From Rhodoferax sp. (GTDB lineage Bacteria > Pseudomonadota > Gammaproteobacteria > Burkholderiales > Burkholderiaceae_C), in assembly GCF_030697375.1 (NCBI RefSeq), contig NZ_JAUYQD010000057.1:62001-126000 (forward strand): a DNA stretch of 64,000 nt, read 5' to 3'. A program made the translations under genes and the position numbers. Positions 1 to 64,000 of this stretch are shown piece after piece. Positions within the stretch are counted from its first letter, which is position 1. Every line of letters begins with the position of its first letter. The notes beneath the pieces were generated by a model, which was given only the letters and a program-made list of their open reading frames with translations, was not told where the DNA came from and did not search any database.

Positions 1-391
1 TCACCAAAGTCGCTGAGAGAAAGATGCCTGCTACCCAGGCCTTTGACAAGCCTAAACGTTCGGCCAGCGCCAGCCCGAGCAGAAATAAAAGCAGGCTGAC
101 CACATAAATTGCGAACCGGCGGTGCAGCTTGCGTTTGCCCAGAACATAGGCCTGCTGGTCAAATTTTGCTTCTGAGGGCTCGCGCCGGTTGGAAACCCAA
201 GCAAAAACCACCACGATTGCAATAAAAACCAGCACCGCCCCCTGCGCGGACAACCAGAAGCCCAGGGGCCAGCCCGCGACGACAACCTGGAGGTCGCGGG
301 CGAAAAACACCGCCCCAAAAGACACGGCAAACCACAGCACCAACAGCCCTGCATGCAGGCGCCATGGGCGCGTGGCGACCGCATCCGTCAT
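1..391 (-). CDS. Sodium/solute symporter with fused DUF4212 small subunit (5' part, cut by window edge)
   Basis: About 130 residues are visible and the gene continues past base 1. The first ~70 residues match the DUF4212 small-subunit pattern of VC_2705-type sodium:solute symporters: an N-terminal hydrophobic helix (about residues 12-31), then a G-W-P-L-G-F-W motif leading into a second helix. Without a stop, the frame continues into a charged linker (about 75-88) and a third helix (about 90-110) that resembles the start of the large permease subunit, so small and large subunits appear fused. The protein should sit in the inner membrane and cotransport a small organic acid with sodium. The ATG overlaps the ppsA stop codon as ATGA, so the gene is probably co-transcribed with and translationally coupled to ppsA. 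The substrate cannot be told from sequence. The fusion call depends on the part outside the window. Confidence 0.72.
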
Positions 392-2781
392 TTAGCGGCG
401 AGCTGCTGCCAGGTGGCAATCACCGAGTCAGGATTGAGGGAGATGGAGGAAATGCCCTCATCCTCCAGCCACTGTGCAAAGTCAGGGTGGTCGCTGGGGC
501 CCTGCCCGCAAATACCGATGTACTTGCCCTGGCGTTTGCAGGCAGAGATGGCCATGCTGATCAAGGCTTTGACCGCGGGGTCCCGCTCGTCGAAATCGGC
601 CGCCAGCACCGCCAAGCCGGAATCCCGGTCCAAACCAAGCGTCAACTGGGTCAGGTCGTTGGAGCCAATCGAGAAGCCGTCGAAATACTCCAGGAATTGG
701 TCCGCCAGAATGGCATTGCTGGGAATCTCGCACATCATGATCAGCTTGAGATCGTTTTCACCACGGCGCAGGCCGTGGCGGCCCAGCAGCTCCGTGACTT
801 TCTTGGCTTGGCCCAGGGTGCGGACAAAAGGCACCATCACCTGGACATTGTTCAGCCCCATGTCATTGCGAACCCGCTTGAGCGCTTCGCATTCCATGGC
901 GAAAGCCTCACCAAAGTCGGTGCTGATGTAGCGCGCTGCGCCACGGAAACCCAGCATGGGGTTTTCTTCTTCCGGCTCGTAGCGGCTGCCACCAATCAGC
1001 TTGCGGTATTCGTTGCTCTTGAAGTCGGACAGGCGCACGATCACCGGCTTGGGCCAGAAGGCCGCAGCAATGGTGGCCACCCCTTCGGCCACGCGGTCCA
1101 CGTAAAACGCGCGGGGCGATGCATGCCCACGCGCCACGGATTCCACGGCCTTTTTCAAGTCGGCGTCCACATTGGGGTAGTCCAAAATGGCCTTGGGATG
1201 CACACCGATGTTGTTGTTGATGATGAACTCCAGGCGTGCCAGACCCACACCCTGGTTGGGCAATTGGCAAAAGTCGAAGGCCAACTGGGGGTTGCCCACG
1301 TTCATCATGATCTTGACCGGGATCTCGGGCATGGTGCCGCGCTGCACTTCCGACACTTCGGTTTCCAGCAAGCCGTCATAAATGAAACCTGTATCACCTT
1401 CAGCGCAGCTGACGGTGACCAGCATGCCTTCCTTCAACGCATCGGTGGCATGGCCACAGCCCACCACGGCAGGAATACCCAATTCACGCGCAATGATGGC
1501 GGCGTGGCAGGTGCGCCCGCCGCGGTTGGTCACAATGGCCGAGGCGCGCTTCATGACCGGCTCCCAGTTGGGGTCGGTCATGTCGGTCACCAGCACATCG
1601 CCGGCCTGGACTTTGTCCATCTCGCTGATGTTGTGCACGATGCGCACCGGGCCGGTACCAATCTTTTGTCCAATGGCGCGCCCCTCGACCAGCACCGGGC
1701 CTTTGCCCTTGAGCTTGTAGCGGTATTCGGCCTGGTTGCCGGCCTGGCTTTTCACGGTTTCTGGCCGCGCTTGCAGAATGTAGAGCTGGCCATCCAGGCC
1801 GTCTTTTCCCCACTCGATGTCCATGGGACGGCCGTAATGCTCTTCAATCACCAGCGCGTAGCGGGCCAATTGCTCAACTTCGCTCTCGGTCAAGGAATAG
1901 CGGTTGCGCAGTTCGGTGGGGACATCGGTGGTTTTGACCAGCTTGCCGGCAACGGCTTTTTCCTCGGCGGTGGTGAACTGCATCTGGATCAGCTTGGAGC
2001 CCAGGTTGCGGCGGATCACGGCGCACTTGCCCGCACGCAGCATGGGTTTGTGCACGTAGAACTCGTCCGGGTTGACGGCGCCCTGCACCACCGTCTCACC
2101 CAAACCGTAGCTGGAGGTGATGAACACCACATCGGAGAAACCGGACTCGGTATCGATGGTGAACAACACGCCTGCGGCGCCCAAATCGGAGCGCACCATG
2201 CGCTGGATACCGGCGCTCAAAGCCACATGCTCGTGGGCAAAGCCCTGGTGCACCCGGTAACTGATGGCGCGGTCGTTGTAGAGCGAGGCAAACACTTCGC
2301 GGATTTTGTGCAGGATGTCTTCGATGCCATGCACATTGAGAAAGGTCTCTTGCTGGCCGGCAAAAGACGCGTCCGGCAGGTCTTCCGCCGTGGCGGACGA
2401 GCGCACGGCAAACGTGGCGTCCCGGTTGCCCGAGCTCAGCGTTTCAAAGGCCTCCCGAATGCCCTGTTCCAGGTCTGCGGGAAAGGGCTGTGCCTCCACC
2501 ATGGCCCGAATTTCGGCGCCGGCCAGCGCCAGGGCGCGCACGTCTTCGGTGTCCAGTGCACTCAGGCGGGCGTTGATTTTTTCGCTCAGGCCACCGAAAT
2601 GCAGAAACTCGCGAAACGCGTGCGCGGTGGTGGCAAAGCCCGTGGGGACTTTGACACCGGTGGGCAGGTGGGAAATCATCTCCCCCAGACTGGCGTTTTT
2701 GCCACCAACCGACTCGACGTCGGTCATCCGCAGCAGTTCGAAAGGAACGACCAGGTCATTCGGGTTGAAAAGAGTCGACAT
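388..2781 (-). CDS. ppsA: Phosphoenolpyruvate synthase (pyruvate, water dikinase)
   Basis: A 797-residue protein of the usual PpsA length that makes PEP from pyruvate and ATP, the entry step of gluconeogenesis. In order it shows an N-terminal ATP-grasp/PPDK domain (about 1-350), the swivelling phosphohistidine domain with G-G-R-T-C-H-A-A (His about 426, Thr about 424) and a C-terminal PEP-utilising TIM barrel carrying the active-site cysteine in C-G-Q-G-P-S-D. The Thr two residues before His is the expected target of PpsR, which is encoded divergently next door. The ATG at 2781 is preferred to an in-frame start 36 bases upstream because AGGAG precedes it at normal spacing and homologues begin near this Met. 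The downstream symporter overlaps by four bases. Confidence 0.97.
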
Positions 2782-3024
2782 GCATAAGCTCCTGAAGTTA
2801 AAACCCTTGCACTGCACCCCTGCCTAGCCGCAGGGCGCCGGTCTTCGACCAGCCCGCAGTCACATTCCCACCCGTTCCGACCTTTGTTGTGGTGTTGTTG
2901 GAATTCGGAACCGGGGAAAATGCGCTAAATTGGGGGCCATTGTAGGGGGCCTGCCGCAAAAGCCCCAAGCCCATTCACCGTCATGCACTGACATGCGCCT
3001 GACGACCCACCTAAGCCTTGCACC

Positions 3025-3846
3025 ATGCACCACCGCTCCGTATTTTTTGTTTCCGACGGCACCGGCATCACCGCCGAAACCTTTGGCAACGCCATCCTGG
3101 CCCAGTTTGAAGCCAAGGCACGGCATGTGCGTCTGCCCTTTGTTGACACGGTGGACAAGGCCCACCACGCGGTGCGGCAAATCAACCACGCCGCGGTGGT
3201 GGACGGCAACAAACCCATTGTGTTCACCACCCTGGTCAATATGGATGTGCTCAAAGTCATTCAGGATGGCTGCCAGGGCATGCTGCTGGACATGTTTGGC
3301 ACCTTTGTGCATCCACTGGAACAAGAGCTCAAGCTCAAATCCAACCACCGCATCGGCCGCTTCAGCGACGCCAGCAAGAGCCAGGAATACCAGGACCGCA
3401 TTGAGGCCATCAACTTCTCGCTGGCGCACGACGACGGCCAGAGCAACCGCGATCTGGAGCAATCGGACGTGATCCTGGTGGGCGTAAGCCGCAGCGGCAA
3501 AACCCCCACCTCGCTCTACCTGGCCATGCAGTACGGGTTGAAAGCCTCCAACTACCCGCTGATCCCCGAAGACTTTGACCGCCGCCAGCTGCCCCCGGCG
3601 CTGATCCCCCACAAGGCCAAGATTTTCGGACTGACCATCCAGCCCGAACGCCTGAGCGAAATCCGCAACGAACGCCGTCCCAACTCCAAATACGCCTCCA
3701 TCGAGAACTGCCGCATGGAAATCAGCGAGGCCGAGGCCATGATGCGGCGCACCGGCATCCGCTGGTTGTCCACCACCACCAAATCCATCGAAGAGATCGC
3801 CACCACCATCCTGCAGGAATTGCACCCCGAGCGGCTCAGTTACTGA
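3025..3846 (+). CDS. ppsR: PEP synthase regulatory protein (bifunctional kinase/pyrophosphorylase, DUF299)
   Basis: A 273-residue cytosolic protein of the PSRP/DUF299 family. It inactivates PpsA by ADP-dependent phosphorylation of the threonine next to the catalytic histidine and reactivates it by phosphate-dependent dephosphorylation. Visible signs are the family N-terminus V-F-F-V-S-D-G-T-G-I-T-A-E-T and a P-loop-like G-V-S-R-S-G-K-T at about 153-160. Length is normal. It is divergent from ppsA across about 240 bases in which I recognise no specific operator. Regulator and target side by side make this assignment very secure. Confidence 0.96.
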   Translation: MHHRSVFFVSDGTGITAETFGNAILAQFEAKARHVRLPFVDTVDKAHHAVRQINHAAVVDGNKPIVFTTLVNMDVLKVIQDGCQGMLLDMFGTFVHPLEQELKLKSNHRIGRFSDASKSQEYQDRIEAINFSLAHDDGQSNRDLEQSDVILVGVSRSGKTPTSLYLAMQYGLKASNYPLIPEDFDRRQLPPALIPHKAKIFGLTIQPERLSEIRNERRPNSKYASIENCRMEISEAEAMMRRTGIRWLSTTTKSIEEIATTILQELHPERLSY

Positions 3847-3847
3847 C

Positions 3848-3901
3848 GCTATTATTTTGATAGCTGTCTCCGCATATCCTTAAAGGGCTGGAGGCCTATT
3901 T
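3848..3901 (+). repeat. Dispersed ~49-bp repeat, copy A
   Basis: Forward-orientation copy of the family GCTAT-N7-ATAGC followed by a GCGCA-like core and a GGGCT...AGGCC tail. It lies just after the ppsR stop. An 8-base perfect inverted repeat (GACGCTAT at 3845-3852, ATAGCGTC at 3912-3919) encloses it, so transcripts from both flanking convergent genes could fold here. It may act as a bidirectional terminator, but there is no clear T-tract. Confidence 0.75.
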
Positions 3902-3922
3902 GATGCGCAATATAGCGTCGCA

Positions 3923-4237
3923 TCACTCCGGCACGTAGACAATACCGCCGTCCTTCATGCGGTAGGCGGTACCGGCCTTGGCCCCCTCGCCCTGGCCAAT
4001 CTGGCCGCTGGATTTGTAGCGTTCGATCTTTTCACCCTTCTTCACCAGCATCTCCATGGTCGGCTTGCCGGCATCGGTGATGACGGTCACGTCGCGTTGG
4101 CTGAAGGCGTTGAGCATCGGGTTTTGGGCCACGGTGATCAGCAGCGCGGCGATGATGACCAAAAAAATGTCAATGATGTTGACCACCGACAGGATGGGGT
4201 CATCGTTCTCCGGCTCGGGCAGCAGCTTCAGGCTCAT
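3923..4237 (-). CDS. DUF2149 protein, ExbD-like partner of the adjacent channel
   Basis: A 104-residue protein with one N-terminal transmembrane helix (about 18-38) that contains an aspartate (V-N-I-I-D-I-F-L), placed as in ExbD/TolR, and a C-terminal periplasmic part. The opening D-D-P-I-L-S-V-V-N is typical of DUF2149. It is the last gene of the heme-receptor operon and overlaps the MotA/ExbB-like gene by ATGA. The pair looks like a small proton-driven motor dedicated to the operon, separate from the exbB-exbD genes at 26.7-27.9 kb. The motor role is inferred from context and from the helix aspartate. Confidence 0.75.
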   Translation of the reverse strand: MSLKLLPEPENDDPILSVVNIIDIFLVIIAALLITVAQNPMLNAFSQRDVTVITDAGKPTMEMLVKKGEKIERYKSSGQIGQGEGAKAGTAYRMKDGGIVYVPE

Positions 4238-4725
4238 GCTGGGCGCCCCTTTTGCAAACGCACCAACTCTTCGGCCAACCAGCGCCGGCGCACATTGGAG
4301 ACGTAGTAGGTGATGCTGGCGGAGATCAAGGCCAAAATCACGGCCGAAAACGCCACCGTCAAACTGCCGGAGACCTGGGCCAGATTGCCGTCTGACAGCG
4401 ACTTGAGCGCCGGCCCCATGGGAATCATGGTGCCCACCAGCCCCAGCATGGGGGCAATGCGGCTGGCCAGGCGCTCAGGCTCCAGCAGCTTGTGGGCAAA
4501 CAGGTCCAGCTCATCGTCCGTCGCCTGGGGGAACTTCGCCGCATGGCTGAGCAGGGGGAAGCCGCGTCCCTGCGTGTCCTTGCGCCGCTGCAGGGCCTGC
4601 ACCCCAAAGCCGCCCAGGGCGTACAACGCGTACACAAACAGCAACGCCACCAGACCCAGCACCGGCAGCAAAAACAGCTGCCCTACCTGGTACATAAAGA
4701 TTTCGATCATGGAGCTTTCAGTCAT
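4234..4725 (-). CDS. MotA/TolQ/ExbB-family proton channel protein
   Basis: A 163-residue inner-membrane protein with about three transmembrane helices (roughly 10-32, 95-115, 125-148) and a cytoplasmic loop between the first two, the ExbB/TolQ topology. The second half carries the family pattern A-P-M-L-G-L-V-G-T-M-I-P-M-G-P. It is shorter than typical ExbB. It overlaps both neighbours by four bases (ATGA), so its stoichiometry with DUF2149 is probably tightly coupled. In this operon it probably powers heme import or heme processing at the envelope, possibly driving the CobN-like protein. Confidence 0.85.
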   Translation of the reverse strand: MTESSMIEIFMYQVGQLFLLPVLGLVALLFVYALYALGGFGVQALQRRKDTQGRGFPLLSHAAKFPQATDDELDLFAHKLLEPERLASRIAPMLGLVGTMIPMGPALKSLSDGNLAQVSGSLTVAFSAVILALISASITYYVSNVRRRWLAEELVRLQKGRPA

Positions 4726-5654
4726 TTCATTTCCTTGGGGTTAATCGCTGGGTTGGGGGTGGCTACCGAGCCGGTCAGTGGCATGGCGCAGGGGTCCGGG
4801 CGTGGTGTGGCGGCGGTAAACCACAGCACATCAAACCCGGTGCGGTCGTAGTCCGCAGGGCTGTGTTTGCCGTCTTCCACTTCCACAAAGGCAATGGCCA
4901 ATGCACGCCGGGGTTCCTGCAGGTAAACGGGTACGGCACGGTCGGTGCGGACATGGCCCGCCCCGGCAATCAAGACCACGGGGCCGGCCACGGAGTCCAG
5001 GGCCTGTGCCATTTGCACATCGCGTGCCCGCTGGGCCTGCACGATGGCGCTGAGGCGCGCCGGCGCGGGCCGCTGGCCACAGTGGCCCTGCACCACATCG
5101 TCTTCCAGCAAAACCAGTTGCGCTGCAGAGGCCACAGGCAACTGGGGCTGTACCTTCCCCAAGGCAATGTCGCGCGCCTGGGCACGGGACAGGTTGGCCG
5201 CCACCAGCGGCCACTGGCGCTGGGCGGCAAAGGTGATCAGCGCCTGGTACATCGGCCAGCGCCAGCCTGCGCGGTCGAGCTGGCCTGCATCGGCCAAGGC
5301 ATTCGCATCCACGGAGCCGGCTTGTTGTGCGGCCGACAGGGCGCCTTGGTGCCGGGCGTCAAACTGCTCCAGGGCCAGCGCGGCTTGGATACCGCGCAGT
5401 GCCAGCGCCTGCAGCACGTCCAGTTGGCGGGCGTGGTGCACTTCGCTGTCGTGTTTTTCACCCAGCAACACATAGCGGCTGGCGGCCGCACGCTGGTACA
5501 GCGCCTGTGCGTCGATGAACTGGCGCTTCGCCACATCCCAAATGCGGCCCTCCAAGGCCTGTGCGGCGGCACTGCCGGGCGCGTCTGCCGCATGGGCCCC
5601 GCCCACAGCCACCAGCAGACTGGCGGCCAAGCACCCCAAAATCCAGAACTTCAT
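4722..5654 (-). CDS. ChaN-family (heme-binding) periplasmic protein
   Basis: A 310-residue protein with a signal peptide (about 1-22, ending A-H-A). The mature part matches the ChaN/DUF399 fold: V-L-L-G-E-K-H-D near the N-terminus, A-L-E-Q-F-D in the middle and a late L-I-A-G-A-G-H-V. Campylobacter ChaN is a heme-binding iron-regulated lipoprotein; here I see no lipobox. It sits between the CobN-like gene and the channel gene with ATGA overlaps on both sides, which argues for one functional unit. The start at 5654 is chosen because it overlaps the CobN stop and has GGAG upstream; two in-frame ATGs further upstream are less likely. A heme-handling role is inferred from family and operon. Confidence 0.8.
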   Translation of the reverse strand: MKFWILGCLAASLLVAVGGAHAADAPGSAAAQALEGRIWDVAKRQFIDAQALYQRAAASRYVLLGEKHDSEVHHARQLDVLQALALRGIQAALALEQFDARHQGALSAAQQAGSVDANALADAGQLDRAGWRWPMYQALITFAAQRQWPLVAANLSRAQARDIALGKVQPQLPVASAAQLVLLEDDVVQGHCGQRPAPARLSAIVQAQRARDVQMAQALDSVAGPVVLIAGAGHVRTDRAVPVYLQEPRRALAIAFVEVEDGKHSPADYDRTGFDVLWFTAATPRPDPCAMPLTGSVATPNPAINPKEMK

Positions 5655-8600
5655 GCTTTTCTCCATTGTTGCCATGCCCCCAGGGCCGGTGTCATGAACA
5701 GCAAACCCAGGGCCAGCAACACCATGGCACTGAGCGCCTGCACCACCGGGGCCGCCACCGGTTCCAGCTTCATGCCTTCGATCAGGGGCGCCACCGGGGC
5801 GGGCGGGGGTTGAGGTTCAACTGGGGTTTGGGCCGGCGGGGCTGCGGCCCGCAGTGCGGAGCTTGCCATAACAGTCTCCGTGGGTGCCACGGATTGGCTC
5901 AGCCCGTACCCCGGCAGGCCCACATACTCCTGGAAGGTCTGGTTGCTGGTGCGCACATCAAAACGCTGGGCCAGATCCTTGTAGCGCTCTTTCAGCTCCT
6001 GCACCGTGGCACTGTCGGCCTGCCAGTAGCCCTGGCGGGCCATTTCGATCATGCGCTCCATCATCTGGGCCAGGGCGTGCGGATTTTCCCGCTCCATCCA
6101 TTGTTGAATACCCAGTTGGTGTTTGTCACGCACATACACATCGGCAAACTCCTGCCATTGGTCGTCGCGCACAATCTCGCGCGCCACGGTGGTCCAGCCG
6201 GTGAAGTTGTTGATGCTGTCAACCATCTGGATGGTGCCGGCATAACCTTCCTTCATCAGCGCCTGGATGTGCCCGGGGTGAAAGTTGCGGGTGGCCAGTT
6301 CTTTGGCCAAAAACGCGCTGGCTTCTTCCGCTTTGCCCGAACCCGACCCGCGCAGATTGGAGATAAACAGCTCCGGCGCTTTGCCATCGATGTAGCGCAC
6401 GGCGGTGGAAATGCCGCCCAGGTACTGGAACGGGTCGTCGGTGGTGAGCATGCCGTACAGGTTGGAAGTACGGGCCAGCACCGCTGCCTGGGTACCTTTG
6501 AGCTGGGCGGCGTAGAGGTTGAAGCGGCCATTGCTTCCTTGGGCCGCACCGCCGCCCGCACCGGCCACACTGGCCAGTTCGGCACCGCTCTTGCCCCAAT
6601 CGGCTTCGTCCGGGCCAAAGGCGAACTGCATCTTGCGCAGGTACAACTCCGCCATTTTGCGGTCGCCCTCCTCCTTGCTGCCCCAGGTGTCGGTGGCCAG
6701 GGCCGCATCGTCCAGGCCAGAGCCGTAGTTGCCCGAGGCGCCCGAAAAAATGCGCGTCTCGGCCGCCTTCTGGGCAGCCTCCGAGCGCCACCCTTGCGAC
6801 GCCAGTTGCCGGGCAATGGCCTGGGTGTTGTGCGCCACGGGGTTGTCCGACTCGCCGGTGGCCTGCGCCGCCAGTTGCGCCGCACGCGCCAGTTGTTTCA
6901 TGGCGTTGGGGAAATGGTCGCGGTACAGGCCGGTCGCCGACAGCACCACGTCGATGCGTGGGCGGCGCAACTCCTTGCGGGGCACCAGTTTCACGTCCAC
7001 CACCCGGCCCCCGGCGTCCCACACCGGCTCCACACCCAGCGCCCACAGCGCCTGCGCCTCCAGCATGCCTTGGTGGCGCATGGTCTCCACCGACCACAAT
7101 GAAAACGTGAACTTGGACGGGGTGATGCCGGTCTTTTGCTGGTGTGCCGCCACCAGCTTGTCCAGCGCTTCCTTGCCCGCCATCCAGGCCGCTTGGGTCG
7201 GCACACGCGAGGGATCGAAGCCATACAGATTGCGCCCGGTGGGCAAACTGTCCGGGTTCTTGATCGGGTCACCACCGTAGGAGGTGGGAATGTAGCGGCC
7301 CTCCAGCGCGGCCAGCAGCCCGCGGGTCTCGCCCTCGGCCTGCAAATCCCCAAACCAGCGCTGGCCCTGCTCCACCATCGTCCGCAACTTGGCCGGGAGT
7401 GGGCCCGTGGGCGCTTTCTCCACCAGATGTTTGCGCAGCAGTAGGTAGGGTGCCGTCTGGGCGATTTTGCTGAAATCGGCCACGATGGCTTCGTCCGCCT
7501 CGTCGTCGTTGCCGTCCACATGGATGGCCGTGGCCTCCCAAAACGGCGCGCCCAGCATCATCAGCACCGTCGCCAGTTGGCCGTGTTCGCCCGCGCCCTT
7601 GCCAAAGGTGTGCAGACCCAAGGGCTGCGCCGTTTGGGCAAGTTCGTGCAAATGGTCGTGCAGGGCGTTGACAAAGGCCGGAAATTCCCGCTCCATGCGG
7701 GCCGTGCTCCAGCCCATGTCCAGGTGAATACGCTCTTTCACCACCGTGGCCAGGAGCTGGGCGCGCAGTTGGTCTTTCACCGCGCCGGTGTCCTGGGCCA
7801 GCCAGGCGTGCAAATCGTCGTGCATATGGGTCAAGACCGAGTGCAGGCCGGCCGGAGCAAAGGGCGGGGTCTGGTAACTGATGTTGACCGCACGCCCGCG
7901 CCGCTTGGTTTGCACCGCCTCGCCAATGTTGTCCACGATGTAGGGGTAAATCACCGGCACATTGCCAATCGCCATCAGCGGGTAGTCGTGCACCCACAGG
8001 CCGCGCTCCTTGCCGGGCAACCATTCCTGCGTGCCGTGGGTGCCGTAGTGGATGAGCGCATCGGCCTTGAACTGCTCGCGCATCCACAGGTAGGCCGCCA
8101 TGTAGGAGTGCGGCGGTGCGGCACTGCTGGAGTGGTAGATCTCCTTGTTTTTGGCATACACCCCGCCCCCCACAGGTTCGCCGCGCGGCGGCTGCGGCAG
8201 GATGCTGATGTTGCCCAGCTTCAAGCGGGGAATCGCAAAATAGGCCTCGCCATTGCGCCGCACCAAAAACACCGACTTGTCGGGGTGGCCCGCGGAGGCG
8301 GTCCAGGCCTCACGCCGTTCCTCGGGCAGGCTGGCCAGCCATTTTTTGTAGGTGGCCAGGGGCATCAACTCCGCCAACCCGTCACGCACCAGCGCCTCCA
8401 TTTCCTCGGCCACCGTACCGGGGCGGTAAAAGGGTTTGAGCAGGCGCTGCATAGAGCGCGTCAGCGTGGCGGCGTCGGGGGTTTCGGTGCGGTAGCCGGC
8501 CGCCTTCATGGCCGCCAGTGTGGTCTGCAGGCTGGTGGGCAGGTTCATGTAGGACGCCCCCAGGTTTTTCTCGCCCGGCGGATAGTTCCAGAACATGATG

Positions 8601-9712
8601 GCGACTTTTTTGTCCGCATTGGCCGCCTGCGCCAGACGGGCCAGCGCCAGGGCCTTGCCGACCACGGCGGCGGCTTGCTCGGGGATCGCGCGCAACTGGT
8701 CGCTGGCCTTGTCGGTGCTGGAGGCCACCATCACGTCAAACACACCGGCGTATTCGGGCTGTGACAGGTAGAAAGGCACATCCATCAAGGCAATGCCCAC
8801 AGGGTCGTTCCACCAGGCGTCGGTATCGCCCTTTTTGTAGCCCATGGCCTGGATCACGGGAATGCCGAGCGCCGCGAACTCGGCGCGCCGCCCCTCGGGG
8901 TTGAGCATGATCTGGGTGGTGATCAACACATCGGCCAAGGTCTTGCCACCGGGCGCCAGCAGTTGGCTGGCCGCCGTGTTGTCCATCACCGGGCTGTAAT
9001 ACGCCAGCGGCACGGCCCCCGCCGCCTCGATGCGGGCGATCAGGTCGTCGATCGCCTGGGTTTGCTCGGATGCGATGGACTGCTGGTGAAAGGCAATCGC
9101 CACGACCGGCCGGCCTTGGGGCTGCCCCTTCCAGCGCAGGTAGGCGGCGCTGTCGTTGAAGACCAGGTTGGGCGCCTTGGGGTGGTAAATGGCGGTGGCG
9201 GCAAAGACCTGGGGCGGCGCAATTTTTTGCCAGGGCTTGCGCGCCAGGTGGGCCGCCAGCGTGGCAAAAAAGCCAGCGTTGTTGGCCCGCCCACCGTTCA
9301 CATAGTAGGCATGCAGGCGCTGGGCCAGGTCGTCGGGCAGGTTCTGCCAACTGGGGGTCTGGACGTTCAACCACAGTGTGGGCGTTTTGGCACTTGCCAA
9401 AGCGGGCAGCGCACCATTCACCCGTGCGGCAATGGCTTCCTGGATATGGTCGCGTGGCGCATCAAACACCACAGCGTCAAAGCCGCGCCACAGACCGGCG
9501 TCGATGGTGCCCAGCTTTTCCACAAACTTCGCCTCGATCCGAATGCCATAGGGGGCTGCCACCTCCGCGAGCACGCGAAACTTGCCGGGTGTGATGGGGC
9601 TGGAGGTGACGAACAGGACATTCGCCGCCAGCGCGCCCAAGGGCATGCCCAGCAAGGACACCAACAAGGCCACCCAGGCCAGGGAGCGTCGCCAAGGGCG
9701 GTTCAGGCGCAT
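5651..9712 (-). CDS. Exported, membrane-anchored CobN/Mg-chelatase-H-family protein (HmuS-like, candidate heme dechelatase)
   Basis: A 1353-residue protein of the CobN/BchH large chelatase family, with typical blocks such as H-Y-G-T-H-G-T-Q-E-W-L-P-G-K and N-Y-P-P-G-E-K-N. Unlike cobaltochelatase CobN it starts with a clear signal peptide (Arg-rich n-region, hydrophobic core, cleavage about ALA29) and ends with a transmembrane helix (about 1325-1347) after a Pro-rich linker, so it should face the periplasm, tethered to the inner membrane. No cobS, cobT, chlI/chlD or cobalamin genes are nearby. Instead it follows a heme-type TonB receptor (TGATG overlap) and precedes ChaN and a proton-channel pair. 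In Bacteroidetes the related HmuS sits in hmuYRSTUV and is reported to remove iron from heme. The start at 9712 is set by that overlap and by the signal peptide. Confidence 0.85.
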   Translation of the reverse strand: MRLNRPWRRSLAWVALLVSLLGMPLGALAANVLFVTSSPITPGKFRVLAEVAAPYGIRIEAKFVEKLGTIDAGLWRGFDAVVFDAPRDHIQEAIAARVNGALPALASAKTPTLWLNVQTPSWQNLPDDLAQRLHAYYVNGGRANNAGFFATLAAHLARKPWQKIAPPQVFAATAIYHPKAPNLVFNDSAAYLRWKGQPQGRPVVAIAFHQQSIASEQTQAIDDLIARIEAAGAVPLAYYSPVMDNTAASQLLAPGGKTLADVLITTQIMLNPEGRRAEFAALGIPVIQAMGYKKGDTDAWWNDPVGIALMDVPFYLSQPEYAGVFDVMVASSTDKASDQLRAIPEQAAAVVGKALALARLAQAANADKKVAIMFWNYPPGEKNLGASYMNLPTSLQTTLAAMKAAGYRTETPDAATLTRSMQRLLKPFYRPGTVAEEMEALVRDGLAELMPLATYKKWLASLPEERREAWTASAGHPDKSVFLVRRNGEAYFAIPRLKLGNISILPQPPRGEPVGGGVYAKNKEIYHSSSAAPPHSYMAAYLWMREQFKADALIHYGTHGTQEWLPGKERGLWVHDYPLMAIGNVPVIYPYIVDNIGEAVQTKRRGRAVNISYQTPPFAPAGLHSVLTHMHDDLHAWLAQDTGAVKDQLRAQLLATVVKERIHLDMGWSTARMEREFPAFVNALHDHLHELAQTAQPLGLHTFGKGAGEHGQLATVLMMLGAPFWEATAIHVDGNDDEADEAIVADFSKIAQTAPYLLLRKHLVEKAPTGPLPAKLRTMVEQGQRWFGDLQAEGETRGLLAALEGRYIPTSYGGDPIKNPDSLPTGRNLYGFDPSRVPTQAAWMAGKEALDKLVAAHQQKTGITPSKFTFSLWSVETMRHQGMLEAQALWALGVEPVWDAGGRVVDVKLVPRKELRRPRIDVVLSATGLYRDHFPNAMKQLARAAQLAAQATGESDNPVAHNTQAIARQLASQGWRSEAAQKAAETRIFSGASGNYGSGLDDAALATDTWGSKEEGDRKMAELYLRKMQFAFGPDEADWGKSGAELASVAGAGGGAAQGSNGRFNLYAAQLKGTQAAVLARTSNLYGMLTTDDPFQYLGGISTAVRYIDGKAPELFISNLRGSGSGKAEEASAFLAKELATRNFHPGHIQALMKEGYAGTIQMVDSINNFTGWTTVAREIVRDDQWQEFADVYVRDKHQLGIQQWMERENPHALAQMMERMIEMARQGYWQADSATVQELKERYKDLAQRFDVRTSNQTFQEYVGLPGYGLSQSVAPTETVMASSALRAAAPPAQTPVEPQPPPAPVAPLIEGMKLEPVAAPVVQALSAMVLLALGLLFMTPALGAWQQWRKA

Positions 9713-11961
9713 CAAAAGTCCACCTGCAAAGCCAGGCTGACGTTGCGGCCCGACTGGCTGTAAAAGTCGACACCGACCGGATGGGTGGCATCGGCCTGGC
9801 GGATATCGCTCCACAGCCAGTATTTGTTGTCAAAAACGTTGTTCAGTGCCAGCGTGAGCTGGGCCTTGCGGCTGATCTTCCACCACGCAGAGACATCGCT
9901 GACGGCATAGGCCCCCGGGCGGAACCACGCACCCGCGCTGTCGTCCACCCGGTCTTTTTGGGTGGCGGCGCGCAGGCGCCCTTCCAGCCCCCACACGCCA
10001 AAATCACGCGCCAGGTTGGCGGACAGGCGCATTGGCTCCACGCTGTTGAGGGGCCGTCCGGTCTCTTCATTGGTGCCATGGGCCCAGGCCAACGAACCAC
10101 CGGCACTCCAGCCGGGCGCAAAGTCCCAGCTGGCGCGCGCCTCGGCACCGTAGATGCGCACCCGGCTCAGGTTGACCGACTGGTAGGTGGATGTGGTGCC
10201 GGTGATGCAATTGGTGTTGCCCGGGCAGGTGTAGCGCACACTCTCAATGAAGTCCTGGTAGTGGTTGTCAAAAACACTGAGCTGGCTGCGCAACTTGCCG
10301 CTGTGGGTGCGCAGGCCCAGTTCGACCCCCAGGCTGGTTTCGGGCTTGAGATTGGGATTGGGCGTAATACCGTACTGCTGCGCGGTATTGCGAAATACAC
10401 CGTTGACCTCGCTGTAATTGGGGGCACGAAAGCCCTGCGCAATCTGACCGTAAGCCGAGACCACCGGGTCCAAGCGCCACACCGCCCCCACCTTGGGCGA
10501 GAACGCACCATGCGTTTGCTCCACCGCTTGGCGGCCAATGGCGGTCAGCACCTGCTGGGCCAGCGCATCCACCTCCGGCGTGAGCCTGATCCGGTCATAC
10601 CGCAGGCCGGGCGTGATCGAGAGCTTGCCGTCAGCCAGGCCGCTGATTTCGTCTTGCAGGAAGAGGCCCAGCGCATCGGTCTTGCCTGTGGCGAAGTCGC
10701 GCAAAGGATAGGTCTCCCCCGCCAGCGATTTGGTGAAGGTGCCCGCCGTCTGGTTCCAGATGCGGGCATCGCGCAGTTCCTCGACCCGGGTGCGGCTGAA
10801 ATCCGCACCGTAGGTCAGCATGTGGCTGGCATCGCCGCCGCTCTCCAGCATTTTTTCAAACTGCAGGCTGGTGCCAGTGCTGGTCTGGTCGACGCTGAAG
10901 TCACTTTCGATGTAGCAGTTGTTGCCTGCGCCCGAGGCAGCCGAGCAGGTCGCAGAGGTGTTGGTCCGGTTCTGGAAGTTGTAGTTGCGTGTTTTGGACT
11001 CCTGCTGGTACAGGCGGGCCGTCAGGCGGTCGTACAAGGGCGCGGCGGCGCTGTGCTCCCACTCCACACTGGCGCGCACGCGCCGGGCGTTGTCCTCGCC
11101 ACGCACTGCGGTGACTTTGGGCAAGGACGCCGACAAGCGGCGGATATCGGAGTCCACCTGCTGGTCGCGCCCCTCCACCATGGCACTGAGCTTGTGGCCT
11201 GCAGACGGCCGCCAAACCAGCTTACCCAGCACACCCTGGTCCTCGGACTTGAGTGCGTTGGGACGGGTGCGGCTGGTGGATGTGGTGTCCGCAGTCCCCA
11301 GGTTGTCAATCTCCTTGCCGCTGGCGTGGCTGTAGCCCAGCAGCACCTCGGCCGTGCCGTCCCGGAACGCCCCGAGCACGGTCTGGCTCAGCCCCCCGTT
11401 GGCGCCGGTGTAGGCACCGCGCAGCCGAAAGCCGCTGTTCGCGCCGTCCAGCATCAGGTCCGCAGGGTCAAGCGTGACATAGCCGACCACGCCACCAATG
11501 GCGTCCGAACCGTACAGGCTGGAAGCCGCCCCGCGCACGACTTCCACCCGCTTGAGGAAATCCGGCATGGCGGTGGGCGAGGCGCTTTGCGTGAAGTTGG
11601 TCGGGCCGCCGCCGTTGTAATAGTCCCCCAGGCGCACACCGTCCACCATGGACACCACCCGGTTGTCCTCAATGCCACGGATGTTGACGCGGGTGGCGCC
11701 ATGGCGGCGAAGGTCGCGGGCAAAAGCCACATCAACCTCGTCCTTGAACACATCGCTTTCATCCAGCGGCTGGCTGCGGTCCAGACGGGTACGGTCGACG
11801 CTGGTGACGGTTGCGGGAATCGTGTCCTTGTCGGCGGCGCTGCGCGTTGCGGTGACCACCACTTCCTTCAACGTAACGGCATCATCGGCCAGCGCCGCAT
11901 TACACGCCAGGGCGATGAGAAGGAACAGGGGCCGTAGTTTGAACGGGGCGTTTTGCATCAT
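9712..11961 (-). CDS. TonB-dependent heme/hemoglobin receptor (HmuR/PhuR type)
   Basis: A 749-residue outer-membrane receptor. A signal peptide (about 1-26) is followed by a TonB-box-like stretch (K-E-V-V-V-T-A-T), a plug with V-N-I-R-G-I-E-D-N-R-V and a 22-strand-type barrel ending in aromatic V-D-F. The FRAP (about 511-514) and NPNL (about 535-538) boxes are diagnostic of heme receptors. The frame could open earlier, at 12048, but that start lies inside the Fur box, so ATG 11961 (or 11958) is preferred; GAAGG precedes it. A near-perfect Fur site lies about 70 bases upstream, so the whole five-gene operon is probably iron-repressed. Confidence 0.93.
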   Translation of the reverse strand: MMQNAPFKLRPLFLLIALACNAALADDAVTLKEVVVTATRSAADKDTIPATVTSVDRTRLDRSQPLDESDVFKDEVDVAFARDLRRHGATRVNIRGIEDNRVVSMVDGVRLGDYYNGGGPTNFTQSASPTAMPDFLKRVEVVRGAASSLYGSDAIGGVVGYVTLDPADLMLDGANSGFRLRGAYTGANGGLSQTVLGAFRDGTAEVLLGYSHASGKEIDNLGTADTTSTSRTRPNALKSEDQGVLGKLVWRPSAGHKLSAMVEGRDQQVDSDIRRLSASLPKVTAVRGEDNARRVRASVEWEHSAAAPLYDRLTARLYQQESKTRNYNFQNRTNTSATCSAASGAGNNCYIESDFSVDQTSTGTSLQFEKMLESGGDASHMLTYGADFSRTRVEELRDARIWNQTAGTFTKSLAGETYPLRDFATGKTDALGLFLQDEISGLADGKLSITPGLRYDRIRLTPEVDALAQQVLTAIGRQAVEQTHGAFSPKVGAVWRLDPVVSAYGQIAQGFRAPNYSEVNGVFRNTAQQYGITPNPNLKPETSLGVELGLRTHSGKLRSQLSVFDNHYQDFIESVRYTCPGNTNCITGTTSTYQSVNLSRVRIYGAEARASWDFAPGWSAGGSLAWAHGTNEETGRPLNSVEPMRLSANLARDFGVWGLEGRLRAATQKDRVDDSAGAWFRPGAYAVSDVSAWWKISRKAQLTLALNNVFDNKYWLWSDIRQADATHPVGVDFYSQSGRNVSLALQVDF

Positions 11962-12030
11962 GGTGGCCTTCGGGAAAACAGAGGGTTTCTGGCTGGCTGG
12001 GTAGCGCAATACGCGGGGCCCGGCTTGCTT

Positions 12031-12049
12031 AATGAGAATGATTCTCATT
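12031..12049. promoter_or_regulatory. Fur box (heme operon / ybaN divergent region)
   Basis: AATGAGAATGATTCTCATT is an almost perfect 19-bp palindrome and matches the Fur consensus closely. It lies between the divergent heme-receptor operon (start 11961) and ybaN (start 12103) and could repress both when iron is plentiful. Confidence 0.92.
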
Positions 12050-12102
12050 ATACATTAACCACAGCGGCACCCAAGCGCGGCAAGCTCGGGTACATTGCGG
12101 CC

Positions 12103-12501
12103 ATGCAAACCCGCCCACCCGTCCCCACACGCCCGCGCTGGCAGCGCTGTATCTGGCTGGTGGGCGGATTTGTCTGCCTGCTCACCGGCATCGTCGGTGT
12201 CGTTTTGCCCCTGCTTCCGACCACCCCTTTTGTGCTGCTGGCGGCCTTCTGTTTTTCACGGGGCAGTGCACGTTATGAACAGTGGCTGCTGATGCATCCG
12301 CGCTTTGGCCCGCTGGTGCGCGACTGGCGGGACAACCGCGCCGTGCCCTTGCGGGCCAAGCAGGCGGCCACGGCCATGATGGCGCTCAGCTCCATCGCCG
12401 CCTGGTGGGTGTTGCCCCCGCATCTGCGCTGGATTCCCGGGGTGTGCTGCACCGGCGTGGCAATATGGCTGTGGAGCCTGCCGACACGCGTCACCATGTA
12501 A
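12103..12501 (+). CDS. ybaN: YbaN-family (DUF454) inner-membrane protein
   Basis: A 132-residue membrane protein with the DUF454 pattern: G-x-V-C-L-L-T-G-I-V-G-V-V-L-P-L-L-P-T-T-P-F in the first helix, then C-F-S-R-G-S and a W-L-L-M-H-P-R-F-G-P motif, then two more helices. Length is normal. The molecular function of the family is unknown; it often lies near heme/iron genes, and here it shares a Fur-box intergenic region with a heme receptor operon. The start at ATG 12103 fits homologues; a longer in-frame extension crosses the Fur box and is rejected. Confidence 0.88.
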   Translation: MQTRPPVPTRPRWQRCIWLVGGFVCLLTGIVGVVLPLLPTTPFVLLAAFCFSRGSARYEQWLLMHPRFGPLVRDWRDNRAVPLRAKQAATAMMALSSIAAWWVLPPHLRWIPGVCCTGVAIWLWSLPTRVTM

Positions 12502-12517
12502 ATTGCGAATCAAATGA

Positions 12518-12565
12518 GCCTCTAGCACTTATGGAATGTGCGCAGGCAGCTATTATTTAGATAGC
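12518..12565 (-). repeat. Dispersed ~49-bp repeat, copy B
   Basis: Reverse-orientation copy (GCCTCTAGC... GCGCAgGCAGCTATTATTTAGATAGC, split here) between convergent ybaN and nnrS. Its GCTAT hairpin tip supplies the last codons and the stop codon of nnrS (stop at 12553-12555). Confidence 0.85.
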
Positions 12566-13809
12566 AAAACAGAGACTTGAACACCGTCGCAGCCCCCTCC
12601 GCCATCGCTGCGTTGCGACCAAAATACCGGCGCCATGTGCCAGGCATACAGCACAAACGCCCCACCCCAGAGCACACCGGAAACCATAAGCCACGGGCGA
12701 CTGTCGGTGCCTGGCCAGGCGGCACCCGCCCGGACCAAGGCCGCCACCAGCAACATGCTGGCACCCACCGGCACCCAGCGCCGCTCGTCTGGCACCAGAC
12801 CGCAATGCGCACGACCGGCAATACACATCACGACAAAAATATTGAGCCCCAGCGCGCCTACGGTTAACAAATGCCGTCCGGCGCTGAAGGCTTCGCCCCC
12901 CAGGAGCAGCGCTAGCCCCATGGTGGCGTAGCCCGCTGCCATCAACACATACACACCGTAGAGCATGAGCGCCCAACGCCGAAACAAGGCGCGCCCAATG
13001 TGCCAGTCATTGAGCAGGTGGAGCACTGCCGCAGCGGCGGCCAGCGCCAGCCACCCGGCGATCCGATCCCCCGGCCCCCAAAACTCGGCCACCGTATACA
13101 GAGCGATAAAAACCATCGCCAGATTGCGGCGTGGCGGGCGGGCCCGGTACTGCACCCCCACCACACCGGCTTCATCGATGGCCCCATTGACAATCCGCAT
13201 CGAAATACGGCTCATGGCCACCACGATCAGGACCATCAGAGCGCCCAGCGCCGCATGGAGCCAGCGGCCGGGATACGCGCCGCGCAACGCATCGGCGTAA
13301 AAACCCGCCACACAGACCATCAGCGCACCCAGCCCCCAGAGAAATGCCAGATGACGGCGCTCCGGGTCGCGCCACAGCCGTGGCGCCAGCATGGCGGCCA
13401 GCAAGCCCAGCAAACCCAACTGGGCCAGCGCAGCCAGCAGCAAAGCCCCCGGTCCGAACACGCCAGAGCACCAAAACATAAAACGTCCTAGCAGCCACAA
13501 ACCCACCAGCCACCGCACTGCGCCCCCCCCAAAGGCAGCGGTGTCGGTGAACTCGGGAATGCCGGTGAGCACAAAACCGACCACCGCAGCCAGGCCAAAA
13601 CCAAAGATCAACTCGTGCGCATGCCAGATGAAGGGGCCACCCGCCACCTCCGGCAAGGCGAGACCTGTGGCAAGAAAGGCGACCCACAGGCCGATGCACA
13701 GGGGCGCCGTCAGGGCAGCCAAGAGAAAGAAGGGGCGAAATCCACACAACCACAGTGGATGCGCCGCATGCCAGAGCGGAAAGGACCGATGCAGGGTGCC
13801 TTTCAGCAC
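12553..13809 (-). CDS. nnrS: NnrS family heme/copper membrane protein
   Basis: A polytopic membrane protein of about 418 residues with roughly twelve helices. The N-terminal L-W-L-C-G-F-R-P-F-F-L and the W-H-A-H-E-L-I-F-G-F block with following G-F-V-L-T-G-I-P are diagnostic of NnrS, a heme- and copper-containing protein linked to nitric oxide stress. The start is probably GTG 13809: it has AGAAAGGG upstream at good spacing and overlaps the ABC ATPase stop by seven bases. A TTG start at 13845 would also be possible. It is the last gene of the ABC transporter operon. The C-terminus (L-S-K and stop) is formed by a dispersed repeat, so the protein tail has been altered by repeat insertion. Confidence 0.9.
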   Translation of the reverse strand: MLKGTLHRSFPLWHAAHPLWLCGFRPFFLLAALTAPLCIGLWVAFLATGLALPEVAGGPFIWHAHELIFGFGLAAVVGFVLTGIPEFTDTAAFGGGAVRWLVGLWLLGRFMFWCSGVFGPGALLLAALAQLGLLGLLAAMLAPRLWRDPERRHLAFLWGLGALMVCVAGFYADALRGAYPGRWLHAALGALMVLIVVAMSRISMRIVNGAIDEAGVVGVQYRARPPRRNLAMVFIALYTVAEFWGPGDRIAGWLALAAAAAVLHLLNDWHIGRALFRRWALMLYGVYVLMAAGYATMGLALLLGGEAFSAGRHLLTVGALGLNIFVVMCIAGRAHCGLVPDERRWVPVGASMLLVAALVRAGAAWPGTDSRPWLMVSGVLWGGAFVLYAWHMAPVFWSQRSDGGGGCDGVQVSVLLSK

Positions 13810-14606
13810 GAAAACCCTTTCTTTTTGAGGGGCGCGCTCCGGCAAGCCTCAGACGCCTTCGGTGAGGTGGCCGGCAATCCAAAGCTTTCACGCACCACCG
13901 CCACCTGCAACAACGCAGCGGTGGTTTGGTAGACGCTGGCGTCATCTCGCAAGCGGGCCGCAGTCGTCGCTTCAAACCGGTACACGATACGGCCAGGATC
14001 GCTGGCCATCACCAACACCGTATCGGCCAGGCGCACTGCCTCCATGAGATCGTGGGTGATCATCAGCACGGCCAGACCCCGCGCGGCCTGCTGGTCCAGC
14101 AGCAGCGCGTGGAGTTGCGCCTTGAGACCGATGTCCAAGGCGGAAAAAGGCTCATCCAACAACAGCAAATCCGGCTGTAGCACCAGCGCACGGGCCAAGG
14201 CAGCACGGCTTTGCATACCGCCCGACAGGGCGTGCGGGAACTGGTCGAGCGCCGCCCGGTCCAGCCCGACCTCCTGGCCCATGTCCTGCGCGCGGCGGTC
14301 GCGTTGCGCGCGGGGAACACCCGCAGCTTTAAGACCCAGTGCGATGTTCTCGCGGGTGGTTTTCCATGGCAGCAGGCGCGGCTGCTGGAACATGACACAA
14401 GACGACTGAAACCGGTTCTCCAGCGTCCCGCTCTGGCAGCGCAACAGTCCCGCGCACACATGCAACAAGGTGGTCTTGCCGCAGCCAGAGGGGCCCACAA
14501 GGGCCACCACCCGCCCGGCGGCCAATGTCAAGTCGATGCCACTGAGCACGGTGGTGGGTCCGTAGGCATGCGAGAGGCCCTGCAACTTCAAATGCGGGGC
14601 CATCAT
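13803..14606 (-). CDS. ABC transporter ATP-binding protein, NitT/TauT (SsuB/TauB) type
   Basis: A 267-residue ATPase with Walker A G-P-S-G-C-G-K-T-T (about 38-46), Q-loop region F-Q-Q-P-R-L-L-P-W, signature L-S-G-G-M-Q-S-R, Walker B L-L-L-L-D-E-P-F-S-A-L-D and switch His in M-I-T-H-D. The Q-Q-P-R-L-L-P-W and D-E-P-F-S-A-L-D versions are characteristic of nitrate/sulfonate/taurine-type importers. It overlaps the permease stop (ATGATG at 14606/14603) and is followed by nnrS. The substrate cannot be deduced from sequence. Confidence 0.93.
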   Translation of the reverse strand: MMAPHLKLQGLSHAYGPTTVLSGIDLTLAAGRVVALVGPSGCGKTTLLHVCAGLLRCQSGTLENRFQSSCVMFQQPRLLPWKTTRENIALGLKAAGVPRAQRDRRAQDMGQEVGLDRAALDQFPHALSGGMQSRAALARALVLQPDLLLLDEPFSALDIGLKAQLHALLLDQQAARGLAVLMITHDLMEAVRLADTVLVMASDPGRIVYRFEATTAARLRDDASVYQTTAALLQVAVVRESFGLPATSPKASEACRSAPLKKKGFSC

Positions 14607-15394
14607 TCGCCGGTACTCCGCCAGTGCTCTACTTCCCGCTTGAGGGGCTCCAGCAGCAGGTACTCCACCGCCAGCAGTATCCCCACCACGGCACAGATCC
14701 ACGCCAGGGTGGCGGTCGTGTCAAGCTGCGCACGGCTCACGGCCAAGGCTGCGCCCACGCCATCGCTGGAGGCCAACAGCTCGGCCATGACAACGACCTT
14801 CCATGCAGTGCCCAGGGCCGTGATAAAGGCTGGAAACAGGTAGGACACGACGTGGGGAAGGTACAGGTCCCAAAGCTTCATGCGGCGGGTCAAGCGAAAT
14901 GCCTGCGCCATGTCTTTCAAATGGTGGTCGAGCGTGCGTGCGCCCTGCAGTGCGCTGACAAAAACCACCGGAAAGCAGGCAATAAAGACGGTGAATACCG
15001 GTGTGCCGTCGCTGGCGCCAAACCACAGCATCGCCAGCACCAGCCAGGCAATCGGCGGGGTGCCGAGCAACACGGTCACCAGCGGGCGGGCCATCATGGA
15101 GGCCGTCATGGAGACCCCGGCGGCCAAGCCAAGCACACTGCCCACGGCCATCGCCAAGGCCAGCCCGGTCATGGCGCGCCGGGCGGTGACGGCCAGCTCG
15201 GGCCACGCAGCGCCGGACTGGAGCATTTGATGCAGCATGGAGAAGGTGCTGGCGGGGTCCGGCAGGATCAACACGCCATACACGGCGCTGACCCACTCCC
15301 ACGCTGCCAGCAGCAAAAACAGGCTACCCACCGCGCCCCAGCCACTCCACAGGTAGGAAGGAATGCCCAGGACCCAGGCACGCAGCAGGCTCAT
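14603..15394 (-). CDS. ABC transporter permease, NitT/TauT (SsuC/TauC) type
   Basis: A 263-residue inner-membrane permease with about six helices and the cytoplasmic EAA-like loop around Q-A-F-R-L-T-R-R-M-K-L-W-D-L-Y-L-P-H-V that docks the ATPase. P-P-I-A-W-L-V-L-A-M-L-W-F-G is typical of the SsuC/TauC branch. It overlaps the binding-protein gene upstream (ATGA) and the ATPase downstream. Confidence 0.92.
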   Translation of the reverse strand: MSLLRAWVLGIPSYLWSGWGAVGSLFLLLAAWEWVSAVYGVLILPDPASTFSMLHQMLQSGAAWPELAVTARRAMTGLALAMAVGSVLGLAAGVSMTASMMARPLVTVLLGTPPIAWLVLAMLWFGASDGTPVFTVFIACFPVVFVSALQGARTLDHHLKDMAQAFRLTRRMKLWDLYLPHVVSYLFPAFITALGTAWKVVVMAELLASSDGVGAALAVSRAQLDTTATLAWICAVVGILLAVEYLLLEPLKREVEHWRSTGE

Positions 15395-16437
15395 GGACGC
15401 TTGCCCGGTACTCTGGCGACGCTTGTGATCGGGCTGTAAAAACCGGCATCCGGCAATTTGCCACCGACCAGTGCGGGCTGCCTGGCCAGTAACTGGCCGA
15501 AAAAGAACTCCAGTTCGGGCTGTGCCTCCATGGCCGAAACAAAGCGGGCGTTGTCAATCCGAATGGAATCGGCCACCGCTTCAGGGGTCAACATGGCGAC
15601 CCGTTTGGCAACCAGTGCGCCACAGGCATCGGGACTGGCCTCGCACCACTTCAGTGATGCCGCATACGCGGTCTGAAAACGCGCAATCAGGTTGGTGTTG
15701 CCAACGGCCTTGCCCATCGCGGTGATTCCCGCCTGCGGTATACGCGCCTCGCGCTGCATCACACGCCCCCACTCCTGCTGCAGATCCACACTGCGGTAGA
15801 GCTGGGGAGCGATCACACTGACCGGAAATGACTGGGTTTTACGCAGGGCCATGGAAATGGCCGGTTCTGCCAGCAGTGCATGGTCTACCCGGCGTGTAAT
15901 GAGCAGTTGCATAGCCTCAATGGGGGTGCCCACATAACGCAATTTGAAATCACGCTTGACATCCAGGCCCTGCTTTTCCGCCAGCAGCTGGAAAACGATA
16001 TCAGGCATATCGGCGCGAAAAGGCATGGCAATTTCCTTGCCCTTGAAATCGGCCAGCGTCTTCAGACTGTTGTCACGCGAAACCATCCACAGCACGCCCC
16101 AGGTGGACACATTGAGCATCTGCAGCTTGACGCCCCGGTTGTACAGGTTGGCGGCCACATTGGTGGGCATGGCAACGAAGTCGGCCTGCCCGTCCATCGC
16201 CAACACGCGCAAATGGTCAGGGTCTTTCCAGGGGATGAACTCCACCGTATCCGCCAGGTCCTTGAGTGCGCCGCTTTCCACCATATGGATGAGCGGATTG
16301 GACACCGCAGCAAAAGGACCTGCCAGCACGAGCTTGGGCAGCCGTGCGGTTTGCGCAGTCGCGCTGGAAAGACCGGTGGAGGCCAATAGAAATGCCACCG
16401 CCAGACAGCCGCTGAAGAAATGCTGCATTGGTCGCAT
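15391..16437 (-). CDS. ABC transporter substrate-binding protein, NitT/TauT (NMT1/SsuA-like) type
   Basis: A 348-residue periplasmic protein with a signal peptide (about 1-29, ending A-T-A-Q) and a two-lobe binding fold of the NMT1/THI5-like family (A-G-P-F-A-A-V-S-N-P-L near the N-terminus, V-D-H-A-L-L-A-E-P-A in the middle). The start ATG overlaps the stop of the upstream TonB-receptor remnant by ATGA, so its translation is coupled to that remnant. Two nearby Fur-like sites suggest iron control of the whole operon. The ligand is unknown; the operon with a TonB receptor suggests something that also crosses the outer membrane actively. Confidence 0.87.
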   Translation of the reverse strand: MRPMQHFFSGCLAVAFLLASTGLSSATAQTARLPKLVLAGPFAAVSNPLIHMVESGALKDLADTVEFIPWKDPDHLRVLAMDGQADFVAMPTNVAANLYNRGVKLQMLNVSTWGVLWMVSRDNSLKTLADFKGKEIAMPFRADMPDIVFQLLAEKQGLDVKRDFKLRYVGTPIEAMQLLITRRVDHALLAEPAISMALRKTQSFPVSVIAPQLYRSVDLQQEWGRVMQREARIPQAGITAMGKAVGNTNLIARFQTAYAASLKWCEASPDACGALVAKRVAMLTPEAVADSIRIDNARFVSAMEAQPELEFFFGQLLARQPALVGGKLPDAGFYSPITSVARVPGKRP

Positions 16438-17000
16438 CAGACCTTTCCTTGCCAGATCAGCACCAGACTGCGTCCCTGGGCCTGAATCCCCTGTCCGGAA
16501 ACACATTCGCTGAGGTGCTCGTCATAGGGCTTATCCGCCAGGTTCTTCAGCCCCACGCGCACGCTCTGCTGGGGCCACTGGTAGGTCACTCCGATATCCG
16601 CGGTGGCGAAACCGGGCGTGGTGTCCTCGCTGTCGCCCGTAAATACAGTGGCCACACGGTCCTGCCGGTCCACCAGCCGCAAGGTGGCATCCAGCGGCGA
16701 AGCAGGCGTGGGGCTGGCCAGATAGCGGTCCGGCGACGCGCCCATGCGCCAGGCATTGAGCCCAAAGGAAAGCAGGTGCGCAGGGTGGACGAGCCAATCG
16801 GCCTTGGCATCGAAACCGTCGGACGCGAAAGTCACGCGCGTTTGGCCCAGGTTGGCCCCCTGCGGCTGGGCCGAGTTCAGGCACATGCCATCCACCAGCA
16901 GCACCACACTTTCCTTTTTCAGCCCACGAATCACCGGTTTTTGGCCTTGCGGGCCATCACCAGCCACAGCCAACCCCCAGGGAGAAATTTCACAACGCAT
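16437..17000 (-). pseudogene. Internally deleted TonB-dependent receptor remnant
   Basis: A 187-codon open frame joining pieces of a TonB-dependent receptor. Residues about 20-45 match a plug segment (P-V-I-R-G-L...V-V-L-L-V-D-G-M). This is followed almost at once by a mid-barrel segment (W-L-V-H-P-A-H-L-L-S-F-G-L-N) and then the extreme C-terminal strands (L-K-N-L-A-D-K-P-Y-D-E-H-L-S-E ... W-Q-G-K-V). Full receptors are 650-750 residues, so most of the barrel, the signal peptide and the TonB box are missing. The frame stays open and its stop overlaps the binding-protein ATG, perhaps because it keeps translational coupling. The remnant pattern is visible in sequence; the exact number of deletions is inferred. 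Confidence 0.75.
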
Positions 17001-17131
17001 AACGCAACACCTGGAAGAAGGGAACGGTATTGGCTGGCAATGCGCTGGCTAACCGTGATGGGCAAAGGGATTGGACACCTGCGGCAAGGCTCCTTGCCCA
17101 TCCAATGGACCGCTGACTTCAATCCTATGCC

Positions 17132-17150
17132 AATGAGAATAATTCGCATT
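17132..17150. promoter_or_regulatory. Fur box (receptor remnant / ABC operon side)
   Basis: AATGAGAATAATTCGCATT, a good 19-bp Fur-like inverted repeat upstream of the receptor remnant–ABC–nnrS operon (minus strand). It lies in a 302-base divergent intergenic region that otherwise shows nothing recognisable apart from the second Fur site. Confidence 0.85.
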
Positions 17151-17248
17151 AATATAGATCAACTTTTGCTGTTTTCCAAATGGGCGAGCTGCAGTAAACC
17201 AGGGCGGGGTGCAGCGGACAGTTCCAAGGGATAAACCCGCAAAATACC

Positions 17249-17267
17249 AATGAGAACAATTCGCATT
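17249..17267. promoter_or_regulatory. Fur box (imelysin operon side)
   Basis: AATGAGAACAATTCGCATT, about 36 bases before the imelysin start at 17303. Its form is nearly identical to the site at 17132, so the two divergent operons each seem to have their own Fur operator. Confidence 0.87.
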
Positions 17268-17302
17268 ATGATTCGCGGGTTTTAATTCTTCGAGCCCACT
17301 CC

Positions 17303-18469
17303 ATGTTCCAACGCCCCCTCCTGCAACTTGCACTGTCCAGCGCCCTGGCTTTCTCCGCTCTGTCTGCCATACCGGCACATGCCCAGGCCGTGAACCCTGC
17401 CGCCGTGGTGCAGCAATACGCCACAATGGTCCACGCAAACTACAGCGACGTGTTGACCAGTGCGCAGACGCTGCAAAAAGCCATCAACGCCTTCACCGCA
17501 GCCCCTTCTGCCCAGGGCCTGGACGATGCCAAAAAAGCCTGGTTGGCCGCGCGTGAGTTGTATGGCCAGACCGAGGTTTACCGCTTCTACAGCGGCCCGA
17601 TTGACAGCGACACCGGCCCCGAAGGCCGCCTCAACGCCTGGCCTCTGGACGAGTCCTACATCGACGGCGTGAGCGGCAAGCCCAAGTCCGGCATCATCAA
17701 CAACCCCAAGGTCAAAATCAGCAAAGCCACCCTGTCCAAGCTCAATGAACGCGGCGGTGAAGAGAACATTGCCGCCGGCTGGCACGCCATTGAATTTCTG
17801 CTGTGGGGCCAGGACCAGAGCGAGACGGGCCCGGGCAACCGCTCGTTTGAGGACTTTGTGGACGGCAAGAGCGCCAACGCAGACCGCCGCCGCGCCTTCC
17901 TGACAACCGCCACCGAGCTGCTGATCGACGATCTGGGCACCCTGGTCAAGGCCTGGCAGCCCGATGCCAAAAACTACCGCACCCAGTTTGAAAAAGGCGG
18001 CATCGCCTCGGTGCGCAAGATGATTGTGGGCATGGGCTCCCTCTCGCGCGGCGAGTTGGCCGGTGAACGCATGGAAGTGGCCATGAACACCCAGGACAAG
18101 GAAGACGAGCACTCCTGCTTCTCCGACAACACCCACCGCGACGTGGTGAACAATGCACAAGGCATCGAAAACGTCTGGCTGGGCCAGTACAAGCGCCTGG
18201 ACGGCAGCGTGGTGCAAGGCGCATCGCTCAAAGACCTGGTAGCGGCCAAGAACCCTGCGGCGGCCGAACGGGTGAGCCGCCAGATGGCCCAAAGCGTGGC
18301 CCATGCACAGGCCATTCAGGCGCCGTTCGACCGTGAAATCGTGGGCGCCAAAGACGCCCCCGGCCGCCAGCGGGTGCAAAAGACCATCGACAGCCTGGTG
18401 CAACAGTCCAAAGACCTGACCGCTGCCGCCGCCGTGCTGGGCATCACCAAGCTGGCCCAGGCCAAATGA
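17303..18469 (+). CDS. Imelysin family (IrpA-like) periplasmic protein
   Basis: A 388-residue exported protein: signal peptide about 1-27 (A-H-A-Q), then an imelysin/M75 helical-bundle domain. The G-W-H-A-I-E motif at about 159-164 is the conserved GxHxxE thought to bind metal; R-F-Y-S-G-P-I-D and S-C-F-S-D-N-T-H-R-D are also family hallmarks. Imelysins are iron-regulated periplasmic or surface proteins of the IrpA/EfeO type; proteolysis is not established for them. First gene of a four-gene Fur-controlled operon; the next gene overlaps by ATGA. Confidence 0.93.
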   Translation: MFQRPLLQLALSSALAFSALSAIPAHAQAVNPAAVVQQYATMVHANYSDVLTSAQTLQKAINAFTAAPSAQGLDDAKKAWLAARELYGQTEVYRFYSGPIDSDTGPEGRLNAWPLDESYIDGVSGKPKSGIINNPKVKISKATLSKLNERGGEENIAAGWHAIEFLLWGQDQSETGPGNRSFEDFVDGKSANADRRRAFLTTATELLIDDLGTLVKAWQPDAKNYRTQFEKGGIASVRKMIVGMGSLSRGELAGERMEVAMNTQDKEDEHSCFSDNTHRDVVNNAQGIENVWLGQYKRLDGSVVQGASLKDLVAAKNPAAAERVSRQMAQSVAHAQAIQAPFDREIVGAKDAPGRQRVQKTIDSLVQQSKDLTAAAAVLGITKLAQAK

Positions 18470-19914
18470 TGCGGCGCACCCGTCAAAAAGCCGGCCTGGT
18501 GCTGAGTACGGCTGGAGTCATCGCAGGACTGGCCTGGCCCTTGTGGGGCCACAGCAATACCGACCTTTCTGACGCGGTGCAAGGCGAGCTAACGGCTGGC
18601 GAAGCCACCGCCTTTGCCACCGGGCGCAACGCCTTCTCCATGCCCATGCCCACGCTGGACGATGCCGAGCGCGCCCGCTTTGCGGTGGGCAATTCCTTTT
18701 TCCGGCGCAACTGGGTGGAGGCGCCCGCCTCCACCACCGCGCGCGATGGCCTGGGCCCGCATTTCATCGCCCGCTCCTGCGGCGGCTGCCATGTGCAAGA
18801 CGGGCGCGGCGCGCCTCCAGAGCGCCGCCCAGGCGGGCATGAGCAACCCGTGGCCCTGCTCATGCGCCTGTCCATCCCCGGCACCGGCGCACACGGCGGC
18901 GTGGTGCCCGACCCGGTGTATGGCGACCAGCTCAACAACGCCGCCATCCAGGGCGTGCAGCCGGAAGGCCGGGTGCACATCCGCACCCAAACCCTGCGCG
19001 GCACCTTTGCCGACGGCACCCCCTACACCCTGCGCAAACCCCTGTACAGCCTGACGCATTTGGCCTATGGCCCCTTGGCGCCGGGCGCCATGCTCAGCCC
19101 CCGTATTGCGCCGCAAATCGCGGGGGTGGGCTTGCTGGAAGCCATCCCCGAACAGGATATTCTGGACAACGCAACAGCACAAAACGCAGCCGCAGGCCCG
19201 ATCAAAGGGCAGGTCAACCGCGTGTGGGACGGCTACGCCCAGAGCCTGCGTATCGGCCGCCTGGGCTGGAAAGCCAACCAGGCCAGCGTGGCCAGCCAGA
19301 CCGCCGGCGCCTTTTTGGGCGACATCGGCATCACCTCCCCCCAGCACCCGCAGGAAGCCTGCATGCCGACGCAGAAGGACTGCCTGCACGTGCCCCCAGG
19401 CGCACAGGGCAAGGCCCCCGAGATTGATGAACGCACCCTGTCTGATGTAGTGTTTTACCAAGCCACCCTGGCGCCGGCCGCGCGGCGCAATACAGACACC
19501 CCCGCCGTGCAGCGCGGCCAGGCCCTGTTTGTCCAAGCCCAGTGCGGCAGCTGCCACCGGCCCAGCTACACCACGGGCGCACCGCCCCACCCCGGCATGG
19601 CCAGCCCGCAGGTGCAAGGTCTGAAAATCTGGCCCTATACCGACTTGCTGCTGCACGACATGGGGCCGGACCTGGCCGATGGCCGCCCGGACCATGCCGC
19701 CAACGGACGGCAGTGGAAAACCCCGCCGCTGTGGGGCGTGGGCCTGGTCCACGAGGTCAACGGCCACCGCCGCCTCTTGCACGATGGCCGGGCCAACGGC
19801 GTGCTGGAGGCTATTCTTTGGCATGGCGGAGAAGCGCGCCCAGCGCAAGAGAAGGTCCGCCAGCTCAGTGCCAAAGACCGCCAGGCGCTGGTCGCATTTG
19901 TGGAGTCCTTGTGA
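18466..19914 (+). CDS. Di-heme c-type cytochrome oxidoreductase (DUF1111 family)
   Basis: A 482-residue protein with an N-terminal hydrophobic signal/anchor (about 9-28) and two CxxCH heme c sites, C-G-G-C-H at about 105-109 and C-G-S-C-H at about 360-364. The layout and the P-L-W-G-V-G-L...H-D-G-R-A block match the DUF1111 'thiol oxidoreductase' family, related to MauG/CcpA peroxidases. It is exported and acts in the periplasm. Sandwiched between two imelysins with four-base overlaps (ATGA, then GTGA), it may change the redox state of iron for the imelysins; this role is inferred. Confidence 0.9.
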   Translation: MMRRTRQKAGLVLSTAGVIAGLAWPLWGHSNTDLSDAVQGELTAGEATAFATGRNAFSMPMPTLDDAERARFAVGNSFFRRNWVEAPASTTARDGLGPHFIARSCGGCHVQDGRGAPPERRPGGHEQPVALLMRLSIPGTGAHGGVVPDPVYGDQLNNAAIQGVQPEGRVHIRTQTLRGTFADGTPYTLRKPLYSLTHLAYGPLAPGAMLSPRIAPQIAGVGLLEAIPEQDILDNATAQNAAAGPIKGQVNRVWDGYAQSLRIGRLGWKANQASVASQTAGAFLGDIGITSPQHPQEACMPTQKDCLHVPPGAQGKAPEIDERTLSDVVFYQATLAPAARRNTDTPAVQRGQALFVQAQCGSCHRPSYTTGAPPHPGMASPQVQGLKIWPYTDLLLHDMGPDLADGRPDHAANGRQWKTPPLWGVGLVHEVNGHRRLLHDGRANGVLEAILWHGGEARPAQEKVRQLSAKDRQALVAFVESL

Positions 19915-20987
19915 AACGGCGTGTATGGCTTTCTTCTATACCAATTGGGGCTCTAGCCCTGATGGAATATGCGCAAGCAGCTCCTAATTTAATAGCAACT
20001 GTCAAATCCACTAACGCGCTGGCTGTGGCCGCCCCCTACATCACTGCCACGCAGGTGGTGGATGCCTTGTTGCTGCAGCACTTTGTGCCTGCGGCACTGG
20101 CACTGCAAAACACGGCGCAAGCGCTGGAGGACGCCTTGCGCACCCCGCACGCTGCATGGAGTAGCCACCGCAGCCCTTGGGCGGCCACCATGCTGGCCTG
20201 GGAAACCTTGGCCGCCGTGGCGGTGGGACCGTTGCTGGAGCGCCGCTCGGCACGCGCCATCGACTTCTGGCCCACCCGCCCGGCCCAAATCCAGCGCCTG
20301 CTGGACTCCGGGCTGGCGGGTCTGTCTGACGTGCGCAGCCTGGAAACCGTGGGCGCCAGCGCACGCGGCCTGCCCGCGTTGGAGTGGCTTTTGCTCAAAG
20401 CCCCGGACACCGCCACCAGCCGTAACCTGGCCCTGCTGTTGGCCCAGCAAGTGCGGCAAGAAGCCGGCGTTTTGCTGGCCGGCTACCAGCGCTTGGCCCG
20501 CACCGAGCGCGATGAAAGCGATGCCTGGGCGATGTACGGCGAATGGTTTGGCCAGGCCGTGGGGGGGCTGGATCAATTGCGCATCAAAAAAATGGTGCTT
20601 GATACCCGCGGCAAGGAAAGCGCACCCTGGGTGCGGGGCCTGAGTGGGCAAACCACGGCCAGTTGGCAGGCCCAGGCGCACGGCCTGCAGGCCTTTCTGA
20701 CGGGAACGCCCGCCGCGCAGGCCGCCGCCAGCCAGCACGCTGCCGGCTGGCCGGTACCGGGCAGCGTCCACAGCCTGTTGCTGGGACGCGGCCATCTGCA
20801 GCAGAGTCAGGCACTGGTGCAACAAACCGCCGCCATGGTGCAGGCCGTGGCGCTGGCCCGGCCCGATAAAGCAGCCTCGATCCAGGCGGCGAAGACCGCG
20901 CTGTCCAAGCTCTCGGCCTTGCTGGACACCCTGGCCGGCCAGGTGCTCAGCATCTCCCTGGGCTTTACCGACGCAGACGGAGACTGA
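19911..20987 (+). CDS. Second imelysin family protein (repeat-derived signal peptide)
   Basis: A 358-residue imelysin-like protein. The GTG at 19911 overlaps the stop of the preceding gene (GTGA) and gives a short basic n-region (K-R-R). Residues about 12-29 (A-L-A-L-M-E-Y-A-Q-A-A-P-N-L-I-A) are encoded by a copy of the dispersed 49-bp repeat, so the export signal's core and cleavage region come from the repeat. The mature part shows G-L-P-A-L-E-W-L-L (about 153-161), the G-x-x-x-x-E version of the imelysin motif in which the histidine of GxHxxE is absent, as is common in the second imelysin of such operons. An open frame extends far upstream but only as a shadow of the di-heme gene. Confidence 0.87.
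   Translation: MKRRVWLSSIPIGALALMEYAQAAPNLIATVKSTNALAVAAPYITATQVVDALLLQHFVPAALALQNTAQALEDALRTPHAAWSSHRSPWAATMLAWETLAAVAVGPLLERRSARAIDFWPTRPAQIQRLLDSGLAGLSDVRSLETVGASARGLPALEWLLLKAPDTATSRNLALLLAQQVRQEAGVLLAGYQRLARTERDESDAWAMYGEWFGQAVGGLDQLRIKKMVLDTRGKESAPWVRGLSGQTTASWQAQAHGLQAFLTGTPAAQAAASQHAAGWPVPGSVHSLLLGRGHLQQSQALVQQTAAMVQAVALARPDKAASIQAAKTALSKLSALLDTLAGQVLSISLGFTDADGD
19947..19996 (-). repeat. Dispersed ~49-bp repeat, copy C (inside the imelysin-2 signal peptide)
   Basis: Nearly consensus copy (GGGGCTCTAGCCCTGATGG then AATATGCGCAAGCAGCTCC then TAATTTAATAGC). It is read in frame as ALALMEYAQAAPNLIA. Lying entirely within codons 12-29, it forms the hydrophobic part of the signal peptide. 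Confidence 0.88.
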
Positions 20988-20993
20988 ACCACC

Positions 20994-22115
20994 ATGCTGG
21001 CGCGCCGCCAATGGCTTTTTGGGGCCGCCGCCATGGCCTGCCACAGTGCCTGGGGCCGCACAAGCGGGCTCCAGCCGCCGCCGGTGCAGGTGCTGACCGC
21101 CTGGAACCAAGGCCCCCGCAGTTGGGCGGGCGTGTGGACACCCAATGCACCTGTGCGCGGCATTGCCCTGCCCGCCCGAGCCCACCAGGTGCTGGCCCTG
21201 CCCCCCGCGCCGGGAAGCCGCACCCCGCGGGCCTTGGCAGTGGCGCGCCGCCCCGGCGAATACCTGCTGCTTTTTGACCCGCTGCGTGCCAGGCCGCTGC
21301 AATGGCACACCATGGAAGAAGATCGTTACCTGGCGGGGCACGCCATGCTCAATGCCGACGCATCGGCCCTGTTCACCACTGAAACCGATGCCGCCACCGG
21401 CCAGGGACTGGTGGTGGAGCGCGACCCCCGCACCCTGTCCAAGCGGCGCGAATTCAGCAGCGGTGGCATAGGCCCGCATGCCTTGCTGCTGGAGCCCGGC
21501 ACCCCGGGCACACCCGGCACGCTGCTGGTCGCCAACGGCGGCATTTTGAATTTGCCGGAAACCGGGCGGCGCAAACTCAACCTGGGGCGCATGGACTCCA
21601 ACCTGGCGCGCCTGGACCCCGCCACCGGCACGGTACTGGCCATCTACCGGCTGGACGACCCTGACCTCAGCCTGCGCCACTTGGCATGCGCACCCGACGG
21701 CACCGTGGGCATCGCCTTGCAGGCAGAGCACGCTCAGCCCGCGCAACGCGCCACGGCCCCCGCCATGGCGCTGCTGGCGGGCTCGGCCCTGCGTGCGCTC
21801 CCCCTGCCCGCCCCTGCAAACGCCGCGCCGGCCTGGGACGGGTATGCCGGTGACATCGTCCATGCCAATGCTTGTTTTTGGGTCAGCGCGCCCCATGCGG
21901 GCCTGGTGCTGGGCTGGTCTGCGCAGGGCGTGGCATTGCCCCCCCTGGTCTTGCCGGGTGCGGGTGCCCTGGCATCCCATGCCGGCCACTGGCTGGCAGG
22001 GGGACGCCGCGAGGCCTGGCAGTTCTCCGACACGCCCCCGGTCCCCCGGGCGCACCGACGCTACGCGCTGCCCACCGTCTGGGACAACCATGCGCAATGG
22101 CTAGAGGCCTCCTGA
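20994..22115 (+). CDS. DUF1513 beta-propeller protein
   Basis: A 373-residue exported protein (signal/Tat-like start with R-R-Q-W-L-F-G-A-A-A-M-A) with repeated propeller-like blades. D-P-R-T-L-S-K-R-R-E-F followed by G-G-I-G-P-H-A-L-L-L and V-A-N-G-G-I-L is the DUF1513 hallmark. It begins six bases after the second imelysin, as the fourth gene of the operon. This gene order (imelysin, DUF1111, imelysin, DUF1513) recurs in proteobacteria as an iron-regulated unit, but the biochemical role of DUF1513 is unknown. Confidence 0.88.
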   Translation: MLARRQWLFGAAAMACHSAWGRTSGLQPPPVQVLTAWNQGPRSWAGVWTPNAPVRGIALPARAHQVLALPPAPGSRTPRALAVARRPGEYLLLFDPLRARPLQWHTMEEDRYLAGHAMLNADASALFTTETDAATGQGLVVERDPRTLSKRREFSSGGIGPHALLLEPGTPGTPGTLLVANGGILNLPETGRRKLNLGRMDSNLARLDPATGTVLAIYRLDDPDLSLRHLACAPDGTVGIALQAEHAQPAQRATAPAMALLAGSALRALPLPAPANAAPAWDGYAGDIVHANACFWVSAPHAGLVLGWSAQGVALPPLVLPGAGALASHAGHWLAGGRREAWQFSDTPPVPRAHRRYALPTVWDNHAQWLEAS

Positions 22116-22128
22116 ACCACACTGTCGA

Positions 22129-22147
22129 AATGGGAATAATTCGCATT
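22129..22147. promoter_or_regulatory. Fur box upstream of bfd
   Basis: AATGGGAATAATTCGCATT, 42 bases before the bfd start, the same form as the sites at 17132 and 17249. It fits iron-limitation-induced expression, the normal regulation of bfd. Confidence 0.85.
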
Positions 22148-22188
22148 TATAATACCAACCTAATGATGAGCAACCAAGGATGCCAGCC

Positions 22189-22413
22189 ATGATTGTGTGT
22201 GTATGCAAACGGGTTTCCGACCACCAAATCGCGCGCCATGCACGGGCAGGCATGAGTTTTGACGACATTCAGATGGAATTGGGCGTGGCCACCCAGTGCG
22301 GGCGTTGCGAAGATTGCGCCCGTGGCGTGGTGGCGCAATGCAGCGTCGGACAACCCATCGCGGCCCTGCACCGGGCTCCCTGCGCCTGTGCAGAGGGTGC
22401 CAGCGCCCGCTAA
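22189..22413 (+). CDS. bfd: Bacterioferritin-associated ferredoxin
   Basis: A 74-residue [2Fe-2S] protein. Cysteines C4-x-C6 and C37-x2-C40 are the four Bfd ligands in the usual spacing, within a BFD-like helix-turn-helix fold. Bfd donates electrons to bacterioferritin to release stored iron under starvation. ATG 22189 is preferred over 22180 because AAGGA lies at proper spacing and homologues begin M-I-V-C-V-C. A Fur box is just upstream. The extra Cys-containing tail after residue 60 is longer than in E. coli Bfd. Confidence 0.95.
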   Translation: MIVCVCKRVSDHQIARHARAGMSFDDIQMELGVATQCGRCEDCARGVVAQCSVGQPIAALHRAPCACAEGASAR

Positions 22414-22467
22414 TTCACACCACCACCCAGTGGTTGTCCACCACCACACCCACAAGCCACTTCAGCA

Positions 22468-22644
22468 TCAGCGGGCAAGCGGGGGGAGCAATCTCTCGCC
22501 ATCCCACACGGCCAATACCGGCGCGGCGTTGGAATCCAGCAGCAACTGGTGCGGCTCTGCCCCAAAAGTGCGCCATTGCGCCACCTTGCGCAGGCTGCGC
22601 CGGTCCCGCACAGCCACCCAGCCCTGGCCGGAACCGGATTCATT
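22468..22644 (-). pseudogene. Possible DUF1513-like gene fragment
   Basis: Within the 373-base gap between bfd and the siderophore receptor, the minus strand holds a 58-codon stop-to-stop frame whose translation contains D-R-R-S-L-R-K-V-A-Q-W-R-T-F then G-A-E-P-H-Q-L-L-L-D. This aligns without gaps to the DUF1513 blade of the gene at 20994 (D-P-R-T-L-S-K... G-I-G-P-H-A-L-L-L-E). It has no credible start or RBS, so it looks like the relic of a second DUF1513-type gene, or a chance match. Apart from the Fur site at 22675, nothing else is recognised in this gap. Confidence 0.35.
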
Positions 22645-22674
22645 TCAATTTCCAAAACCAAGCATCTTATTGCA

Positions 22675-22693
22675 AATAACATCGATTCTCATT
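22675..22693. promoter_or_regulatory. Probable Fur box upstream of the siderophore receptor
   Basis: AATAACATCGATTCTCATT: the right half is a perfect Fur half-site (ATTCTCATT), the left half is degenerate. It lies about 95 bases before the receptor start and would give iron control of the receptor and piuC. Confidence 0.7.
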
Positions 22694-22786
22694 TAGAATA
22701 CGCGTCTCCCATTTTGCAAGCCACACCGCGCATGGTTCACATGCCAGCGGATTCAGCCAGCGCCCACCACTGACCGAAGTCGCACC

Positions 22787-25099
22787 ATGTCCATGTCCGG
22801 AAAATTCAAGAAAAAAGTCCCCCTAACCCAAGCAAACACTGGGCAAGACACTATTCATTCAATAGCAAATACCACTTCTCGCCTGCCATTGGGCGCCCTG
22901 CTGCTGATGGGCTCCCTCAGCGCCATGGCACAGCAAGCCACCCCCGAGGTAGACAAGACGCTCAAGACCGTGGTGGTCAAGGAGCGCGCTGACGTGGCCG
23001 AAGGCAAAGACGCCTTGCGCGCCACCTCCACCAGCATTGGCAAGGGAACGCAGCAACTGCGCGACATTCCGCAATCCATTACCGTCGTCACCGAAAAGCT
23101 GATTGATGACCGCAATCTGGATACGTTGAAGGAAGTGCTGCACAACACGGCAGGCGTGACCTTCCAGGCCGCCGAGGGGGGGGAGGAGGATGTCCGCTTG
23201 CGTGGTTTCTCCCTGGCGGGGACTGGCGACATCTTCGTAGACGGCATACGTGACCCCGCTTTCTACGATCGTGACACGTTCGCAAATGACCGCGTCGAAC
23301 TTTTGCGTGGTTCTGCTTCGATGTTGTTTGGACGTGGGTCCACGGGCGGAGCAGTGAACCAAGTCACGAAAAAGCCATATGGATTGGATTCAAGCGAAAT
23401 CAGCACCACGGTGGGTAGCTACAACTTCCGGCGAGTCACGGGTGATTTCAACATTGGCACCGGCAATGATGCCGCACTTCGCGTCAATGCCATGGTCACT
23501 AAGGCGGACAACAATGGTGCAGGTAGCAGCGTTGACAAGCAAGGACTTGCAGCAGCTTACCGCTTCGGAATCGGTACAACGAATGAGTTCTTGGTAGATC
23601 TGTACTCTGTCAAGAACAACAACGGCATGAACTACGGCATGCCATGGATCAAGCCCACGTCCAGTGCGCTCACATCCACTTCGACACTACTTCCCATCAA
23701 TCCCAATAGCTATTACGGGATGGATAGTGACTATAACAAGAGCAGTGCTGACACGCTGAGATTGAGCCACATTCATCGATTTGAAGACAGCAGCGAACTC
23801 AAGACACAAGTTAAGCGTGGTACGTATGATCGCGATCAACGTGCCGGGACAGTCCGCCTAGCCACTACCGCGGGCCTAAATAATTTTGGCTCAGACACCG
23901 CTATCACTCGAGGTACGCAAATCAAGATGCAAGATCTGGACAATCTGATTGTCCAGTCTGACTACAGCCAAAAATTTGAAGCTCTGGGCCTGAAGCACGA
24001 ATTGCTAACTGGCGTTGACCTGAGTAGCGAGCGCAAACGTGTTTATTCTTATAGCCCGGGTGTAACCAACGCACAGGGAGCAGCCTATCGGACTGCGATC
24101 GGTCTGACCAAGCCAAACACATCGATTGGTGCCGTGGACGATGGTGCGTGGATTGACGAGTCCTCACGCCGTCGCTTTCTGACTAGCGAATATGACTCCA
24201 CCGGATACGGAATTTATGCTCAAGACATGTTGCAAATTTCTCCGCAGTGGAAGTTGCTGGGGGGGGTCCGATACGACAACATGACGGGCAACTACTACAC
24301 CCACAATTACACCTATTCGGGCAGTGGCGGGTACAACGGCATTTCATACACGGGTATATCGTCCTACCAGATGACCGTTGCGGGTTGGAGCCAACGCGTA
24401 GGGGCTCTCTTTCAGCCTAATGACCTCCAGTCCTATCACCTGTCGCTTGGTAGTTCATTCAATACATCTGCTGATGCGTACTCCCTCTCATCCAGCAACA
24501 CTAACACACCGCCAGAGCAAAGCTACAACTTTGAATTGGGCGCAAAAATGGATTCAGCCGACAAACGTTTCACGAGTCGTTGGGCGGCGTTTTACTCCGT
24601 CAAGCTGCAAGAACGCAACACCGATCCGCTACAACCCAACGTCACCGTACTCTCTGGCCGCAGGCACGCCTCCGGCATGGAATTGGATATCACCGGCCGA
24701 CTCAACTCGAAATGGGAAATCTACGGTTCGTACATGTGGATGCCGGATGCGCTAATTGATGTTGGTGGAGATGGTGCAGAAGCAGCAGGAGCTCGCCCGT
24801 CGCTTACCCCCGTACACAGTGGCACGGTGTGGAGCACTTACCAAGCAACCTCTCAGTTGCGAGTCGGCGCCGGTGTGAACTTCCGTAGCGAGCAGACGCC
24901 CAATAGAAACCCTGGTTTCACAGCACCCGGTTACGCGACACTGGATTTGATGGGCGAATACGCCTTCAGCGAACGCTATCTGCTCAAGGTCAACCTCAAC
25001 AACGCGCTGGACAAACTGTATGCAGATGCGCTCTATTCCGGTCACTACGTCCCAGGTGCTGGCCGCAACCTACAAGCTACTCTGAACGTCAAGTTCTAG
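22787..25099 (+). CDS. fiu: TonB-dependent siderophore receptor, Fiu/FhuE-like (catecholate type)
   Basis: A 770-residue outer-membrane receptor of the TIGR01783 siderophore type. It has a leader with hydrophobic core (about 36-47, ending A-M-A), a TonB-box-like K-T-V-V-V-K-E, plug motifs D-I-P-Q-S-I-T-V-V and R-G-F-S-L, V-E-L-L-R-G-S-A-S-M-L-F-G-R-G-S-T-G-G, a barrel and a terminal aromatic K-F. The adjacent piuC is the usual partner of Fiu/PiuA-type receptors. Odd: the leader is long, and residues about 12-27 are encoded by a diverged copy of the dispersed repeat placed before the hydrophobic core. GC content in the middle of the gene is lower than in its neighbours, as is common for variable receptor barrels. 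The exact ligand is not known. Confidence 0.9.
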   Translation: MSMSGKFKKKVPLTQANTGQDTIHSIANTTSRLPLGALLLMGSLSAMAQQATPEVDKTLKTVVVKERADVAEGKDALRATSTSIGKGTQQLRDIPQSITVVTEKLIDDRNLDTLKEVLHNTAGVTFQAAEGGEEDVRLRGFSLAGTGDIFVDGIRDPAFYDRDTFANDRVELLRGSASMLFGRGSTGGAVNQVTKKPYGLDSSEISTTVGSYNFRRVTGDFNIGTGNDAALRVNAMVTKADNNGAGSSVDKQGLAAAYRFGIGTTNEFLVDLYSVKNNNGMNYGMPWIKPTSSALTSTSTLLPINPNSYYGMDSDYNKSSADTLRLSHIHRFEDSSELKTQVKRGTYDRDQRAGTVRLATTAGLNNFGSDTAITRGTQIKMQDLDNLIVQSDYSQKFEALGLKHELLTGVDLSSERKRVYSYSPGVTNAQGAAYRTAIGLTKPNTSIGAVDDGAWIDESSRRRFLTSEYDSTGYGIYAQDMLQISPQWKLLGGVRYDNMTGNYYTHNYTYSGSGGYNGISYTGISSYQMTVAGWSQRVGALFQPNDLQSYHLSLGSSFNTSADAYSLSSSNTNTPPEQSYNFELGAKMDSADKRFTSRWAAFYSVKLQERNTDPLQPNVTVLSGRRHASGMELDITGRLNSKWEIYGSYMWMPDALIDVGGDGAEAAGARPSLTPVHSGTVWSTYQATSQLRVGAGVNFRSEQTPNRNPGFTAPGYATLDLMGEYAFSERYLLKVNLNNALDKLYADALYSGHYVPGAGRNLQATLNVKF
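22819..22866 (-). repeat. Dispersed ~49-bp repeat, diverged copy K (in receptor leader)
   Basis: The end ACTATTCATTCAATAGC matches the hairpin tip of the family. The preceding bases align without gaps to the family core (CTAACCC ... GGGCAAGAC) at lower identity. It is read in the same frame as copy C (x-L-x-x-x-x-x-x-Q-x-x-I-x-x-I-A). Confidence 0.6.
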
Positions 25100-25123
25100 T
25101 GCCCTTCACCGCACCTGCACGCC

Positions 25124-25807
25124 ATGCTGCTCCAGTTCCCCCATCTTCTGACGCCTGACGAAGTTCGCCAGGCGCAAGAGCTCCTATCGCATGCGCCCTG
25201 GAGCGATGGGCGCGCCGGTGCGGGTTCGCAGGCGGCCCAGGTGAAAAACAACGAGCAGCTCGACCACGACTGCGAGGCGGCCCGCACTATTCGCGCCCTG
25301 GTGTTGCGCGCGCTGGACCGCAGCCCGCTGTTTTTCTCGGCGGCCCTGCCCAAGCGGGTTTTCCCGCCGCGCCTGAACCGCTACGGTGGCGACAGCAACT
25401 ACTACGGTAACCACATCGATGGCGCGGTGCGTTACCTGCCGGAAAACGGGCAACGGGTGCGTACCGATGTGTCGTGCACCGTATTTCTGGCCGACCCAGA
25501 GAGCTACGACGGCGGAGAGTTGTGCATTGCCGACACCTATGGCGAACAGTCCGTCAAGCTGCCTGCAGGCTCCATGGTGCTGTACCCCGGCACCAGCTTG
25601 CACCAGGTCAAACCGGTCACCCGAGGTTACCGCCTGGCCTGCTTTTTCTGGATCGAGAGCATGGTGCGTAGCGACGAGCAACGCCGCCTGCTGTACGAGC
25701 TGGACATGAATCTGCTGGGCCTGCGCCAGCGCCACGGCGAATCCGACGAAACCACGGCGCTGACCGGCGTGTACCACAACCTGCTGCGCATGTGGGCCGA
25801 TACCTGA
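25124..25807 (+). CDS. piuC: Fe(II)/2-oxoglutarate-dependent hydroxylase PiuC (PKHD type)
   Basis: A 227-residue cytosolic dioxygenase of normal length. The iron triad is visible as H97-x-D99 (N-H-I-D-G-A-V-R) and H160, with R170 for 2-oxoglutarate. It starts 24 bases after the receptor stop and is surely co-transcribed with it. PiuC homologues accompany Fiu/PiuA siderophore receptors; their substrate is still unclear, possibly a siderophore or the receptor pathway. Confidence 0.94.
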
Positions 25808-25827
25808 AAAACCAAGGAGCACTTCAC

Positions 25828-25902
25828 ATGGAATTTGTCACCACTTTGGGGGCCAGTCTGGCCTTGGTCATCGGCTCCAGCTGCTGGATTTTTCGCAAGT
25901 AG
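25828..25902 (+). CDS. Small 24-residue hydrophobic ORF between piuC and tonB
   Basis: ATG GAA TTT ... AAG TAG gives M-E-F-V-T-T-L-G-A-S-L-A and then L-V-I-G-S-S-C-W-I-F-R-K. AGGAG (25815-25819) lies eight bases before the ATG, a better ribosome site than that of tonB downstream. The peptide is one short hydrophobic helix ending in a basic R-K, as in small single-pass membrane proteins. I do not recognise a family. It fits neatly between the piuC stop and the tonB start, so it may be a real small membrane protein of the iron operon or a translational leader for tonB. Confidence 0.55.
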   Translation: MEFVTTLGASLALVIGSSCWIFRK

Positions 25903-25936
25903 CCACCGTTTGACCCATCTGCTGTATTCGTTTCCT

Positions 25937-26668
25937 ATGACTTCCTTGACCCTCCCCACTGCCCCGCGCACCCCGAGGCTGCCCCTGGGTGTCTCCCGCA
26001 ACCTCATGATCCCCCTTGGGGTGGTGCTGCTGCATGTGGGCGCCCTGTGGGCGCTGCAAACCGGGCTGCTGCAGCGCATGGTTGACCTGGTGGTGCCCGC
26101 CGAGATTTTGGTGGAAATCATGGCGCCCAGTGCCGCCCCCGCCCCCCCTCGCGTGGCGCAGCCCCGCCAACCGAGCCCCACCAAACCCACGCCAGTGCCG
26201 CCTACTCCGTCCAAAGCGGCCGTGGTGGCACCCGCACCGGTGCCACTCGCGGTGGCCGACACCCACCCGACGCCCGCAAGCGCTTTGGCGCCCGCTCCGG
26301 TGGCCGCGGCCGCAGCCCCGGTTGCCGCTGCACCGGCGGGCCCCAGCGCAGCCGCCCCCACGGTCACTGCACCATCCGTGCCCAAGCTGGAACTTCCCTC
26401 CAGCGATGCCGACTACCTGCACAACCCGAAACCGCCCTACCCGCCTTTGAGCAAGCGTCTGGGAGAGCAAGGCAATGTGCTGGTGCGCACCCTTATCGGG
26501 GCAGACGGAGTATCCCAAAAGGCGGAAATCAAACAGTCCAGCGGCTTTGACCGGCTGGACCAGGCCGCACTGGCCACGGCCCTGCGCTGGCGGTATGTGC
26601 CGGGCAAACGGGCTGGTGTGCCCGAAACCATGTGGTTCAACGTGCCGTTTAGCTTTGTGCTTGAGTAG
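25937..26668 (+). CDS. tonB: TonB energy-transduction protein
   Basis: A 243-residue protein: one N-terminal transmembrane helix (about 20-40, with H-V-G-A-L-W), a long Pro/Ala-rich periplasmic spacer (about 60-150) and a C-terminal TonB domain (P-K-P-P-Y-P-P-L-S-K-R-L-G-E-Q-G, then W-R-Y-V-P-G). It transmits proton-motive force from ExbBD to outer-membrane receptors. Start 25937 is the first ATG fitting the topology, although it lacks a strong RBS; coupling to the small ORF 34 bases upstream is possible. Followed by exbB. Confidence 0.94.
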   Translation: MTSLTLPTAPRTPRLPLGVSRNLMIPLGVVLLHVGALWALQTGLLQRMVDLVVPAEILVEIMAPSAAPAPPRVAQPRQPSPTKPTPVPPTPSKAAVVAPAPVPLAVADTHPTPASALAPAPVAAAAAPVAAAPAGPSAAAPTVTAPSVPKLELPSSDADYLHNPKPPYPPLSKRLGEQGNVLVRTLIGADGVSQKAEIKQSSGFDRLDQAALATALRWRYVPGKRAGVPETMWFNVPFSFVLE

Positions 26669-26715
26669 CAGCACCTCCCAACTTTCAATTCAACTCAATA
26701 TTTTTTGGAGCAGTT

Positions 26716-27438
26716 ATGGATACGCAACTCGGACTAATCACCCTTTGGACCCAGGGCGATGCAGTCACCCGCACGGTGGCCCTGCTGCTGCTGGTGATGT
26801 CACTGGGGTCATGGATAGTGATCCTGATCAAAGCACTGGACATTTTCAAATACAAGGGCCTGGGCCAGCGCACAGAAACGTTCTGGCACAGCGAGGACTT
26901 CAGCACCGGCCTGGCCCAACTCGGAACGCAACGCGACAACCCCTTTGTGCAATTGGCACAGGTCGGCGTGGATGCCACCGCGCACCACCGCCACACACAA
27001 ACCCAGTTGCACGACACGCTGGACATCAGCGACTGGATCAGCCGTAGCCTGCGCAATTCCATTGACGACAGCACCGCACGGCTGCAGTCGGGTCTGGCCA
27101 TCCTGGCATCGGTGGGCTCAACGGCCCCGTTTGTGGGGCTGTTTGGCACGGTGTGGGGGATTTACCATGCGCTCATGGGCATTGGCGCCTCGGGCCAGGC
27201 CACCATCGACAAGGTCGCCGGGCCCATCGGCGAGGCGCTCATCATGACGGCGCTGGGGTTGGCGGTCGCCATTCCCGCGGTGTTGGGCTACAACGCGCTG
27301 GTGCGGGGCAACAAGTCCATCCTCACCAAGCTCAACCGCTTTGCCCATGATTTGCACGCCTACTTTGTCACCGGAGCCCGCGTGAAAAACAGTGGCAGCC
27401 ACAGTGACGGCAAAGTCGTCACCATGAAAAAGGCATAA
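26716..27438 (+). CDS. exbB: Biopolymer transport protein ExbB
   Basis: A 240-residue MotA/TolQ/ExbB inner-membrane protein with three helices (about 17-40, 130-155, 175-200). The family block V-G-S-T-A-P-F-V-G-L-F-G-T-V-W-G-I is complete. G-G-A-G lies about ten bases upstream of the ATG. It forms the proton channel of the TonB complex with exbD, whose start is nine bases past its stop. Confidence 0.96.
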   Translation: MDTQLGLITLWTQGDAVTRTVALLLLVMSLGSWIVILIKALDIFKYKGLGQRTETFWHSEDFSTGLAQLGTQRDNPFVQLAQVGVDATAHHRHTQTQLHDTLDISDWISRSLRNSIDDSTARLQSGLAILASVGSTAPFVGLFGTVWGIYHALMGIGASGQATIDKVAGPIGEALIMTALGLAVAIPAVLGYNALVRGNKSILTKLNRFAHDLHAYFVTGARVKNSGSHSDGKVVTMKKA

Positions 27439-27447
27439 GGAAGCACC

Positions 27448-27870
27448 ATGGCTTTTGGAATGCACGACAGCGCCGCCGAGGCGGACACCGAGGTGATGAA
27501 CGAAATCAACATGACCCCCCTGGTGGACGTGATGCTGGTGCTGCTCATCATCTTCATCATCACTGTGCCGGTCATGAAACACGCGGTCAATGTGGAACTG
27601 CCCAGGGCCAGCGCCCAAGCGCAAACCACCAAGCCCGAGACCATCCAGCTCAGCGTGGACGCCCAGGGTAGCTATTTCTGGAACCAGAACCGCGTGGCAG
27701 ATGGAGAACTGCCGGCCCTGTTCAGCGCCGAAGCGGGCAAGGAACCCCAGCCGGAGTTGCACATTCGGGGAGACCAAGCCGTGCGATACGCCTTTGTGGC
27801 GCAGGCCATGGCGGCGGCCCAGCAGGCCGGCCTGCGAAAAATCGGTTTTATTACCGAACCCCAACGCTAA
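27448..27870 (+). CDS. exbD: Biopolymer transport protein ExbD
   Basis: A 140-residue single-pass protein. N-M-T-P-L-V-D-V-M-L-V-L-L-I-I-F carries the essential helix aspartate (about D27), followed by a periplasmic domain. A strong AAGGA precedes the ATG. With ExbB it energises TonB and thus the heme and siderophore receptors in this window. Confidence 0.96.
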   Translation: MAFGMHDSAAEADTEVMNEINMTPLVDVMLVLLIIFIITVPVMKHAVNVELPRASAQAQTTKPETIQLSVDAQGSYFWNQNRVADGELPALFSAEAGKEPQPELHIRGDQAVRYAFVAQAMAAAQQAGLRKIGFITEPQR

Positions 27871-27879
27871 AGGGACACG

Positions 27880-28083
27880 GTGCCGACTCCCCCCTACAGC
27901 CACCCCGCAGGGCCCAGCCCAGCCGTCTATGCGTTAACTGCGGCACTGGACAGACGCCCTGCCCTACCCGTGCTTCAGTCCACGGATCTTTTGGGGTCCC
28001 AACCATCCGTGGAAATTGAACACAATGGCCAAATGTACCGGCTACAGGCCACACGACAAGGCAAGCTCATTCTCACCAAATAG
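27880..28083 (+). CDS. hemP: Hemin uptake protein HemP
   Basis: A 67-residue protein starting at GTG 27880 with AAAGGGA upstream, nine bases after exbD. The C-terminal V-E-I-E-H-N-G-Q-M-Y-R-L-Q and T-R-Q-G-K-L-I-L-T-K define HemP (pfam10636). In Burkholderia HemP is reported to be needed for heme utilisation and to affect expression of the heme receptor genes. Its place at the end of a tonB-exbBD operon is usual for Burkholderiales. Confidence 0.92.
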   Translation: MPTPPYSHPAGPSPAVYALTAALDRRPALPVLQSTDLLGSQPSVEIEHNGQMYRLQATRQGKLILTK

Positions 28084-28093
28084 ACACAAAAAA

Positions 28094-28142
28094 GGCCACT
28101 AGCCCCCGTAGATACTGCGCAAGCAGCTATCAATATGGGAGC
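28094..28142 (-). repeat. Dispersed ~49-bp repeat, copy D
   Basis: Reverse-orientation copy (GGCCACTAGCCCCCGTAG, ATACTGCGCAAGCAGCTATC, AATATGGGAGC) between the convergent hemP and HbpS-like genes. The second half of the hairpin tip is degenerate. Confidence 0.82.
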
Positions 28143-28160
28143 AAGTTCAGCGTCTGAGGG

Positions 28161-28568
28161 TTAGAGGCCAATGGCCGCAATGCCAGCCCGTGCGATTTGT
28201 GCGTCTTCGCTGGATTTCACACCACTCACCCCCACCGCACCCAGGCACTGGCCATCCTTGAGGATAGGCACGCCACCCTCCAGCATGCCTTCCAGGCCCG
28301 GTGCGCTCAAAAACGAAGCGCGGCCGCCGTTGATCATGTCTTCATAGGCCTTGCTTTCACGCCGGCCCATGGCGGATGTGCGGGCTTTGCCCGGTGCAAT
28401 CAAGGCAGAAATGGGTGCCGCACCGTCCAGCCGCTGAAACCACAACAAATTGCCGCCGTCGTCCACAATGGCGATACTGACGGCCCAGCTGTGTTTCACG
28501 GCCTCCGCTTCGGCACCTGCCGCAATGGCTTTGATATCAGAAAATTCGAGAACGGATTTGATTTTCAT
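28161..28568 (-). CDS. HbpS/GlcG-family heme-binding protein
   Basis: A 135-residue protein of the GlcG/HbpS fold: A-x-x-V-S-I-A-I-V-D-D-G-G-N-L-L-W-F-Q-R-L-D-G, a central A-x-x-K-A-R-T-S-A and G-G-V-P-I-x-K-D-G-Q-C-L-G-A-V-G-V-S-G are hallmarks. Streptomyces HbpS binds heme and senses iron/redox stress; others are of unknown function. No signal peptide is visible, so it is probably cytosolic. It lies convergent to hemP at the edge of the iron island. Confidence 0.85.
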   Translation of the reverse strand: MKIKSVLEFSDIKAIAAGAEAEAVKHSWAVSIAIVDDGGNLLWFQRLDGAAPISALIAPGKARTSAMGRRESKAYEDMINGGRASFLSAPGLEGMLEGGVPILKDGQCLGAVGVSGVKSSEDAQIARAGIAAIGL

Positions 28569-28761
28569 GGTCTAGGGTTCAACATAAGTAGCGAAAGTAC
28601 CAAGCATACCGCCTGCCACGCGCGCCATTGCAACCCCTCGGAGACAACAGCCCTGCAAAAAACAGGCTAATGTCGGCCCTCGCATGCAGCCTGGACCTTG
28701 ATACCCCCTAGAATTGCCCCATCTACGAGTGGTAGATTCATTTTTTTTGGGAGTGTTCACT

Positions 28762-29457
28762 ATGACCAATCGCGCAACCACCCTAGGCCAAAGCCTGGGC
28801 TATGGCATATCCGCCGAGCAGCGCAACAAAGTGCTGCGAAATACCTACTGGCTGCTGGCCATGAGCTTGGTGCCCACCGTACTGGGTGCGTGGGTAGGTG
28901 TCGCCACTGGCATTACCCAATCGCTCAACGGCATCTTGGGCATGGTGGTGTTCTTGGGGGGCGCATTTGCCTTCATCTACGGCATCGAGAAAACCAAAAA
29001 TTCAGCGGCCGGTGTTCCCGTGCTGTTGGGCTTTACCTTCTTTATGGGCCTGATGCTCTCACGCATGATTGCCATGACGCTGGGCTTTAAGAATGGCGCA
29101 GACCTCATCATGACGGCATTTGCCGGTACCGCTGGGGTGTTTTTGGTCATGGCCAGCTTGGCCAGCGTCATCAAACGTGACCTCTCCGGCATGGGCAAGT
29201 GGCTGTTTGTCGGCACCATCGTGCTGATCGTCGGTGGTGTGATCAATATGTTTGTGGGCTCCAGCGCCGGCATGATGGCCATGTCCATGGCAGCCATCGG
29301 CATCTTCAGCGCTTACATGCTGTATGACATCAAACAAATCATTGATGGCGGCGAAACCAACTACATCACCGCCACCCTGGCCTTGTACCTGGACATCGTC
29401 AATGTGTTCCAGAGTCTGCTGGCTTTGCTGGGCATCTTTGGCGGTGAACGCGACTGA
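28762..29457 (+). CDS. Bax inhibitor-1/YccA family membrane protein
   Basis: A 231-residue protein with seven transmembrane helices of the BI-1/YccA (UPF0005) family. N-x-x-L-R-N-T-Y-W-L-L, the glycine-rich helices and the C-terminal A-L-x-L-Y-L-D-I-V-N-V-F-Q-S-L-L are conserved. YccA is a substrate and modulator of the FtsH protease; BI-1 relatives are pH-sensitive calcium leak channels. ATG 28762 with GGGAG upstream is chosen over an in-frame start 48 bases earlier. A terminator follows. Confidence 0.93.
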   Translation: MTNRATTLGQSLGYGISAEQRNKVLRNTYWLLAMSLVPTVLGAWVGVATGITQSLNGILGMVVFLGGAFAFIYGIEKTKNSAAGVPVLLGFTFFMGLMLSRMIAMTLGFKNGADLIMTAFAGTAGVFLVMASLASVIKRDLSGMGKWLFVGTIVLIVGGVINMFVGSSAGMMAMSMAAIGIFSAYMLYDIKQIIDGGETNYITATLALYLDIVNVFQSLLALLGIFGGERD

Positions 29458-29481
29458 GCGTTTCCGCAAGTCCCCATGAAT

Positions 29482-29508
29482 AAGGCCCTTTTCGGGCCTT
29501 TTTCTTTG
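29482..29508 (+). terminator. Rho-independent terminator after the BI-1 family gene
   Basis: AAGGCCC-ttttc-GGGCCTT is a 7-bp perfect stem followed by TTTCTTT, 25 bases after the stop codon. Confidence 0.88.
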
Positions 29509-29581
29509 CCTGCAAAAAGAAGCGTCCACTCAATCCACGGCAAAATGGGCCGATAAGACTCCTAGATCCACCTGACTATCC

Positions 29582-29968
29582 ATGAATTCACGCCTGCCCC
29601 TCTTCGCTTTTGTCCTGTTGCTGGCGGGCTGCGACAACATTGCCACGCTGCTGGCCGACCCCAAAGTGGCCCAACGCGAAGCCGACGCAAAAGCCATCGG
29701 CGGCGCCTGCCGCTTTGGTCTGCGCAGCATCGAAGACTGCTACGTGCTCAATGAAAAAGCCTCCAAATCAGCCATCTTCACGGGCTGGAAAGACATGGAC
29801 CAGTACATGCGGGACAACAAGGTAGAAGGTATACCCGCAAAGATAGAAAAGCCGCTCACCCCACCGCCCCCCTTGGAAGAGATCATTGACGAGCCTGAAG
29901 CCAAATCAGGCACCGAATCCAAAACCAAGTCAAAACCCAAAGCCACTGACCCGCACGCAAGCCACTAA
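29582..29968 (+). CDS. Predicted lipoprotein
   Basis: A 128-residue protein with a lipoprotein signal (hydrophobic core and lipobox L-L-A-G-C, Cys about 17), so it is membrane-tethered. The mature part has two more cysteines (G-A-C-R-F-G and E-D-C-Y) that could form a disulfide, then a Pro/Lys/Glu-rich tail. I do not recognise a family. It is convergent with rlmD and their stop codons overlap by four bases. Confidence 0.75.
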
Positions 29969-31455
29969 GGCAACAAATCGAACACCGCGATGCTCTCCAC
30001 GTGGGCCGTATGCGGAAACATATTGACCACCCCGGCTGCGGAGCAGCGGTAGCCGCCCCCCTGCACCAACACCCCGGCGTCGCGCGCCAAGGTCGCCGGG
30101 TTGCAACTCACATACACAATGCGCTTGGGGGGCGTCCAGCCGGCACGCAACTCGGGTGACTGGTGCAAGGCGGCCAGCGCCTGAACCAGGGCAAAGGCAC
30201 CTTCGCGCGGAGGATCGACCAGCCATTTGTCGGAAGATCCATCGCCGGTCAGCAGTGCAGGCGTCATTTCAAACAAGTCTCTTGCTACAAATTGAGTAGC
30301 TGCCAGCGCTTGTCCTGCGCGGGCTAGGCCCTGATTTAATGCATAGTTTTCATGGGAGCGCTGCACCAGGGCGTCGCTGCCTTCCACACCGAGCACCTCG
30401 CGTGCCTGCGTGGCCAAGGGCAGCGTGAAGTTGCCCAAACCACAAAACCAGTCAATCACCCGTTCATTTTTTTTCACCGCCAGCAGCCCTAGGGCACGGC
30501 CGACCAGTACCCGGTTGATATGGGGGTTGACCTGGGTGAAGTCGGTGGGGCGAAAGGGCATGGTGATGCCAAACTGAGGCAAGCTGTAGGCCAATTGCTG
30601 CGTCTCATGGCCCGGTAATTCATCCAAACGTTTAACTGTTTCGGGCCCCTTGGACTGCAGCCACCATTGCACCCCCCGGTGCTGGGCCGCAAATTGGCGC
30701 AGGCGGTCCAGATCCGCATCGCTCAAAGGAACCAGGTGGCGCAGCACCAAGGCTGTCACATCGCCCTGGCCAAAAATCCCTGAGGCCGGATCGCCCGTGG
30801 TCGCCGGTGCGTCCCCGCCCATGTCGCCAATGGCCAGTTCAATCTGCGCGCAATGGTCGGCAGCGTCCATCGACCCAATCAAGGCGCGCAAGGGCAAGAG
30901 CATGGCGCTGACGTGCGGCGCCAGCACATGGCACTCCTTCATGTCGGCCACATAGCGGCTCTTGCGTTCATGAAAGCCGATCAGCACCGCGCCCTTTTTG
31001 CGCACGTTGCGCACCGACAGGCGGGCCCGGTAGCGGTAGCCCCAGGCGGGGCCTTCAATCGGACGCAAAATATTGTCGGGTTTGACCTTGCCGATGTGCC
31101 ACAGGTTGTCTTCCAGCACCCGCTGCTTCACCGCCACCTGCGCGCCCACGTGCAGGTGCTGCATTTTGCAGCCGCCACAAGCGCCTTCGTGCAAGCCGAA
31201 ATGGGGGCATTCGGGGCGCACCCGCTGGGAGGATTCCCGGTGAATCTCGGTGAGCGTGCCTTTTTCAAAACTGTTTTTGGAGCGGTGAATCTGGGCGCTC
31301 ACCACTTCAAAAGGCAATGCGCCATCAATAAACACCACCTTCCCGTCGGGCCTGTGGGCTACGCCTTGGGCCTCCAGGTCCAGTGATTTCACTTTGAGCC
31401 AGCCCTCGGGCAATGGCTTTTCTACGGGGGATTCTGTCGATAGAGGTTCTGTCAT
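29965..31455 (-). CDS. rlmD: 23S rRNA (uracil1939-C5)-methyltransferase
   Basis: A 496-residue RlmD/RumA protein. A TRAM domain (about 15-75) is followed by the [4Fe-4S] cysteines C83, C93, C96 and C175, an AdoMet domain ([13 protein letters not shown]) and the catalytic [11 protein letters not shown]. It methylates U1939 of 23S rRNA. Longer than E. coli RlmD (about 430). A diverged copy of the dispersed repeat is translated in frame within the Rossmann domain (around [11 protein letters not shown]), between the AdoMet-binding strands and the active-site loop, so it adds or replaces a surface segment. Confidence 0.94.
30284..30331 (+). repeat. Dispersed ~49-bp repeat, diverged copy I (inside rlmD)
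   Basis: GCTACAAATTGAGTAGCTGC, CAGCGCTTGTCCTGCG, CGGGCTAGGCC aligns without gaps over its first forty bases to the family. Translated on the minus strand it uses the same frame as the copies in rpoS and imelysin-2. Confidence 0.65.
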
Positions 31456-31504
31456 GCCTGAATTGTCTCAGGTACCTGCACTCCAGCCGCCCGCAGGGTA
31501 GAAA

Positions 31505-32497
31505 TTACATCAAAGATTCCCGCGTAAAGCCCCGGCGCTTGACCATGCGCTTGAGTTTGAAGATGGCCTCGTTTTGCACCTGCCGTACCCGCTCACGGGT
31601 GAGTCCCAGGCGCTGACTGAGCACATCCAGGGTCTCGGGCTCCCGGTCATGCAAACCAAAGCGCCCTTCCAGCACCTCGCGCTCACGCGTAGAAAGGGCG
31701 GCAACCCACTCCTCCAGCAAACGGTCCACCTCTTGGGCTTGCTGAATATCTTCGGGGTCCAAAGCCAGGGCATCCACTAGGCCATCCCCCAGCGTGTGAT
31801 CACCCTCCAAATGGCCCAGGGGTGCATCCAGCGAACGGGGTGCCTCGGCCATGGACAGCAGGTCGCCGACATCGCTGACGTCACGCCCCAGCAGCGCCGC
31901 GATGTCATCCACCCGGATACCTTCTGGCCGCTGGGCCACCAAGGCAGCATCATTCTCCAGTACGCGGCGGGCACGCAACACATGCTGCAACTCGCGCACC
32001 ACATTCACCGGCAGGCGCACCGCACGTCCCTGGTACATCAGTGCACGGTCCACCGACTGGCGTATCCACCAGGTGGCGTAGGTGGAAAATCGAAACCCGC
32101 GTTCAGGCTCAAACTTGTCAATGGCGTGCATCAGCCCCAAGTTGCCCTCTTCAATCAAGTCCGCCATGGGCACGCCACGGCCCGCGTAGCCCTTGGCAAT
32201 ACTCACCACCAAGCGCAGGTTGTGCTCAATCATGCTTTGGCGGGCGCAAAATTCGCCCGCACGGGCGCGGGTGGCGACCTCGAACTCCTCCTGCGCGGTA
32301 AACAACTCGGTTCGGCGCACACCGCGCAAATAAACCGCCAGCGCATCGGAGGGTTCATCGGCTGCAGGCACTATCAATTCAATAGCTGCTTGCGCATACT
32401 CCTCGGGGGCTAGAGCGCTATCGGGCTCCACAAAATCACCCGCATCCGGCAGGTTGGCATCGTTGCCATCCAAACCAGAAAGCGGGGGGGCGCCCAT
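31505..32497 (-). CDS. rpoS: RNA polymerase sigma factor RpoS (sigma-38)
   Basis: A 330-residue group 2 sigma-70 factor. Region 1.2 ([15 protein letters not shown]), region 2 ([16 protein letters not shown] then [11 protein letters not shown]), region 3 and region 4 with the helix-turn-helix ([12 protein letters not shown]) are all intact. Directly downstream of nlpD, with twelve bases between the genes, the classic order in which the rpoS promoter lies within nlpD. Residues about 27-43 ([17 protein letters not shown]) come from a dispersed repeat copy and sit in the variable N-terminus before region 1.2. Confidence 0.95.
32370..32418 (+). repeat. Dispersed ~49-bp repeat, copy E (inside rpoS)
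   Basis: Close to consensus (ACTATCAATTCAATAGCTGC, TTGCGCATACTCC, TCGGGGGCTAGAGCGC). In frame, it encodes RpoS residues about 27-43; the peptide resembles the imelysin-2 signal segment (E-Y-A-Q-A-A-x-x-L-I shared). Confidence 0.88.
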
Positions 32498-32509
32498 GTT
32501 CTCTGCGCT

Positions 32510-33409
32510 CTATTTGGCGGGAAGGTACTTCGCCGGGTCCACAGGCTTGCCCTGCCGGCGCACTTCAAAATGCAGCTTCACCTTATCGGCGTCAGTACTG
32601 CCCATTTCTGCGATTTTTTGGCCCTTCTTGACCGCTTGGTCTTCCTTGACCAACAAAGTCTGGTTGTGGGCATACGCCGTCAAATAGGTATTGTTATGTT
32701 TCAGGATGATTAACTTGCCGTACCCACGCAAACCTTCGCCGGAATAAACGACCCGCCCCTCAGCCGCCGCCATCACCGGATCGCCCGCAGCCCCCCCCAG
32801 GTCCAGGCCTTTGTTTTTGACTTCATCAAAACCAGTCAACACAGGCCCCTTGCTAGGCCAAATCCAACCTAAATCTTCATCACCACCGGGGGCGGAGGCC
32901 GCCGGTGTAGGTGGTGCCACCGGAACAGCCGCCGCTGGCGCAGAGGTCGCCGCGACTGGCGCGGAAGCCGCCTTGGCAGGAGGTTGGGCCGCCGCCAGCG
33001 GAGCCGATGCTACCGACGCCGTGGTGATCGGTTTGGACACCGCCACAACCACCGCCTCGCTGGACACCGGAGGTACCACGCGTAAAACCTGGCCAACTTC
33101 AATCTTATTGGGATTGTCCAGCACATTCCAGCGCGCAATGTCCTTGTGGCTTTGACCCGCATCCAACCCAATACGAATCAAAGTGTCACCAGGTTTGACG
33201 GTGTAATAGCCTGGCTTGCCCGCATTTTCAAACCCCGGTGGCTGTTTCACCGCCTGCGTGCGTGCATCCATGACTACCACGGACTTGGGTGCCGATGCAC
33301 CACGGTCTTCTACGGGAGCCCGGTTCAGCGCCGTGGACCCACAGCCGGACAACAGCACCGCCAATGCAACACAAACCAACCCAGAACCACCACGCACAAA
33401 ACCAAACAT
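32510..33409 (-). CDS. nlpD: NlpD-like lipoprotein with LysM and M23 peptidase domains
   Basis: A 299-residue envelope protein with a lipoprotein signal (L-L-S-G-C, Cys about 21), a LysM domain (Y-Y-T-V-K-P-G-D-T-L, about 67-110), an Ala/Pro/Val-rich linker, and a C-terminal M23/LytM domain (about 190-295). The LytM domain keeps K-G-L-D-L-G-G-A and L-H-F-E-V-R but appears to lack some zinc ligands, as in NlpD amidase activators. ATG 33409 is chosen because GAAGGA lies nine bases upstream; ATG 33418 abuts that site. Upstream of rpoS and downstream of pcm and surE. Confidence 0.92.
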   Translation of the reverse strand: MFGFVRGGSGLVCVALAVLLSGCGSTALNRAPVEDRGASAPKSVVVMDARTQAVKQPPGFENAGKPGYYTVKPGDTLIRIGLDAGQSHKDIARWNVLDNPNKIEVGQVLRVVPPVSSEAVVVAVSKPITTASVASAPLAAAQPPAKAASAPVAATSAPAAAVPVAPPTPAASAPGGDEDLGWIWPSKGPVLTGFDEVKNKGLDLGGAAGDPVMAAAEGRVVYSGEGLRGYGKLIILKHNNTYLTAYAHNQTLLVKEDQAVKKGQKIAEMGSTDADKVKLHFEVRRQGKPVDPAKYLPAK

Positions 33410-33422
33410 AAGCAACATTCCT

Positions 33423-34271
33423 TCAAGCAACGCCTGATTTTAGGGGGACAAAGTGCACAGCCTCCAGAATCGTTTGACGGATTCCCTGTGCGGTCTTGTC
33501 AATCACGACCAGTGCCTGTTCGGCCCCCAAACTTCCCCCAGTTGCCACAGGCGCAACCAAACGGCCTCCCACCGCCAGCTGATCCACCCAGGCTTGGGGC
33601 ACGGCTTCACCGCCGGCTGCGGCAATGATCGCGGCGTAGGGCGCGCCTTTGGCAAACCCCAGCATCCCATCACCAAACAGAAGATGCAAGTTGGGCAAAC
33701 GCAAAAGACGCAAATTTTCGCGCGCCTTGTCATGCAGCCCCCGCAGCCGCTCGATGCTGTAGACCTCATCCGCCAGCATGCTGAGGACCGCAGCCTGGTA
33801 ACCGCAACCCGTACCAATCTCTAACACCCGCCCCAAACGCCCTGTGCAACCATTGCGCAACAACTCGGCCATACGCGACACCACACCGGGTTTGGAAATG
33901 GTCTGCCCCAATCCAATCGGAAGACTGGTGTCTTCGTAGGCTTGGTTGGCCAAAGCACTGTCTACAAAACGGTGGCGTTCAATCGCGCCCATGGCAGCCA
34001 GCACCTGCGGATCACGCACCCCCTGCTCGGCAAGCTTTTGCACCATGCGCTTGCGCACAGCGCTGGAATCCATGCCCACACCCTGCGGCATAGCCTGGAG
34101 CGCCCCTGCCGTTGGCATTTTTGGCTTTGCTATTGTCGTGATGGATGGAAGTGCCGCCCCCGAGAAATGGGTTGACAGCTTGGCGTGTGGTATCAGCGTC
34201 CCCCGGGGATTGGGCCTATTTTTTTCCAAGGTGGCATCAAGCTGTGCCGGAAAGGTCGGCCGCTGCTTCAT
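33423..34271 (-). CDS. pcm: Protein-L-isoaspartate O-methyltransferase
   Basis: A 282-residue AdoMet-dependent methyltransferase that starts repair of isoaspartyl residues. Core motifs are [12 protein letters not shown] (motif I), [12 protein letters not shown] before it and V-Y-S-I-E-R after it. About 70 residues longer at the N-terminus than E. coli Pcm, with a Pro/Thr-rich unstructured extension. The ATG overlaps the surE stop (ATGA), supporting this long start. The operon order surE-pcm-nlpD-rpoS is the proteobacterial standard. Confidence 0.95.
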
Positions 34272-35047
34272 AGCGCAGGCATTTGCAAGCCAGTTGTCAG
34301 GCGCGACGCCGTTTGGGCCCAATACCCCAAACTGTCATGGTCCGTCAAATCCACCTTGAGTGGTGTCATGGACACATGCCCTTGGGCCGTGGCATGAAAA
34401 TCTGTGCCATCGGCATCGTCCTTGACCGGGCCCGCAGCGCCAATCCAGTACATGGTTTCTCCACGGGGGCTGCGCTGCTGAATCACTTTTTCCGCAGCAT
34501 GGCGCTTGCCCAGCCGACACAACTTGACCGTGCCAATGTCTGCATAAGGCAAATTGGGAATATTGACATTCAACAACCAAGGCGTGGACGTAATCAAGTG
34601 CTGCTGCTTCATCGCCAGCACCAGATCACGCGCCTTGCGTGCGGCCGATTCCAGCTGCACCCAGTCTTTCTCCACTTGCGAAAAGGCAATGGAAGGCACG
34701 CCAAACAAATAGCCCTCCATGGCCGCGCCCACGGTGCCGGAGTAAATGGTGTCATCCCCCATATTGGCCCCGTTGTTGATACCAGAAACCACCAGATCCG
34801 GCCTGTAATCCAGCAGACCCGAGAGCGCAATATGCACACAATCGGCAGGGGTGCCATTCACATAACGAAAGCCATTGCTGACACGGGTGACATACAGCGG
34901 CGAATGCAGGGTCAGCGCGTTTGATTTGGCACTGTTGTTTTGCTCGGGTGCGATCACCTCCACCTCAGCAACATCCTTGAGTGCCTCGTACAGCGCCACA
35001 ATGCCAGGCGCCAAGTAACCGTCGTCATTGGAAATTAGAATTTTCAT
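34268..35047 (-). CDS. surE: 5'/3'-nucleotidase SurE
   Basis: A 259-residue metal-dependent phosphatase of nucleoside monophosphates. N-terminal I-L-I-S-N-D-D-G-Y (Asp8, Asp9), [10 protein letters not shown] and S-G-I-N-N-G-A-N are the SurE metal and substrate sites. First gene of surE-pcm-nlpD-rpoS. Confidence 0.97.
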
Positions 35048-35161
35048 AATCTGTGGAAGTTCCAGGGCATTGTAGAGGTCGGGTCAAAGCCTGGTCGCGC
35101 GAGCGACATTTTGTGCCAAGCGGCCGCCCTATGATGCGGTCACATTTTTTGGAGACTCCCC

Positions 35162-36136
35162 ATGCATGCCTGGCTTTGTGAAAACCCCACCGGTGTTGAC
35201 GCCTTGAACTGGAAAGAATTGCCGACACCCCAACCCCAAGCCGGTGAGGTGCTGCTGGAGATCAAGGCAGCCAGCCTGAATTTTCCCGACATCCTGATTG
35301 TGCAAAACAAGTACCAGATGAAACCCGCATTGCCGTTTGTGCCGGGCTCCGAATACGCCGGTGTCGTACAAGCGGTTGGTGAAGGCGTTACCCACCTCAA
35401 GGTCGGCCAAGCGGTGGCCTGTTTGAGTGGCACCGGAGGCTTTGGCACCCACACCTTGGCCCCGGCCGCCCTGTGCATGCCGCTGCCCCCAGGCTTTCCT
35501 TTTGTGGATGCCGCGGCGTTCATCATGATCTACGCCACCTCGTACCACGCGCTGGTGGATCGGGCGCAACTCAAGGCCGGGGAAACGGTGCTGGTCTTGG
35601 GCGCTGCGGGCGGTGTCGGCACGTCGGCCATCCAAATTGCCAAGGCCATGGGAGCTAGGGTGATTGCGGCTGCCTCCACCCAAGAAAAATGTGACTTGTG
35701 CAAATCGATTGGAGCCGACGCCACCATCAATTATTCGACTGAAAATCTGCGTGAAGCCATCAAGGTCTTAACCGAGGGGAAAGGCCCGGATGTGATTTAC
35801 GACCCTGTGGGCGGTGATTTTGCCGAGCAGGCTTTCCGATCCATTGCCTGGCGCGGTCGTTATTTGGTGGTGGGTTTCGCCTCCGGCCCCATACCGGCCC
35901 TGCCTTTCAATCTGGCCCTTCTCAAAGGCGCCTCGATTGTGGGCGTATTTTGGGGTGACTTTGCCAAACGCGAACCCAAGGCCAACGGCGCCATGATGAT
36001 GGAATTGGCCCAGTGGTATGGGCAGGGCAAGATCAAACCCGTGATCGACCGCACCATGCCCATGTCCGAACTCAAAGCCGCTTACGCCCACATGGGTTCA
36101 CGCGGAGTCAAAGGCAAATTGGTGATGGTGAACTAA
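35162..36136 (+). CDS. Zinc-independent NADPH:quinone oxidoreductase (QOR family)
   Basis: A 324-residue medium-chain dehydrogenase/reductase. It has a GroES-like N-terminal domain without zinc cysteines, A-A-S-L-N-F-P-D-I-L-I-V-Q, F-V-P-G-S-E-Y-A-G-V-V, and a Rossmann G-A-A-G-G-V-G-T-S-A-I-Q nucleotide motif followed by basic residues compatible with NADPH. A G-GAG lies about nine bases upstream of the ATG. Divergent from surE; monocistronic. Confidence 0.9.
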   Translation: MHAWLCENPTGVDALNWKELPTPQPQAGEVLLEIKAASLNFPDILIVQNKYQMKPALPFVPGSEYAGVVQAVGEGVTHLKVGQAVACLSGTGGFGTHTLAPAALCMPLPPGFPFVDAAAFIMIYATSYHALVDRAQLKAGETVLVLGAAGGVGTSAIQIAKAMGARVIAAASTQEKCDLCKSIGADATINYSTENLREAIKVLTEGKGPDVIYDPVGGDFAEQAFRSIAWRGRYLVVGFASGPIPALPFNLALLKGASIVGVFWGDFAKREPKANGAMMMELAQWYGQGKIKPVIDRTMPMSELKAAYAHMGSRGVKGKLVMVN

Positions 36137-36298
36137 GGATGCATAGCAGGGCTGCCAAATGTCAGCGAAGCACAGCCCTTTGCATGCCAGATTTTACGGT
36201 TGGAAAACTGAGTTCAGACAGCGGCAAGGTTGTGCAGGCTGACCTGAAATCTGTGCGCTTCAAGCCAACACACGGACAAGAACGCTTCATTTGATATT

Positions 36299-36375
<77 letters not shown>

Positions 36376-36436
36376 TTAAGAAGGTGGACTATAACATCGA
36401 ATTCCATTGTTTCGGGTACGCCCCTTGCACAAAGGC

Positions 36437-37324
36437 CTACATCATCACTTCTGATGGAATGTTTTTTGGCCGGTCACGGCGTGCTGTGACCGAACTGCCA
36501 GCGGCAGCCAGCATGGTGCAGGCAATGGCCAACCACTGCAAGCCACTCAGGTGCTCATCGAGCATCAGCAAGCCCAGCAAGGCCGCCACTGCAGGCTCCA
36601 TACTAGTCATGATGCCGAAGGCCTCCTGCGGCAAGCGCTTCAAGGCAACCATCTCTAACGAAATGGGGACTGCGCTTGAAATGACAGCCACACCCAGCCC
36701 AAAGAGCAAGATACGGGGCTCAAGCAAGGCACTGCCAGCATGCCAGACACCAAACGGAACCACGGTGATGGCCGCCACACTCAGCCCCAGCGCGACAGAA
36801 TGACCTGCATGCAAATGGCTCACCCCTTTGCCACACACGATGTAGGCGCCCCAGCACACAGCCGCCGCCAGTGCGTACAACACGCCTTCCGGGTCCAAAC
36901 CTGCCACGTCATGGCCAAGTGGTAGCAGCAACCCCAGTCCTACGACGGCCAGTACCAACCACACAAAATCAATCGGTCTGCGCAAAGAAATCATGGTCAC
37001 CGCCAGCGGCCCAGAAAACTCGATGGCGACCGCCACGCCAAACGGGATACTCCGCAATGACATGTAAAACAGCAGGTTCATAAAGCCCAGCGCCACGCCG
37101 TAACGCAGGAGGGACACAGCATCTACGCGCGACAGTGGCCAGCGCCAAGGCCGCCAGAGGCCCAGCAGCAACAAGGCTGAAAAGCCCACACGCAAAGCAG
37201 TGGTGCCCAATGAACCAACTTGCGGAAAAAGCTGTTTGGCGAAGGATGTGCCAATACCCAGGGCAGTTACAGAGCCCAGTACGGCAAGCAGTGGCAAGGC
37301 ATTTGCAAATCGGTGCGAAGTCAT
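36437..37324 (-). CDS. rhtA: EamA/DMT-family exporter, RhtA-like (threonine/homoserine)
   Basis: A 295-residue inner-membrane protein with ten predicted helices arranged as two EamA halves. The segment R-V-G-F-S-A-L-L-L-L...F-Y-M-S-L-R-S-I-P-F-G-V-A-V-A-I-E-F-S-G-P-L and M-T-S-M-E-P-A-V-A-A-L-L-G are typical of RhtA. The substrate is inferred from family only. Confidence 0.85.
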   Translation of the reverse strand: MTSHRFANALPLLAVLGSVTALGIGTSFAKQLFPQVGSLGTTALRVGFSALLLLGLWRPWRWPLSRVDAVSLLRYGVALGFMNLLFYMSLRSIPFGVAVAIEFSGPLAVTMISLRRPIDFVWLVLAVVGLGLLLPLGHDVAGLDPEGVLYALAAAVCWGAYIVCGKGVSHLHAGHSVALGLSVAAITVVPFGVWHAGSALLEPRILLFGLGVAVISSAVPISLEMVALKRLPQEAFGIMTSMEPAVAALLGLLMLDEHLSGLQWLAIACTMLAAAGSSVTARRDRPKNIPSEVMM

Positions 37325-37504
37325 CCTCCGACGATACCTGATGGCAATTGCGTTGAACCATGGAGTTGCCTGAGCCTGGGCAGTAAGCGAGCCGGGGCCA
37401 TGGGTAATACCTTGCCAATTTTCGCGACGGTCACGAAATAGGACTTATGGCTGCTTGCATCGATTGTCTGCTGCTGGCTACATGAGGCCATCAAACGGCA
37501 CAAA

Positions 37505-37541
37505 CAAAAAAGCCCGCCATAAATTAAGTAGCGGGCTTTTT
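37505..37541 (-). terminator. Rho-independent terminator after tRNA-His
   Basis: AAAAGCCCGC and GCGGGCTTTT form a 10-bp perfect stem around a 13-base AT-rich loop. Read on the minus strand the stem is followed by a T-run, fitting the tRNA-His gene just upstream. Confidence 0.88.
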
Positions 37542-37561
37542 ATGTGCCGTAAGGCTTTATA

Positions 37562-37638
37562 TGGGGTGGCTGAAGGGGCTCGAACCCTCGACAACAGGAA
37601 TCACAATCCTGGACTCTACCAACTGAGCTACAGCCACC
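37562..37638 (-). tRNA. tRNA-His (GTG)
   Basis: A 77-base minus-strand cloverleaf with anticodon GTG, the extra 5' G (G-1) paired to C73, T-arm GGTTCGAGCCC and encoded CCA. Located directly 3' of ppiD on the same strand. Confidence 0.96.
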
Positions 37639-37668
37639 GTAAGACTCGTATTATAGCTGGTGTTTTAC

Positions 37669-39597
37669 CTAATCCGCAGAGGTTTGTGCGTCAATTGATG
37701 AACGTGTTGGCCGCTGCACTTTCATCTGCACTTTAAAGCGCTCTTTAAGCCACTGGTAATAGGCTTGGTTTTCGGCGCTGGCAACCCATTGAGCGTACTG
37801 CGTCCGCTCCTGCTTACTATCCGCAGGTGGCGTGCGTGCCAACACCTTGTTAACGCGGACTACGGCATAACCCTGGGCGCCCAAATCTACACCAACCCAA
37901 GCAGGCAAACTGGAAGTGTCGGCACTCAAGGCCGCATCCAACAGCGGCCCCTGGATGGGCTGATTGGGTTCACGAGAAACGGTAACGGCTGCGGGTAAGT
38001 TATCTGCAGTGCCACCCGTCTTCCAAGCAGCCAATTTCGCAACGCCTTCTTTGCGTGCCATTTCAGCAGCGCGCTTAGCCACCAAGCGGTCTTGCACGAT
38101 GCTGCGCACTTCGCCCAAAGGCAGAGTTCGCGCAGGCGTATATTGGGTAATACGTGCTGCAACAAGTTGATTGGCCGCAATTTCAATGGCCTCGGTATTG
38201 CGTTTTTTCTCCACAGAATCAGGGCTGAACACCGCAGCCAGCAACTTGGGATTGGCCAATACCCCCGTCACAGACGGAGACACTTTACGCTGCAGATTGG
38301 AAGCAGTTTTCACCTCCAGTTTCAAACGGTCTGCAATGGGTTTGAGGCTATCAGACTGCTCATACACACCATTGGTAAAGGCGTCCGCCACTTCGGCATA
38401 TTTGCGCTGCGCTTGTTGCGCTTTCAGGTCAGCCTCAATACCGGCACGCAATTCCTCAAAGCTGCGCTGCTTCGGCACTTTAATATCGGTCAAGCGAATG
38501 ATGTGAAAGCCAAAATCGGACTCAACGAGGTCACTGATCTCACCTTTTTTCATGGCAAACGTCGCGTCTTCAAAAGGCTTGACCATGGAACCGCGACCAA
38601 AAAAATCCAAATCACCACCATTCGGCGCCGACCCCACATCCTGAGAGTTTTTCCGAGCGACATCAGCAAACGACTCAGGTGCCTTGCGTACTTGGCTTAA
38701 CAATGATTGCGCTTTTTCTTTCGCCTTCTGACGGTCAGCGGCCGGCATGTCTTTGTTGGCATTGATAAGTATGTGACTTGCGCGCCGCTCTTCTTTACCA
38801 CTCAAACGAGCAGCGTTCTGCTCATAGTAGGATTTCAAATCAGCTTCATTGAGGGTGATGGTCTTTTTTACAGAGTCCAGGTCCAACACCACGTATTCGA
38901 TGTTGGCGGATTCCTGTGCCTGAAACACAGACTGGTTAGCCTGGTAAAACGCCTCCAGCTCGGCATCACTGGGATTGACCTTGGTGGCGAAATCGGCGGG
39001 AGTAAATTTTGCAATTTGAACTTCGCGCTTTTCAAAGAACGCGTTCAGAGCAACATCCGCAAGTGCTGCAGGAGAAAACGCCGTCCCCACAATGCCCGAC
39101 TCGACTTGCCGAACCGACAAGTCGCTACGCACACGGGCTTCAAATCCTTCGGGAGTCAAACCCTGACTAGCGGCCAACTGGCGGTAGCGCTCAATATCCA
39201 AGGTGCCATCAGGTTTGCGCAACGATGCAATGGTTGGGTTTTGTTGCAACTCCCGGGCCAAACGCGCATCGGTCGTACCGAGGCGGAAAGTCTGTGCAGC
39301 CTCAGACAACACACGCTCATGCACCAGACGCTCCAGCGTGACGTAGCGGGCTTCTGGAGACTCCAGCAACTTAGCATCCAGATTGGGCATGGAGGCGCGT
39401 AGACGGTCAACTTCGTTCTTGTGTGCAGCATCCCACTCACCTTGGGTAACGTTGTGGCCACCTACCTTGGCCACCGCATCCCCCCCCGCATTGATGCTTT
39501 TGAAACCATCCACCCCCACCAGCACAAACGCCGGAATGATGAGCAAGAACATGAGGAACATCATGACCTTCGTGTGCTTGCGAACAAAATCAAACAT
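37669..39597 (-). CDS. ppiD: Periplasmic folding chaperone PpiD (SurA_N and parvulin domains)
   Basis: A 642-residue protein with an N-terminal anchor helix (about 12-31), a long SurA-like chaperone region (about 35-250), a parvulin domain (about 265-370: A-S-H-I-L-I-N...G-G-D-L-D-F-F-G-R-G-S-M-V...G-F-H-I-I-R-L) and a C-terminal chaperone part. It binds proteins leaving the SecYEG channel on the periplasmic side. Length is typical. Downstream of hupB/tRNA-Val, separated by a strong terminator, so it has its own promoter in a short space. Confidence 0.95.
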   Translation of the reverse strand: MFDFVRKHTKVMMFLMFLLIIPAFVLVGVDGFKSINAGGDAVAKVGGHNVTQGEWDAAHKNEVDRLRASMPNLDAKLLESPEARYVTLERLVHERVLSEAAQTFRLGTTDARLARELQQNPTIASLRKPDGTLDIERYRQLAASQGLTPEGFEARVRSDLSVRQVESGIVGTAFSPAALADVALNAFFEKREVQIAKFTPADFATKVNPSDAELEAFYQANQSVFQAQESANIEYVVLDLDSVKKTITLNEADLKSYYEQNAARLSGKEERRASHILINANKDMPAADRQKAKEKAQSLLSQVRKAPESFADVARKNSQDVGSAPNGGDLDFFGRGSMVKPFEDATFAMKKGEISDLVESDFGFHIIRLTDIKVPKQRSFEELRAGIEADLKAQQAQRKYAEVADAFTNGVYEQSDSLKPIADRLKLEVKTASNLQRKVSPSVTGVLANPKLLAAVFSPDSVEKKRNTEAIEIAANQLVAARITQYTPARTLPLGEVRSIVQDRLVAKRAAEMARKEGVAKLAAWKTGGTADNLPAAVTVSREPNQPIQGPLLDAALSADTSSLPAWVGVDLGAQGYAVVRVNKVLARTPPADSKQERTQYAQWVASAENQAYYQWLKERFKVQMKVQRPTRSSIDAQTSAD

Positions 39598-39621
39598 GCG
39601 CTTTTCTCTCCGATAAAAAAC

Positions 39622-39652
39622 AAAAAAAAGGCGAACACTGGTGTTCGCCTTT
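39622..39652 (-). terminator. Rho-independent terminator after tRNA-Val
   Basis: A 12-bp perfect stem (39627-39638 with 39641-39652, loop TG) followed on the minus strand by eight Ts. It ends the hupB/tRNA-Val transcript just before ppiD. Confidence 0.94.
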
Positions 39653-39663
39653 ACTCGGGTGGG

Positions 39664-39739
39664 TGGTGGGTGATGACGGGCTCGAACCGCCGACCTACGC
39701 CTTGTAAGGGCGCCGCTCTACCAACTGAGCTAATCACCC
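39664..39739 (-). tRNA. tRNA-Val (TAC)
   Basis: A 76-base minus-strand cloverleaf; anticodon loop CTTACAA gives TAC, T-arm GGTTCGAGCCC, acceptor GGGTGAT with ATCACCC, CCA encoded. It lies between hupB and ppiD on the same strand. Confidence 0.96.
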
Positions 39740-39761
39740 CACCTAAAACTTAAATTCCAAT

Positions 39762-40034
39762 TCAGTTCAACGCATCTTTCAGCGCTTTGCCTGGACGAAA
39801 CTTGGGAACCTTTGCTGCTTTGATTTTAATCGCATCGCCGGTACGTGGATTACGACCCGTGCGCGCCGCACGCTTACCAACCGCAAATGTACCAAAACCA
39901 ACCAAGGAAACCGAACCACCCTTCTTCAAAGTGGTCTTAACCGCACCAATGGTGGACTCCAACGCGCGCGTTGCTGCTGCCTTTGAGATGTCGGCATGTT
40001 TCGCAATGTGCTCAATCAATTCTGTCTTATTCAC
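39762..40034 (-). CDS. hupB: DNA-binding protein HU (beta type)
   Basis: A 90-residue histone-like protein with the full HU signature [18 protein letters not shown] and the DNA-bending arm ending [10 protein letters not shown]. The 200 bases upstream (40035-40238) contain no gene; they presumably carry its promoter, though I see no clear operator. Confidence 0.97.
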
Positions 40035-40238
40035 AAAGTCCCCTTGTAGGCCTGGCCTGGTAATCCCATATGTCTCATCAAAATCTTATAAACAACAACC
40101 GCAGCTGCAACCGTTTCATTAGAGCAACAGGGTGTCTCTAAGTCAATACGCTGTGCAACATTACGACAGTGAGGACGCGAATTCTAGTCGCTTTTCATGC
40201 GGGAATGCGGAACCAGTTCCAAGAATTTTTTGTATTTT

Positions 40239-40814
40239 TCATCGTGCGCGGGCACGAATCTCAGGTAACGCTTTTTGTAAGTAATACACCATGGACCATA
40301 TGGTAAGCACCGCTGCAGCCCAGATTAACCACACACCCCACAAATGGGTATCTATGAGACCAAACAACATTCCATCGAACAGCAAAAACGGAATCGCCAC
40401 CATTTGCGATACGGTTTTAAGCTTCCCAATCATATGGACTGCCACGCTTTTGGAGGCCCCAATTTGCGCCATCCATTCACGCAACGCAGAAATCGCAATC
40501 TCACGCCCCACGATGATCAGCGCAACAAACACATCTGCGCGCTGCAAGTGCACCAACACCAAAACGCAGGCACACACCAAAAATTTATCGGCAACCGGGT
40601 CAAGAAAAGCGCCAAAAGACGAGGTCTGGTTCAACTTGCGCGCCAGATAACCATCCAGCCAATCGGTCGCAGCAAACACCACGAACATGACCGTGGCAAT
40701 CCAGTTTTTTTCTGCCACGGAAGACACGGACTCTGGCAAATAAAAGACACCAACGATCAATGGAATCGCGAAAATTCGCGTCCACGTCATGATGGTGGGA
40801 ATGGTCATAAACAT
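40239..40814 (-). CDS. pgsA: CDP-diacylglycerol–glycerol-3-phosphate 3-phosphatidyltransferase
   Basis: A 191-residue inner-membrane enzyme making phosphatidylglycerophosphate. The CDP-alcohol phosphotransferase motif D-x2-D-G-x2-A-R-x8-G-x3-D-x3-D is complete (D-W-L-D-G-Y-L-A-R ... F-G-A-F-L-D-P-V-A-D). N-terminal P-T-I-M-T-W-T-R-I is typical. Directly downstream of uvrC (18 bases), a conserved pairing. Confidence 0.96.
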   Translation of the reverse strand: MFMTIPTIMTWTRIFAIPLIVGVFYLPESVSSVAEKNWIATVMFVVFAATDWLDGYLARKLNQTSSFGAFLDPVADKFLVCACVLVLVHLQRADVFVALIIVGREIAISALREWMAQIGASKSVAVHMIGKLKTVSQMVAIPFLLFDGMLFGLIDTHLWGVWLIWAAAVLTIWSMVYYLQKALPEIRARAR

Positions 40815-40832
40815 GGCGTGATTGTGGCACGG

Positions 40833-42821
40833 CTAATGCAGCACCCGGTAAATTTCTTCGGCCAATTCGCGAGATATTCCTTCCACGGTGGCGATGTCCT
40901 CTACGCCTGCTAACGCCACCCCTCTGACACCCCCAAAACGCTGTAGTAATTTGGCACGGCGCTTGGGACCAATCCCCGGTATTTCTTCCAGCTTGCTGCC
41001 ACCCACACGCACTTTTGCGCGCTGGGCACGCATGCCGGTGATGGCAAAGCGGTGCGCCTCGTCCCGTATTTGCGCCACCAGCATCAGGGCGGCAGAATCG
41101 GAGCCCAAATACACCTTGTCACGGCCATCGGCAAACACCAGTTCTTCCAGCCCCACTTTGCGCCCCTCCCCTTTTTCAACGCCGACAATCAGCGACAGGT
41201 CCAACCCCAGGCCAGTGAACACCTCTCGTGCCATGGACACTTGGCCCTTGCCTCCATCCACCAGCACCAGGTCGGGAAGGCGCCCCGTGCCTGCGGACGT
41301 TTGCCCCGCGTGTTTGGCTTCGGCCAGGGCCTCTGCCAGTTTGCTGTAGCGCCGGGTCAGCACCTGGCGCATGGCGGCGTAATCGTCGCCCGGCGTGATG
41401 CCCTCGATGTTGTAGCGACGGTACTCGGCGTTTTGCATTTTGTGGTGATGAAACACCACACACGATGCCTGGGTCGCTTCACCCGCCGTATGCGAAATGT
41501 CGAAACACTCGACACGCAGCTCTTCCAAATTTTCCAACGCCAAATCCAGCGCATCCGCCAATGCACGGGTACGGGCCTGCTGCGAGCCCTCCTCCGCCAA
41601 CAATCGCGCCAACTGCAAAGCTGCATTGGTCTGCGCCATGTCCAGCCAGGCACGCCGCTGTTCGCGCGGCTGCTGGACCACACTGACCTTGAAACCCACC
41701 TGGGCGGAAAGCGCTTGCGTCAGGGCCTTGTCTACCGGCTCGCTCACCACCAAAACAGAAGGCATGGGCACGTCGATGTAATGCTGCGACAAAAAGGCCT
41801 CCAGCACTTGCGCCTCTACCGAAGTTGGCACCTCGGATGATTCCTCGGTGTCCTCCAGCCCCGAGGCGTCTTCCACATGCACCGGAAAATACGGTCGATC
41901 ACCCAGATGGCGTCCGCCACGCACCATGGCCAAATTCACGCAGGCTTTGCCGCCTTGCACTTTCACCGCCAGAATGTCCACATCGCGGTCGGAAACGTTG
42001 TCCACCGACTGCTGGTGCAGCACATTGGACAGCGCAGCCACCTGGTTGCGCAACTCCGCGGCCTGCTCGAACTCCAATCGCTCGGCATGCGCCATCATGC
42101 GAGATTCCAGCTTCTTGAGCACCTCTTGGGCATCACCACGCAAAAACTTTTCCGCATTCGCTACATCATGGGCGTAGTCGTCGGCGCTGATATGCCCCAC
42201 ACAGGGTGCGGAACAACGCTTGATCTGGTACAGCAAGCATGGGCGGGTCCGGTTGCTGAAAACGGGATCCTCACAGGTCCGCAAGCGAAACACTTTTTGC
42301 ATCAACAAAATAGCTTCTTTCACCGCCCATGCACTGGGGTAGGGTCCGAAATACCGGTGTTTCTTTTCCACCCCCCCGCGGTAATAGGACACGCGGGAAA
42401 ATTCGGCCGCAAGCGGTGAGTCTCCGTTTTTGCCGGGAGTCTCACTCTCGCTCCGACCGGGCTCCCCCCGCTTGCCAGACTTGGACACCCCGGTCATTTT
42501 CAAATAGGGGTAACTCTTGTCGTCCCGAAACAGAATGTTGTACTTGGGGCTCAAGGCCTTGATGAGGTTGTTTTCCAGCAGCAGCGCCTCCGCTTCGGAG
42601 CGCACCACCGTGGTCTCCATGCGCACAATTTTGCTCACCATGTGGCCGATGCGGGTTCCTCCATGGTTTTTCTGAAAGTAGCTGGACACCCGCTTTTTCA
42701 GGTTGATGGCCTTGCCCACATACAGCACTTGGTCCTGCGCATCAAAATAGCGGTACACGCCAGGCAACGCCGGCAACGAGGCGACATCGGTCAACAATTG
42801 TTCAGGGTGGGTTTCGGACAT
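40833..42821 (-). CDS. uvrC: Excinuclease ABC subunit C
   Basis: A 662-residue nucleotide-excision-repair endonuclease: GIY-YIG domain (about 10-90; P-G-V-Y-R-Y-F then V-L-Y-V-G-K-A), Cys-rich region, UVR domain, RNase H-like C-terminal nuclease (E-C-F-D-I-S-H; V-L-V-D-G-G-K) and two HhH motifs at the end (I-P-G-I-G-P-K-R-R). Start at ATG 42821 matches homologues; the frame is open further upstream only as antisense of earP. A low-complexity, Gly/Ser/Glu-rich stretch of about 25-30 residues is inserted just after the GIY-YIG domain. Confidence 0.96.
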
Positions 42822-42897
42822 GTTTGCTATTGTGTACGCTGGCGTGCCGCCCAATCTTGTGGCCATTTCGACGGATGATTTGTGGACAATCCACCCC

Positions 42898-44049
42898 ATG
42901 AACACGCCTCTCCTACCGCCCCCCCCCCTTCTCTGGGACGTATTCTGCCGCGTGGTCGACAACCTCGGCGACATCGGGGTTTGCTGGCGCCTGGCGGTCA
43001 ATCTGGCCACGCGCGGGCAGCAGGTCCGGCTTTGGGTCGACGATCCTTCCGCCCTGCACTGGATGGCACCCGGTGCTCTTGAAGGGCGTATCCCCGGGAT
43101 CCAAGTCCTGCCATGGTCACAGTCCCAGCAAACGGATGTGCTGGACAAGTGCCCTATGGCCGATGTGTGGATCGAAGCCTTTGGCTGTGAAATTGCTCCT
43201 GAATTCATAGCTACTTGCGCACACTCCATGGGGGCTAGAGGCCTAAAAGACCTTAAACATCCGGCGTGGATCAATCTGGAATACTTGACGGCAGAACGTT
43301 TTGCCGAACGTAGCCACACCCTGCCCTCGCCGGTGATGAACGGCCCTGCCTGCGGCTGGACCAAGTATTTTTTCTACCCCGGATTTACGCCCCAAACCGG
43401 TGGACTGCTACGAGAAGGGAACCGCGTACAGCAACAAGCCCTCTTTGATCGCTGCGATTGGCTGCAGCGCTTGGGCATTCCCTGGCAGGGCGAGCGGCTG
43501 GTGTCACTGTTCTGCTACGAGCCGCCCGCATTGGGTGAGTTTTTGAGGCAGTTGCAGGAAGACACCACGCCCACCCGCTTGCTGGTGACATCTGGGCGGG
43601 CCAGTGAAGCACTCAAAAATTTAAGCCCAATCGGGCTGCAGCCCTTGTCAATACAGCGTGGGCAGCTATCCATTTCATACCTCCCCCCACTTAGCCAAGC
43701 AGACTTTGACCACCTGTTGTGGGCATGCGACTTCAATTGTGTGCGGGGTGAAGACTCGTTGGTGCGCGCCCTGTGGGCGGGGAAGCCCTTTGTCTGGCAA
43801 ATCTACCCGCAGGACGACAACGCCCACCACGACAAGCTACAGGCCTTTTTGGACATGCTGGGAGCCGATACCACTTTACGCAATCTCCACCACATCTGGA
43901 ACAGCGTGACCCCAACAACAGGTGGCAGACCTTGGCTGCAACCAAACCTTGACGCATGGCAAGTAATCACGCGCACAGCCCGCGAACGCCTGCTGCAGAT
44001 GGATGATTTGGCCTCCCAGCTTATCGCTTTCGTGTGGAAAAAACGCTAA
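42898..44049 (+). CDS. earP: EF-P arginine rhamnosyltransferase EarP
   Basis: A 383-residue GT104 glycosyltransferase that transfers rhamnose from dTDP-rhamnose to Arg32 of EF-P. N-terminal [17 protein letters not shown] with the catalytic aspartates (about D21, D25), L-E-Y-L-T-A-E, F-F-Y-P-G-F and the C-terminal [18 protein letters not shown] are hallmarks. efp follows 127 bases downstream. Two dispersed-repeat copies are translated within it: one between C-E-I-A and W-I-N-L-E-Y-L, lengthening a loop relative to typical EarP, and a diverged one near the middle. Start ATG 42898 is the first Met fitting homologues. Confidence 0.95.
43195..43243 (+). repeat. Dispersed ~49-bp repeat, copy F (inside earP)
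   Basis: GCTCCTGAATTCATAGCTAC, TTGCGCACACTCCATG, GGGGCTAGAGGCCT: close to consensus. It is translated on the plus strand as [16 protein letters not shown], i.e. on the opposite strand to the frame used in rpoS. Confidence 0.88.
43632..43679 (-). repeat. Dispersed ~49-bp repeat, diverged copy J (inside earP)
   Basis: Keeps GGGCTGCAGCCC, a GCG core, GGCAGCTAT and a CATTTCATAC tip at the family spacing but with many changes. Translated as part of [16 protein letters not shown]. Confidence 0.5.
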
Positions 44050-44176
44050 AATCCTAGGCTTTGCTGAATTTGCCTTGGACCCTTCGGGCGAATCATGCCC
44101 CGCCGCAGTCTGCGGCCTAACCCGCTAACAGCGCACGCTAGAAGCGACCAATAGCGACAACCGCTCTTCACTATTT

Positions 44177-44731
44177 ATGAAAATCGCCCAAGAAATCCGT
44201 GCCGGCAACGTCATCATGCACGGCAAAGACCCCATGGTCGTTCTGAAAACCGAATACAGCCGTGGTGGCCGCAATTCCGCCACCGTGCGCATGAAGCTCA
44301 AAAGCCTGATCGCCAACTTCGGCACCGAAGTGGTGTTCAAGGCCGACGACAAGATGGACCAGGTTATTCTGGACAAGAAGGACTGCACCTACTCCTACTT
44401 CGCCGACCCCATGTATGTGTGCATGGACGAGGAATACAACCAGTACGAAGTGGAAGCCGAAAACATGGGTGATTCGCTGAACTACCTCGAAGACGGCATG
44501 GCGGTTGAAGTGGTGTTTTACGACGGCAAGGCCATCTCGGTTGAGCTACCCACCAGCGTGGTGCGCGAAATCACCTGGACCGAACCCGCCGTCAAAGGCG
44601 ACACCTCCGGCAAGGTGCTCAAGCCCGCCAAAATCGCAACCGGTTTTGACGTCGGCGTGCCAATTTTCGTGGCGCAAGGCGACAAGGTTGAAATCGATAC
44701 CCGCACAGGCGAGTACCGCAAACGCGTCTAA
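44177..44731 (+). CDS. efp: Elongation factor P (arginine type)
   Basis: A 184-residue translation factor that relieves ribosome stalling at polyproline. Three domains are present and the tip loop is Y-S-R-G-G-R-N-S with Arg at position 32, the residue rhamnosylated by EarP, encoded just upstream. Length and C-terminus ([10 protein letters not shown]) are normal. Confidence 0.97.
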
Positions 44732-44750
44732 GCACCGTTCGCATCGACCA

Positions 44751-44777
44751 AAAGGCTTCTTCGGAAGCCTTTTTTAT
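44751..44777 (+). terminator. Rho-independent terminator after efp
   Basis: AAAGGCTTC-TTCG-GAAGCCTTT, a 9-bp stem with a stable TTCG loop followed by more Ts, 20 bases after the efp stop. Confidence 0.93.
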
Positions 44778-44856
44778 TGGATTCGACGCGCTTGGCATGT
44801 ACCTAAACGCATTGCCAAAGCCCTTTCATGCCCCAAATTCCGTGTAGGCTATCTGC

Positions 44857-46455
44857 ATGAACCAAGTTCTTGACGATAGCCTTGTGCCCCATGAACCATC
44901 CAATGACCATGCAAACACGTCCAAACTGGCACTGCGACGGGTCGCGATAGACACCTACCGAGAAAATGTGGCCTACCTGCACCGCGACTGCGCGGTCTAC
45001 CGCGCCGAGGGCTTCCAGGCCCTGTCCAAGGTGGAGGTTCGTGCCAATGGGCGGCGCATTCTGGCCACCCTGAATGTGGTCGATGACCCATCCATCGTCG
45101 GGTGTGATGAGTTGGGCGTCTCGGAGGATGCGTTTCTGCAACTGGGCGTTGTCGATGGCCATACCGCATCGGTATCGCAGGCGGAACCCGCGGAGTCCAT
45201 TGGCGCCCTGCACCGAAAGATTGCCGGAGAACGCTTGAGCCAGGACGATTTCCGCAGCATCGTGCGTGATATTGCCGATTTACGCTACTCCAAGATTGAG
45301 CTCACCGCTTTTGTGATCGCCACCAACCGCGACGAACTGGACCGGGAGGAAGTTTATTTTTTGACCGAAGCCATGGTGGCCAGCGGCAGAAAGCTGGACT
45401 GGCATGAACCCCTGGTGGTGGACAAACACTGCATAGGCGGTATTCCCGGAAACCGCACCTCGATGCTGGTCGTGCCCATCGTGGCGGCGCATGGCTTGCT
45501 CTGCCCCAAAACATCATCACGCGCGATTACCTCACCCGCCGGTACCGCCGACACCATGGAGGTGTTGGCCAAGGTGGAGCTTCCATTTGACGCGTTGGCC
45601 GATATCGTGCGCGAGCACCGCGCCTGCCTAGCCTGGGGTGGCACGGCCAATTTGTCACCGGCCGACGATGTGTTGATTTCCGTGGAACGCCCGCTGGCGG
45701 TGGACTCGCCCGGGCAAATGGTGGCGTCCATCCTGTCCAAAAAAATTGCCGCAGGCTCGACCCATCTGGTACTCGACATTCCCATCGGCCCCACCGCCAA
45801 GGTACGCTCCATGCCGGAAGCGCAACGTCTGCGCAGGCTGTTCGAATACGTGGCCCGGCGCATTCACCTGTCTTTGGATGTGGTCATTACCGATGGCCGC
45901 CAGCCTGTGGGGAACGGCATTGGCCCCATGCTGGAAGCCCGGGATGTGATGCGTGTGCTGGAAAACGACCCCGGCGCCCCCAATGATTTGCGCCAAAAAG
46001 CCCTGCGCCTGGCGGGACGCCTGATTGAGTGCAATCCCGATGTGCGCGGTGGCGACGGCTTTGCCATTGCGCGGGATATTCTGGACTCAGGGCGTGCGCT
46101 GGCCAAGATGAACGCCATCGTTGCGGCCCAAGGCGCAGAAGCGTTTGACTACAACAATCCGACCTTGGGCACTCTGAGTTTTGAAGTCTGCGCCACCGAA
46201 TCCGGCGTGGTGGCCAGCATTGACAACCTCCAGGTGGCCCGCATTGCGCGCCTCGCCGGTGCCCCCAAGGTGGTGGAGGCAGGCGTTGACCTGTTTCGCA
46301 AACTGGGAGACACCGTGGCCGTGGGTGACGCCTTGTACCGGGTACATGCCAGTTTTCAGAGCGACCTGACATTTGCCCGCCAAGCCTGCGCCAAATCCAC
46401 CGGTTACACCATCGGTGCGCCCGGCGATGTTCCCCATGTTTTTGTGGAGTTTTGA
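44857..46455 (+). CDS. Thymidine/AMP phosphorylase-family protein
   Basis: A 532-residue member of the nucleoside/nucleotide phosphorylase family, long form as in archaeal AMP phosphorylase (about 500) rather than E. coli DeoA (about 440). It has an extra N-terminal domain (about 1-120) before the DeoA-like core: [32 protein letters not shown] and [13 protein letters not shown]. These phosphate-binding motifs are intact. It should phosphorolyse a (deoxy)nucleoside or NMP. The stop overlaps the next ATG by one base, so it is coupled to the PRPP-synthase-like gene. Confidence 0.87.
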
Positions 46456-47384
46456 TGCAGCCCAACGCGACACCCAAGCCTATGTTGCTGTTTTTTGACG
46501 ACGAACGTGAAAGTGCATACCGATTGGCGCAAGCCGCCTGTTTGCAACACCGGGCCATAGAACGCCACCGTTTTCCTGACGGGGAGCTCAAGCTGCGTTT
46601 GCCGGAAGCGCTGCCAAGCCGCGTGGTCATTCTGCGCACGCTGAACGACCCCAACGAGAAATTGCTTGAACTGCTCCTGGTGGCCCAAACTGCACGCACT
46701 TTGGGCGCCCGGCACGTCACTCTGGTTGCCCCCTATCTGGCGTATATGCGCCAAGACATCGCTTTTCACCCCGGCGAGGCCATCAGCCAGCGCATTGTGG
46801 GGAAGTTTCTGGCCAGCCTGTTTGACGCCGTGGTCACCGTGGACCCGCACCTGCACCGGGTAAGCACATTGCAAGAAGCGATTCCCGTGCCCAACGCAAA
46901 CGCGATAGTGCTCAGTGGCGCCCCCCTGCTCGCCGACCTGATTGCAGCACGCCGCACCCAACCTCTCTTGGTGGGACCCGACGAAGAGTCCGCACAATGG
47001 GTTGCCCTGGCGGCATCACGCCATGGGTTCGACTACGCGGTCTGCCGCAAAGTACGCCATGGGGACCGCGCGGTAGAAGTTGCGCTGCCAAAGCTTGCCG
47101 TGCAGGGCCGCGCCGTAGTCCTGCTGGACGATGTGGCGAGCACGGGCCATACGGTGGCGCAGGCCACACGGCTGCTGTTGGCGGCCGGTGCTGCGTCGGT
47201 GGATGTGGCCGTGACCCACGCACTTTTTGCGGGTGACGCACTGCAAGTGATGCGTGACGCAGGCGTGCAAGAGGTGTGGAGCACCGACTGCATCGCGCAC
47301 CCCAGCAATGCCGTCAGCATGGCCACCAGCATTGCACAGGCTTTGGATCAAATCACACACAATAGCAACCATGAACCCCACTGA
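46455..47384 (+). CDS. Ribose-phosphate pyrophosphokinase-family protein (second PRPP-synthase type)
   Basis: A 309-residue PRPP-synthetase-like protein. F-P-D-G-E-L-K-L-R, Y-L-A-Y-M-R-Q-D, V-D-P-H-L-H-R and the PRPP loop V-L-L-D-D-V-A-S-T-G-H-T are present. It differs from the housekeeping Prs (R-Q-D-R/K and P-D-x-G variants) and resembles short, archaeal-like paralogues. Start at ATG 46455 (TGATG with the previous stop); a TTG one codon earlier is unlikely. The next gene begins inside its last codons. Confidence 0.87.
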   Translation: MQPNATPKPMLLFFDDERESAYRLAQAACLQHRAIERHRFPDGELKLRLPEALPSRVVILRTLNDPNEKLLELLLVAQTARTLGARHVTLVAPYLAYMRQDIAFHPGEAISQRIVGKFLASLFDAVVTVDPHLHRVSTLQEAIPVPNANAIVLSGAPLLADLIAARRTQPLLVGPDEESAQWVALAASRHGFDYAVCRKVRHGDRAVEVALPKLAVQGRAVVLLDDVASTGHTVAQATRLLLAAGAASVDVAVTHALFAGDALQVMRDAGVQEVWSTDCIAHPSNAVSMATSIAQALDQITHNSNHEPH

Positions 47385-48258
47385 AAAACGCAGCAAAAAA
47401 CGCACTGAAAATCTGACCGAGCGCCGTTTGGCCGACGCATGGGCCGAACTCCAAAACCACGCCGCCCAAGGCAACGCGCTGGAATCGGATGCCTACCGCC
47501 TGGCCTTCGCCGACCCCGAGTTTTTACTGCGGCGCGAGACACGCGGCATTCGCTTCCAACTGGAAATGCTCAAACCCGATCTGGACCAGACCGAACAAGG
47601 CATTGAGAACACCATTGTGGTGTTTGGCAGCGCACGTTTTCCCTCGCCGGAAGAGGCCCAAACCGCGCTGGAACTGGCCCAACAGGGCACGGATGCCGAT
47701 GCACTCGCCACTGCACAGCGGCAGGTGCGAAACGCCCACTACTACGACCAGGCACGCCTGTTTGCCCGGCTGGTGGCCGAATTCAGCGCCCACCGGCGCC
47801 CAGAAGAACGCCTGTTCATTACCACCGGGGGCGGCCCCGGCATCATGGAAGCCGCCAACCGCGGTGCACACGAGATGGGTGCTTTGAGCGTAGGCCTGAA
47901 CATTGCGCTGCCCCATGAGCAAAGCGCCAACCCCTATGTCACCCCCAATCTGAGCTTCAAATTCCACTACTTTGCGCTGCGCAAGATGCATTTCATGATG
48001 CGGGCCAAGGCGCTGGTGGCCTTTCCGGGCGGATTTGGGACGCTGGATGAGCTGTTTGAAGTCATCACCCTGGTGCAAACCCGCAAGGCCAAACCGGTGC
48101 CCATTGTTCTTTTTGGCACCGACTACTGGAAGCGCCTGGTCAACATGGATGTCTTGGTGGAAGAAGGCACGATCTCCCCCGAAGACTTGAAACTGTTTTC
48201 CTATGTGGACACGCCGCAGGAGGCCTGGGAGGCTATCCGTGTGTTTTATGCGCTGTAG
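47371..48258 (+). CDS. LOG family protein (nucleotide 5'-monophosphate phosphoribohydrolase type)
   Basis: A 295-residue protein of the LOG/'lysine decarboxylase' family. V-V-F-G-S-A-R, G-G-G-P-G-I-M-E-A-A-N-R-G-A and P-G-G-F-G-T-L-D-E-L-F-E are the nucleotide-binding and catalytic motifs. LOG enzymes split (cytokinin) nucleoside 5'-monophosphates to base and ribose 5-phosphate. Longer than typical LOG, with about 65 extra N-terminal residues. It overlaps the PRPP-synthase-like gene by 14 bases and its stop lies inside the convergent MFS gene (26-base overlap). Confidence 0.9.
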   Translation: MNPTEKRSKKRTENLTERRLADAWAELQNHAAQGNALESDAYRLAFADPEFLLRRETRGIRFQLEMLKPDLDQTEQGIENTIVVFGSARFPSPEEAQTALELAQQGTDADALATAQRQVRNAHYYDQARLFARLVAEFSAHRRPEERLFITTGGGPGIMEAANRGAHEMGALSVGLNIALPHEQSANPYVTPNLSFKFHYFALRKMHFMMRAKALVAFPGGFGTLDELFEVITLVQTRKAKPVPIVLFGTDYWKRLVNMDVLVEEGTISPEDLKLFSYVDTPQEAWEAIRVFYAL

Positions 48259-49420
48259 TCGGCGCACGCACCAGCCAGGCGGGGCGCGCCCCTGCCGCCA
48301 CCACCAAGCCCACACACCAAAATAAGGCTGACACCCCGATCACCGTTCCCACGGAGCCGAACAGCATGGGCATCACCACGCTGGAGGCATTGATGGCCAT
48401 CAGCCGAAAGCCCAAGGCCTCACCGTGGCGTTCAGGTGGGGTGATCTGGTGCAGAGTGCTCATGATCATGGGCTGCACGGAGCCCAGTGTGATGCCCAGC
48501 AGCACCGAACACACACCCATCGTCAACGGCGTCTGCATGTAGGGATAGACCGCAAACACCAGGGCGGTGAGCACCATGGCCGAGGACAAGACCACATGCT
48601 CGCGCAGCCGTGCCGCAAACGCCGGGATCAGCAGGCGGACCACGGCCGCGGCAATCGCAAAGGAGCCCAGGATGGAACCGATCACCGACGCACTCAGCCC
48701 GCGCTCATGCCCCAATACGGGCACAACAAAGGAGTGCACATCCCAGCACGAGGACAAAAACCAGTTCACCAGCATCAGGCGGCGCATCATGGGCTCGCGC
48801 AGCAAATGCCACGCCTTGGTGGATCTTGCGCCCCTTGGTGCTGCCACCGGGGGTAACTCCTTCACCGACCGCACCAGCAGCCAGGTGGCCAAGGGCAACA
48901 ATGCCATCAACAAAAACGCCGCGCGGTAGCCGGTGGTATCCCCCGCTGCGCTACCGGCATGGTCAATCAGCAGTCCGGCAGCAAACGGGCCCACAAAATT
49001 GGAAGCTGCCGGCCCAATGGCCAGCCAGCTAAAAACCCGCTTGAGCTCGGTTGCGTTGCCTGCGGCACGACCCACATGGCGTTGCAGGGCAATGGAGGCC
49101 GCCCCGGTGGCACCGCCCGTCATCAAAGCGCTGACGCACAGCACGGCAAACACCGGGAACACCATCGCCAAGGCGGCACCGACGATGGCTGCCACCACGG
49201 CCCAACGAACCGGGCGTCTGAGCCCGTGCCGGTCGGCAAACCGCCCCGCCGGCAAGGCCAAAAAAACCTGGGTCAGTGAAAACAAGGCCAGCAGAACCCC
49301 GACCGCCAAAGGGCTGTACCCCTGGTGCAGGGCCAGCAGGGGCGCCGCCAGCCGCGTGCCCGCCATGCACGAGTGCAGGCAAACGTGGCCGGCGATCAAG
49401 CGGGTCAGGGCCCGTCTCAC
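48233..49420 (-). CDS. MFS transporter
   Basis: A 395-residue major-facilitator protein with twelve helices and the loop 2-3 motif G-R-F-A-D-R-H-G-L-R-R-P. It starts at GTG 49420, overlapping the rmuC stop (GTGA). The C-terminus overlaps the convergent LOG gene. Substrate unknown; it looks like a drug- or metabolite-efflux type. Confidence 0.85.
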   Translation of the reverse strand: MRRALTRLIAGHVCLHSCMAGTRLAAPLLALHQGYSPLAVGVLLALFSLTQVFLALPAGRFADRHGLRRPVRWAVVAAIVGAALAMVFPVFAVLCVSALMTGGATGAASIALQRHVGRAAGNATELKRVFSWLAIGPAASNFVGPFAAGLLIDHAGSAAGDTTGYRAAFLLMALLPLATWLLVRSVKELPPVAAPRGARSTKAWHLLREPMMRRLMLVNWFLSSCWDVHSFVVPVLGHERGLSASVIGSILGSFAIAAAVVRLLIPAFAARLREHVVLSSAMVLTALVFAVYPYMQTPLTMGVCSVLLGITLGSVQPMIMSTLHQITPPERHGEALGFRLMAINASSVVMPMLFGSVGTVIGVSALFWCVGLVVAAGARPAWLVRAPTTAHKTHG

Positions 49421-50814
49421 GCGCGGTCAGCCTCCAGGTCGGAATCGAAGTCCTTGTCCATGGGGATCAAGGCCTGCACTTGCGCATCCGGCAGGGCCTC
49501 GATTTTTTTCAAAGCCCGGCCCATGGCGCGGCTGCGGGTTTCGGCACTGTCCAAGGTCTTCAGCACGGTTTCGGTTTGCGATTTGACCTTGGCCAGCACA
49601 TCGCCAAACTTGCCGAACTCGGTCTTCACCGCACCCAGCACCTGCCACACCTCACTGGAGCGTCGCTCCAGCGCCAGTGTTCGAAAGCCCATTTGCAGCG
49701 AACTGAGCATGGCCAGCAGGGTGGTGGGCCCTGCCAGGGTAATGCGGTGCTCGCGCTGCAAGGCTTCCATCAGGCCGGGGCGGCGCAACACCTCGGCGTA
49801 CAGCCCTTCCGTAGGCAAAAACAGAATGGCAAAGTCAGTGGTGTGGGGCGGCTCCACGTATTTGTCGGTGATGGATTTGGCCTCCAGGCGAATACGCAGC
49901 TCCAAAGCCTTGCCTGCAGCCTCTGCCCCCACGGCATCGGCCCTGCCCTGCGCGTCCAGCAAACGCTCGTAATCGTCATTGGGAAACTTGGCGTCGATCG
50001 GCAGCCACAGGGGTTCGCCATGCTCGGATTTTCCGGGTAGCTTGACTGCAAAATCCACCACGTTTTTGCTACCGGGCCGGGTGGCCACCTGCATGGCGTA
50101 CTGGTCAGGAACCAGCACCTGCTCCAGCAGCGAAGCCAGTTGCGCTTCACCAAAAATGCCCCGGGTCTTCACATTGGTCAGCAGGTGCTTGAGGTCGCCC
50201 ACGCCCTGGGCCAGGGTCTGCATTTCGCCCAGGCCTTTGTGCACCTGCTCCAAGCGGTCAGCCACCTGTTTGAAGCTTTCACCCAAACGGGTTTGCAAGG
50301 TGGATTGCAGTTTTTCGTCCACCGTGGCGCGCATTTCGTCCAGCTTTGCGGCATTGGTGGCCTGCAATTGGGCAAGCTGTTTTTCCAGCGTTTCCCGCAC
50401 TTCGGTCATGCGCCGCGCGTTGGATTCGCTCAAGCCGGAGAGTTGGGTGCTGAGGGTGTCGGACAGCGTCTTTTGCAGCAGGGAGAGCTGCTGGCCAAAG
50501 GCGTCAATCTGGGTATTTTGGGTGCGTGTGGCTTCTGCCCCCTGTTGCACCAAAGACTGCTGAAAAGTGGCCAGGGTTTGCGTCTGCTCCTGGCGGCCAC
50601 TGCGCGAAGATTCATTGACCTCGCGGCGCAATTCGCGCTCCAGCCGCTCCAAGCGTTCCGCATTGCTTTGCGCCCCGGCCTGAATGGCCGTCGCCAGTAC
50701 CGCGCCACTTTTCTCAGCGGCTTGCACAGCGGCTGGGTCGGAACGGCGCAACAGCAAGCACGCCAGCCCCACAACATTCACAACACACAGGGCCAAGACC
50801 AACCACACAACCAT
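49417..50814 (-). CDS. rmuC: DNA recombination protein RmuC
   Basis: A 465-residue protein with an N-terminal membrane helix (about 3-22), a long coiled-coil (about 35-200) and the RmuC nuclease-like domain (G-V-G-D-L-K-H-L-L-T-N-V-K-T-R-G-I-F-G-E; L-P-I-D-A-K-F-P-x-D-D-Y). RmuC limits DNA inversions at short repeats. ATG 50814 is preferred over a TTG three codons upstream. Confidence 0.93.
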   Translation of the reverse strand: MVVWLVLALCVVNVVGLACLLLRRSDPAAVQAAEKSGAVLATAIQAGAQSNAERLERLERELRREVNESSRSGRQEQTQTLATFQQSLVQQGAEATRTQNTQIDAFGQQLSLLQKTLSDTLSTQLSGLSESNARRMTEVRETLEKQLAQLQATNAAKLDEMRATVDEKLQSTLQTRLGESFKQVADRLEQVHKGLGEMQTLAQGVGDLKHLLTNVKTRGIFGEAQLASLLEQVLVPDQYAMQVATRPGSKNVVDFAVKLPGKSEHGEPLWLPIDAKFPNDDYERLLDAQGRADAVGAEAAGKALELRIRLEAKSITDKYVEPPHTTDFAILFLPTEGLYAEVLRRPGLMEALQREHRITLAGPTTLLAMLSSLQMGFRTLALERRSSEVWQVLGAVKTEFGKFGDVLAKVKSQTETVLKTLDSAETRSRAMGRALKKIEALPDAQVQALIPMDKDFDSDLEADRA

Positions 50815-50887
50815 ATTATTCAAACCAGAGTCCCAAAATCTCTATTGTTGTGCAAAAAGCCACTCACCCGGTTTTACGAAGAAAATA

Positions 50888-50936
50888 GGCTGCCAGCCCC
50901 CGACAAACCTGCGCAAGCAGCTATCTAATTGATAGC
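50888..50936 (-). repeat. Dispersed ~49-bp repeat, copy G
   Basis: GGCTGCCAGCCCCCGACAAA, CCTGCGCAAGCAGCTATC, TAATTGATAGC between rmuC and the response regulator. The hairpin tip encodes the last residues (V-A-I-N) and stop codon of the response regulator. Confidence 0.87.
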
Positions 50937-51362
50937 AACTGCTTTGGGGGAATTCACCATCATTTGCGACAAGGCTTGCAGGCGCAAGGGTTTGGTCAAG
51001 GCGCCCAGAACCTTGATGCCGTCTGCGCGGGCCACATCTTGCACAATGTCCAGCATTTCAGCATGTGCGCCGCTCACCAAGATGACCGCACCCACATAAC
51101 GCCGCTTGGCCAGTTGCTCCAGAAACTCAATGCCGTCCATATCGGGCATGTACACATCACAAATCAGATAGTCAGGCGGGCTCTGCAATTGACCCAAAAT
51201 CTGCAGGCCCTCACGTCCGCCGCCCGCCACCCGCACGTCACGGACGCCAAGCTGCCCCAGCATCTCCGTCAAGATCTCTTGGCTGAACTCATCGTCGTCC
51301 ACCACCACCACGGAATGCGATGTACCCTGTAGTAGCCCGTCTGCTGGCACTGTGTTGTGCAT
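50925..51362 (-). CDS. Single-domain response regulator
   Basis: A 145-residue CheY-like receiver with acidic pocket V-V-D-D-D-E, phosphoacceptor Asp in I-C-D-V-Y-M-P-D-M-D-G and the conserved Lys in L-T-K-P. No output domain. ATG 51362 with AGGGGA upstream is preferred over an earlier in-frame start. It lies about 104 bases downstream of a hybrid histidine kinase on the same strand, a probable partner. Its C-terminal residues and stop come from a dispersed repeat. Confidence 0.88.
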   Translation of the reverse strand: MHNTVPADGLLQGTSHSVVVVDDDEFSQEILTEMLGQLGVRDVRVAGGGREGLQILGQLQSPPDYLICDVYMPDMDGIEFLEQLAKRRYVGAVILVSGAHAEMLDIVQDVARADGIKVLGALTKPLRLQALSQMMVNSPKAVAIN

Positions 51363-51466
51363 GAAATCCCCTCTGAATTGCTTTGCTCCCCATTCGAATG
51401 GGGGTCCCATTGTTCCACGCTAAGCCGGTGGCGCCTATCCCCCAAACGGGTGAGTCTAGGCACTAC

Positions 51467-54100
51467 TCACTCCAAAACATTGTCCAATCCCAAATGCGCC
51501 TTGATTTCGCTGTCCACTTCGGAAAAAGCCACCTTCAAGCGCATCACAATGGCACTGCAGGCCTGTTCGTCGTCGGAGCGGCCGGCTTTTTCCAGGTCCG
51601 AGCACAAAGCGCCCAGCCATGAGGCGCCCACTGTCAGGGAGCCTGATTTCAATTTGTGTGCCAATTCTGCCAGCGCGCCCGTTTCCCGGCCCGACAGAGA
51701 CGCCTCGATGGCACCCAGCTGCTGTGCTGCATTGGACAAATATTTATGCAACAGACGCCGCTGCGCGGCGGGGTTGTCGCCCACCATTTCAGCAATCGCC
51801 GTCGCATCCCACACCTGCAAGGTATCGGGGGTTGCAGCCTGCGCTGAGTCACCGGCCACTGCGCCCCAAGCTTGGGTGCTTACATGGTCCAACGAAGGCA
51901 ACCACCTTGCCAGCAGTTTCGCCAGTTCCGTCAGCCGCAGAGGTTTGGACAGGTAGTCGTCCATACCGCCATCGCGGCACCGTTGTGCTTCGCCTTGCAT
52001 GGCGTTGGCGGTCACCGCCACGATCGGCAGGTGCGCACCCTTGAATTCCTCTCGCCGAATGGCTTTGGTCAACTCAAAACCATCCATATTGGGCATGTGG
52101 CAATCGGTGAGCAGGAGAGCAAAGCGGCCACTGCGCCACAGTTCCAGTGCCATCACACCATCGTAGGCGACTTCGGCGGCGTAGCCCAGCATGCCGAGTT
52201 GCTCAAGCATCACCTCCCGGTTGGTCTCATTGTCTTCCGCCAGCAAAATCAGACGCCCGGTGCCTCCGACTGAAGCCACAGGACGGGGTGGCATAACAAC
52301 CGTTGGCAGCCCCCATGTGACGGGTTCATCCAACGGCGGTGCGGGCCTCTCTCCAGGTGGGGCAGCACGCGCAGGCAACTCAACCGTAAATTCCGACCCC
52401 TGCCCCGGCACACTACGCGCGTGGATGGTGCCGCCCATCAGCACCACCAGCCGCTGGCTGATGCTCAAACCCAAGCCCGTTCCACCAAAACGGCGTGCGG
52501 TACTTTCATCCCCTTGGGTGAATGGGCTGAACAGTTTGGAAATCACCTCTTCCTCCATGCCCACACCGTTGTCTACGACACGCAGCTTGACGGCAGGCTG
52601 GCCGTTTGCAAGTACGCTGGGCTCCATGTACAACACCACACGCCCCTGGCGGGTGCCCTCCGAAGAGGTGAATTTCACCGCATTGCCAACCAGGTTGAGC
52701 AACACTTGGCGCAACCGAAGGGGGTCCGAATAAATCCACAGAGGAAGTTCGGGGGACACTTCCACGGACAGATCAATCGACTTGGCATGCGCCGTCGTCA
52801 CCATCAATTGAACAACACCACGCGCCACGTCGCTCAACTGGGTGGGGAGGTTTTCCACCGCCAACTTGCCCGCCTCCACTTTGGAGTAATCCAGTATGTC
52901 GTTGAGAATTTGCAACAAGGCCAGCGACGAATCCTGGATGGTGCCCATCATGCGTTGTTGCGCTTCGTTGAGCGGTGTCTGCTTGAGCACATCCACCATG
53001 CCGATGACACCGTTCATGGGGGTGCGGATTTCATGGCTCATATTGGCCAAAAACTCTGATTTTGCAATGCTGGCGGCGTTGGCCGCCTCTTGCGCTGCGC
53101 GGCGTTCGGTGATATCGGTGCACACCGCCACGTATTCGCGCGGCGTACCGTCCTCATTCATCAGCGCGGCCACGGTGGATGCCAACCAGAACAAATGGCC
53201 GTCTTTGGCCCGGTTGCACACTTCCCCACGCCAAATTTCCCCACGGGTAATGGCCTCGAACATGCCCTTGAAGAACCCGGCTGGGTGGTATCCAGAATCC
53301 AACAGGTAAGGGTTTTGCCCGATAAATTCCGCAGCCGTGTAGCCACTGACCTCCACAAACTTATCGTTGCCATACAAAATAGCCCCACTCAGGTCCGTTG
53401 TCATGACGATGGCGTGCTGGTCAATCACATACTTTTGCCGTTTCAATTCGGCCAGCGCCATGCTGACCTGCACGGCGCTCTGCTCCCGCTCTTCCAAGAG
53501 CAATTTTTGGGTCGCGTTGATGCGGCGATTGACATCCAACAAATTTCTCTTGAACAAAATAGCCATGCGGTAGGCCACGATAAAGCCAGCCGTCAGCACC
53601 ACCCATTGCGCAGAGGGAACAGTGGGAGAGGCGCCTACAAAACGGCCACTGATCTGGGCCCAGGTAATCCATCCACTGGCAGCCACCGAGATCACCAGCA
53701 GCACCGTCCCGGCGGTTTCGCCCAGCACCAGCACGCAATAAATCAGCGGAATGCCCGCCAGGGACGCCTGCGCAATACTGATAGACCCAAATCGGACCAT
53801 CGACAGGAAGATGCCTGCGAACAGGAGGAACAGCACCGCCACCGAGGTGCTTCGCACCCAACCACGAATCAAAAACACCTGCAAAGCGGCCATACACGCG
53901 AGCGCCAGGCCCGTGGTAATCAAATTCTTGAGATCGGAAAACAGGCCAAAAAACGCCGCGATCGCCAGCGCCACGCCACAGGCTAAAAATATGCTGGCGT
54001 TGAACCCCCGTGCAACCGCCAGTACGCCGTCCCTGTCGGAATCGGTAATCGCACCAGACTGGTCTGGAATCAATGGGATAAATGTTTTCCAACTTCGCAT
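51467..54100 (-). CDS. Hybrid sensor histidine kinase (PAS–HisKA–HATPase–REC–HPt)
   Basis: An 877-residue membrane kinase. It has about six N-terminal helices (about 30-190), a short coiled coil, a PAS/PAC domain (about 225-345), HisKA with S-H-E-I-R-T-P (His about 356), an ATP-binding domain (N-x-V-G-N-A-V-K-F; G-T-G-L-G-L-S), a receiver (D-C-H-M-P-N-M-D-G, Asp about 666) and a C-terminal HPt domain (A-H-K-L-K-S-G-S, His about 815). This allows a full His-Asp-His relay, probably ending on the neighbouring single-domain regulator. ATG 54100 has AGGAG upstream. The signal is unknown. Confidence 0.93.
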   Translation of the reverse strand: MRSWKTFIPLIPDQSGAITDSDRDGVLAVARGFNASIFLACGVALAIAAFFGLFSDLKNLITTGLALACMAALQVFLIRGWVRSTSVAVLFLLFAGIFLSMVRFGSISIAQASLAGIPLIYCVLVLGETAGTVLLVISVAASGWITWAQISGRFVGASPTVPSAQWVVLTAGFIVAYRMAILFKRNLLDVNRRINATQKLLLEEREQSAVQVSMALAELKRQKYVIDQHAIVMTTDLSGAILYGNDKFVEVSGYTAAEFIGQNPYLLDSGYHPAGFFKGMFEAITRGEIWRGEVCNRAKDGHLFWLASTVAALMNEDGTPREYVAVCTDITERRAAQEAANAASIAKSEFLANMSHEIRTPMNGVIGMVDVLKQTPLNEAQQRMMGTIQDSSLALLQILNDILDYSKVEAGKLAVENLPTQLSDVARGVVQLMVTTAHAKSIDLSVEVSPELPLWIYSDPLRLRQVLLNLVGNAVKFTSSEGTRQGRVVLYMEPSVLANGQPAVKLRVVDNGVGMEEEVISKLFSPFTQGDESTARRFGGTGLGLSISQRLVVLMGGTIHARSVPGQGSEFTVELPARAAPPGERPAPPLDEPVTWGLPTVVMPPRPVASVGGTGRLILLAEDNETNREVMLEQLGMLGYAAEVAYDGVMALELWRSGRFALLLTDCHMPNMDGFELTKAIRREEFKGAHLPIVAVTANAMQGEAQRCRDGGMDDYLSKPLRLTELAKLLARWLPSLDHVSTQAWGAVAGDSAQAATPDTLQVWDATAIAEMVGDNPAAQRRLLHKYLSNAAQQLGAIEASLSGRETGALAELAHKLKSGSLTVGASWLGALCSDLEKAGRSDDEQACSAIVMRLKVAFSEVDSEIKAHLGLDNVLE

Positions 54101-54160
54101 TGCAACTCCTGCATCGGGCGGCCGGCACACCAGGCCTTCCACCGACAAATGCCCTCAATC

Positions 54161-55156
54161 TCAGTGTTGACCAACCACCAGTGGGTTCAACGCGGTCACA
54201 GGCTGTCCATGAATCAGATAGCCAATCAGATTATCAGCTGCCAAATGGGCCATTGCCAGCCTGGTTCCCACCGTAGCACTGGCAATATGCGGGGTTAGCA
54301 CCACATTAGGCACCTCCATCAAATCAGGATGCACCTGGGGCTCCCCTTCAAACACATCCAACCCGGCAGCGGCAATCGTTTTGTTGCGTAGAGCCACGGC
54401 CAAGGCAGCGTCGTCCACAATGCCCCCGCGCGCAATGTTGACCAGGGTGGCTGTAGGTTTCATCCGCGCCAGCTCGGCGGCACCAATCGCATGGTGGGTC
54501 TGAGCCGAATACGGCAGTACCAGCACCAAGTGGTCTGCCGTTTGCAACAACTCGTCTTTGCCCACAAAAGTGGCTTTGCAATCCGCCTCGGTGGCTGCGT
54601 CCAAGCGGGAGCGATTGTGGTAAATCACCTTCATGCCAAAGCCCAGTGCGCCGCGCCGGGCGATGCCCTGCCCGATGCGCCCCATGCCCAAAATACCCAG
54701 CGTCGTGCCATGGATTTCAGCACCGGCGAACATGTCGTAGCGCCAGCGCGTCCAGTGGCCCGCCCGCAAAAAATGCTCGGCTTCGGCCATACGCCGGGCC
54801 GTGGCCATGAGCAGCGCGAAGCCAAAATCCGCCGTGGTCTCGGTCAACACATCGGGCGCATTGGTTCCTAGCACACCGGCGGCGCTCATGGCGTCCAGGT
54901 CAAAGTTGTTGTAGCCCACCGTCATGTTGGCGCAGATCTTCAGTGACGGGCAGGCCGCCAGCACCGCCGCGTCGATGCGCTCCGCTCCCATGGTGAACAC
55001 GCCTTGCTTGCCCTGGAGTTTGACAAGCAGTTCTGCCGGGGTCCACAGGTCATCCGCCTGGTTGGATTCCACATCAAAATGCTGCGCCAGCTTGGCGAGC
55101 ACCTCCGGGAAGATGGCACGAACAACCAGAATGGCGGGTTTGGGGGACATGGCCAT
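54161..55156 (-). CDS. D-2-hydroxyacid dehydrogenase (glyoxylate/hydroxypyruvate reductase GhrB-like)
   Basis: A 331-residue NAD(P)-dependent reductase: G-I-L-G-M-G-R-I-G-Q-G-I-A Rossmann motif, catalytic Arg in N-I-A-R-G-G, Glu in D-V-F-E-G-E-P and His in L-T-P-H-I-A-S-A. Start 55156 overlaps the nitroreductase stop by one base (TGATG); ATG 55150 is an alternative. Last gene of a three-gene operon. Confidence 0.9.
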   Translation of the reverse strand: MAMSPKPAILVVRAIFPEVLAKLAQHFDVESNQADDLWTPAELLVKLQGKQGVFTMGAERIDAAVLAACPSLKICANMTVGYNNFDLDAMSAAGVLGTNAPDVLTETTADFGFALLMATARRMAEAEHFLRAGHWTRWRYDMFAGAEIHGTTLGILGMGRIGQGIARRGALGFGMKVIYHNRSRLDAATEADCKATFVGKDELLQTADHLVLVLPYSAQTHHAIGAAELARMKPTATLVNIARGGIVDDAALAVALRNKTIAAAGLDVFEGEPQVHPDLMEVPNVVLTPHIASATVGTRLAMAHLAADNLIGYLIHGQPVTALNPLVVGQH

Positions 55157-55863
55157 CACTCGCCCTTCACGTCTACCCAATGGGTGAACTCCTCCACGGG
55201 CACCCGCGGGGTATGGAAGGTATTGACCAAGTCACCTTCGTCGGCATAACCCAGGGCCATGCCACACACCAGCATTTCATCGGCGCCCGCGCCGATGTGC
55301 GGCAGGATGATGTTGGCAAACCCGTTCCAGGCCGCCTGCGGACAGGTGTGCAGACCGTGGCCGCGCGCGCCCACCATGATGTTTTGTAAAAACATGCCGT
55401 AATCCAGCAAAGAGCCGCGTCCCATGACCCGGTCCAGGGTGAACATCAGGCCCACCGGGGCGTCGAAAAAGCGGTAATTGCGCTGGTGCTGTGCATGCAT
55501 CTTGTCTTTGTCACCCTTGCCAATACCCAGCAGACCGTACAGGCCCCAGCCGTTTTCACGGCGGCGGTCGATGTAGGGGCTGACCCATTTTTCGGGGTAG
55601 TAGTCGTATTCCTCCCGGTATTCGGCGGCCAAGGCCGGGTTGGCACGCATGGCGTCGTGGGCGGCGCAGACCTTGTCGCACAAGGTGTCACGGCTCGCGC
55701 CCTGCAGCACATACACCTTCCAGGGTTGGGTGTTGGTCCCTGAGGGCGCCCGGCTGGCCACCTGCAGCAGGTCGGCAATCGTTTGCCGGGACACCGGCTG
55801 TGGGGTGAAGGCGCGGGCAGACATGCGCGAGGTGATGGCGGCATCCACCGGGGTGTGGCTCAT
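55156..55863 (-). CDS. Nitroreductase family protein
   Basis: A 235-residue FMN-dependent oxidoreductase. R-M-S-A-R-A-F near the start (FMN phosphate), A-S-R-A-P-S-G-T-N-T-Q-P-W and the late M-A-L-G-Y-A-D are typical of the NfsB-like/BluB-related family. Start overlaps the thioesterase stop (ATGA). The physiological substrate is unknown. Confidence 0.9.
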   Translation of the reverse strand: MSHTPVDAAITSRMSARAFTPQPVSRQTIADLLQVASRAPSGTNTQPWKVYVLQGASRDTLCDKVCAAHDAMRANPALAAEYREEYDYYPEKWVSPYIDRRRENGWGLYGLLGIGKGDKDKMHAQHQRNYRFFDAPVGLMFTLDRVMGRGSLLDYGMFLQNIMVGARGHGLHTCPQAAWNGFANIILPHIGAGADEMLVCGMALGYADEGDLVNTFHTPRVPVEEFTHWVDVKGE

Positions 55864-56306
55864 ACAAGGGTCTCCAAAACAGTTTTTAGATTCAACGGCA
55901 AAGGCGTGGGGCGACGGGTCTCTTTGTCCACATAAACGTGCACAAAGTGGCCCTTGGCGGCGGTCAGCGGCTCGCCTTGGGCAAACAAACCCACTTCGTA
56001 GCGCACGCTGCTGGTGCCCAATTTTGCTACCCGAATGCCAGCCTCCACCGTTTGTGGAAACGCAAGCGATGAAAAATAGTTGCACTGGGTTTCAATCACC
56101 AACCCGATGGTGGTGCCGTGGTGGATATCGAGCACACCTTGCTCTATCAAATAGGCGTTGACCGCCGTATCGAACCAGCTGTAATAGACCACGTTATTCA
56201 CATGCCCATAGGCATCGTTGTCCATCCAGCGGGTGCTGATGGTGCGAAATACCCGGTAGGCACTGCGTAACGCGGGTTGCGGCTTGTCAAGTTGGGTGTA
56301 GCTCAT
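55860..56306 (-). CDS. Acyl-CoA thioesterase, 4HBT/YbgC-like
   Basis: A 148-residue hotdog-fold thioesterase with R-W-M-D-N-D-A-Y-G-H-V-N-N-V-V-Y-Y-S-W-F-D, the 4HBT active-site motif with its aspartate. First gene of the thioesterase–nitroreductase–hydroxyacid dehydrogenase operon. Start at ATG 56306 rather than an earlier in-frame codon, by homologue length. Confidence 0.9.
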   Translation of the reverse strand: MSYTQLDKPQPALRSAYRVFRTISTRWMDNDAYGHVNNVVYYSWFDTAVNAYLIEQGVLDIHHGTTIGLVIETQCNYFSSLAFPQTVEAGIRVAKLGTSSVRYEVGLFAQGEPLTAAKGHFVHVYVDKETRRPTPLPLNLKTVLETLV

Positions 56307-56380
56307 GGGCTTGATTTTGCCAGTGCCAAACCCAGAAAATGGATGGGTTAGCATTTCTGTTTTCCATTGCGGAGTTTTAG

Positions 56381-57151
56381 ATGCCCAAAAGCTTTTTGCA
56401 CCAGGTCAGTGTCATCGGATCAGTCGCCACCTCCACGCTGACCGCCTGGCGCGGCACCAGCGTGGTGAAAGCGGCGAGCCAGCCGCCGCTGCGGCTCAAA
56501 CTCTACGACATGGAAGGCAGCCCCTACTGCCGTAGCGTGCGCGAAGCGCTGACCGCGCTGGGGCTGGACGCCGAGATTTACCCCTGCCCCCAGGGCGGCA
56601 AACGTTTTCGCCCCGAGGCCAAACGCATCGGCGGCAAGCGGCAATTTCCGCTGTTGATGGACCCCAATACCCACACCACGATGTACGAATCGGCCGACAT
56701 CATTGACTACCTCTTTCGCACCTATGGTGGCCAGCCCACACCGCGCGCCTACCGCCCGGGGAGCTTCCGCCCGCTGTTTGGTGGTTTGGGGTCTGCGGTG
56801 CGTGGCTTGCGCGGCATCCACGGGCGTCCCGCCAAACACCCCAAGCAGTTGCTCGAACTGTGGAGCTTCGAGTCCAGCCCCTACTCCCGCCTGGTGCGCG
56901 AGAGGCTGACCGAGCTGGAATTGCCCTATGTGCTGCACAACATTGGCAAGGAACAGTTTGCCGACATGGGCCCCGCCGTGATGCGCGTGAAGCCCGGCCC
57001 CTACAAACCACGCCCCGGTGGCCGCCGCGAAAAGCTGCTGGCACAGCTGGGGCGCATCCAGGTTCCGTATCTGGAGGACCCCAATACCGGCACCAAAATG
57101 TACGAGTCCAGCCAAATCATTGATTATTTGGAGCAGGAGTACGCGGCCTGA
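56381..57151 (+). CDS. Tandem glutathione S-transferase N-terminal (thioredoxin-fold) domain protein
   Basis: A 256-residue protein with two GST_N-like thioredoxin folds: the first (about 38-115) with G-S-P-Y-C-R-S-V and Y-E-S-A-D-I-I-D-Y-L, the second (about 160-255) with S-S-P-Y-S-R-L-V and Y-E-S-S-Q-I-I-D-Y-L. No GST C-terminal helical domain is present. The cysteine of the first active site is serine in the second. An N-terminal hydrophobic stretch could be a weak membrane association signal. Function unknown beyond a redox/glutathione-related guess. Confidence 0.82.
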   Translation: MPKSFLHQVSVIGSVATSTLTAWRGTSVVKAASQPPLRLKLYDMEGSPYCRSVREALTALGLDAEIYPCPQGGKRFRPEAKRIGGKRQFPLLMDPNTHTTMYESADIIDYLFRTYGGQPTPRAYRPGSFRPLFGGLGSAVRGLRGIHGRPAKHPKQLLELWSFESSPYSRLVRERLTELELPYVLHNIGKEQFADMGPAVMRVKPGPYKPRPGGRREKLLAQLGRIQVPYLEDPNTGTKMYESSQIIDYLEQEYAA

Positions 57152-57167
57152 TCCGCCACCTGGGCCT

Positions 57168-58379
57168 TCATTTTTGGGTCCGCAGCCCAACCCCCAAGGC
57201 CGCCACCACGCTCAAAAGCAGCACCAAGGCGGCGCCCAGCAGGGTGGCACCGTACCAGCCCCGGTCCATGAATACGCCAAAAACCAAAGGTGAAATGGCA
57301 AAACCGGTGTCCAGTCCCGAATACACCAAGCCGTACACCCGCCCCGTCGCCCCCTTGGGGGTGGCTTTCTTGATCATCATGTCACGCGAGGGGCCGCCAA
57401 TGCCCACCGCAAAACCGGTCGCGGCCAGCACGGCCATGGTGGCCGAGGCACCCAACCAGCCGGTGCCACACAGGGCCAGCAACACCGCCCCAGCGGTCAT
57501 GGCCAGTGCCACCACCCGGTCGCTGTTGGCAGCGCGGGCCGCGATAAACCCGCCGATCAACATGCCCAGGGCGCCGCACAGCATGTAGGCGGTGAGCGTC
57601 AGGGTCGCGGCTTCAAAACTCACGCCATGCATGGCCTTGAGAATGGACACGGAGAAACTTTGCACCACCGCCAGCGTCATGGTGGACAGCAAAAAGAAAC
57701 CAAAACACCACCACACCACGGGCAGCTTCATGAAAGCCATATCGTGTTCGCTATGCAGCTGTGGGTCACGCTGCGCCACCTGGGTGCGCAAATGCTCCCG
57801 ATTCCACAGCAACAACAGGAAAATGCCCAGGTACAACAGTGCAGCGGCCAGATAGGCAGCGCGCCAGCCAAAGGCACTGCCCATGCCTGCAAAAAACACC
57901 GGGGCAGCGGCCCAGCCCAGGTTGCCGGTCAAACCATGGGCGCTAAAAGCATGGCCCAGGCGCGGCGCGGACACCCGCTGGTTCAAAATGGTGAAGTCCA
58001 CCGGGTGAAACGTGGCATTGCCCAGACCCGCCAGGGCAGCCACCAACAACAGTCCGGTATAACCCGTCACCAGTGACGCTGCGGTACAGGCCCCCGCAAA
58101 AATGCCCAAAGCCACAAACAGCAGCGGCCGCGCACCCAGGCGGTCCACCACAAAGCCGGCACAGGCCTGCCCTACCCCGGAGACCACAAAAAACAGGCTC
58201 ATGAGCAGCCCCAGCTGGGAGTAGTTCAATCCGAACTCGGCCATAAACACGGGAAATAGCAGCGGCAACAGCAAGTGCCCAAAGTGCGAACTGGCATGGG
58301 CCAGCCCCACGAGACCGATGACGACAGCGTCCTGTTTGAGGGGCGCCGAGATGGGTGGATGGAGCGTGGTGGTATGCAT
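57168..58379 (-). CDS. MFS transporter, Fsr-like
   Basis: A 403-residue twelve-helix transporter similar to the fosmidomycin-resistance (Fsr) branch: H-A-S-S-H-F-G-H-L-L-L-P-L-L-F-P, F-V-V-D-R-L-G-A-R-P and N-A-T-F-H-P-V-D-F. Divergent from an AraC regulator with a short palindrome between them, so probably controlled by it. Confidence 0.86.
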   Translation of the reverse strand: MHTTTLHPPISAPLKQDAVVIGLVGLAHASSHFGHLLLPLLFPVFMAEFGLNYSQLGLLMSLFFVVSGVGQACAGFVVDRLGARPLLFVALGIFAGACTAASLVTGYTGLLLVAALAGLGNATFHPVDFTILNQRVSAPRLGHAFSAHGLTGNLGWAAAPVFFAGMGSAFGWRAAYLAAALLYLGIFLLLLWNREHLRTQVAQRDPQLHSEHDMAFMKLPVVWWCFGFFLLSTMTLAVVQSFSVSILKAMHGVSFEAATLTLTAYMLCGALGMLIGGFIAARAANSDRVVALAMTAGAVLLALCGTGWLGASATMAVLAATGFAVGIGGPSRDMMIKKATPKGATGRVYGLVYSGLDTGFAISPLVFGVFMDRGWYGATLLGAALVLLLSVVAALGVGLRTQK

Positions 58380-58424
58380 GAAGGAATGGTACGGTCGCCA
58401 GGCAAAGCAGAAACACGACAGTTG

Positions 58425-58437
58425 GACAATAATTGTC
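58425..58437. promoter_or_regulatory. Palindrome in the MFS/AraC divergent region
   Basis: GACAATAATTGTC, a perfect 6-bp inverted repeat around one base, nested in a wider CGACA...TGTCG inverted repeat (58416-58438). Its place between the divergent starts makes it a candidate operator for the AraC-type regulator. Confidence 0.45.
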
Positions 58438-58466
58438 GAATTTCAGCCAACGCACCGGATTCAGCT

Positions 58467-59273
58467 TTGAAACGCAAAATCACCCTCAAACCCGTGCGCT
58501 TCGACGACGCAGCCTCCCGTGCCCCCACGGTCACACGGCCGGTGTGCAGCCGGGCCCGCGCACTGGCGATGGATACCCACGTCGCCCCGCACCAACATGC
58601 CTGGACACAACTCAGCTACTGCACCAGTGGCCTGATGCAGGTGACCGTGGCGCAGCACGGTCTGCAAACCACCTTCATCGTTCCGCCGTCGCGCGCGGTG
58701 TGGATTGCGCCAGGGGTGCAACACACCGTCACCGTGCTGGAAGCGGCCGAGCTGCGCACCGTGGACCTGCATGCCAGCGTGTCCCCCGAGGGCTGGAATA
58801 CATGCCGGGTGCTGGTGGTCTCCAAGCTGTTGCGGGAGTTGATCCACGCCCTGGAAGGCTCCCAGCCCGGCCCCCGAGACACTGCCCTGATGGCCCTGAC
58901 CCTGGACGAAATCACCCATGCCGCCACCCAGGCCCTGGGTGTGCCCATGCCGCGAGACAAACGCCTGCGCGCCCTGTGCGAAGCGGTGGTCCGTGCCCCA
59001 GGTGAACGCGCCACGCTGGCCGAATGGGCGATTGACGTGGGTGCCAGTGAGCGCACCGTGGCGCGCCTGTTTCGCACCGAACTGGCCACCAGCTTCCAGC
59101 AGTGGTGCCAGCAAGCCGTTTTGGCCCATGCCCTGCCGATGTTGGCCCGCGGCACGCCGATCAGCCAGGTGGCCATCGCCAGCGGCTACCGCAGCGACAG
59201 TGCGTTCTCGGCCATGTTCAAGTCCGCCATGGGCCAGCCACCACGCAGCTTTCAGTATAAAAACGGGCCGTAG
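58467..59273 (+). CDS. AraC-family transcriptional regulator
   Basis: A 268-residue regulator with an N-terminal cupin-like sensing domain (H-Q-H-A-W-T-Q-L-S-Y; V-W-I-A-P-G-V-Q-H) and two C-terminal helix-turn-helix motifs (S-E-R-T-V-A-R-L-F; P-I-S-Q-V-A-I-A-S-G-Y-R-S-D-S-A-F-S-A-M-F-K). The frame opens at 58275 inside the divergent MFS gene; TTG 58467 is taken as start because the protein then has the usual length and leaves room for the promoter, but ATG 58386 cannot be excluded. The stop falls at the edge of a dispersed repeat. Confidence 0.87.
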   Translation: MKRKITLKPVRFDDAASRAPTVTRPVCSRARALAMDTHVAPHQHAWTQLSYCTSGLMQVTVAQHGLQTTFIVPPSRAVWIAPGVQHTVTVLEAAELRTVDLHASVSPEGWNTCRVLVVSKLLRELIHALEGSQPGPRDTALMALTLDEITHAATQALGVPMPRDKRLRALCEAVVRAPGERATLAEWAIDVGASERTVARLFRTELATSFQQWCQQAVLAHALPMLARGTPISQVAIASGYRSDSAFSAMFKSAMGQPPRSFQYKNGP

Positions 59274-59313
59274 CCCGCACAGAATGTGCGTAAGCAGCTA
59301 TCAATACGATAGC
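59265..59313 (-). repeat. Dispersed ~49-bp repeat, copy H
   Basis: GGGCCGTAGCCCGCACAG, AATGTGCGTAAGCAGCTATC, AATACGATAGC between the convergent AraC and GGDEF genes. The repeat edge includes the AraC stop codon (59271-59273). Confidence 0.85.
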
Positions 59314-59333
59314 AATAGTGAAGCCAATGGCAT

Positions 59334-60503
59334 TCAGGTCAGCTCCTGCTGGCCCACCAAGCGATCACGCCCTGCTTGTTTCGCTTGGTACATGCGCTGG
59401 TCAGCCAGGTCCACCAACGCTTTCCAGTGGGGTGTGGTCTCAGTGCTGCGCTCCGCAATGCCAATGCTGGCGGTCAGCGCCGTGCCGTCGGGGCGTTTGC
59501 CAAAGCCCACGGCACGCATGCGCAGCAGCGCTGCCTGGGCCTGGACCACATCGGTGTTGGGCATGATCAACAAAAACTCTTCCCCACCCCAACGCGCCAG
59601 CACATCACCATGGCGCAGATTGCTGCTGACGATGGTGGCCATATCGACCAAGGCCTTGTCGCCCGCTTCATGGCCAAATTGGTCATTGATACTTTTGAAA
59701 TGGTCCAGATCGACGAAAGCGATCGACAAAGACGCATCGCTGCGGCTGGCGATGGTGAACTGCAGCTCCAGCACCTCTTCGCCGCTGCGACGCGAAAAAA
59801 CCCCGGTCAAAGGGTCGCGAATGGCCTGGCGCACCAGCGCAATCATGAACGCCAACAGGCTCATGCCCGCCAGCATGGACACACCTGTGATCAACACCAA
59901 CAGCCAGAACGCCCCCGCAAACGAGGGCCAGTCCAGCGCGGGCCAACGCATGGCGCCGGCAGCGCCTTGCGCTATCAAAATGGGACTGGCGATGACCAGG
60001 CTTTCAAGCAGGGTGAGCGGGAAAATCGAAAGTCCGGCCAGCAGCACAAACGGCAAATAGGCATAGCCCGCGCCAATGGCTGCGGGCAACCCGGTCAGCT
60101 GGTAGTTTCCGAGCACGGTGAAAGAAACAATGTAAAAAACCGTGGGGATGGCAAACAGCAAAGCCATGGCGCGGTAAGCATCGAACAGTTCGCCGCTGGG
60201 GCGGTAATTCAGCACCAAGGTGGCGAAGGCTGCCCCCGCCATGAGGCGCATCATGGCCAGGTTGATCCACAGCGGAAAGGGGAAAACCACCAGATCCACC
60301 ACGCTCCACAGCGGCGTGAGGACCGCAAACAGGAAGGCGAACAGCCGCACCCGGTTGACAATCATGGTCGCGCGGCGCCGGGCCAGCAACGACATGTGCA
60401 AGTGGGGTGACACCAGCAAACCAAGTTCAGCCCGCCTCAATTCACCCGACAAGAGGGCGGAAAGCCGTCGCCAGATGGCATCTGGAATTCTGGGAATGTT
60501 CAT
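59334..60503 (-). CDS. Membrane diguanylate cyclase (GGDEF)
   Basis: A 389-residue protein with about six N-terminal transmembrane helices (about 50-215) and a C-terminal GGDEF domain (about 225-385). The active site reads R-W-G-G-E-E-F, a functional form, with an R-H-G-D inhibitory I-site five residues before it. It should make c-di-GMP in response to a membrane signal. It ends about 70 bases past the gene for a periplasmic binding protein on the same strand. ATG 60503 chosen from topology. Confidence 0.9.
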   Translation of the reverse strand: MNIPRIPDAIWRRLSALLSGELRRAELGLLVSPHLHMSLLARRRATMIVNRVRLFAFLFAVLTPLWSVVDLVVFPFPLWINLAMMRLMAGAAFATLVLNYRPSGELFDAYRAMALLFAIPTVFYIVSFTVLGNYQLTGLPAAIGAGYAYLPFVLLAGLSIFPLTLLESLVIASPILIAQGAAGAMRWPALDWPSFAGAFWLLVLITGVSMLAGMSLLAFMIALVRQAIRDPLTGVFSRRSGEEVLELQFTIASRSDASLSIAFVDLDHFKSINDQFGHEAGDKALVDMATIVSSNLRHGDVLARWGGEEFLLIMPNTDVVQAQAALLRMRAVGFGKRPDGTALTASIGIAERSTETTPHWKALVDLADQRMYQAKQAGRDRLVGQQELT

Positions 60504-60570
60504 GGACAAAAAGGTATGTCGGATGATTGCGCGCGATGGAGCAAGAATAGCATTGCCCCAACCACAAACA

Positions 60571-61299
60571 CTACAGGGCACGCTCCATGATGCGTTTGAC
60601 CTGTCCTTCGGCCTTGAGCTTGTCGAATGCAAGCTTGGTACGTTGTACCAGCGCAACGGGTGTGGACCGGCTGTAGGCCATGTACAAGCCCGTGGATGCC
60701 TCATCCAAGGTGAGCACCCGTTCCAGCCCGGCACAGTCCACCCCTGTTTCCTTGCACAAAGAGGTGGCGTCATCCAATGTCAGCGGAACCAGGTCCACCT
60801 GGCCACTGAGCAGTTTTTTGAAGTTATCGACCGACTGTGCCGACACCACCAAACGCGTGAAACCTTTGGCACGGAGGAACTGGTAGCGTACGTCGTCGCG
60901 CATCACGCCTATGGTCTGGTGCTTGACCGACTCCAGGTTGGTGACCCGAAACGCCCTGCCCTTGCCCTTCAGCCGGTACAGGTGGTACTGAATCTTCATG
61001 ATTTCACCGGCCCAATAAAACTGGTCCTCGCGTGCCGCCGTTCTGGCAATCAGGTAAATCAAAACATTGGGCTCCTTCAGCGCCATGTCGTAGGAGCGTG
61101 CCCAGGGGTACAGGTTGACTTCGTAATCGTCCAAACCGGCCCGCTTGAGGCTCAACTCAACCACCTCGGTGGCAGAACCGACCACCTTGCCCTCCGCCAA
61201 GTAGGTGTAAGGCGTCGCCTCGGTGACCACATGGATGGTCTGCGCCTGGCCCAGCGACAGCAGCAGCCACGACAACCCTAACAAAACTCTGCTTCTCAT
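60571..61299 (-). CDS. Orphan periplasmic solute-binding protein, family 3
   Basis: A 242-residue exported protein (signal peptide about 1-19, G-Q-A-Q) of the SBP_bac_3/PBPb family: V-T-E-A-T-P-Y-T-Y-L, V-V-E-L-S-L-K-R-A-G, Y-P-W-A-R-S-Y and L-I-A-R-T. No ABC permease or ATPase is encoded nearby. It lies between two diguanylate cyclases, so it may serve as their periplasmic sensor rather than in transport. A second homologue is at 63248. Confidence 0.85.
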   Translation of the reverse strand: MRSRVLLGLSWLLLSLGQAQTIHVVTEATPYTYLAEGKVVGSATEVVELSLKRAGLDDYEVNLYPWARSYDMALKEPNVLIYLIARTAAREDQFYWAGEIMKIQYHLYRLKGKGRAFRVTNLESVKHQTIGVMRDDVRYQFLRAKGFTRLVVSAQSVDNFKKLLSGQVDLVPLTLDDATSLCKETGVDCAGLERVLTLDEASTGLYMAYSRSTPVALVQRTKLAFDKLKAEGQVKRIMERAL

Positions 61300-61314
61300 G
61301 GTGCGTCTTCCTTC

Positions 61315-63213
61315 CTATGGTTCATCTGCGGGGATTGGGATCGGAATCGGCCCGGCAACTTGGTTGCGGCCGTTGGCCTTGGCACGGTACAGGGCCTGAT
61401 CGGCTTCCTGAAACAGGTCCTCAAAGCTTTCGGTCTGGTGGGGCAGGTGCACCGCCAAACCGATGCTGATCGTCACCACCGCGGCAGCCTTGGAATGTTC
61501 GTGAACAATGGCGCAATCCACCACCGCCTGGCGAACCCGCTGCGCCAGCATACGGGCGGTGGGTTCGTCGGCGTCAGGCAGCAAAATTCCAAACTCTTCA
61601 CCCCCGATGCGCGCGACCATGTCGCCGGCCCGTGCCAAACTCACACGCATGGTGTCGGCCACTGCACGCAGACAGTGGTCCCCCATGGCATGTCCATAGT
61701 GGTCGTTGTAGTTTTTGAAGTAGTCGATGTCACAAATCAGGAAGGACAGGCACTGCCCGTTGCGGCGCGCGCGGCGAAACTCCTCTTCTTTCACTTCATC
61801 GAAATGGCGGCGGTTGGCCAGTCCGGTGAGTTGGTCGGTTCTGGCCAGGCTTTGCAGCCGGGTGTTGGCGGTCTGCAAAGCCGCTTGCGCCTGCATGACC
61901 TCGTTCAATTGCTTCTTGTGGCGCACACTTTGCAGCAACATCTGCGTGGTGATGGTCAGCAAGGTCAACTCGCTGGGCTTCCAGTCCACAAATCCCGGGG
62001 GCTTGGCAAAGACCAAAAAACCCGGTTGCTCGTCATTGCCCCGCAGCTTGGAAAATGCCGTCACACTCCACCCCAGACTGGCAAAAAATGCCGCTTCATG
62101 GACCCCGGTCTGCCTTGCCAAGGCCTCTTGGGACGAGAAATGCAACAACTCGTCTTGTTCAAGAAGCGCCAAAAACCGCGCAATGGCCGTGACAGGGAGC
62201 ACCGCATCCGCCGTCTGGTGCATGCCTTGCGCAGACCAGTGCATAAACGGCAGGTAGGCTTGGTGGGCCGGGTCCAGCACGTACCACACCACCTGGCTGG
62301 CATGCAACTGCTGCGCCACCTCCCCCAGACACTCCCGGTGGTAGCGGTCAAACTCGGTGTAAGGCGCATGGATCAAACGATTGGACTGGGTCAGCACCAC
62401 CTGCTGCGCACTGGCCAGCGTTTGCAGCTCGGTGGTGCGTTCGTGCACCAGTTGTGCCAAGCGGTCACGGTGCCCAGCCAGCTCCTGTTCATACTGCTGC
62501 TGCTGCGCAAGGTAAGTCACCAGGCTGCCCTGCAGCCCGTTGATACCCGACACCAAGGAGGTCAACTCGTCCCGGTGCCTGGGGCTGCGCAGCAGGCCCA
62601 GCTCCAAATTCAAATTATTGGGATTGAGCCGCGCAAGGTGGGCCGCAATGCGTTGCACATGCACGGTCACCAAGCGGTTGAACATCAACATGATGAGTCC
62701 GGCCAGCAGCAAAGACTGCAGCAACTGGGTAAAGACAATCGTCGCCAGCTCAGCGCGCAGGCGCTCCCACAACACACGCTCGCTTCCGTACAGCGTCAGT
62801 TCACCCACCGTCGAGCGTGCGCCTGGGTAAGGTTCATAGTGCAATACCAGCCGACGTAGGGGTGCCATGCCCTGGCCAGTCCAGTCGCGGCGACTGCTGC
62901 CTTCGATAAGCTCGGCAGCGCGGTTCGCCAGCGTGATCTTGAGCACGATCTTGCCCACCGCAGGCACCTGTGTTGCGCTCTGGACATGCGTTTGCAAAGA
63001 TTCACGGTCCAATTCCCAAATCGCTTTGGACAAGGTGCCGCTGTAGACCTGCTCAATCTGCATCAACTCGGCATTCATCTTCGCCAAGCCAGAATTCCAG
63101 GCCAAGTAGGTCAACACACTGATCGTGGCCACGGTAAACAGCAGGCAAAACCCGAGCGTAGCCAGCACCAAGCGCGCACCCAGAGAGTGCATGGAGTTTC
63201 TTATACGAAACAT
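61315..63213 (-). CDS. Diguanylate cyclase with periplasmic sensor and GAF-like domains
   Basis: A 632-residue protein. A first helix (about 12-35), a periplasmic domain (about 36-155) with the pattern of extracytoplasmic sensors (S-G-T-L-S-K-A-I-W-E-L-D), a second helix (about 158-180), a HAMP-like/coiled segment, a GAF-like region (about 290-430) and a GGDEF domain (about 460-620). Active site R-I-G-G-E-E-F with an R-A-G-D I-site. The W-E-L-D periplasmic motif resembles sensors that contact binding proteins. ATG 63213 chosen; an upstream GTG at 63234 is possible. Flanked on both sides by SBP family 3 genes. Confidence 0.89.
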   Translation of the reverse strand: MFRIRNSMHSLGARLVLATLGFCLLFTVATISVLTYLAWNSGLAKMNAELMQIEQVYSGTLSKAIWELDRESLQTHVQSATQVPAVGKIVLKITLANRAAELIEGSSRRDWTGQGMAPLRRLVLHYEPYPGARSTVGELTLYGSERVLWERLRAELATIVFTQLLQSLLLAGLIMLMFNRLVTVHVQRIAAHLARLNPNNLNLELGLLRSPRHRDELTSLVSGINGLQGSLVTYLAQQQQYEQELAGHRDRLAQLVHERTTELQTLASAQQVVLTQSNRLIHAPYTEFDRYHRECLGEVAQQLHASQVVWYVLDPAHQAYLPFMHWSAQGMHQTADAVLPVTAIARFLALLEQDELLHFSSQEALARQTGVHEAAFFASLGWSVTAFSKLRGNDEQPGFLVFAKPPGFVDWKPSELTLLTITTQMLLQSVRHKKQLNEVMQAQAALQTANTRLQSLARTDQLTGLANRRHFDEVKEEEFRRARRNGQCLSFLICDIDYFKNYNDHYGHAMGDHCLRAVADTMRVSLARAGDMVARIGGEEFGILLPDADEPTARMLAQRVRQAVVDCAIVHEHSKAAAVVTISIGLAVHLPHQTESFEDLFQEADQALYRAKANGRNQVAGPIPIPIPADEP

Positions 63214-63247
63214 GCGCGCATGCCCCGAACCCACCGTGGGAAAACAG

Positions 63248-63985
63248 CTACAGCCATTTTTTCTTCAGCTGGTCGAAGACACCGTTTTTTTTGATGGCCT
63301 CCAGGCCTCTTTTGAATTGAAGCACCGTGGCGTCGGGCGTTTGTTTGCCAAAGGCCATGTAATAGCCTTCACTGCTCAAATCGTTGATGCGGAAGACCTT
63401 GGCCAAGGTCTTGGCGGGGTCATCACCCGCTTGCCGCGCCAGGTGGCTGGCCGTCATCTCGTTCATGATCCACAGATCGATGCGACCCAATTTGAGCTTT
63501 TGGTAATTCAATTCATATTTGACACTGGATTGCAGGTTCTGCCCCTTGACGAAGCCTCGGGCCAACAAAAATTGCTCCCCTACATCCTGGTTAACGGTGC
63601 CAATTTGGTACGGTTTGGCGTTCTCCAGCGCATCAATTTTGAAGGGCCTTTCGGGCAGCGCATACAGGTAGTAGTCGGTTGGCGCGATGACGCCCACCCA
63701 TTGGAAGTGATTCTCCCGTTCCGGCGTTCGCCCAATCGAGTAGATCAGCACCCCTGGGGCATTTTTGGCCGTGTCATAAGCGCGGGCCCAAGGCAAGGAT
63801 TGGATGTTGCCTTGCAGTTTGAGCTCCTTCAAAACCGCCTCGACCACGTCTGTGCTCAGGCCGGTGATCTTGCCCTGCTCCGTGTAGTTGTAGGGAGGGA
63901 ATTCTTCGGTGACGATTTTCAGGGGCGCATCTGCAAACGCCGCCACACCAGACCCCAGACAGCAGGCCAAAAAACCACGTCGCAA
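63248..63985 (-). CDS. Orphan periplasmic solute-binding protein, family 3 (5' end uncertain)
   Basis: About 245 residues of an SBP_bac_3 protein: L-K-I-V-T-E-E-F-P-P-Y-N-Y, V-V-E-A-V-L-K-E-L, L-P-W-A-R-A-Y-D-T-A, I-Y-S-I-G-R-T. A signal peptide precedes it. The only start visible is TTG at 63985; the frame stays open to the window edge, so the true ATG may lie outside. It is a paralogue of the gene at 60571 (shared W-A-R-x-Y-D and I-x-R-T blocks) and lies 34 bases upstream of the sensor cyclase. Confidence 0.83.
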   Translation of the reverse strand: MRRGFLACCLGSGVAAFADAPLKIVTEEFPPYNYTEQGKITGLSTDVVEAVLKELKLQGNIQSLPWARAYDTAKNAPGVLIYSIGRTPERENHFQWVGVIAPTDYYLYALPERPFKIDALENAKPYQIGTVNQDVGEQFLLARGFVKGQNLQSSVKYELNYQKLKLGRIDLWIMNEMTASHLARQAGDDPAKTLAKVFRINDLSSEGYYMAFGKQTPDATVLQFKRGLEAIKKNGVFDQLKKKWL

Positions 63986-64000
63986 GCGGCCCCAAACAGA

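Follow-up and report, generated by a model that had tools for sequence, protein, structure and literature searches.

A Rhodoferax operon with a heme-type receptor, an exported CobN-like protein and an ExbB-like/DUF2149 pair as a candidate periplasmic metallo-tetrapyrrole demetallation system

Five overlapping genes on the minus strand of a Rhodoferax sp. contig (positions 11961 to 3923 of the window, the whole stretch of 64,000 nucleotides analysed here) may encode a periplasmic metallo-tetrapyrrole demetallation system, with an ExbB-like/DUF2149 pair acting as an ion-driven stator for a CobN-like protein; we favour this reading tentatively, judging it possible and just short of probable. We infer all three of its elements: heme as the cargo, metal removal as the reaction and the pair as the power source. 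The PhuR-like receptor would bring heme or a closely related compound to the periplasm, where ChaN might buffer the imported heme and the membrane-anchored CobN-like protein would remove the metal from the tetrapyrrole; the freed iron would then enter via other transporters. The pair would perform conformational work on the chelatase in an ATP-free compartment, filling the place held in the cytosolic class I chelatases by the AAA+ proteins CobS/CobT or ChlI/ChlD.

The five genes, their operator and the receptor

Sequence inspection bore out the stop-to-start overlaps described in the first-pass annotation, with TGATG or ATGA junctions between all neighbours. The gene order is: a PhuR-like, TonB-dependent heme-type receptor of 749 aa (9712..11961); a predicted exported, membrane-anchored CobN-like (de)chelatase of 1353 aa with its ATG at 9712 (5651..9712); a ChaN-like secreted protein of the Tiki superfamily (4722..5654); an ExbB/TolQ/MotA-like channel subunit of 163 aa (4234..4725); and a DUF2149 protein of 104 aa (3923..4237), put forward as the ExbD-like partner, whose membrane helix contains an acidic residue. 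All five products scored above the cut-offs of Pfam/NCBIfam profiles, confirming the CobN, ChaN and DUF2149 families named earlier (PF02514, 972 bits; PF04187, 124 bits; PF09919, 100 bits). The gene set recurs in relatives, which excludes a chance association of the five genes. A Fur-box-like operator (about 12030..12052, unstranded) precedes the start codon of the receptor by 73 bp and matches 16 of the 19 bases of a Fur consensus, in agreement with the Fur control proposed before; the sole other 19-mer scoring at least 13/19 in positions 1-16000 of the window overlaps that box. At the Rfam gathering threshold, neither the window nor the second CobN locus of this genome gave a cobalamin riboswitch.

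The receptor passed both heme cut-offs (TIGR01786, 434 bits against 324; TIGR01785, 408 bits against 317), carries FRAP and NPNL boxes and has PhuR (8the, 292 bits) as its best solved relative, consistent with its first description as a heme-type TonB receptor bearing these boxes. The loop Tyr-x-Ile-x-Pro-Asn-Pro-Asn-Leu is aligned in PhuR and the Rhodoferax receptor alike, whereas the plug-region His of PhuR has no match in the aligned Rhodoferax receptor; a literature search for the heme ligands of PhuR gave nothing. No His stands between FRAP and NPNL; the argument that this counts against heme was dropped, because PhuR has Tyr at the aligned position. Receptors above both heme cut-offs are present in seven of the nine scanned loci of the Rhodoferax CobN clade, window included (the tenth locus, L026, was left out for its cut receptor); L011 and L030, of the same clade, have CirA-like or other receptors only. 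These two loci favour a cargo other than heme, that is, another chelated metal or tetrapyrrole (a corrinoid or an unknown metallophore) handled by an operon that is merely iron-controlled. Such a cargo would also fit the Asp in place of HmuS H1209, shared with haloarchaeal cobalamin-type CobN (see below), and the location of relatives beside zinc genes (L004, PA1922-PA1925) and hydrogenase/urease genes (L017). The receptor scores, the PhuR match and the lack of a cobalamin riboswitch at both loci argue against it, and we regard a non-heme cargo as quite unlikely.

The ChaN-like protein proposed for the operon also stood, its PF04187 score being over the cut-off. Its start at 5654 gives the ATGA overlap, although the gene could instead begin at an ATG further upstream, at 5675. 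The only solved relative is 2g5g ('putative lipoprotein', 55 bits), which we take to be Campylobacter ChaN. With a single-sequence profile, ChaN was detected in only two of 20 fetched same-order regions, which weighs against the demetallation reading.

The CobN-like protein and its genomic context

The PF02514 match of the CobN-like protein covers profile positions 1-1089 of 1090, and among solved structures HmuS (9d26, 403 bits) scores above CobN (325) and ChlH (319). Hydropathy and inspection by eye, on which the export features were judged, support the claimed signal peptide and C-terminal anchor: a hydrophobic stretch (peak 1.97) followed by an Ala-rich signal-peptidase-like site at the N-terminus, and a membrane helix (peak 2.21) at the C-terminus.

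The parallel with HmuS drawn in the first-pass annotation holds in part. HmuS is the best solved relative and the equivalent of its His538 is kept (HYGTHG, with Tyr for the Phe of HmuS HFG(T/A)HG), but the Rhodoferax protein is not in the HmuS branch and lacks other HmuS features: His1209 (motif LSLDHxxEFMGG) is absent, the corresponding segment being LTTDDPFQYLGG; M79 is replaced by Pro and H254 by Ile, the head-domain alignment near Met79 being weak; and no methionine-rich insertion (HmuS domain IV) was found in the aligned protein, which has at most 7 Met per 80 residues. Asp occupies the H1209 column in 10/10 rows of the Rhodoferax CobN clade and also in haloarchaeal cobalamin-type CobN, while HmuS and one BchH have His. 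The sister proteobacterial group (L012, L033, L035) has both H254 and H1209, indicating that their absence from the Rhodoferax protein is more than an effect of distance. In a quick, midpoint-rooted tree of 66 rows, two of them HmuS, the protein falls inside a 17-row proteobacterial clade (SH-aLRT 100) with HmuS outside, and it is separate from the branch of cytosolic CobN as well. On the missing ligands and this tree position, the protein was rejected as a member of the HmuS branch. With the HmuS-specific ligands and insert missing, heme handling is not readable from the active site.

These missing ligands, and ChaN as a possible heme binder, are compatible with a periplasmic heme or metallo-tetrapyrrole chaperone or relay, passing intact cargo to a pair-driven inner-membrane step without demetallation, as suggested for P. 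gingivalis HmuS (PMC13227078). Such a relay is improbable in our judgement: the protein keeps H538, whose loss is reported to abolish HmuS turnover; the five products include no ABC or other recognisable permease; and genome searches gave no match to the heme oxygenase HemO (PF01126) or to HemS. HugZ reached 34 bits against a cut-off of 240 in the genome, which also favours the demetallation reading; FeoB_C had no match there, which speaks against it.

The profile NF004644, 'cobaltochelatase subunit CobN' (1367 bits against a cut-off of 1248), gives the protein the label of an ordinary cobaltochelatase subunit, a label also carried by the exported CobN-like relatives with a named source. The first-pass annotation had held that a true cobaltochelatase with CobS/CobT in the genome would count against its reading; of this, the CobT arm was run, and CobT (PF06213) had no match in the genome (99.99% complete), the positive control being found in Caulobacter. 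Both CobN genes of the genome adjoin TonB receptors, and the ordinary cobaltochelatase was rejected on this context and the lack of a CobT match; export by sequence and the placement outside the cytosolic branch also make it very improbable. The second CobN module (L004) is zinc-linked and lies on another contig, outside the DNA covered by the first-pass annotation, which had also missed the association of CobN with the pair.

Recurrence and co-divergence of the ExbB-like/DUF2149 pair

The channel subunit matches PF01618 at 35 bits (cut-off 22.9), and its profile aligns with canonical ExbB at an hhalign E of 2e-7. The membrane-helix column of DUF2149 is acidic in 68/68 aligned proteins (D 67, E 1), and an unforced hhalign sets this acid on the Asp of ExbD in a weak match (P 0.0033, probability 9.8%). 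A DUF2149 profile match to a designed coil (8qag) was set aside.

An ExbB-like gene and DUF2149 lie within 4 kb of 25 of the 28 CobN-found genes with a C-terminal helix (window and L004 included), and of none of the 87 without it; 80 of these 87 are haloarchaeal genes of one scan, in which the helix is absent in 80/80, and the helix threshold (1.2) was set after the values were known. L015 and L036 have a CobN with the helix but not the pair. Archaeal DUF2149 loci (n = 40) contain an ExbB-like gene in 38 cases and CobN in 30, with a TonB receptor in 0/40 and TonB in 0/40; DUF2149 stands without CobN in seven for which some 3.5 kb or more of downstream sequence is visible (L147, L153, L163, L164, L166, L168, L178). 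HGD-D/BcrAD, beside the CobN-less pair of L166, was rejected as a second partner, being found by tblastn in no other locus of the 40. Among archaeal genomes, PF02514 is present in 87 of 91 having DUF2149 versus 86 of 203 lacking it. Because the trio recurs in archaea that lack an outer membrane, the pair resembles a motor for the CobN-like enzyme more than one for the uptake gate.

Divergence of the pair tracks that of CobN and not that of the receptor: in a mirror-tree of 21 loci the partial r was 0.75 for pair and CobN (0/2000 permutations) and 0.08 for pair and receptor (463/2000 permutations). Joint inheritance combined with receptor swapping can also give co-divergence of this kind.

The Bacteroidota literature assumes that HmuU/HmuV serve the receptor, modelling them as ExbBD for HmuR. 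By analogy, the Rhodoferax protein would be an HmuS-type, reductant-driven dechelatase and the pair would energise the TonB receptor, a reading that accords with the heme-type receptor, with the likeness of the operon to hmuYRSTUV and with the need of HmuS for NADH in vitro. We consider it unlikely: archaeal loci hold the pair without receptor or TonB; a canonical ExbB/ExbD set exists besides the module pair in L016 (annotated, with tonB), L040 (weak TonB match) and L024; the pair follows CobN in its divergence; and the HmuS ligands are missing. As to a strict need for a motor, PMC12583661 describes B. theta HmuS, purified without its membrane segments, turning over heme with NADH, which counts against it. 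HmuT, HmuU and HmuV may influence HmuS activity, according to PMC13227078.

Extending the stator reading, the ExbB-like/DUF2149 pair could be a dedicated ion-gradient motor for extracytoplasmic CobN-family (de)chelatases of Proteobacteria, Bacteroidota, Thermodesulfobacteriota and archaea, with receptors and carriers that vary (iron/heme, zinc, probably nickel or corrinoids); we put this forward as a possibility somewhat short of probable. Among the titles and abstract openings listed in literature searches, none stated the motor idea.

Related systems and meaning of the module

CobNST and ChlHID/BchHID, the cytosolic class I chelatases driven by ATP via AAA+ partners, share with the module a large catalytic subunit of family PF02514 and differ in those partners, the module having the ExbB-like/DUF2149 pair instead. 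The hmuYRSTUV system of Bacteroidota shares the receptor, an exported CobN-like protein with both anchors, the ExbB-like and DUF2149 proteins, iron control and H538; the Rhodoferax operon has the R, S, U and V equivalents plus ChaN, but no HmuT-like match and no HmuY gene. BtuS, the 'third type' of CobN proposed by Rodionov et al. 2003 (as cited in PMC6460266), is likewise an exported CobN-like protein, with a predicted role in metalloporphyrin salvage (PMC6460266), and differs in that the Rhodoferax operon has no riboswitch. The Zur-regulated PA1922-PA1925 of P. aeruginosa comprises, by description, a TonB receptor, a CobN-like protein, a gene called ExbD and a hypothetical gene; its control is by zinc and its context is closer to the second Rhodoferax copy.

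In print, HmuV is considered diagnostic of heme transport; a role of the pair as the power source of CobN-like proteins would count against this use, as DUF2149 is also present in the zinc-linked Rhodoferax operon and in archaea. For a bacterium in which neither HemO nor HemS gave a match, the operon is a candidate path to heme iron. If the pair powers CobN-like proteins, this would explain chelatase function where ATP is absent and would give a partner to the archaeal 'CobN' proteins, described by the authors of the HmuS work as unclear in function. HmuU/HmuV would then be reassigned from the receptor to HmuS, and the pair would be a second way, besides AAA+ ATPases, to power metal-tetrapyrrole chemistry.

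Operon context and relationship to HmuS

The operon lies on the reverse strand (11961-3923) and encodes, in order, a TonB receptor, the exported CobN relative (5651..9712, 1353 residues), a ChaN relative, an ExbB relative and a DUF2149 protein, with stops and starts overlapping between neighbours. The five overlapping genes with a heme-type receptor that the first-pass annotation had claimed were all found: the receptor scores above both NCBIfam heme-receptor cut-offs and has PhuR as its nearest solved relative; 2g5g is the sole solved match for the ChaN relative; and the nearest named proteins to the CobN relative come from Rhodoferax and other betaproteobacteria, which makes a betaproteobacterial host probable. 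The Fur box was also found, as a Fur-like box 73 bp 5' of the receptor start; the sole further 19-mer reaching at least 13/19 of the Fur consensus in the window 1-16000 overlaps the same box. The region upstream (12553-16506) contains an NnrS gene along with an ABC transporter whose binding protein is of the NMT1/phosphonate type; ABC genes and NnrS likewise adjoin the module of a Diaphorobacter plasmid locus (L011).

The assembly is 99.99% complete and holds two PF02514 genes. CobT had no match in this genome, in agreement with the earlier exclusion of a cytosolic cobaltochelatase, and no cobalamin genes occurred among the neighbouring open frames scanned with Pfam, as had been stated. HemO, HemS and FeoB_C had no match in the genome, and HugZ matched below threshold only.

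The hmu operons and HmuS are already known (PMC12583661, PMC10434189, PMC13227078), as are exported CobN-like BtuS proteins with a proposed metalloporphyrin role (PMC6460266). HmuS is a demonstrated NADH-dependent heme dechelatase, inactive as the H538A mutant (PMC12583661), and is the best solved relative of the window CobN (403 bits; M. tuberculosis CobN 325, ChlH 319). Ligand positions were compared in an alignment of 75 CobN-type open frames of the fetched loci, each scoring 200 bits or more over a length of 2.7 kb or more. The window CobN keeps H538, carries Asp at H1209, Ile at H254 and Pro at M79, and lacks the methionine-rich HmuS insert. Position 1209 is Asp in all ten rows of its clade; in the sister group it is His in L012, L032, L033 and L035, with His at 254 in L012, L033 and L035, not L032. 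L033 and L035, which have both HmuS heme-ligand histidines, are accompanied by CirA-like or related receptors. Among three BchH-type rows, position 1209 is His in L022 and Asn or Thr in L041 and L042; it is His in the archaeal module rows L150, L169 and L177. A quick tree of 66 rows (nine left out as fragments, masked or doubtful) gave the window clade an SH-aLRT of 96 and nested it in a 17-row proteobacterial clade (support 100) with no HmuS inside; this tree is midpoint-rooted, has 15/63 inner branches below 80 and only two HmuS rows, and most rows are compositionally heterogeneous. Because of the ligand columns and this HmuS-free clade, the window CobN is, by sequence, an HmuS relative among the exported forms that falls outside the HmuS branch and has different active-site ligands; of the points of likeness to HmuS, the closest solved relative and H538 stand, but membership of the branch, H1209, H254, M79 and the insert do not.

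The CobN-ExbB-DUF2149 module in bacteria

Plasmid loci were picked for diversity (12 out of 159 matching records, 10 annotated), and from 300 genomes of the window's order, 54 of which match the window CobN, 20 regions from 18 of those 54 were taken, mostly top-scoring. Counts used small HMMs built from module proteins, were confined to CobN-found genes whose 3' end is complete, and set a 4 kb limit for the ExbB-like/DUF2149 pair. The pair accompanied 25/28 CobN genes with a C-terminal membrane helix (the window and L004 included) and 0/87 without, the helix threshold of 1.2 having been fixed after the alignment values were known (nearest value, L011 at 1.26); the 87 comprise 80 haloarchaeal genes of one scan, which are therefore not independent, and 7 others. 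Of the three misses, L026 is at the end of its contig; the other two are related genes of Cupriavidus type (L015, 5422-14507; L036, 4146-12271), where the helix-bearing CobN lies beside a second, helix-less CobN. In L015 cobW is also near, and this Cupriavidus-type cluster is an exception to the module rule. No pair was found with the cobalamin-type CobN (L019, L021) or BchH (L022). That the module is real we regard as virtually certain.

Its settings vary. In Prevotella and Bacteroides (L018, L020) the trio lies inside hmu operons, and in Azospirillum (L012) together with iron ABC genes. The second copy of the window's own genome (L004, G000:C79:12000-31900, 6267-16583) lies directly behind zinc-type genes, in the order ABC ATPase, ABC-3 permease, ZnuA, TonB receptor, CobN, ExbB-like, DUF2149. 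P. aeruginosa PA1922-PA1925, which is Zur-regulated and includes a CobN-like and an 'ExbD' gene (PMC4542158, PMC8531726), is, going by its published description, likely the counterpart of L004. A Runella plasmid (L017, 1-11839) carries hypF, a TonB receptor, a urease-accessory gene, the module, then hypC, hypD and hypE, which looks like a nickel version. The trio of a Comamonadaceae plasmid (L014) has no annotated receptor within 15 kb. In Trichlorobacter lovleyi (L016) it adjoins a separate exbB-exbD-tonB set; CobN with ExbB-ExbD-TonB on this plasmid, where CobS/CobT are described as absent, is already known (PMC3403914).

The module in archaea

HmuV-like proteins have been reported in Proteobacteria and Methanomicrobia (PMC10100974). 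DUF2149 occurred in 91/294 genomes from the phylum to which a Haloarcula genome belongs, and M. acetivorans was the sole positive among 14 control genomes. PF02514 (E at most 1e-20) was present in 87/91 genomes with DUF2149 versus 86/203 without (Fisher p 1.5e-20, relatedness ignored; the identity of the 294-genome set in both scans was judged from the genomes listed). Loci were taken from 40 of the 91 genomes (every second by listing order, first 40 of 46; best match each): ExbB-like was found in 38/40, CobN in 30/40 and DUF2162, which is transporter-like, in 31/40, while the small-HMM search found TonB receptor and TonB in 0/40. The contig ends at the pair in three of the ten CobN-less loci (L159, L173, L175), and the other seven show about 3.5 kb or more of downstream sequence. 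CobN beside the pair had the C-terminal helix in 28/29 cases, the remaining one (L146) being partly masked.

Six archaeal loci (L144, L151, L156, L167, L176, L177) have two tandem CobN-type genes, some rows with NMGRHG in place of HFGTHG, hinting at divided roles. L166 (7804-13021) has a pair without CobN and, behind it, two HGD-D genes plus a BcrAD-type ATPase, an arrangement absent from the other 39 loci. The 'predicted transporter' DUF2162 also accompanies the module in T. lovleyi (L016, 3771-4469; archaeal examples within L143-L182) and is a candidate carrier for the released metal; our literature search found no paper using the term.

A putative stator pair for an exported chelatase

Published models link HmuUV either with the receptor or with heme transport (PMC12583661, PMC13227078, PMC10100974), and our search found no paper assigning the pair to CobN. 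Across 21 bacterial loci (nearest receptor taken where there are several), pair distances tracked those of CobN (r 0.82) more closely than those of the receptor (0.49); partial correlations were 0.75 (0/2000 permutations as high) and 0.08 (463/2000), respectively. Since joint inheritance with receptor replacement would look alike, this co-divergence supports a pair-CobN partnership, short of proving contact. The single membrane helix of DUF2149 has an acid in 68/68 aligned proteins, which in an unforced profile alignment falls, weakly, on the ExbD Asp. Archaea of the sort examined here lack an outer membrane, so the pair there cannot serve a TonB receptor. We consider it probable that the pair serves CobN, not the receptor.

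In cytosolic class I chelatases AAA+ ATPases do the work, and an exported chelatase is unable to use them. For an exported CobN-type protein that is nearly always accompanied by an ion-channel stator pair, including in cells that lack an outer membrane, the simplest reading is that this pair drives it. For the window operon, the type of receptor, together with the Fur-like box, suggests heme iron as the cargo; the HmuS ligands are missing, so it could be another metallo-tetrapyrrole, and a heme-like cargo is moderately likely. The HmuS precedent and the retained H538 equivalent argue for metal removal, and we lean slightly towards demetallation as the reaction that this operon may carry out.
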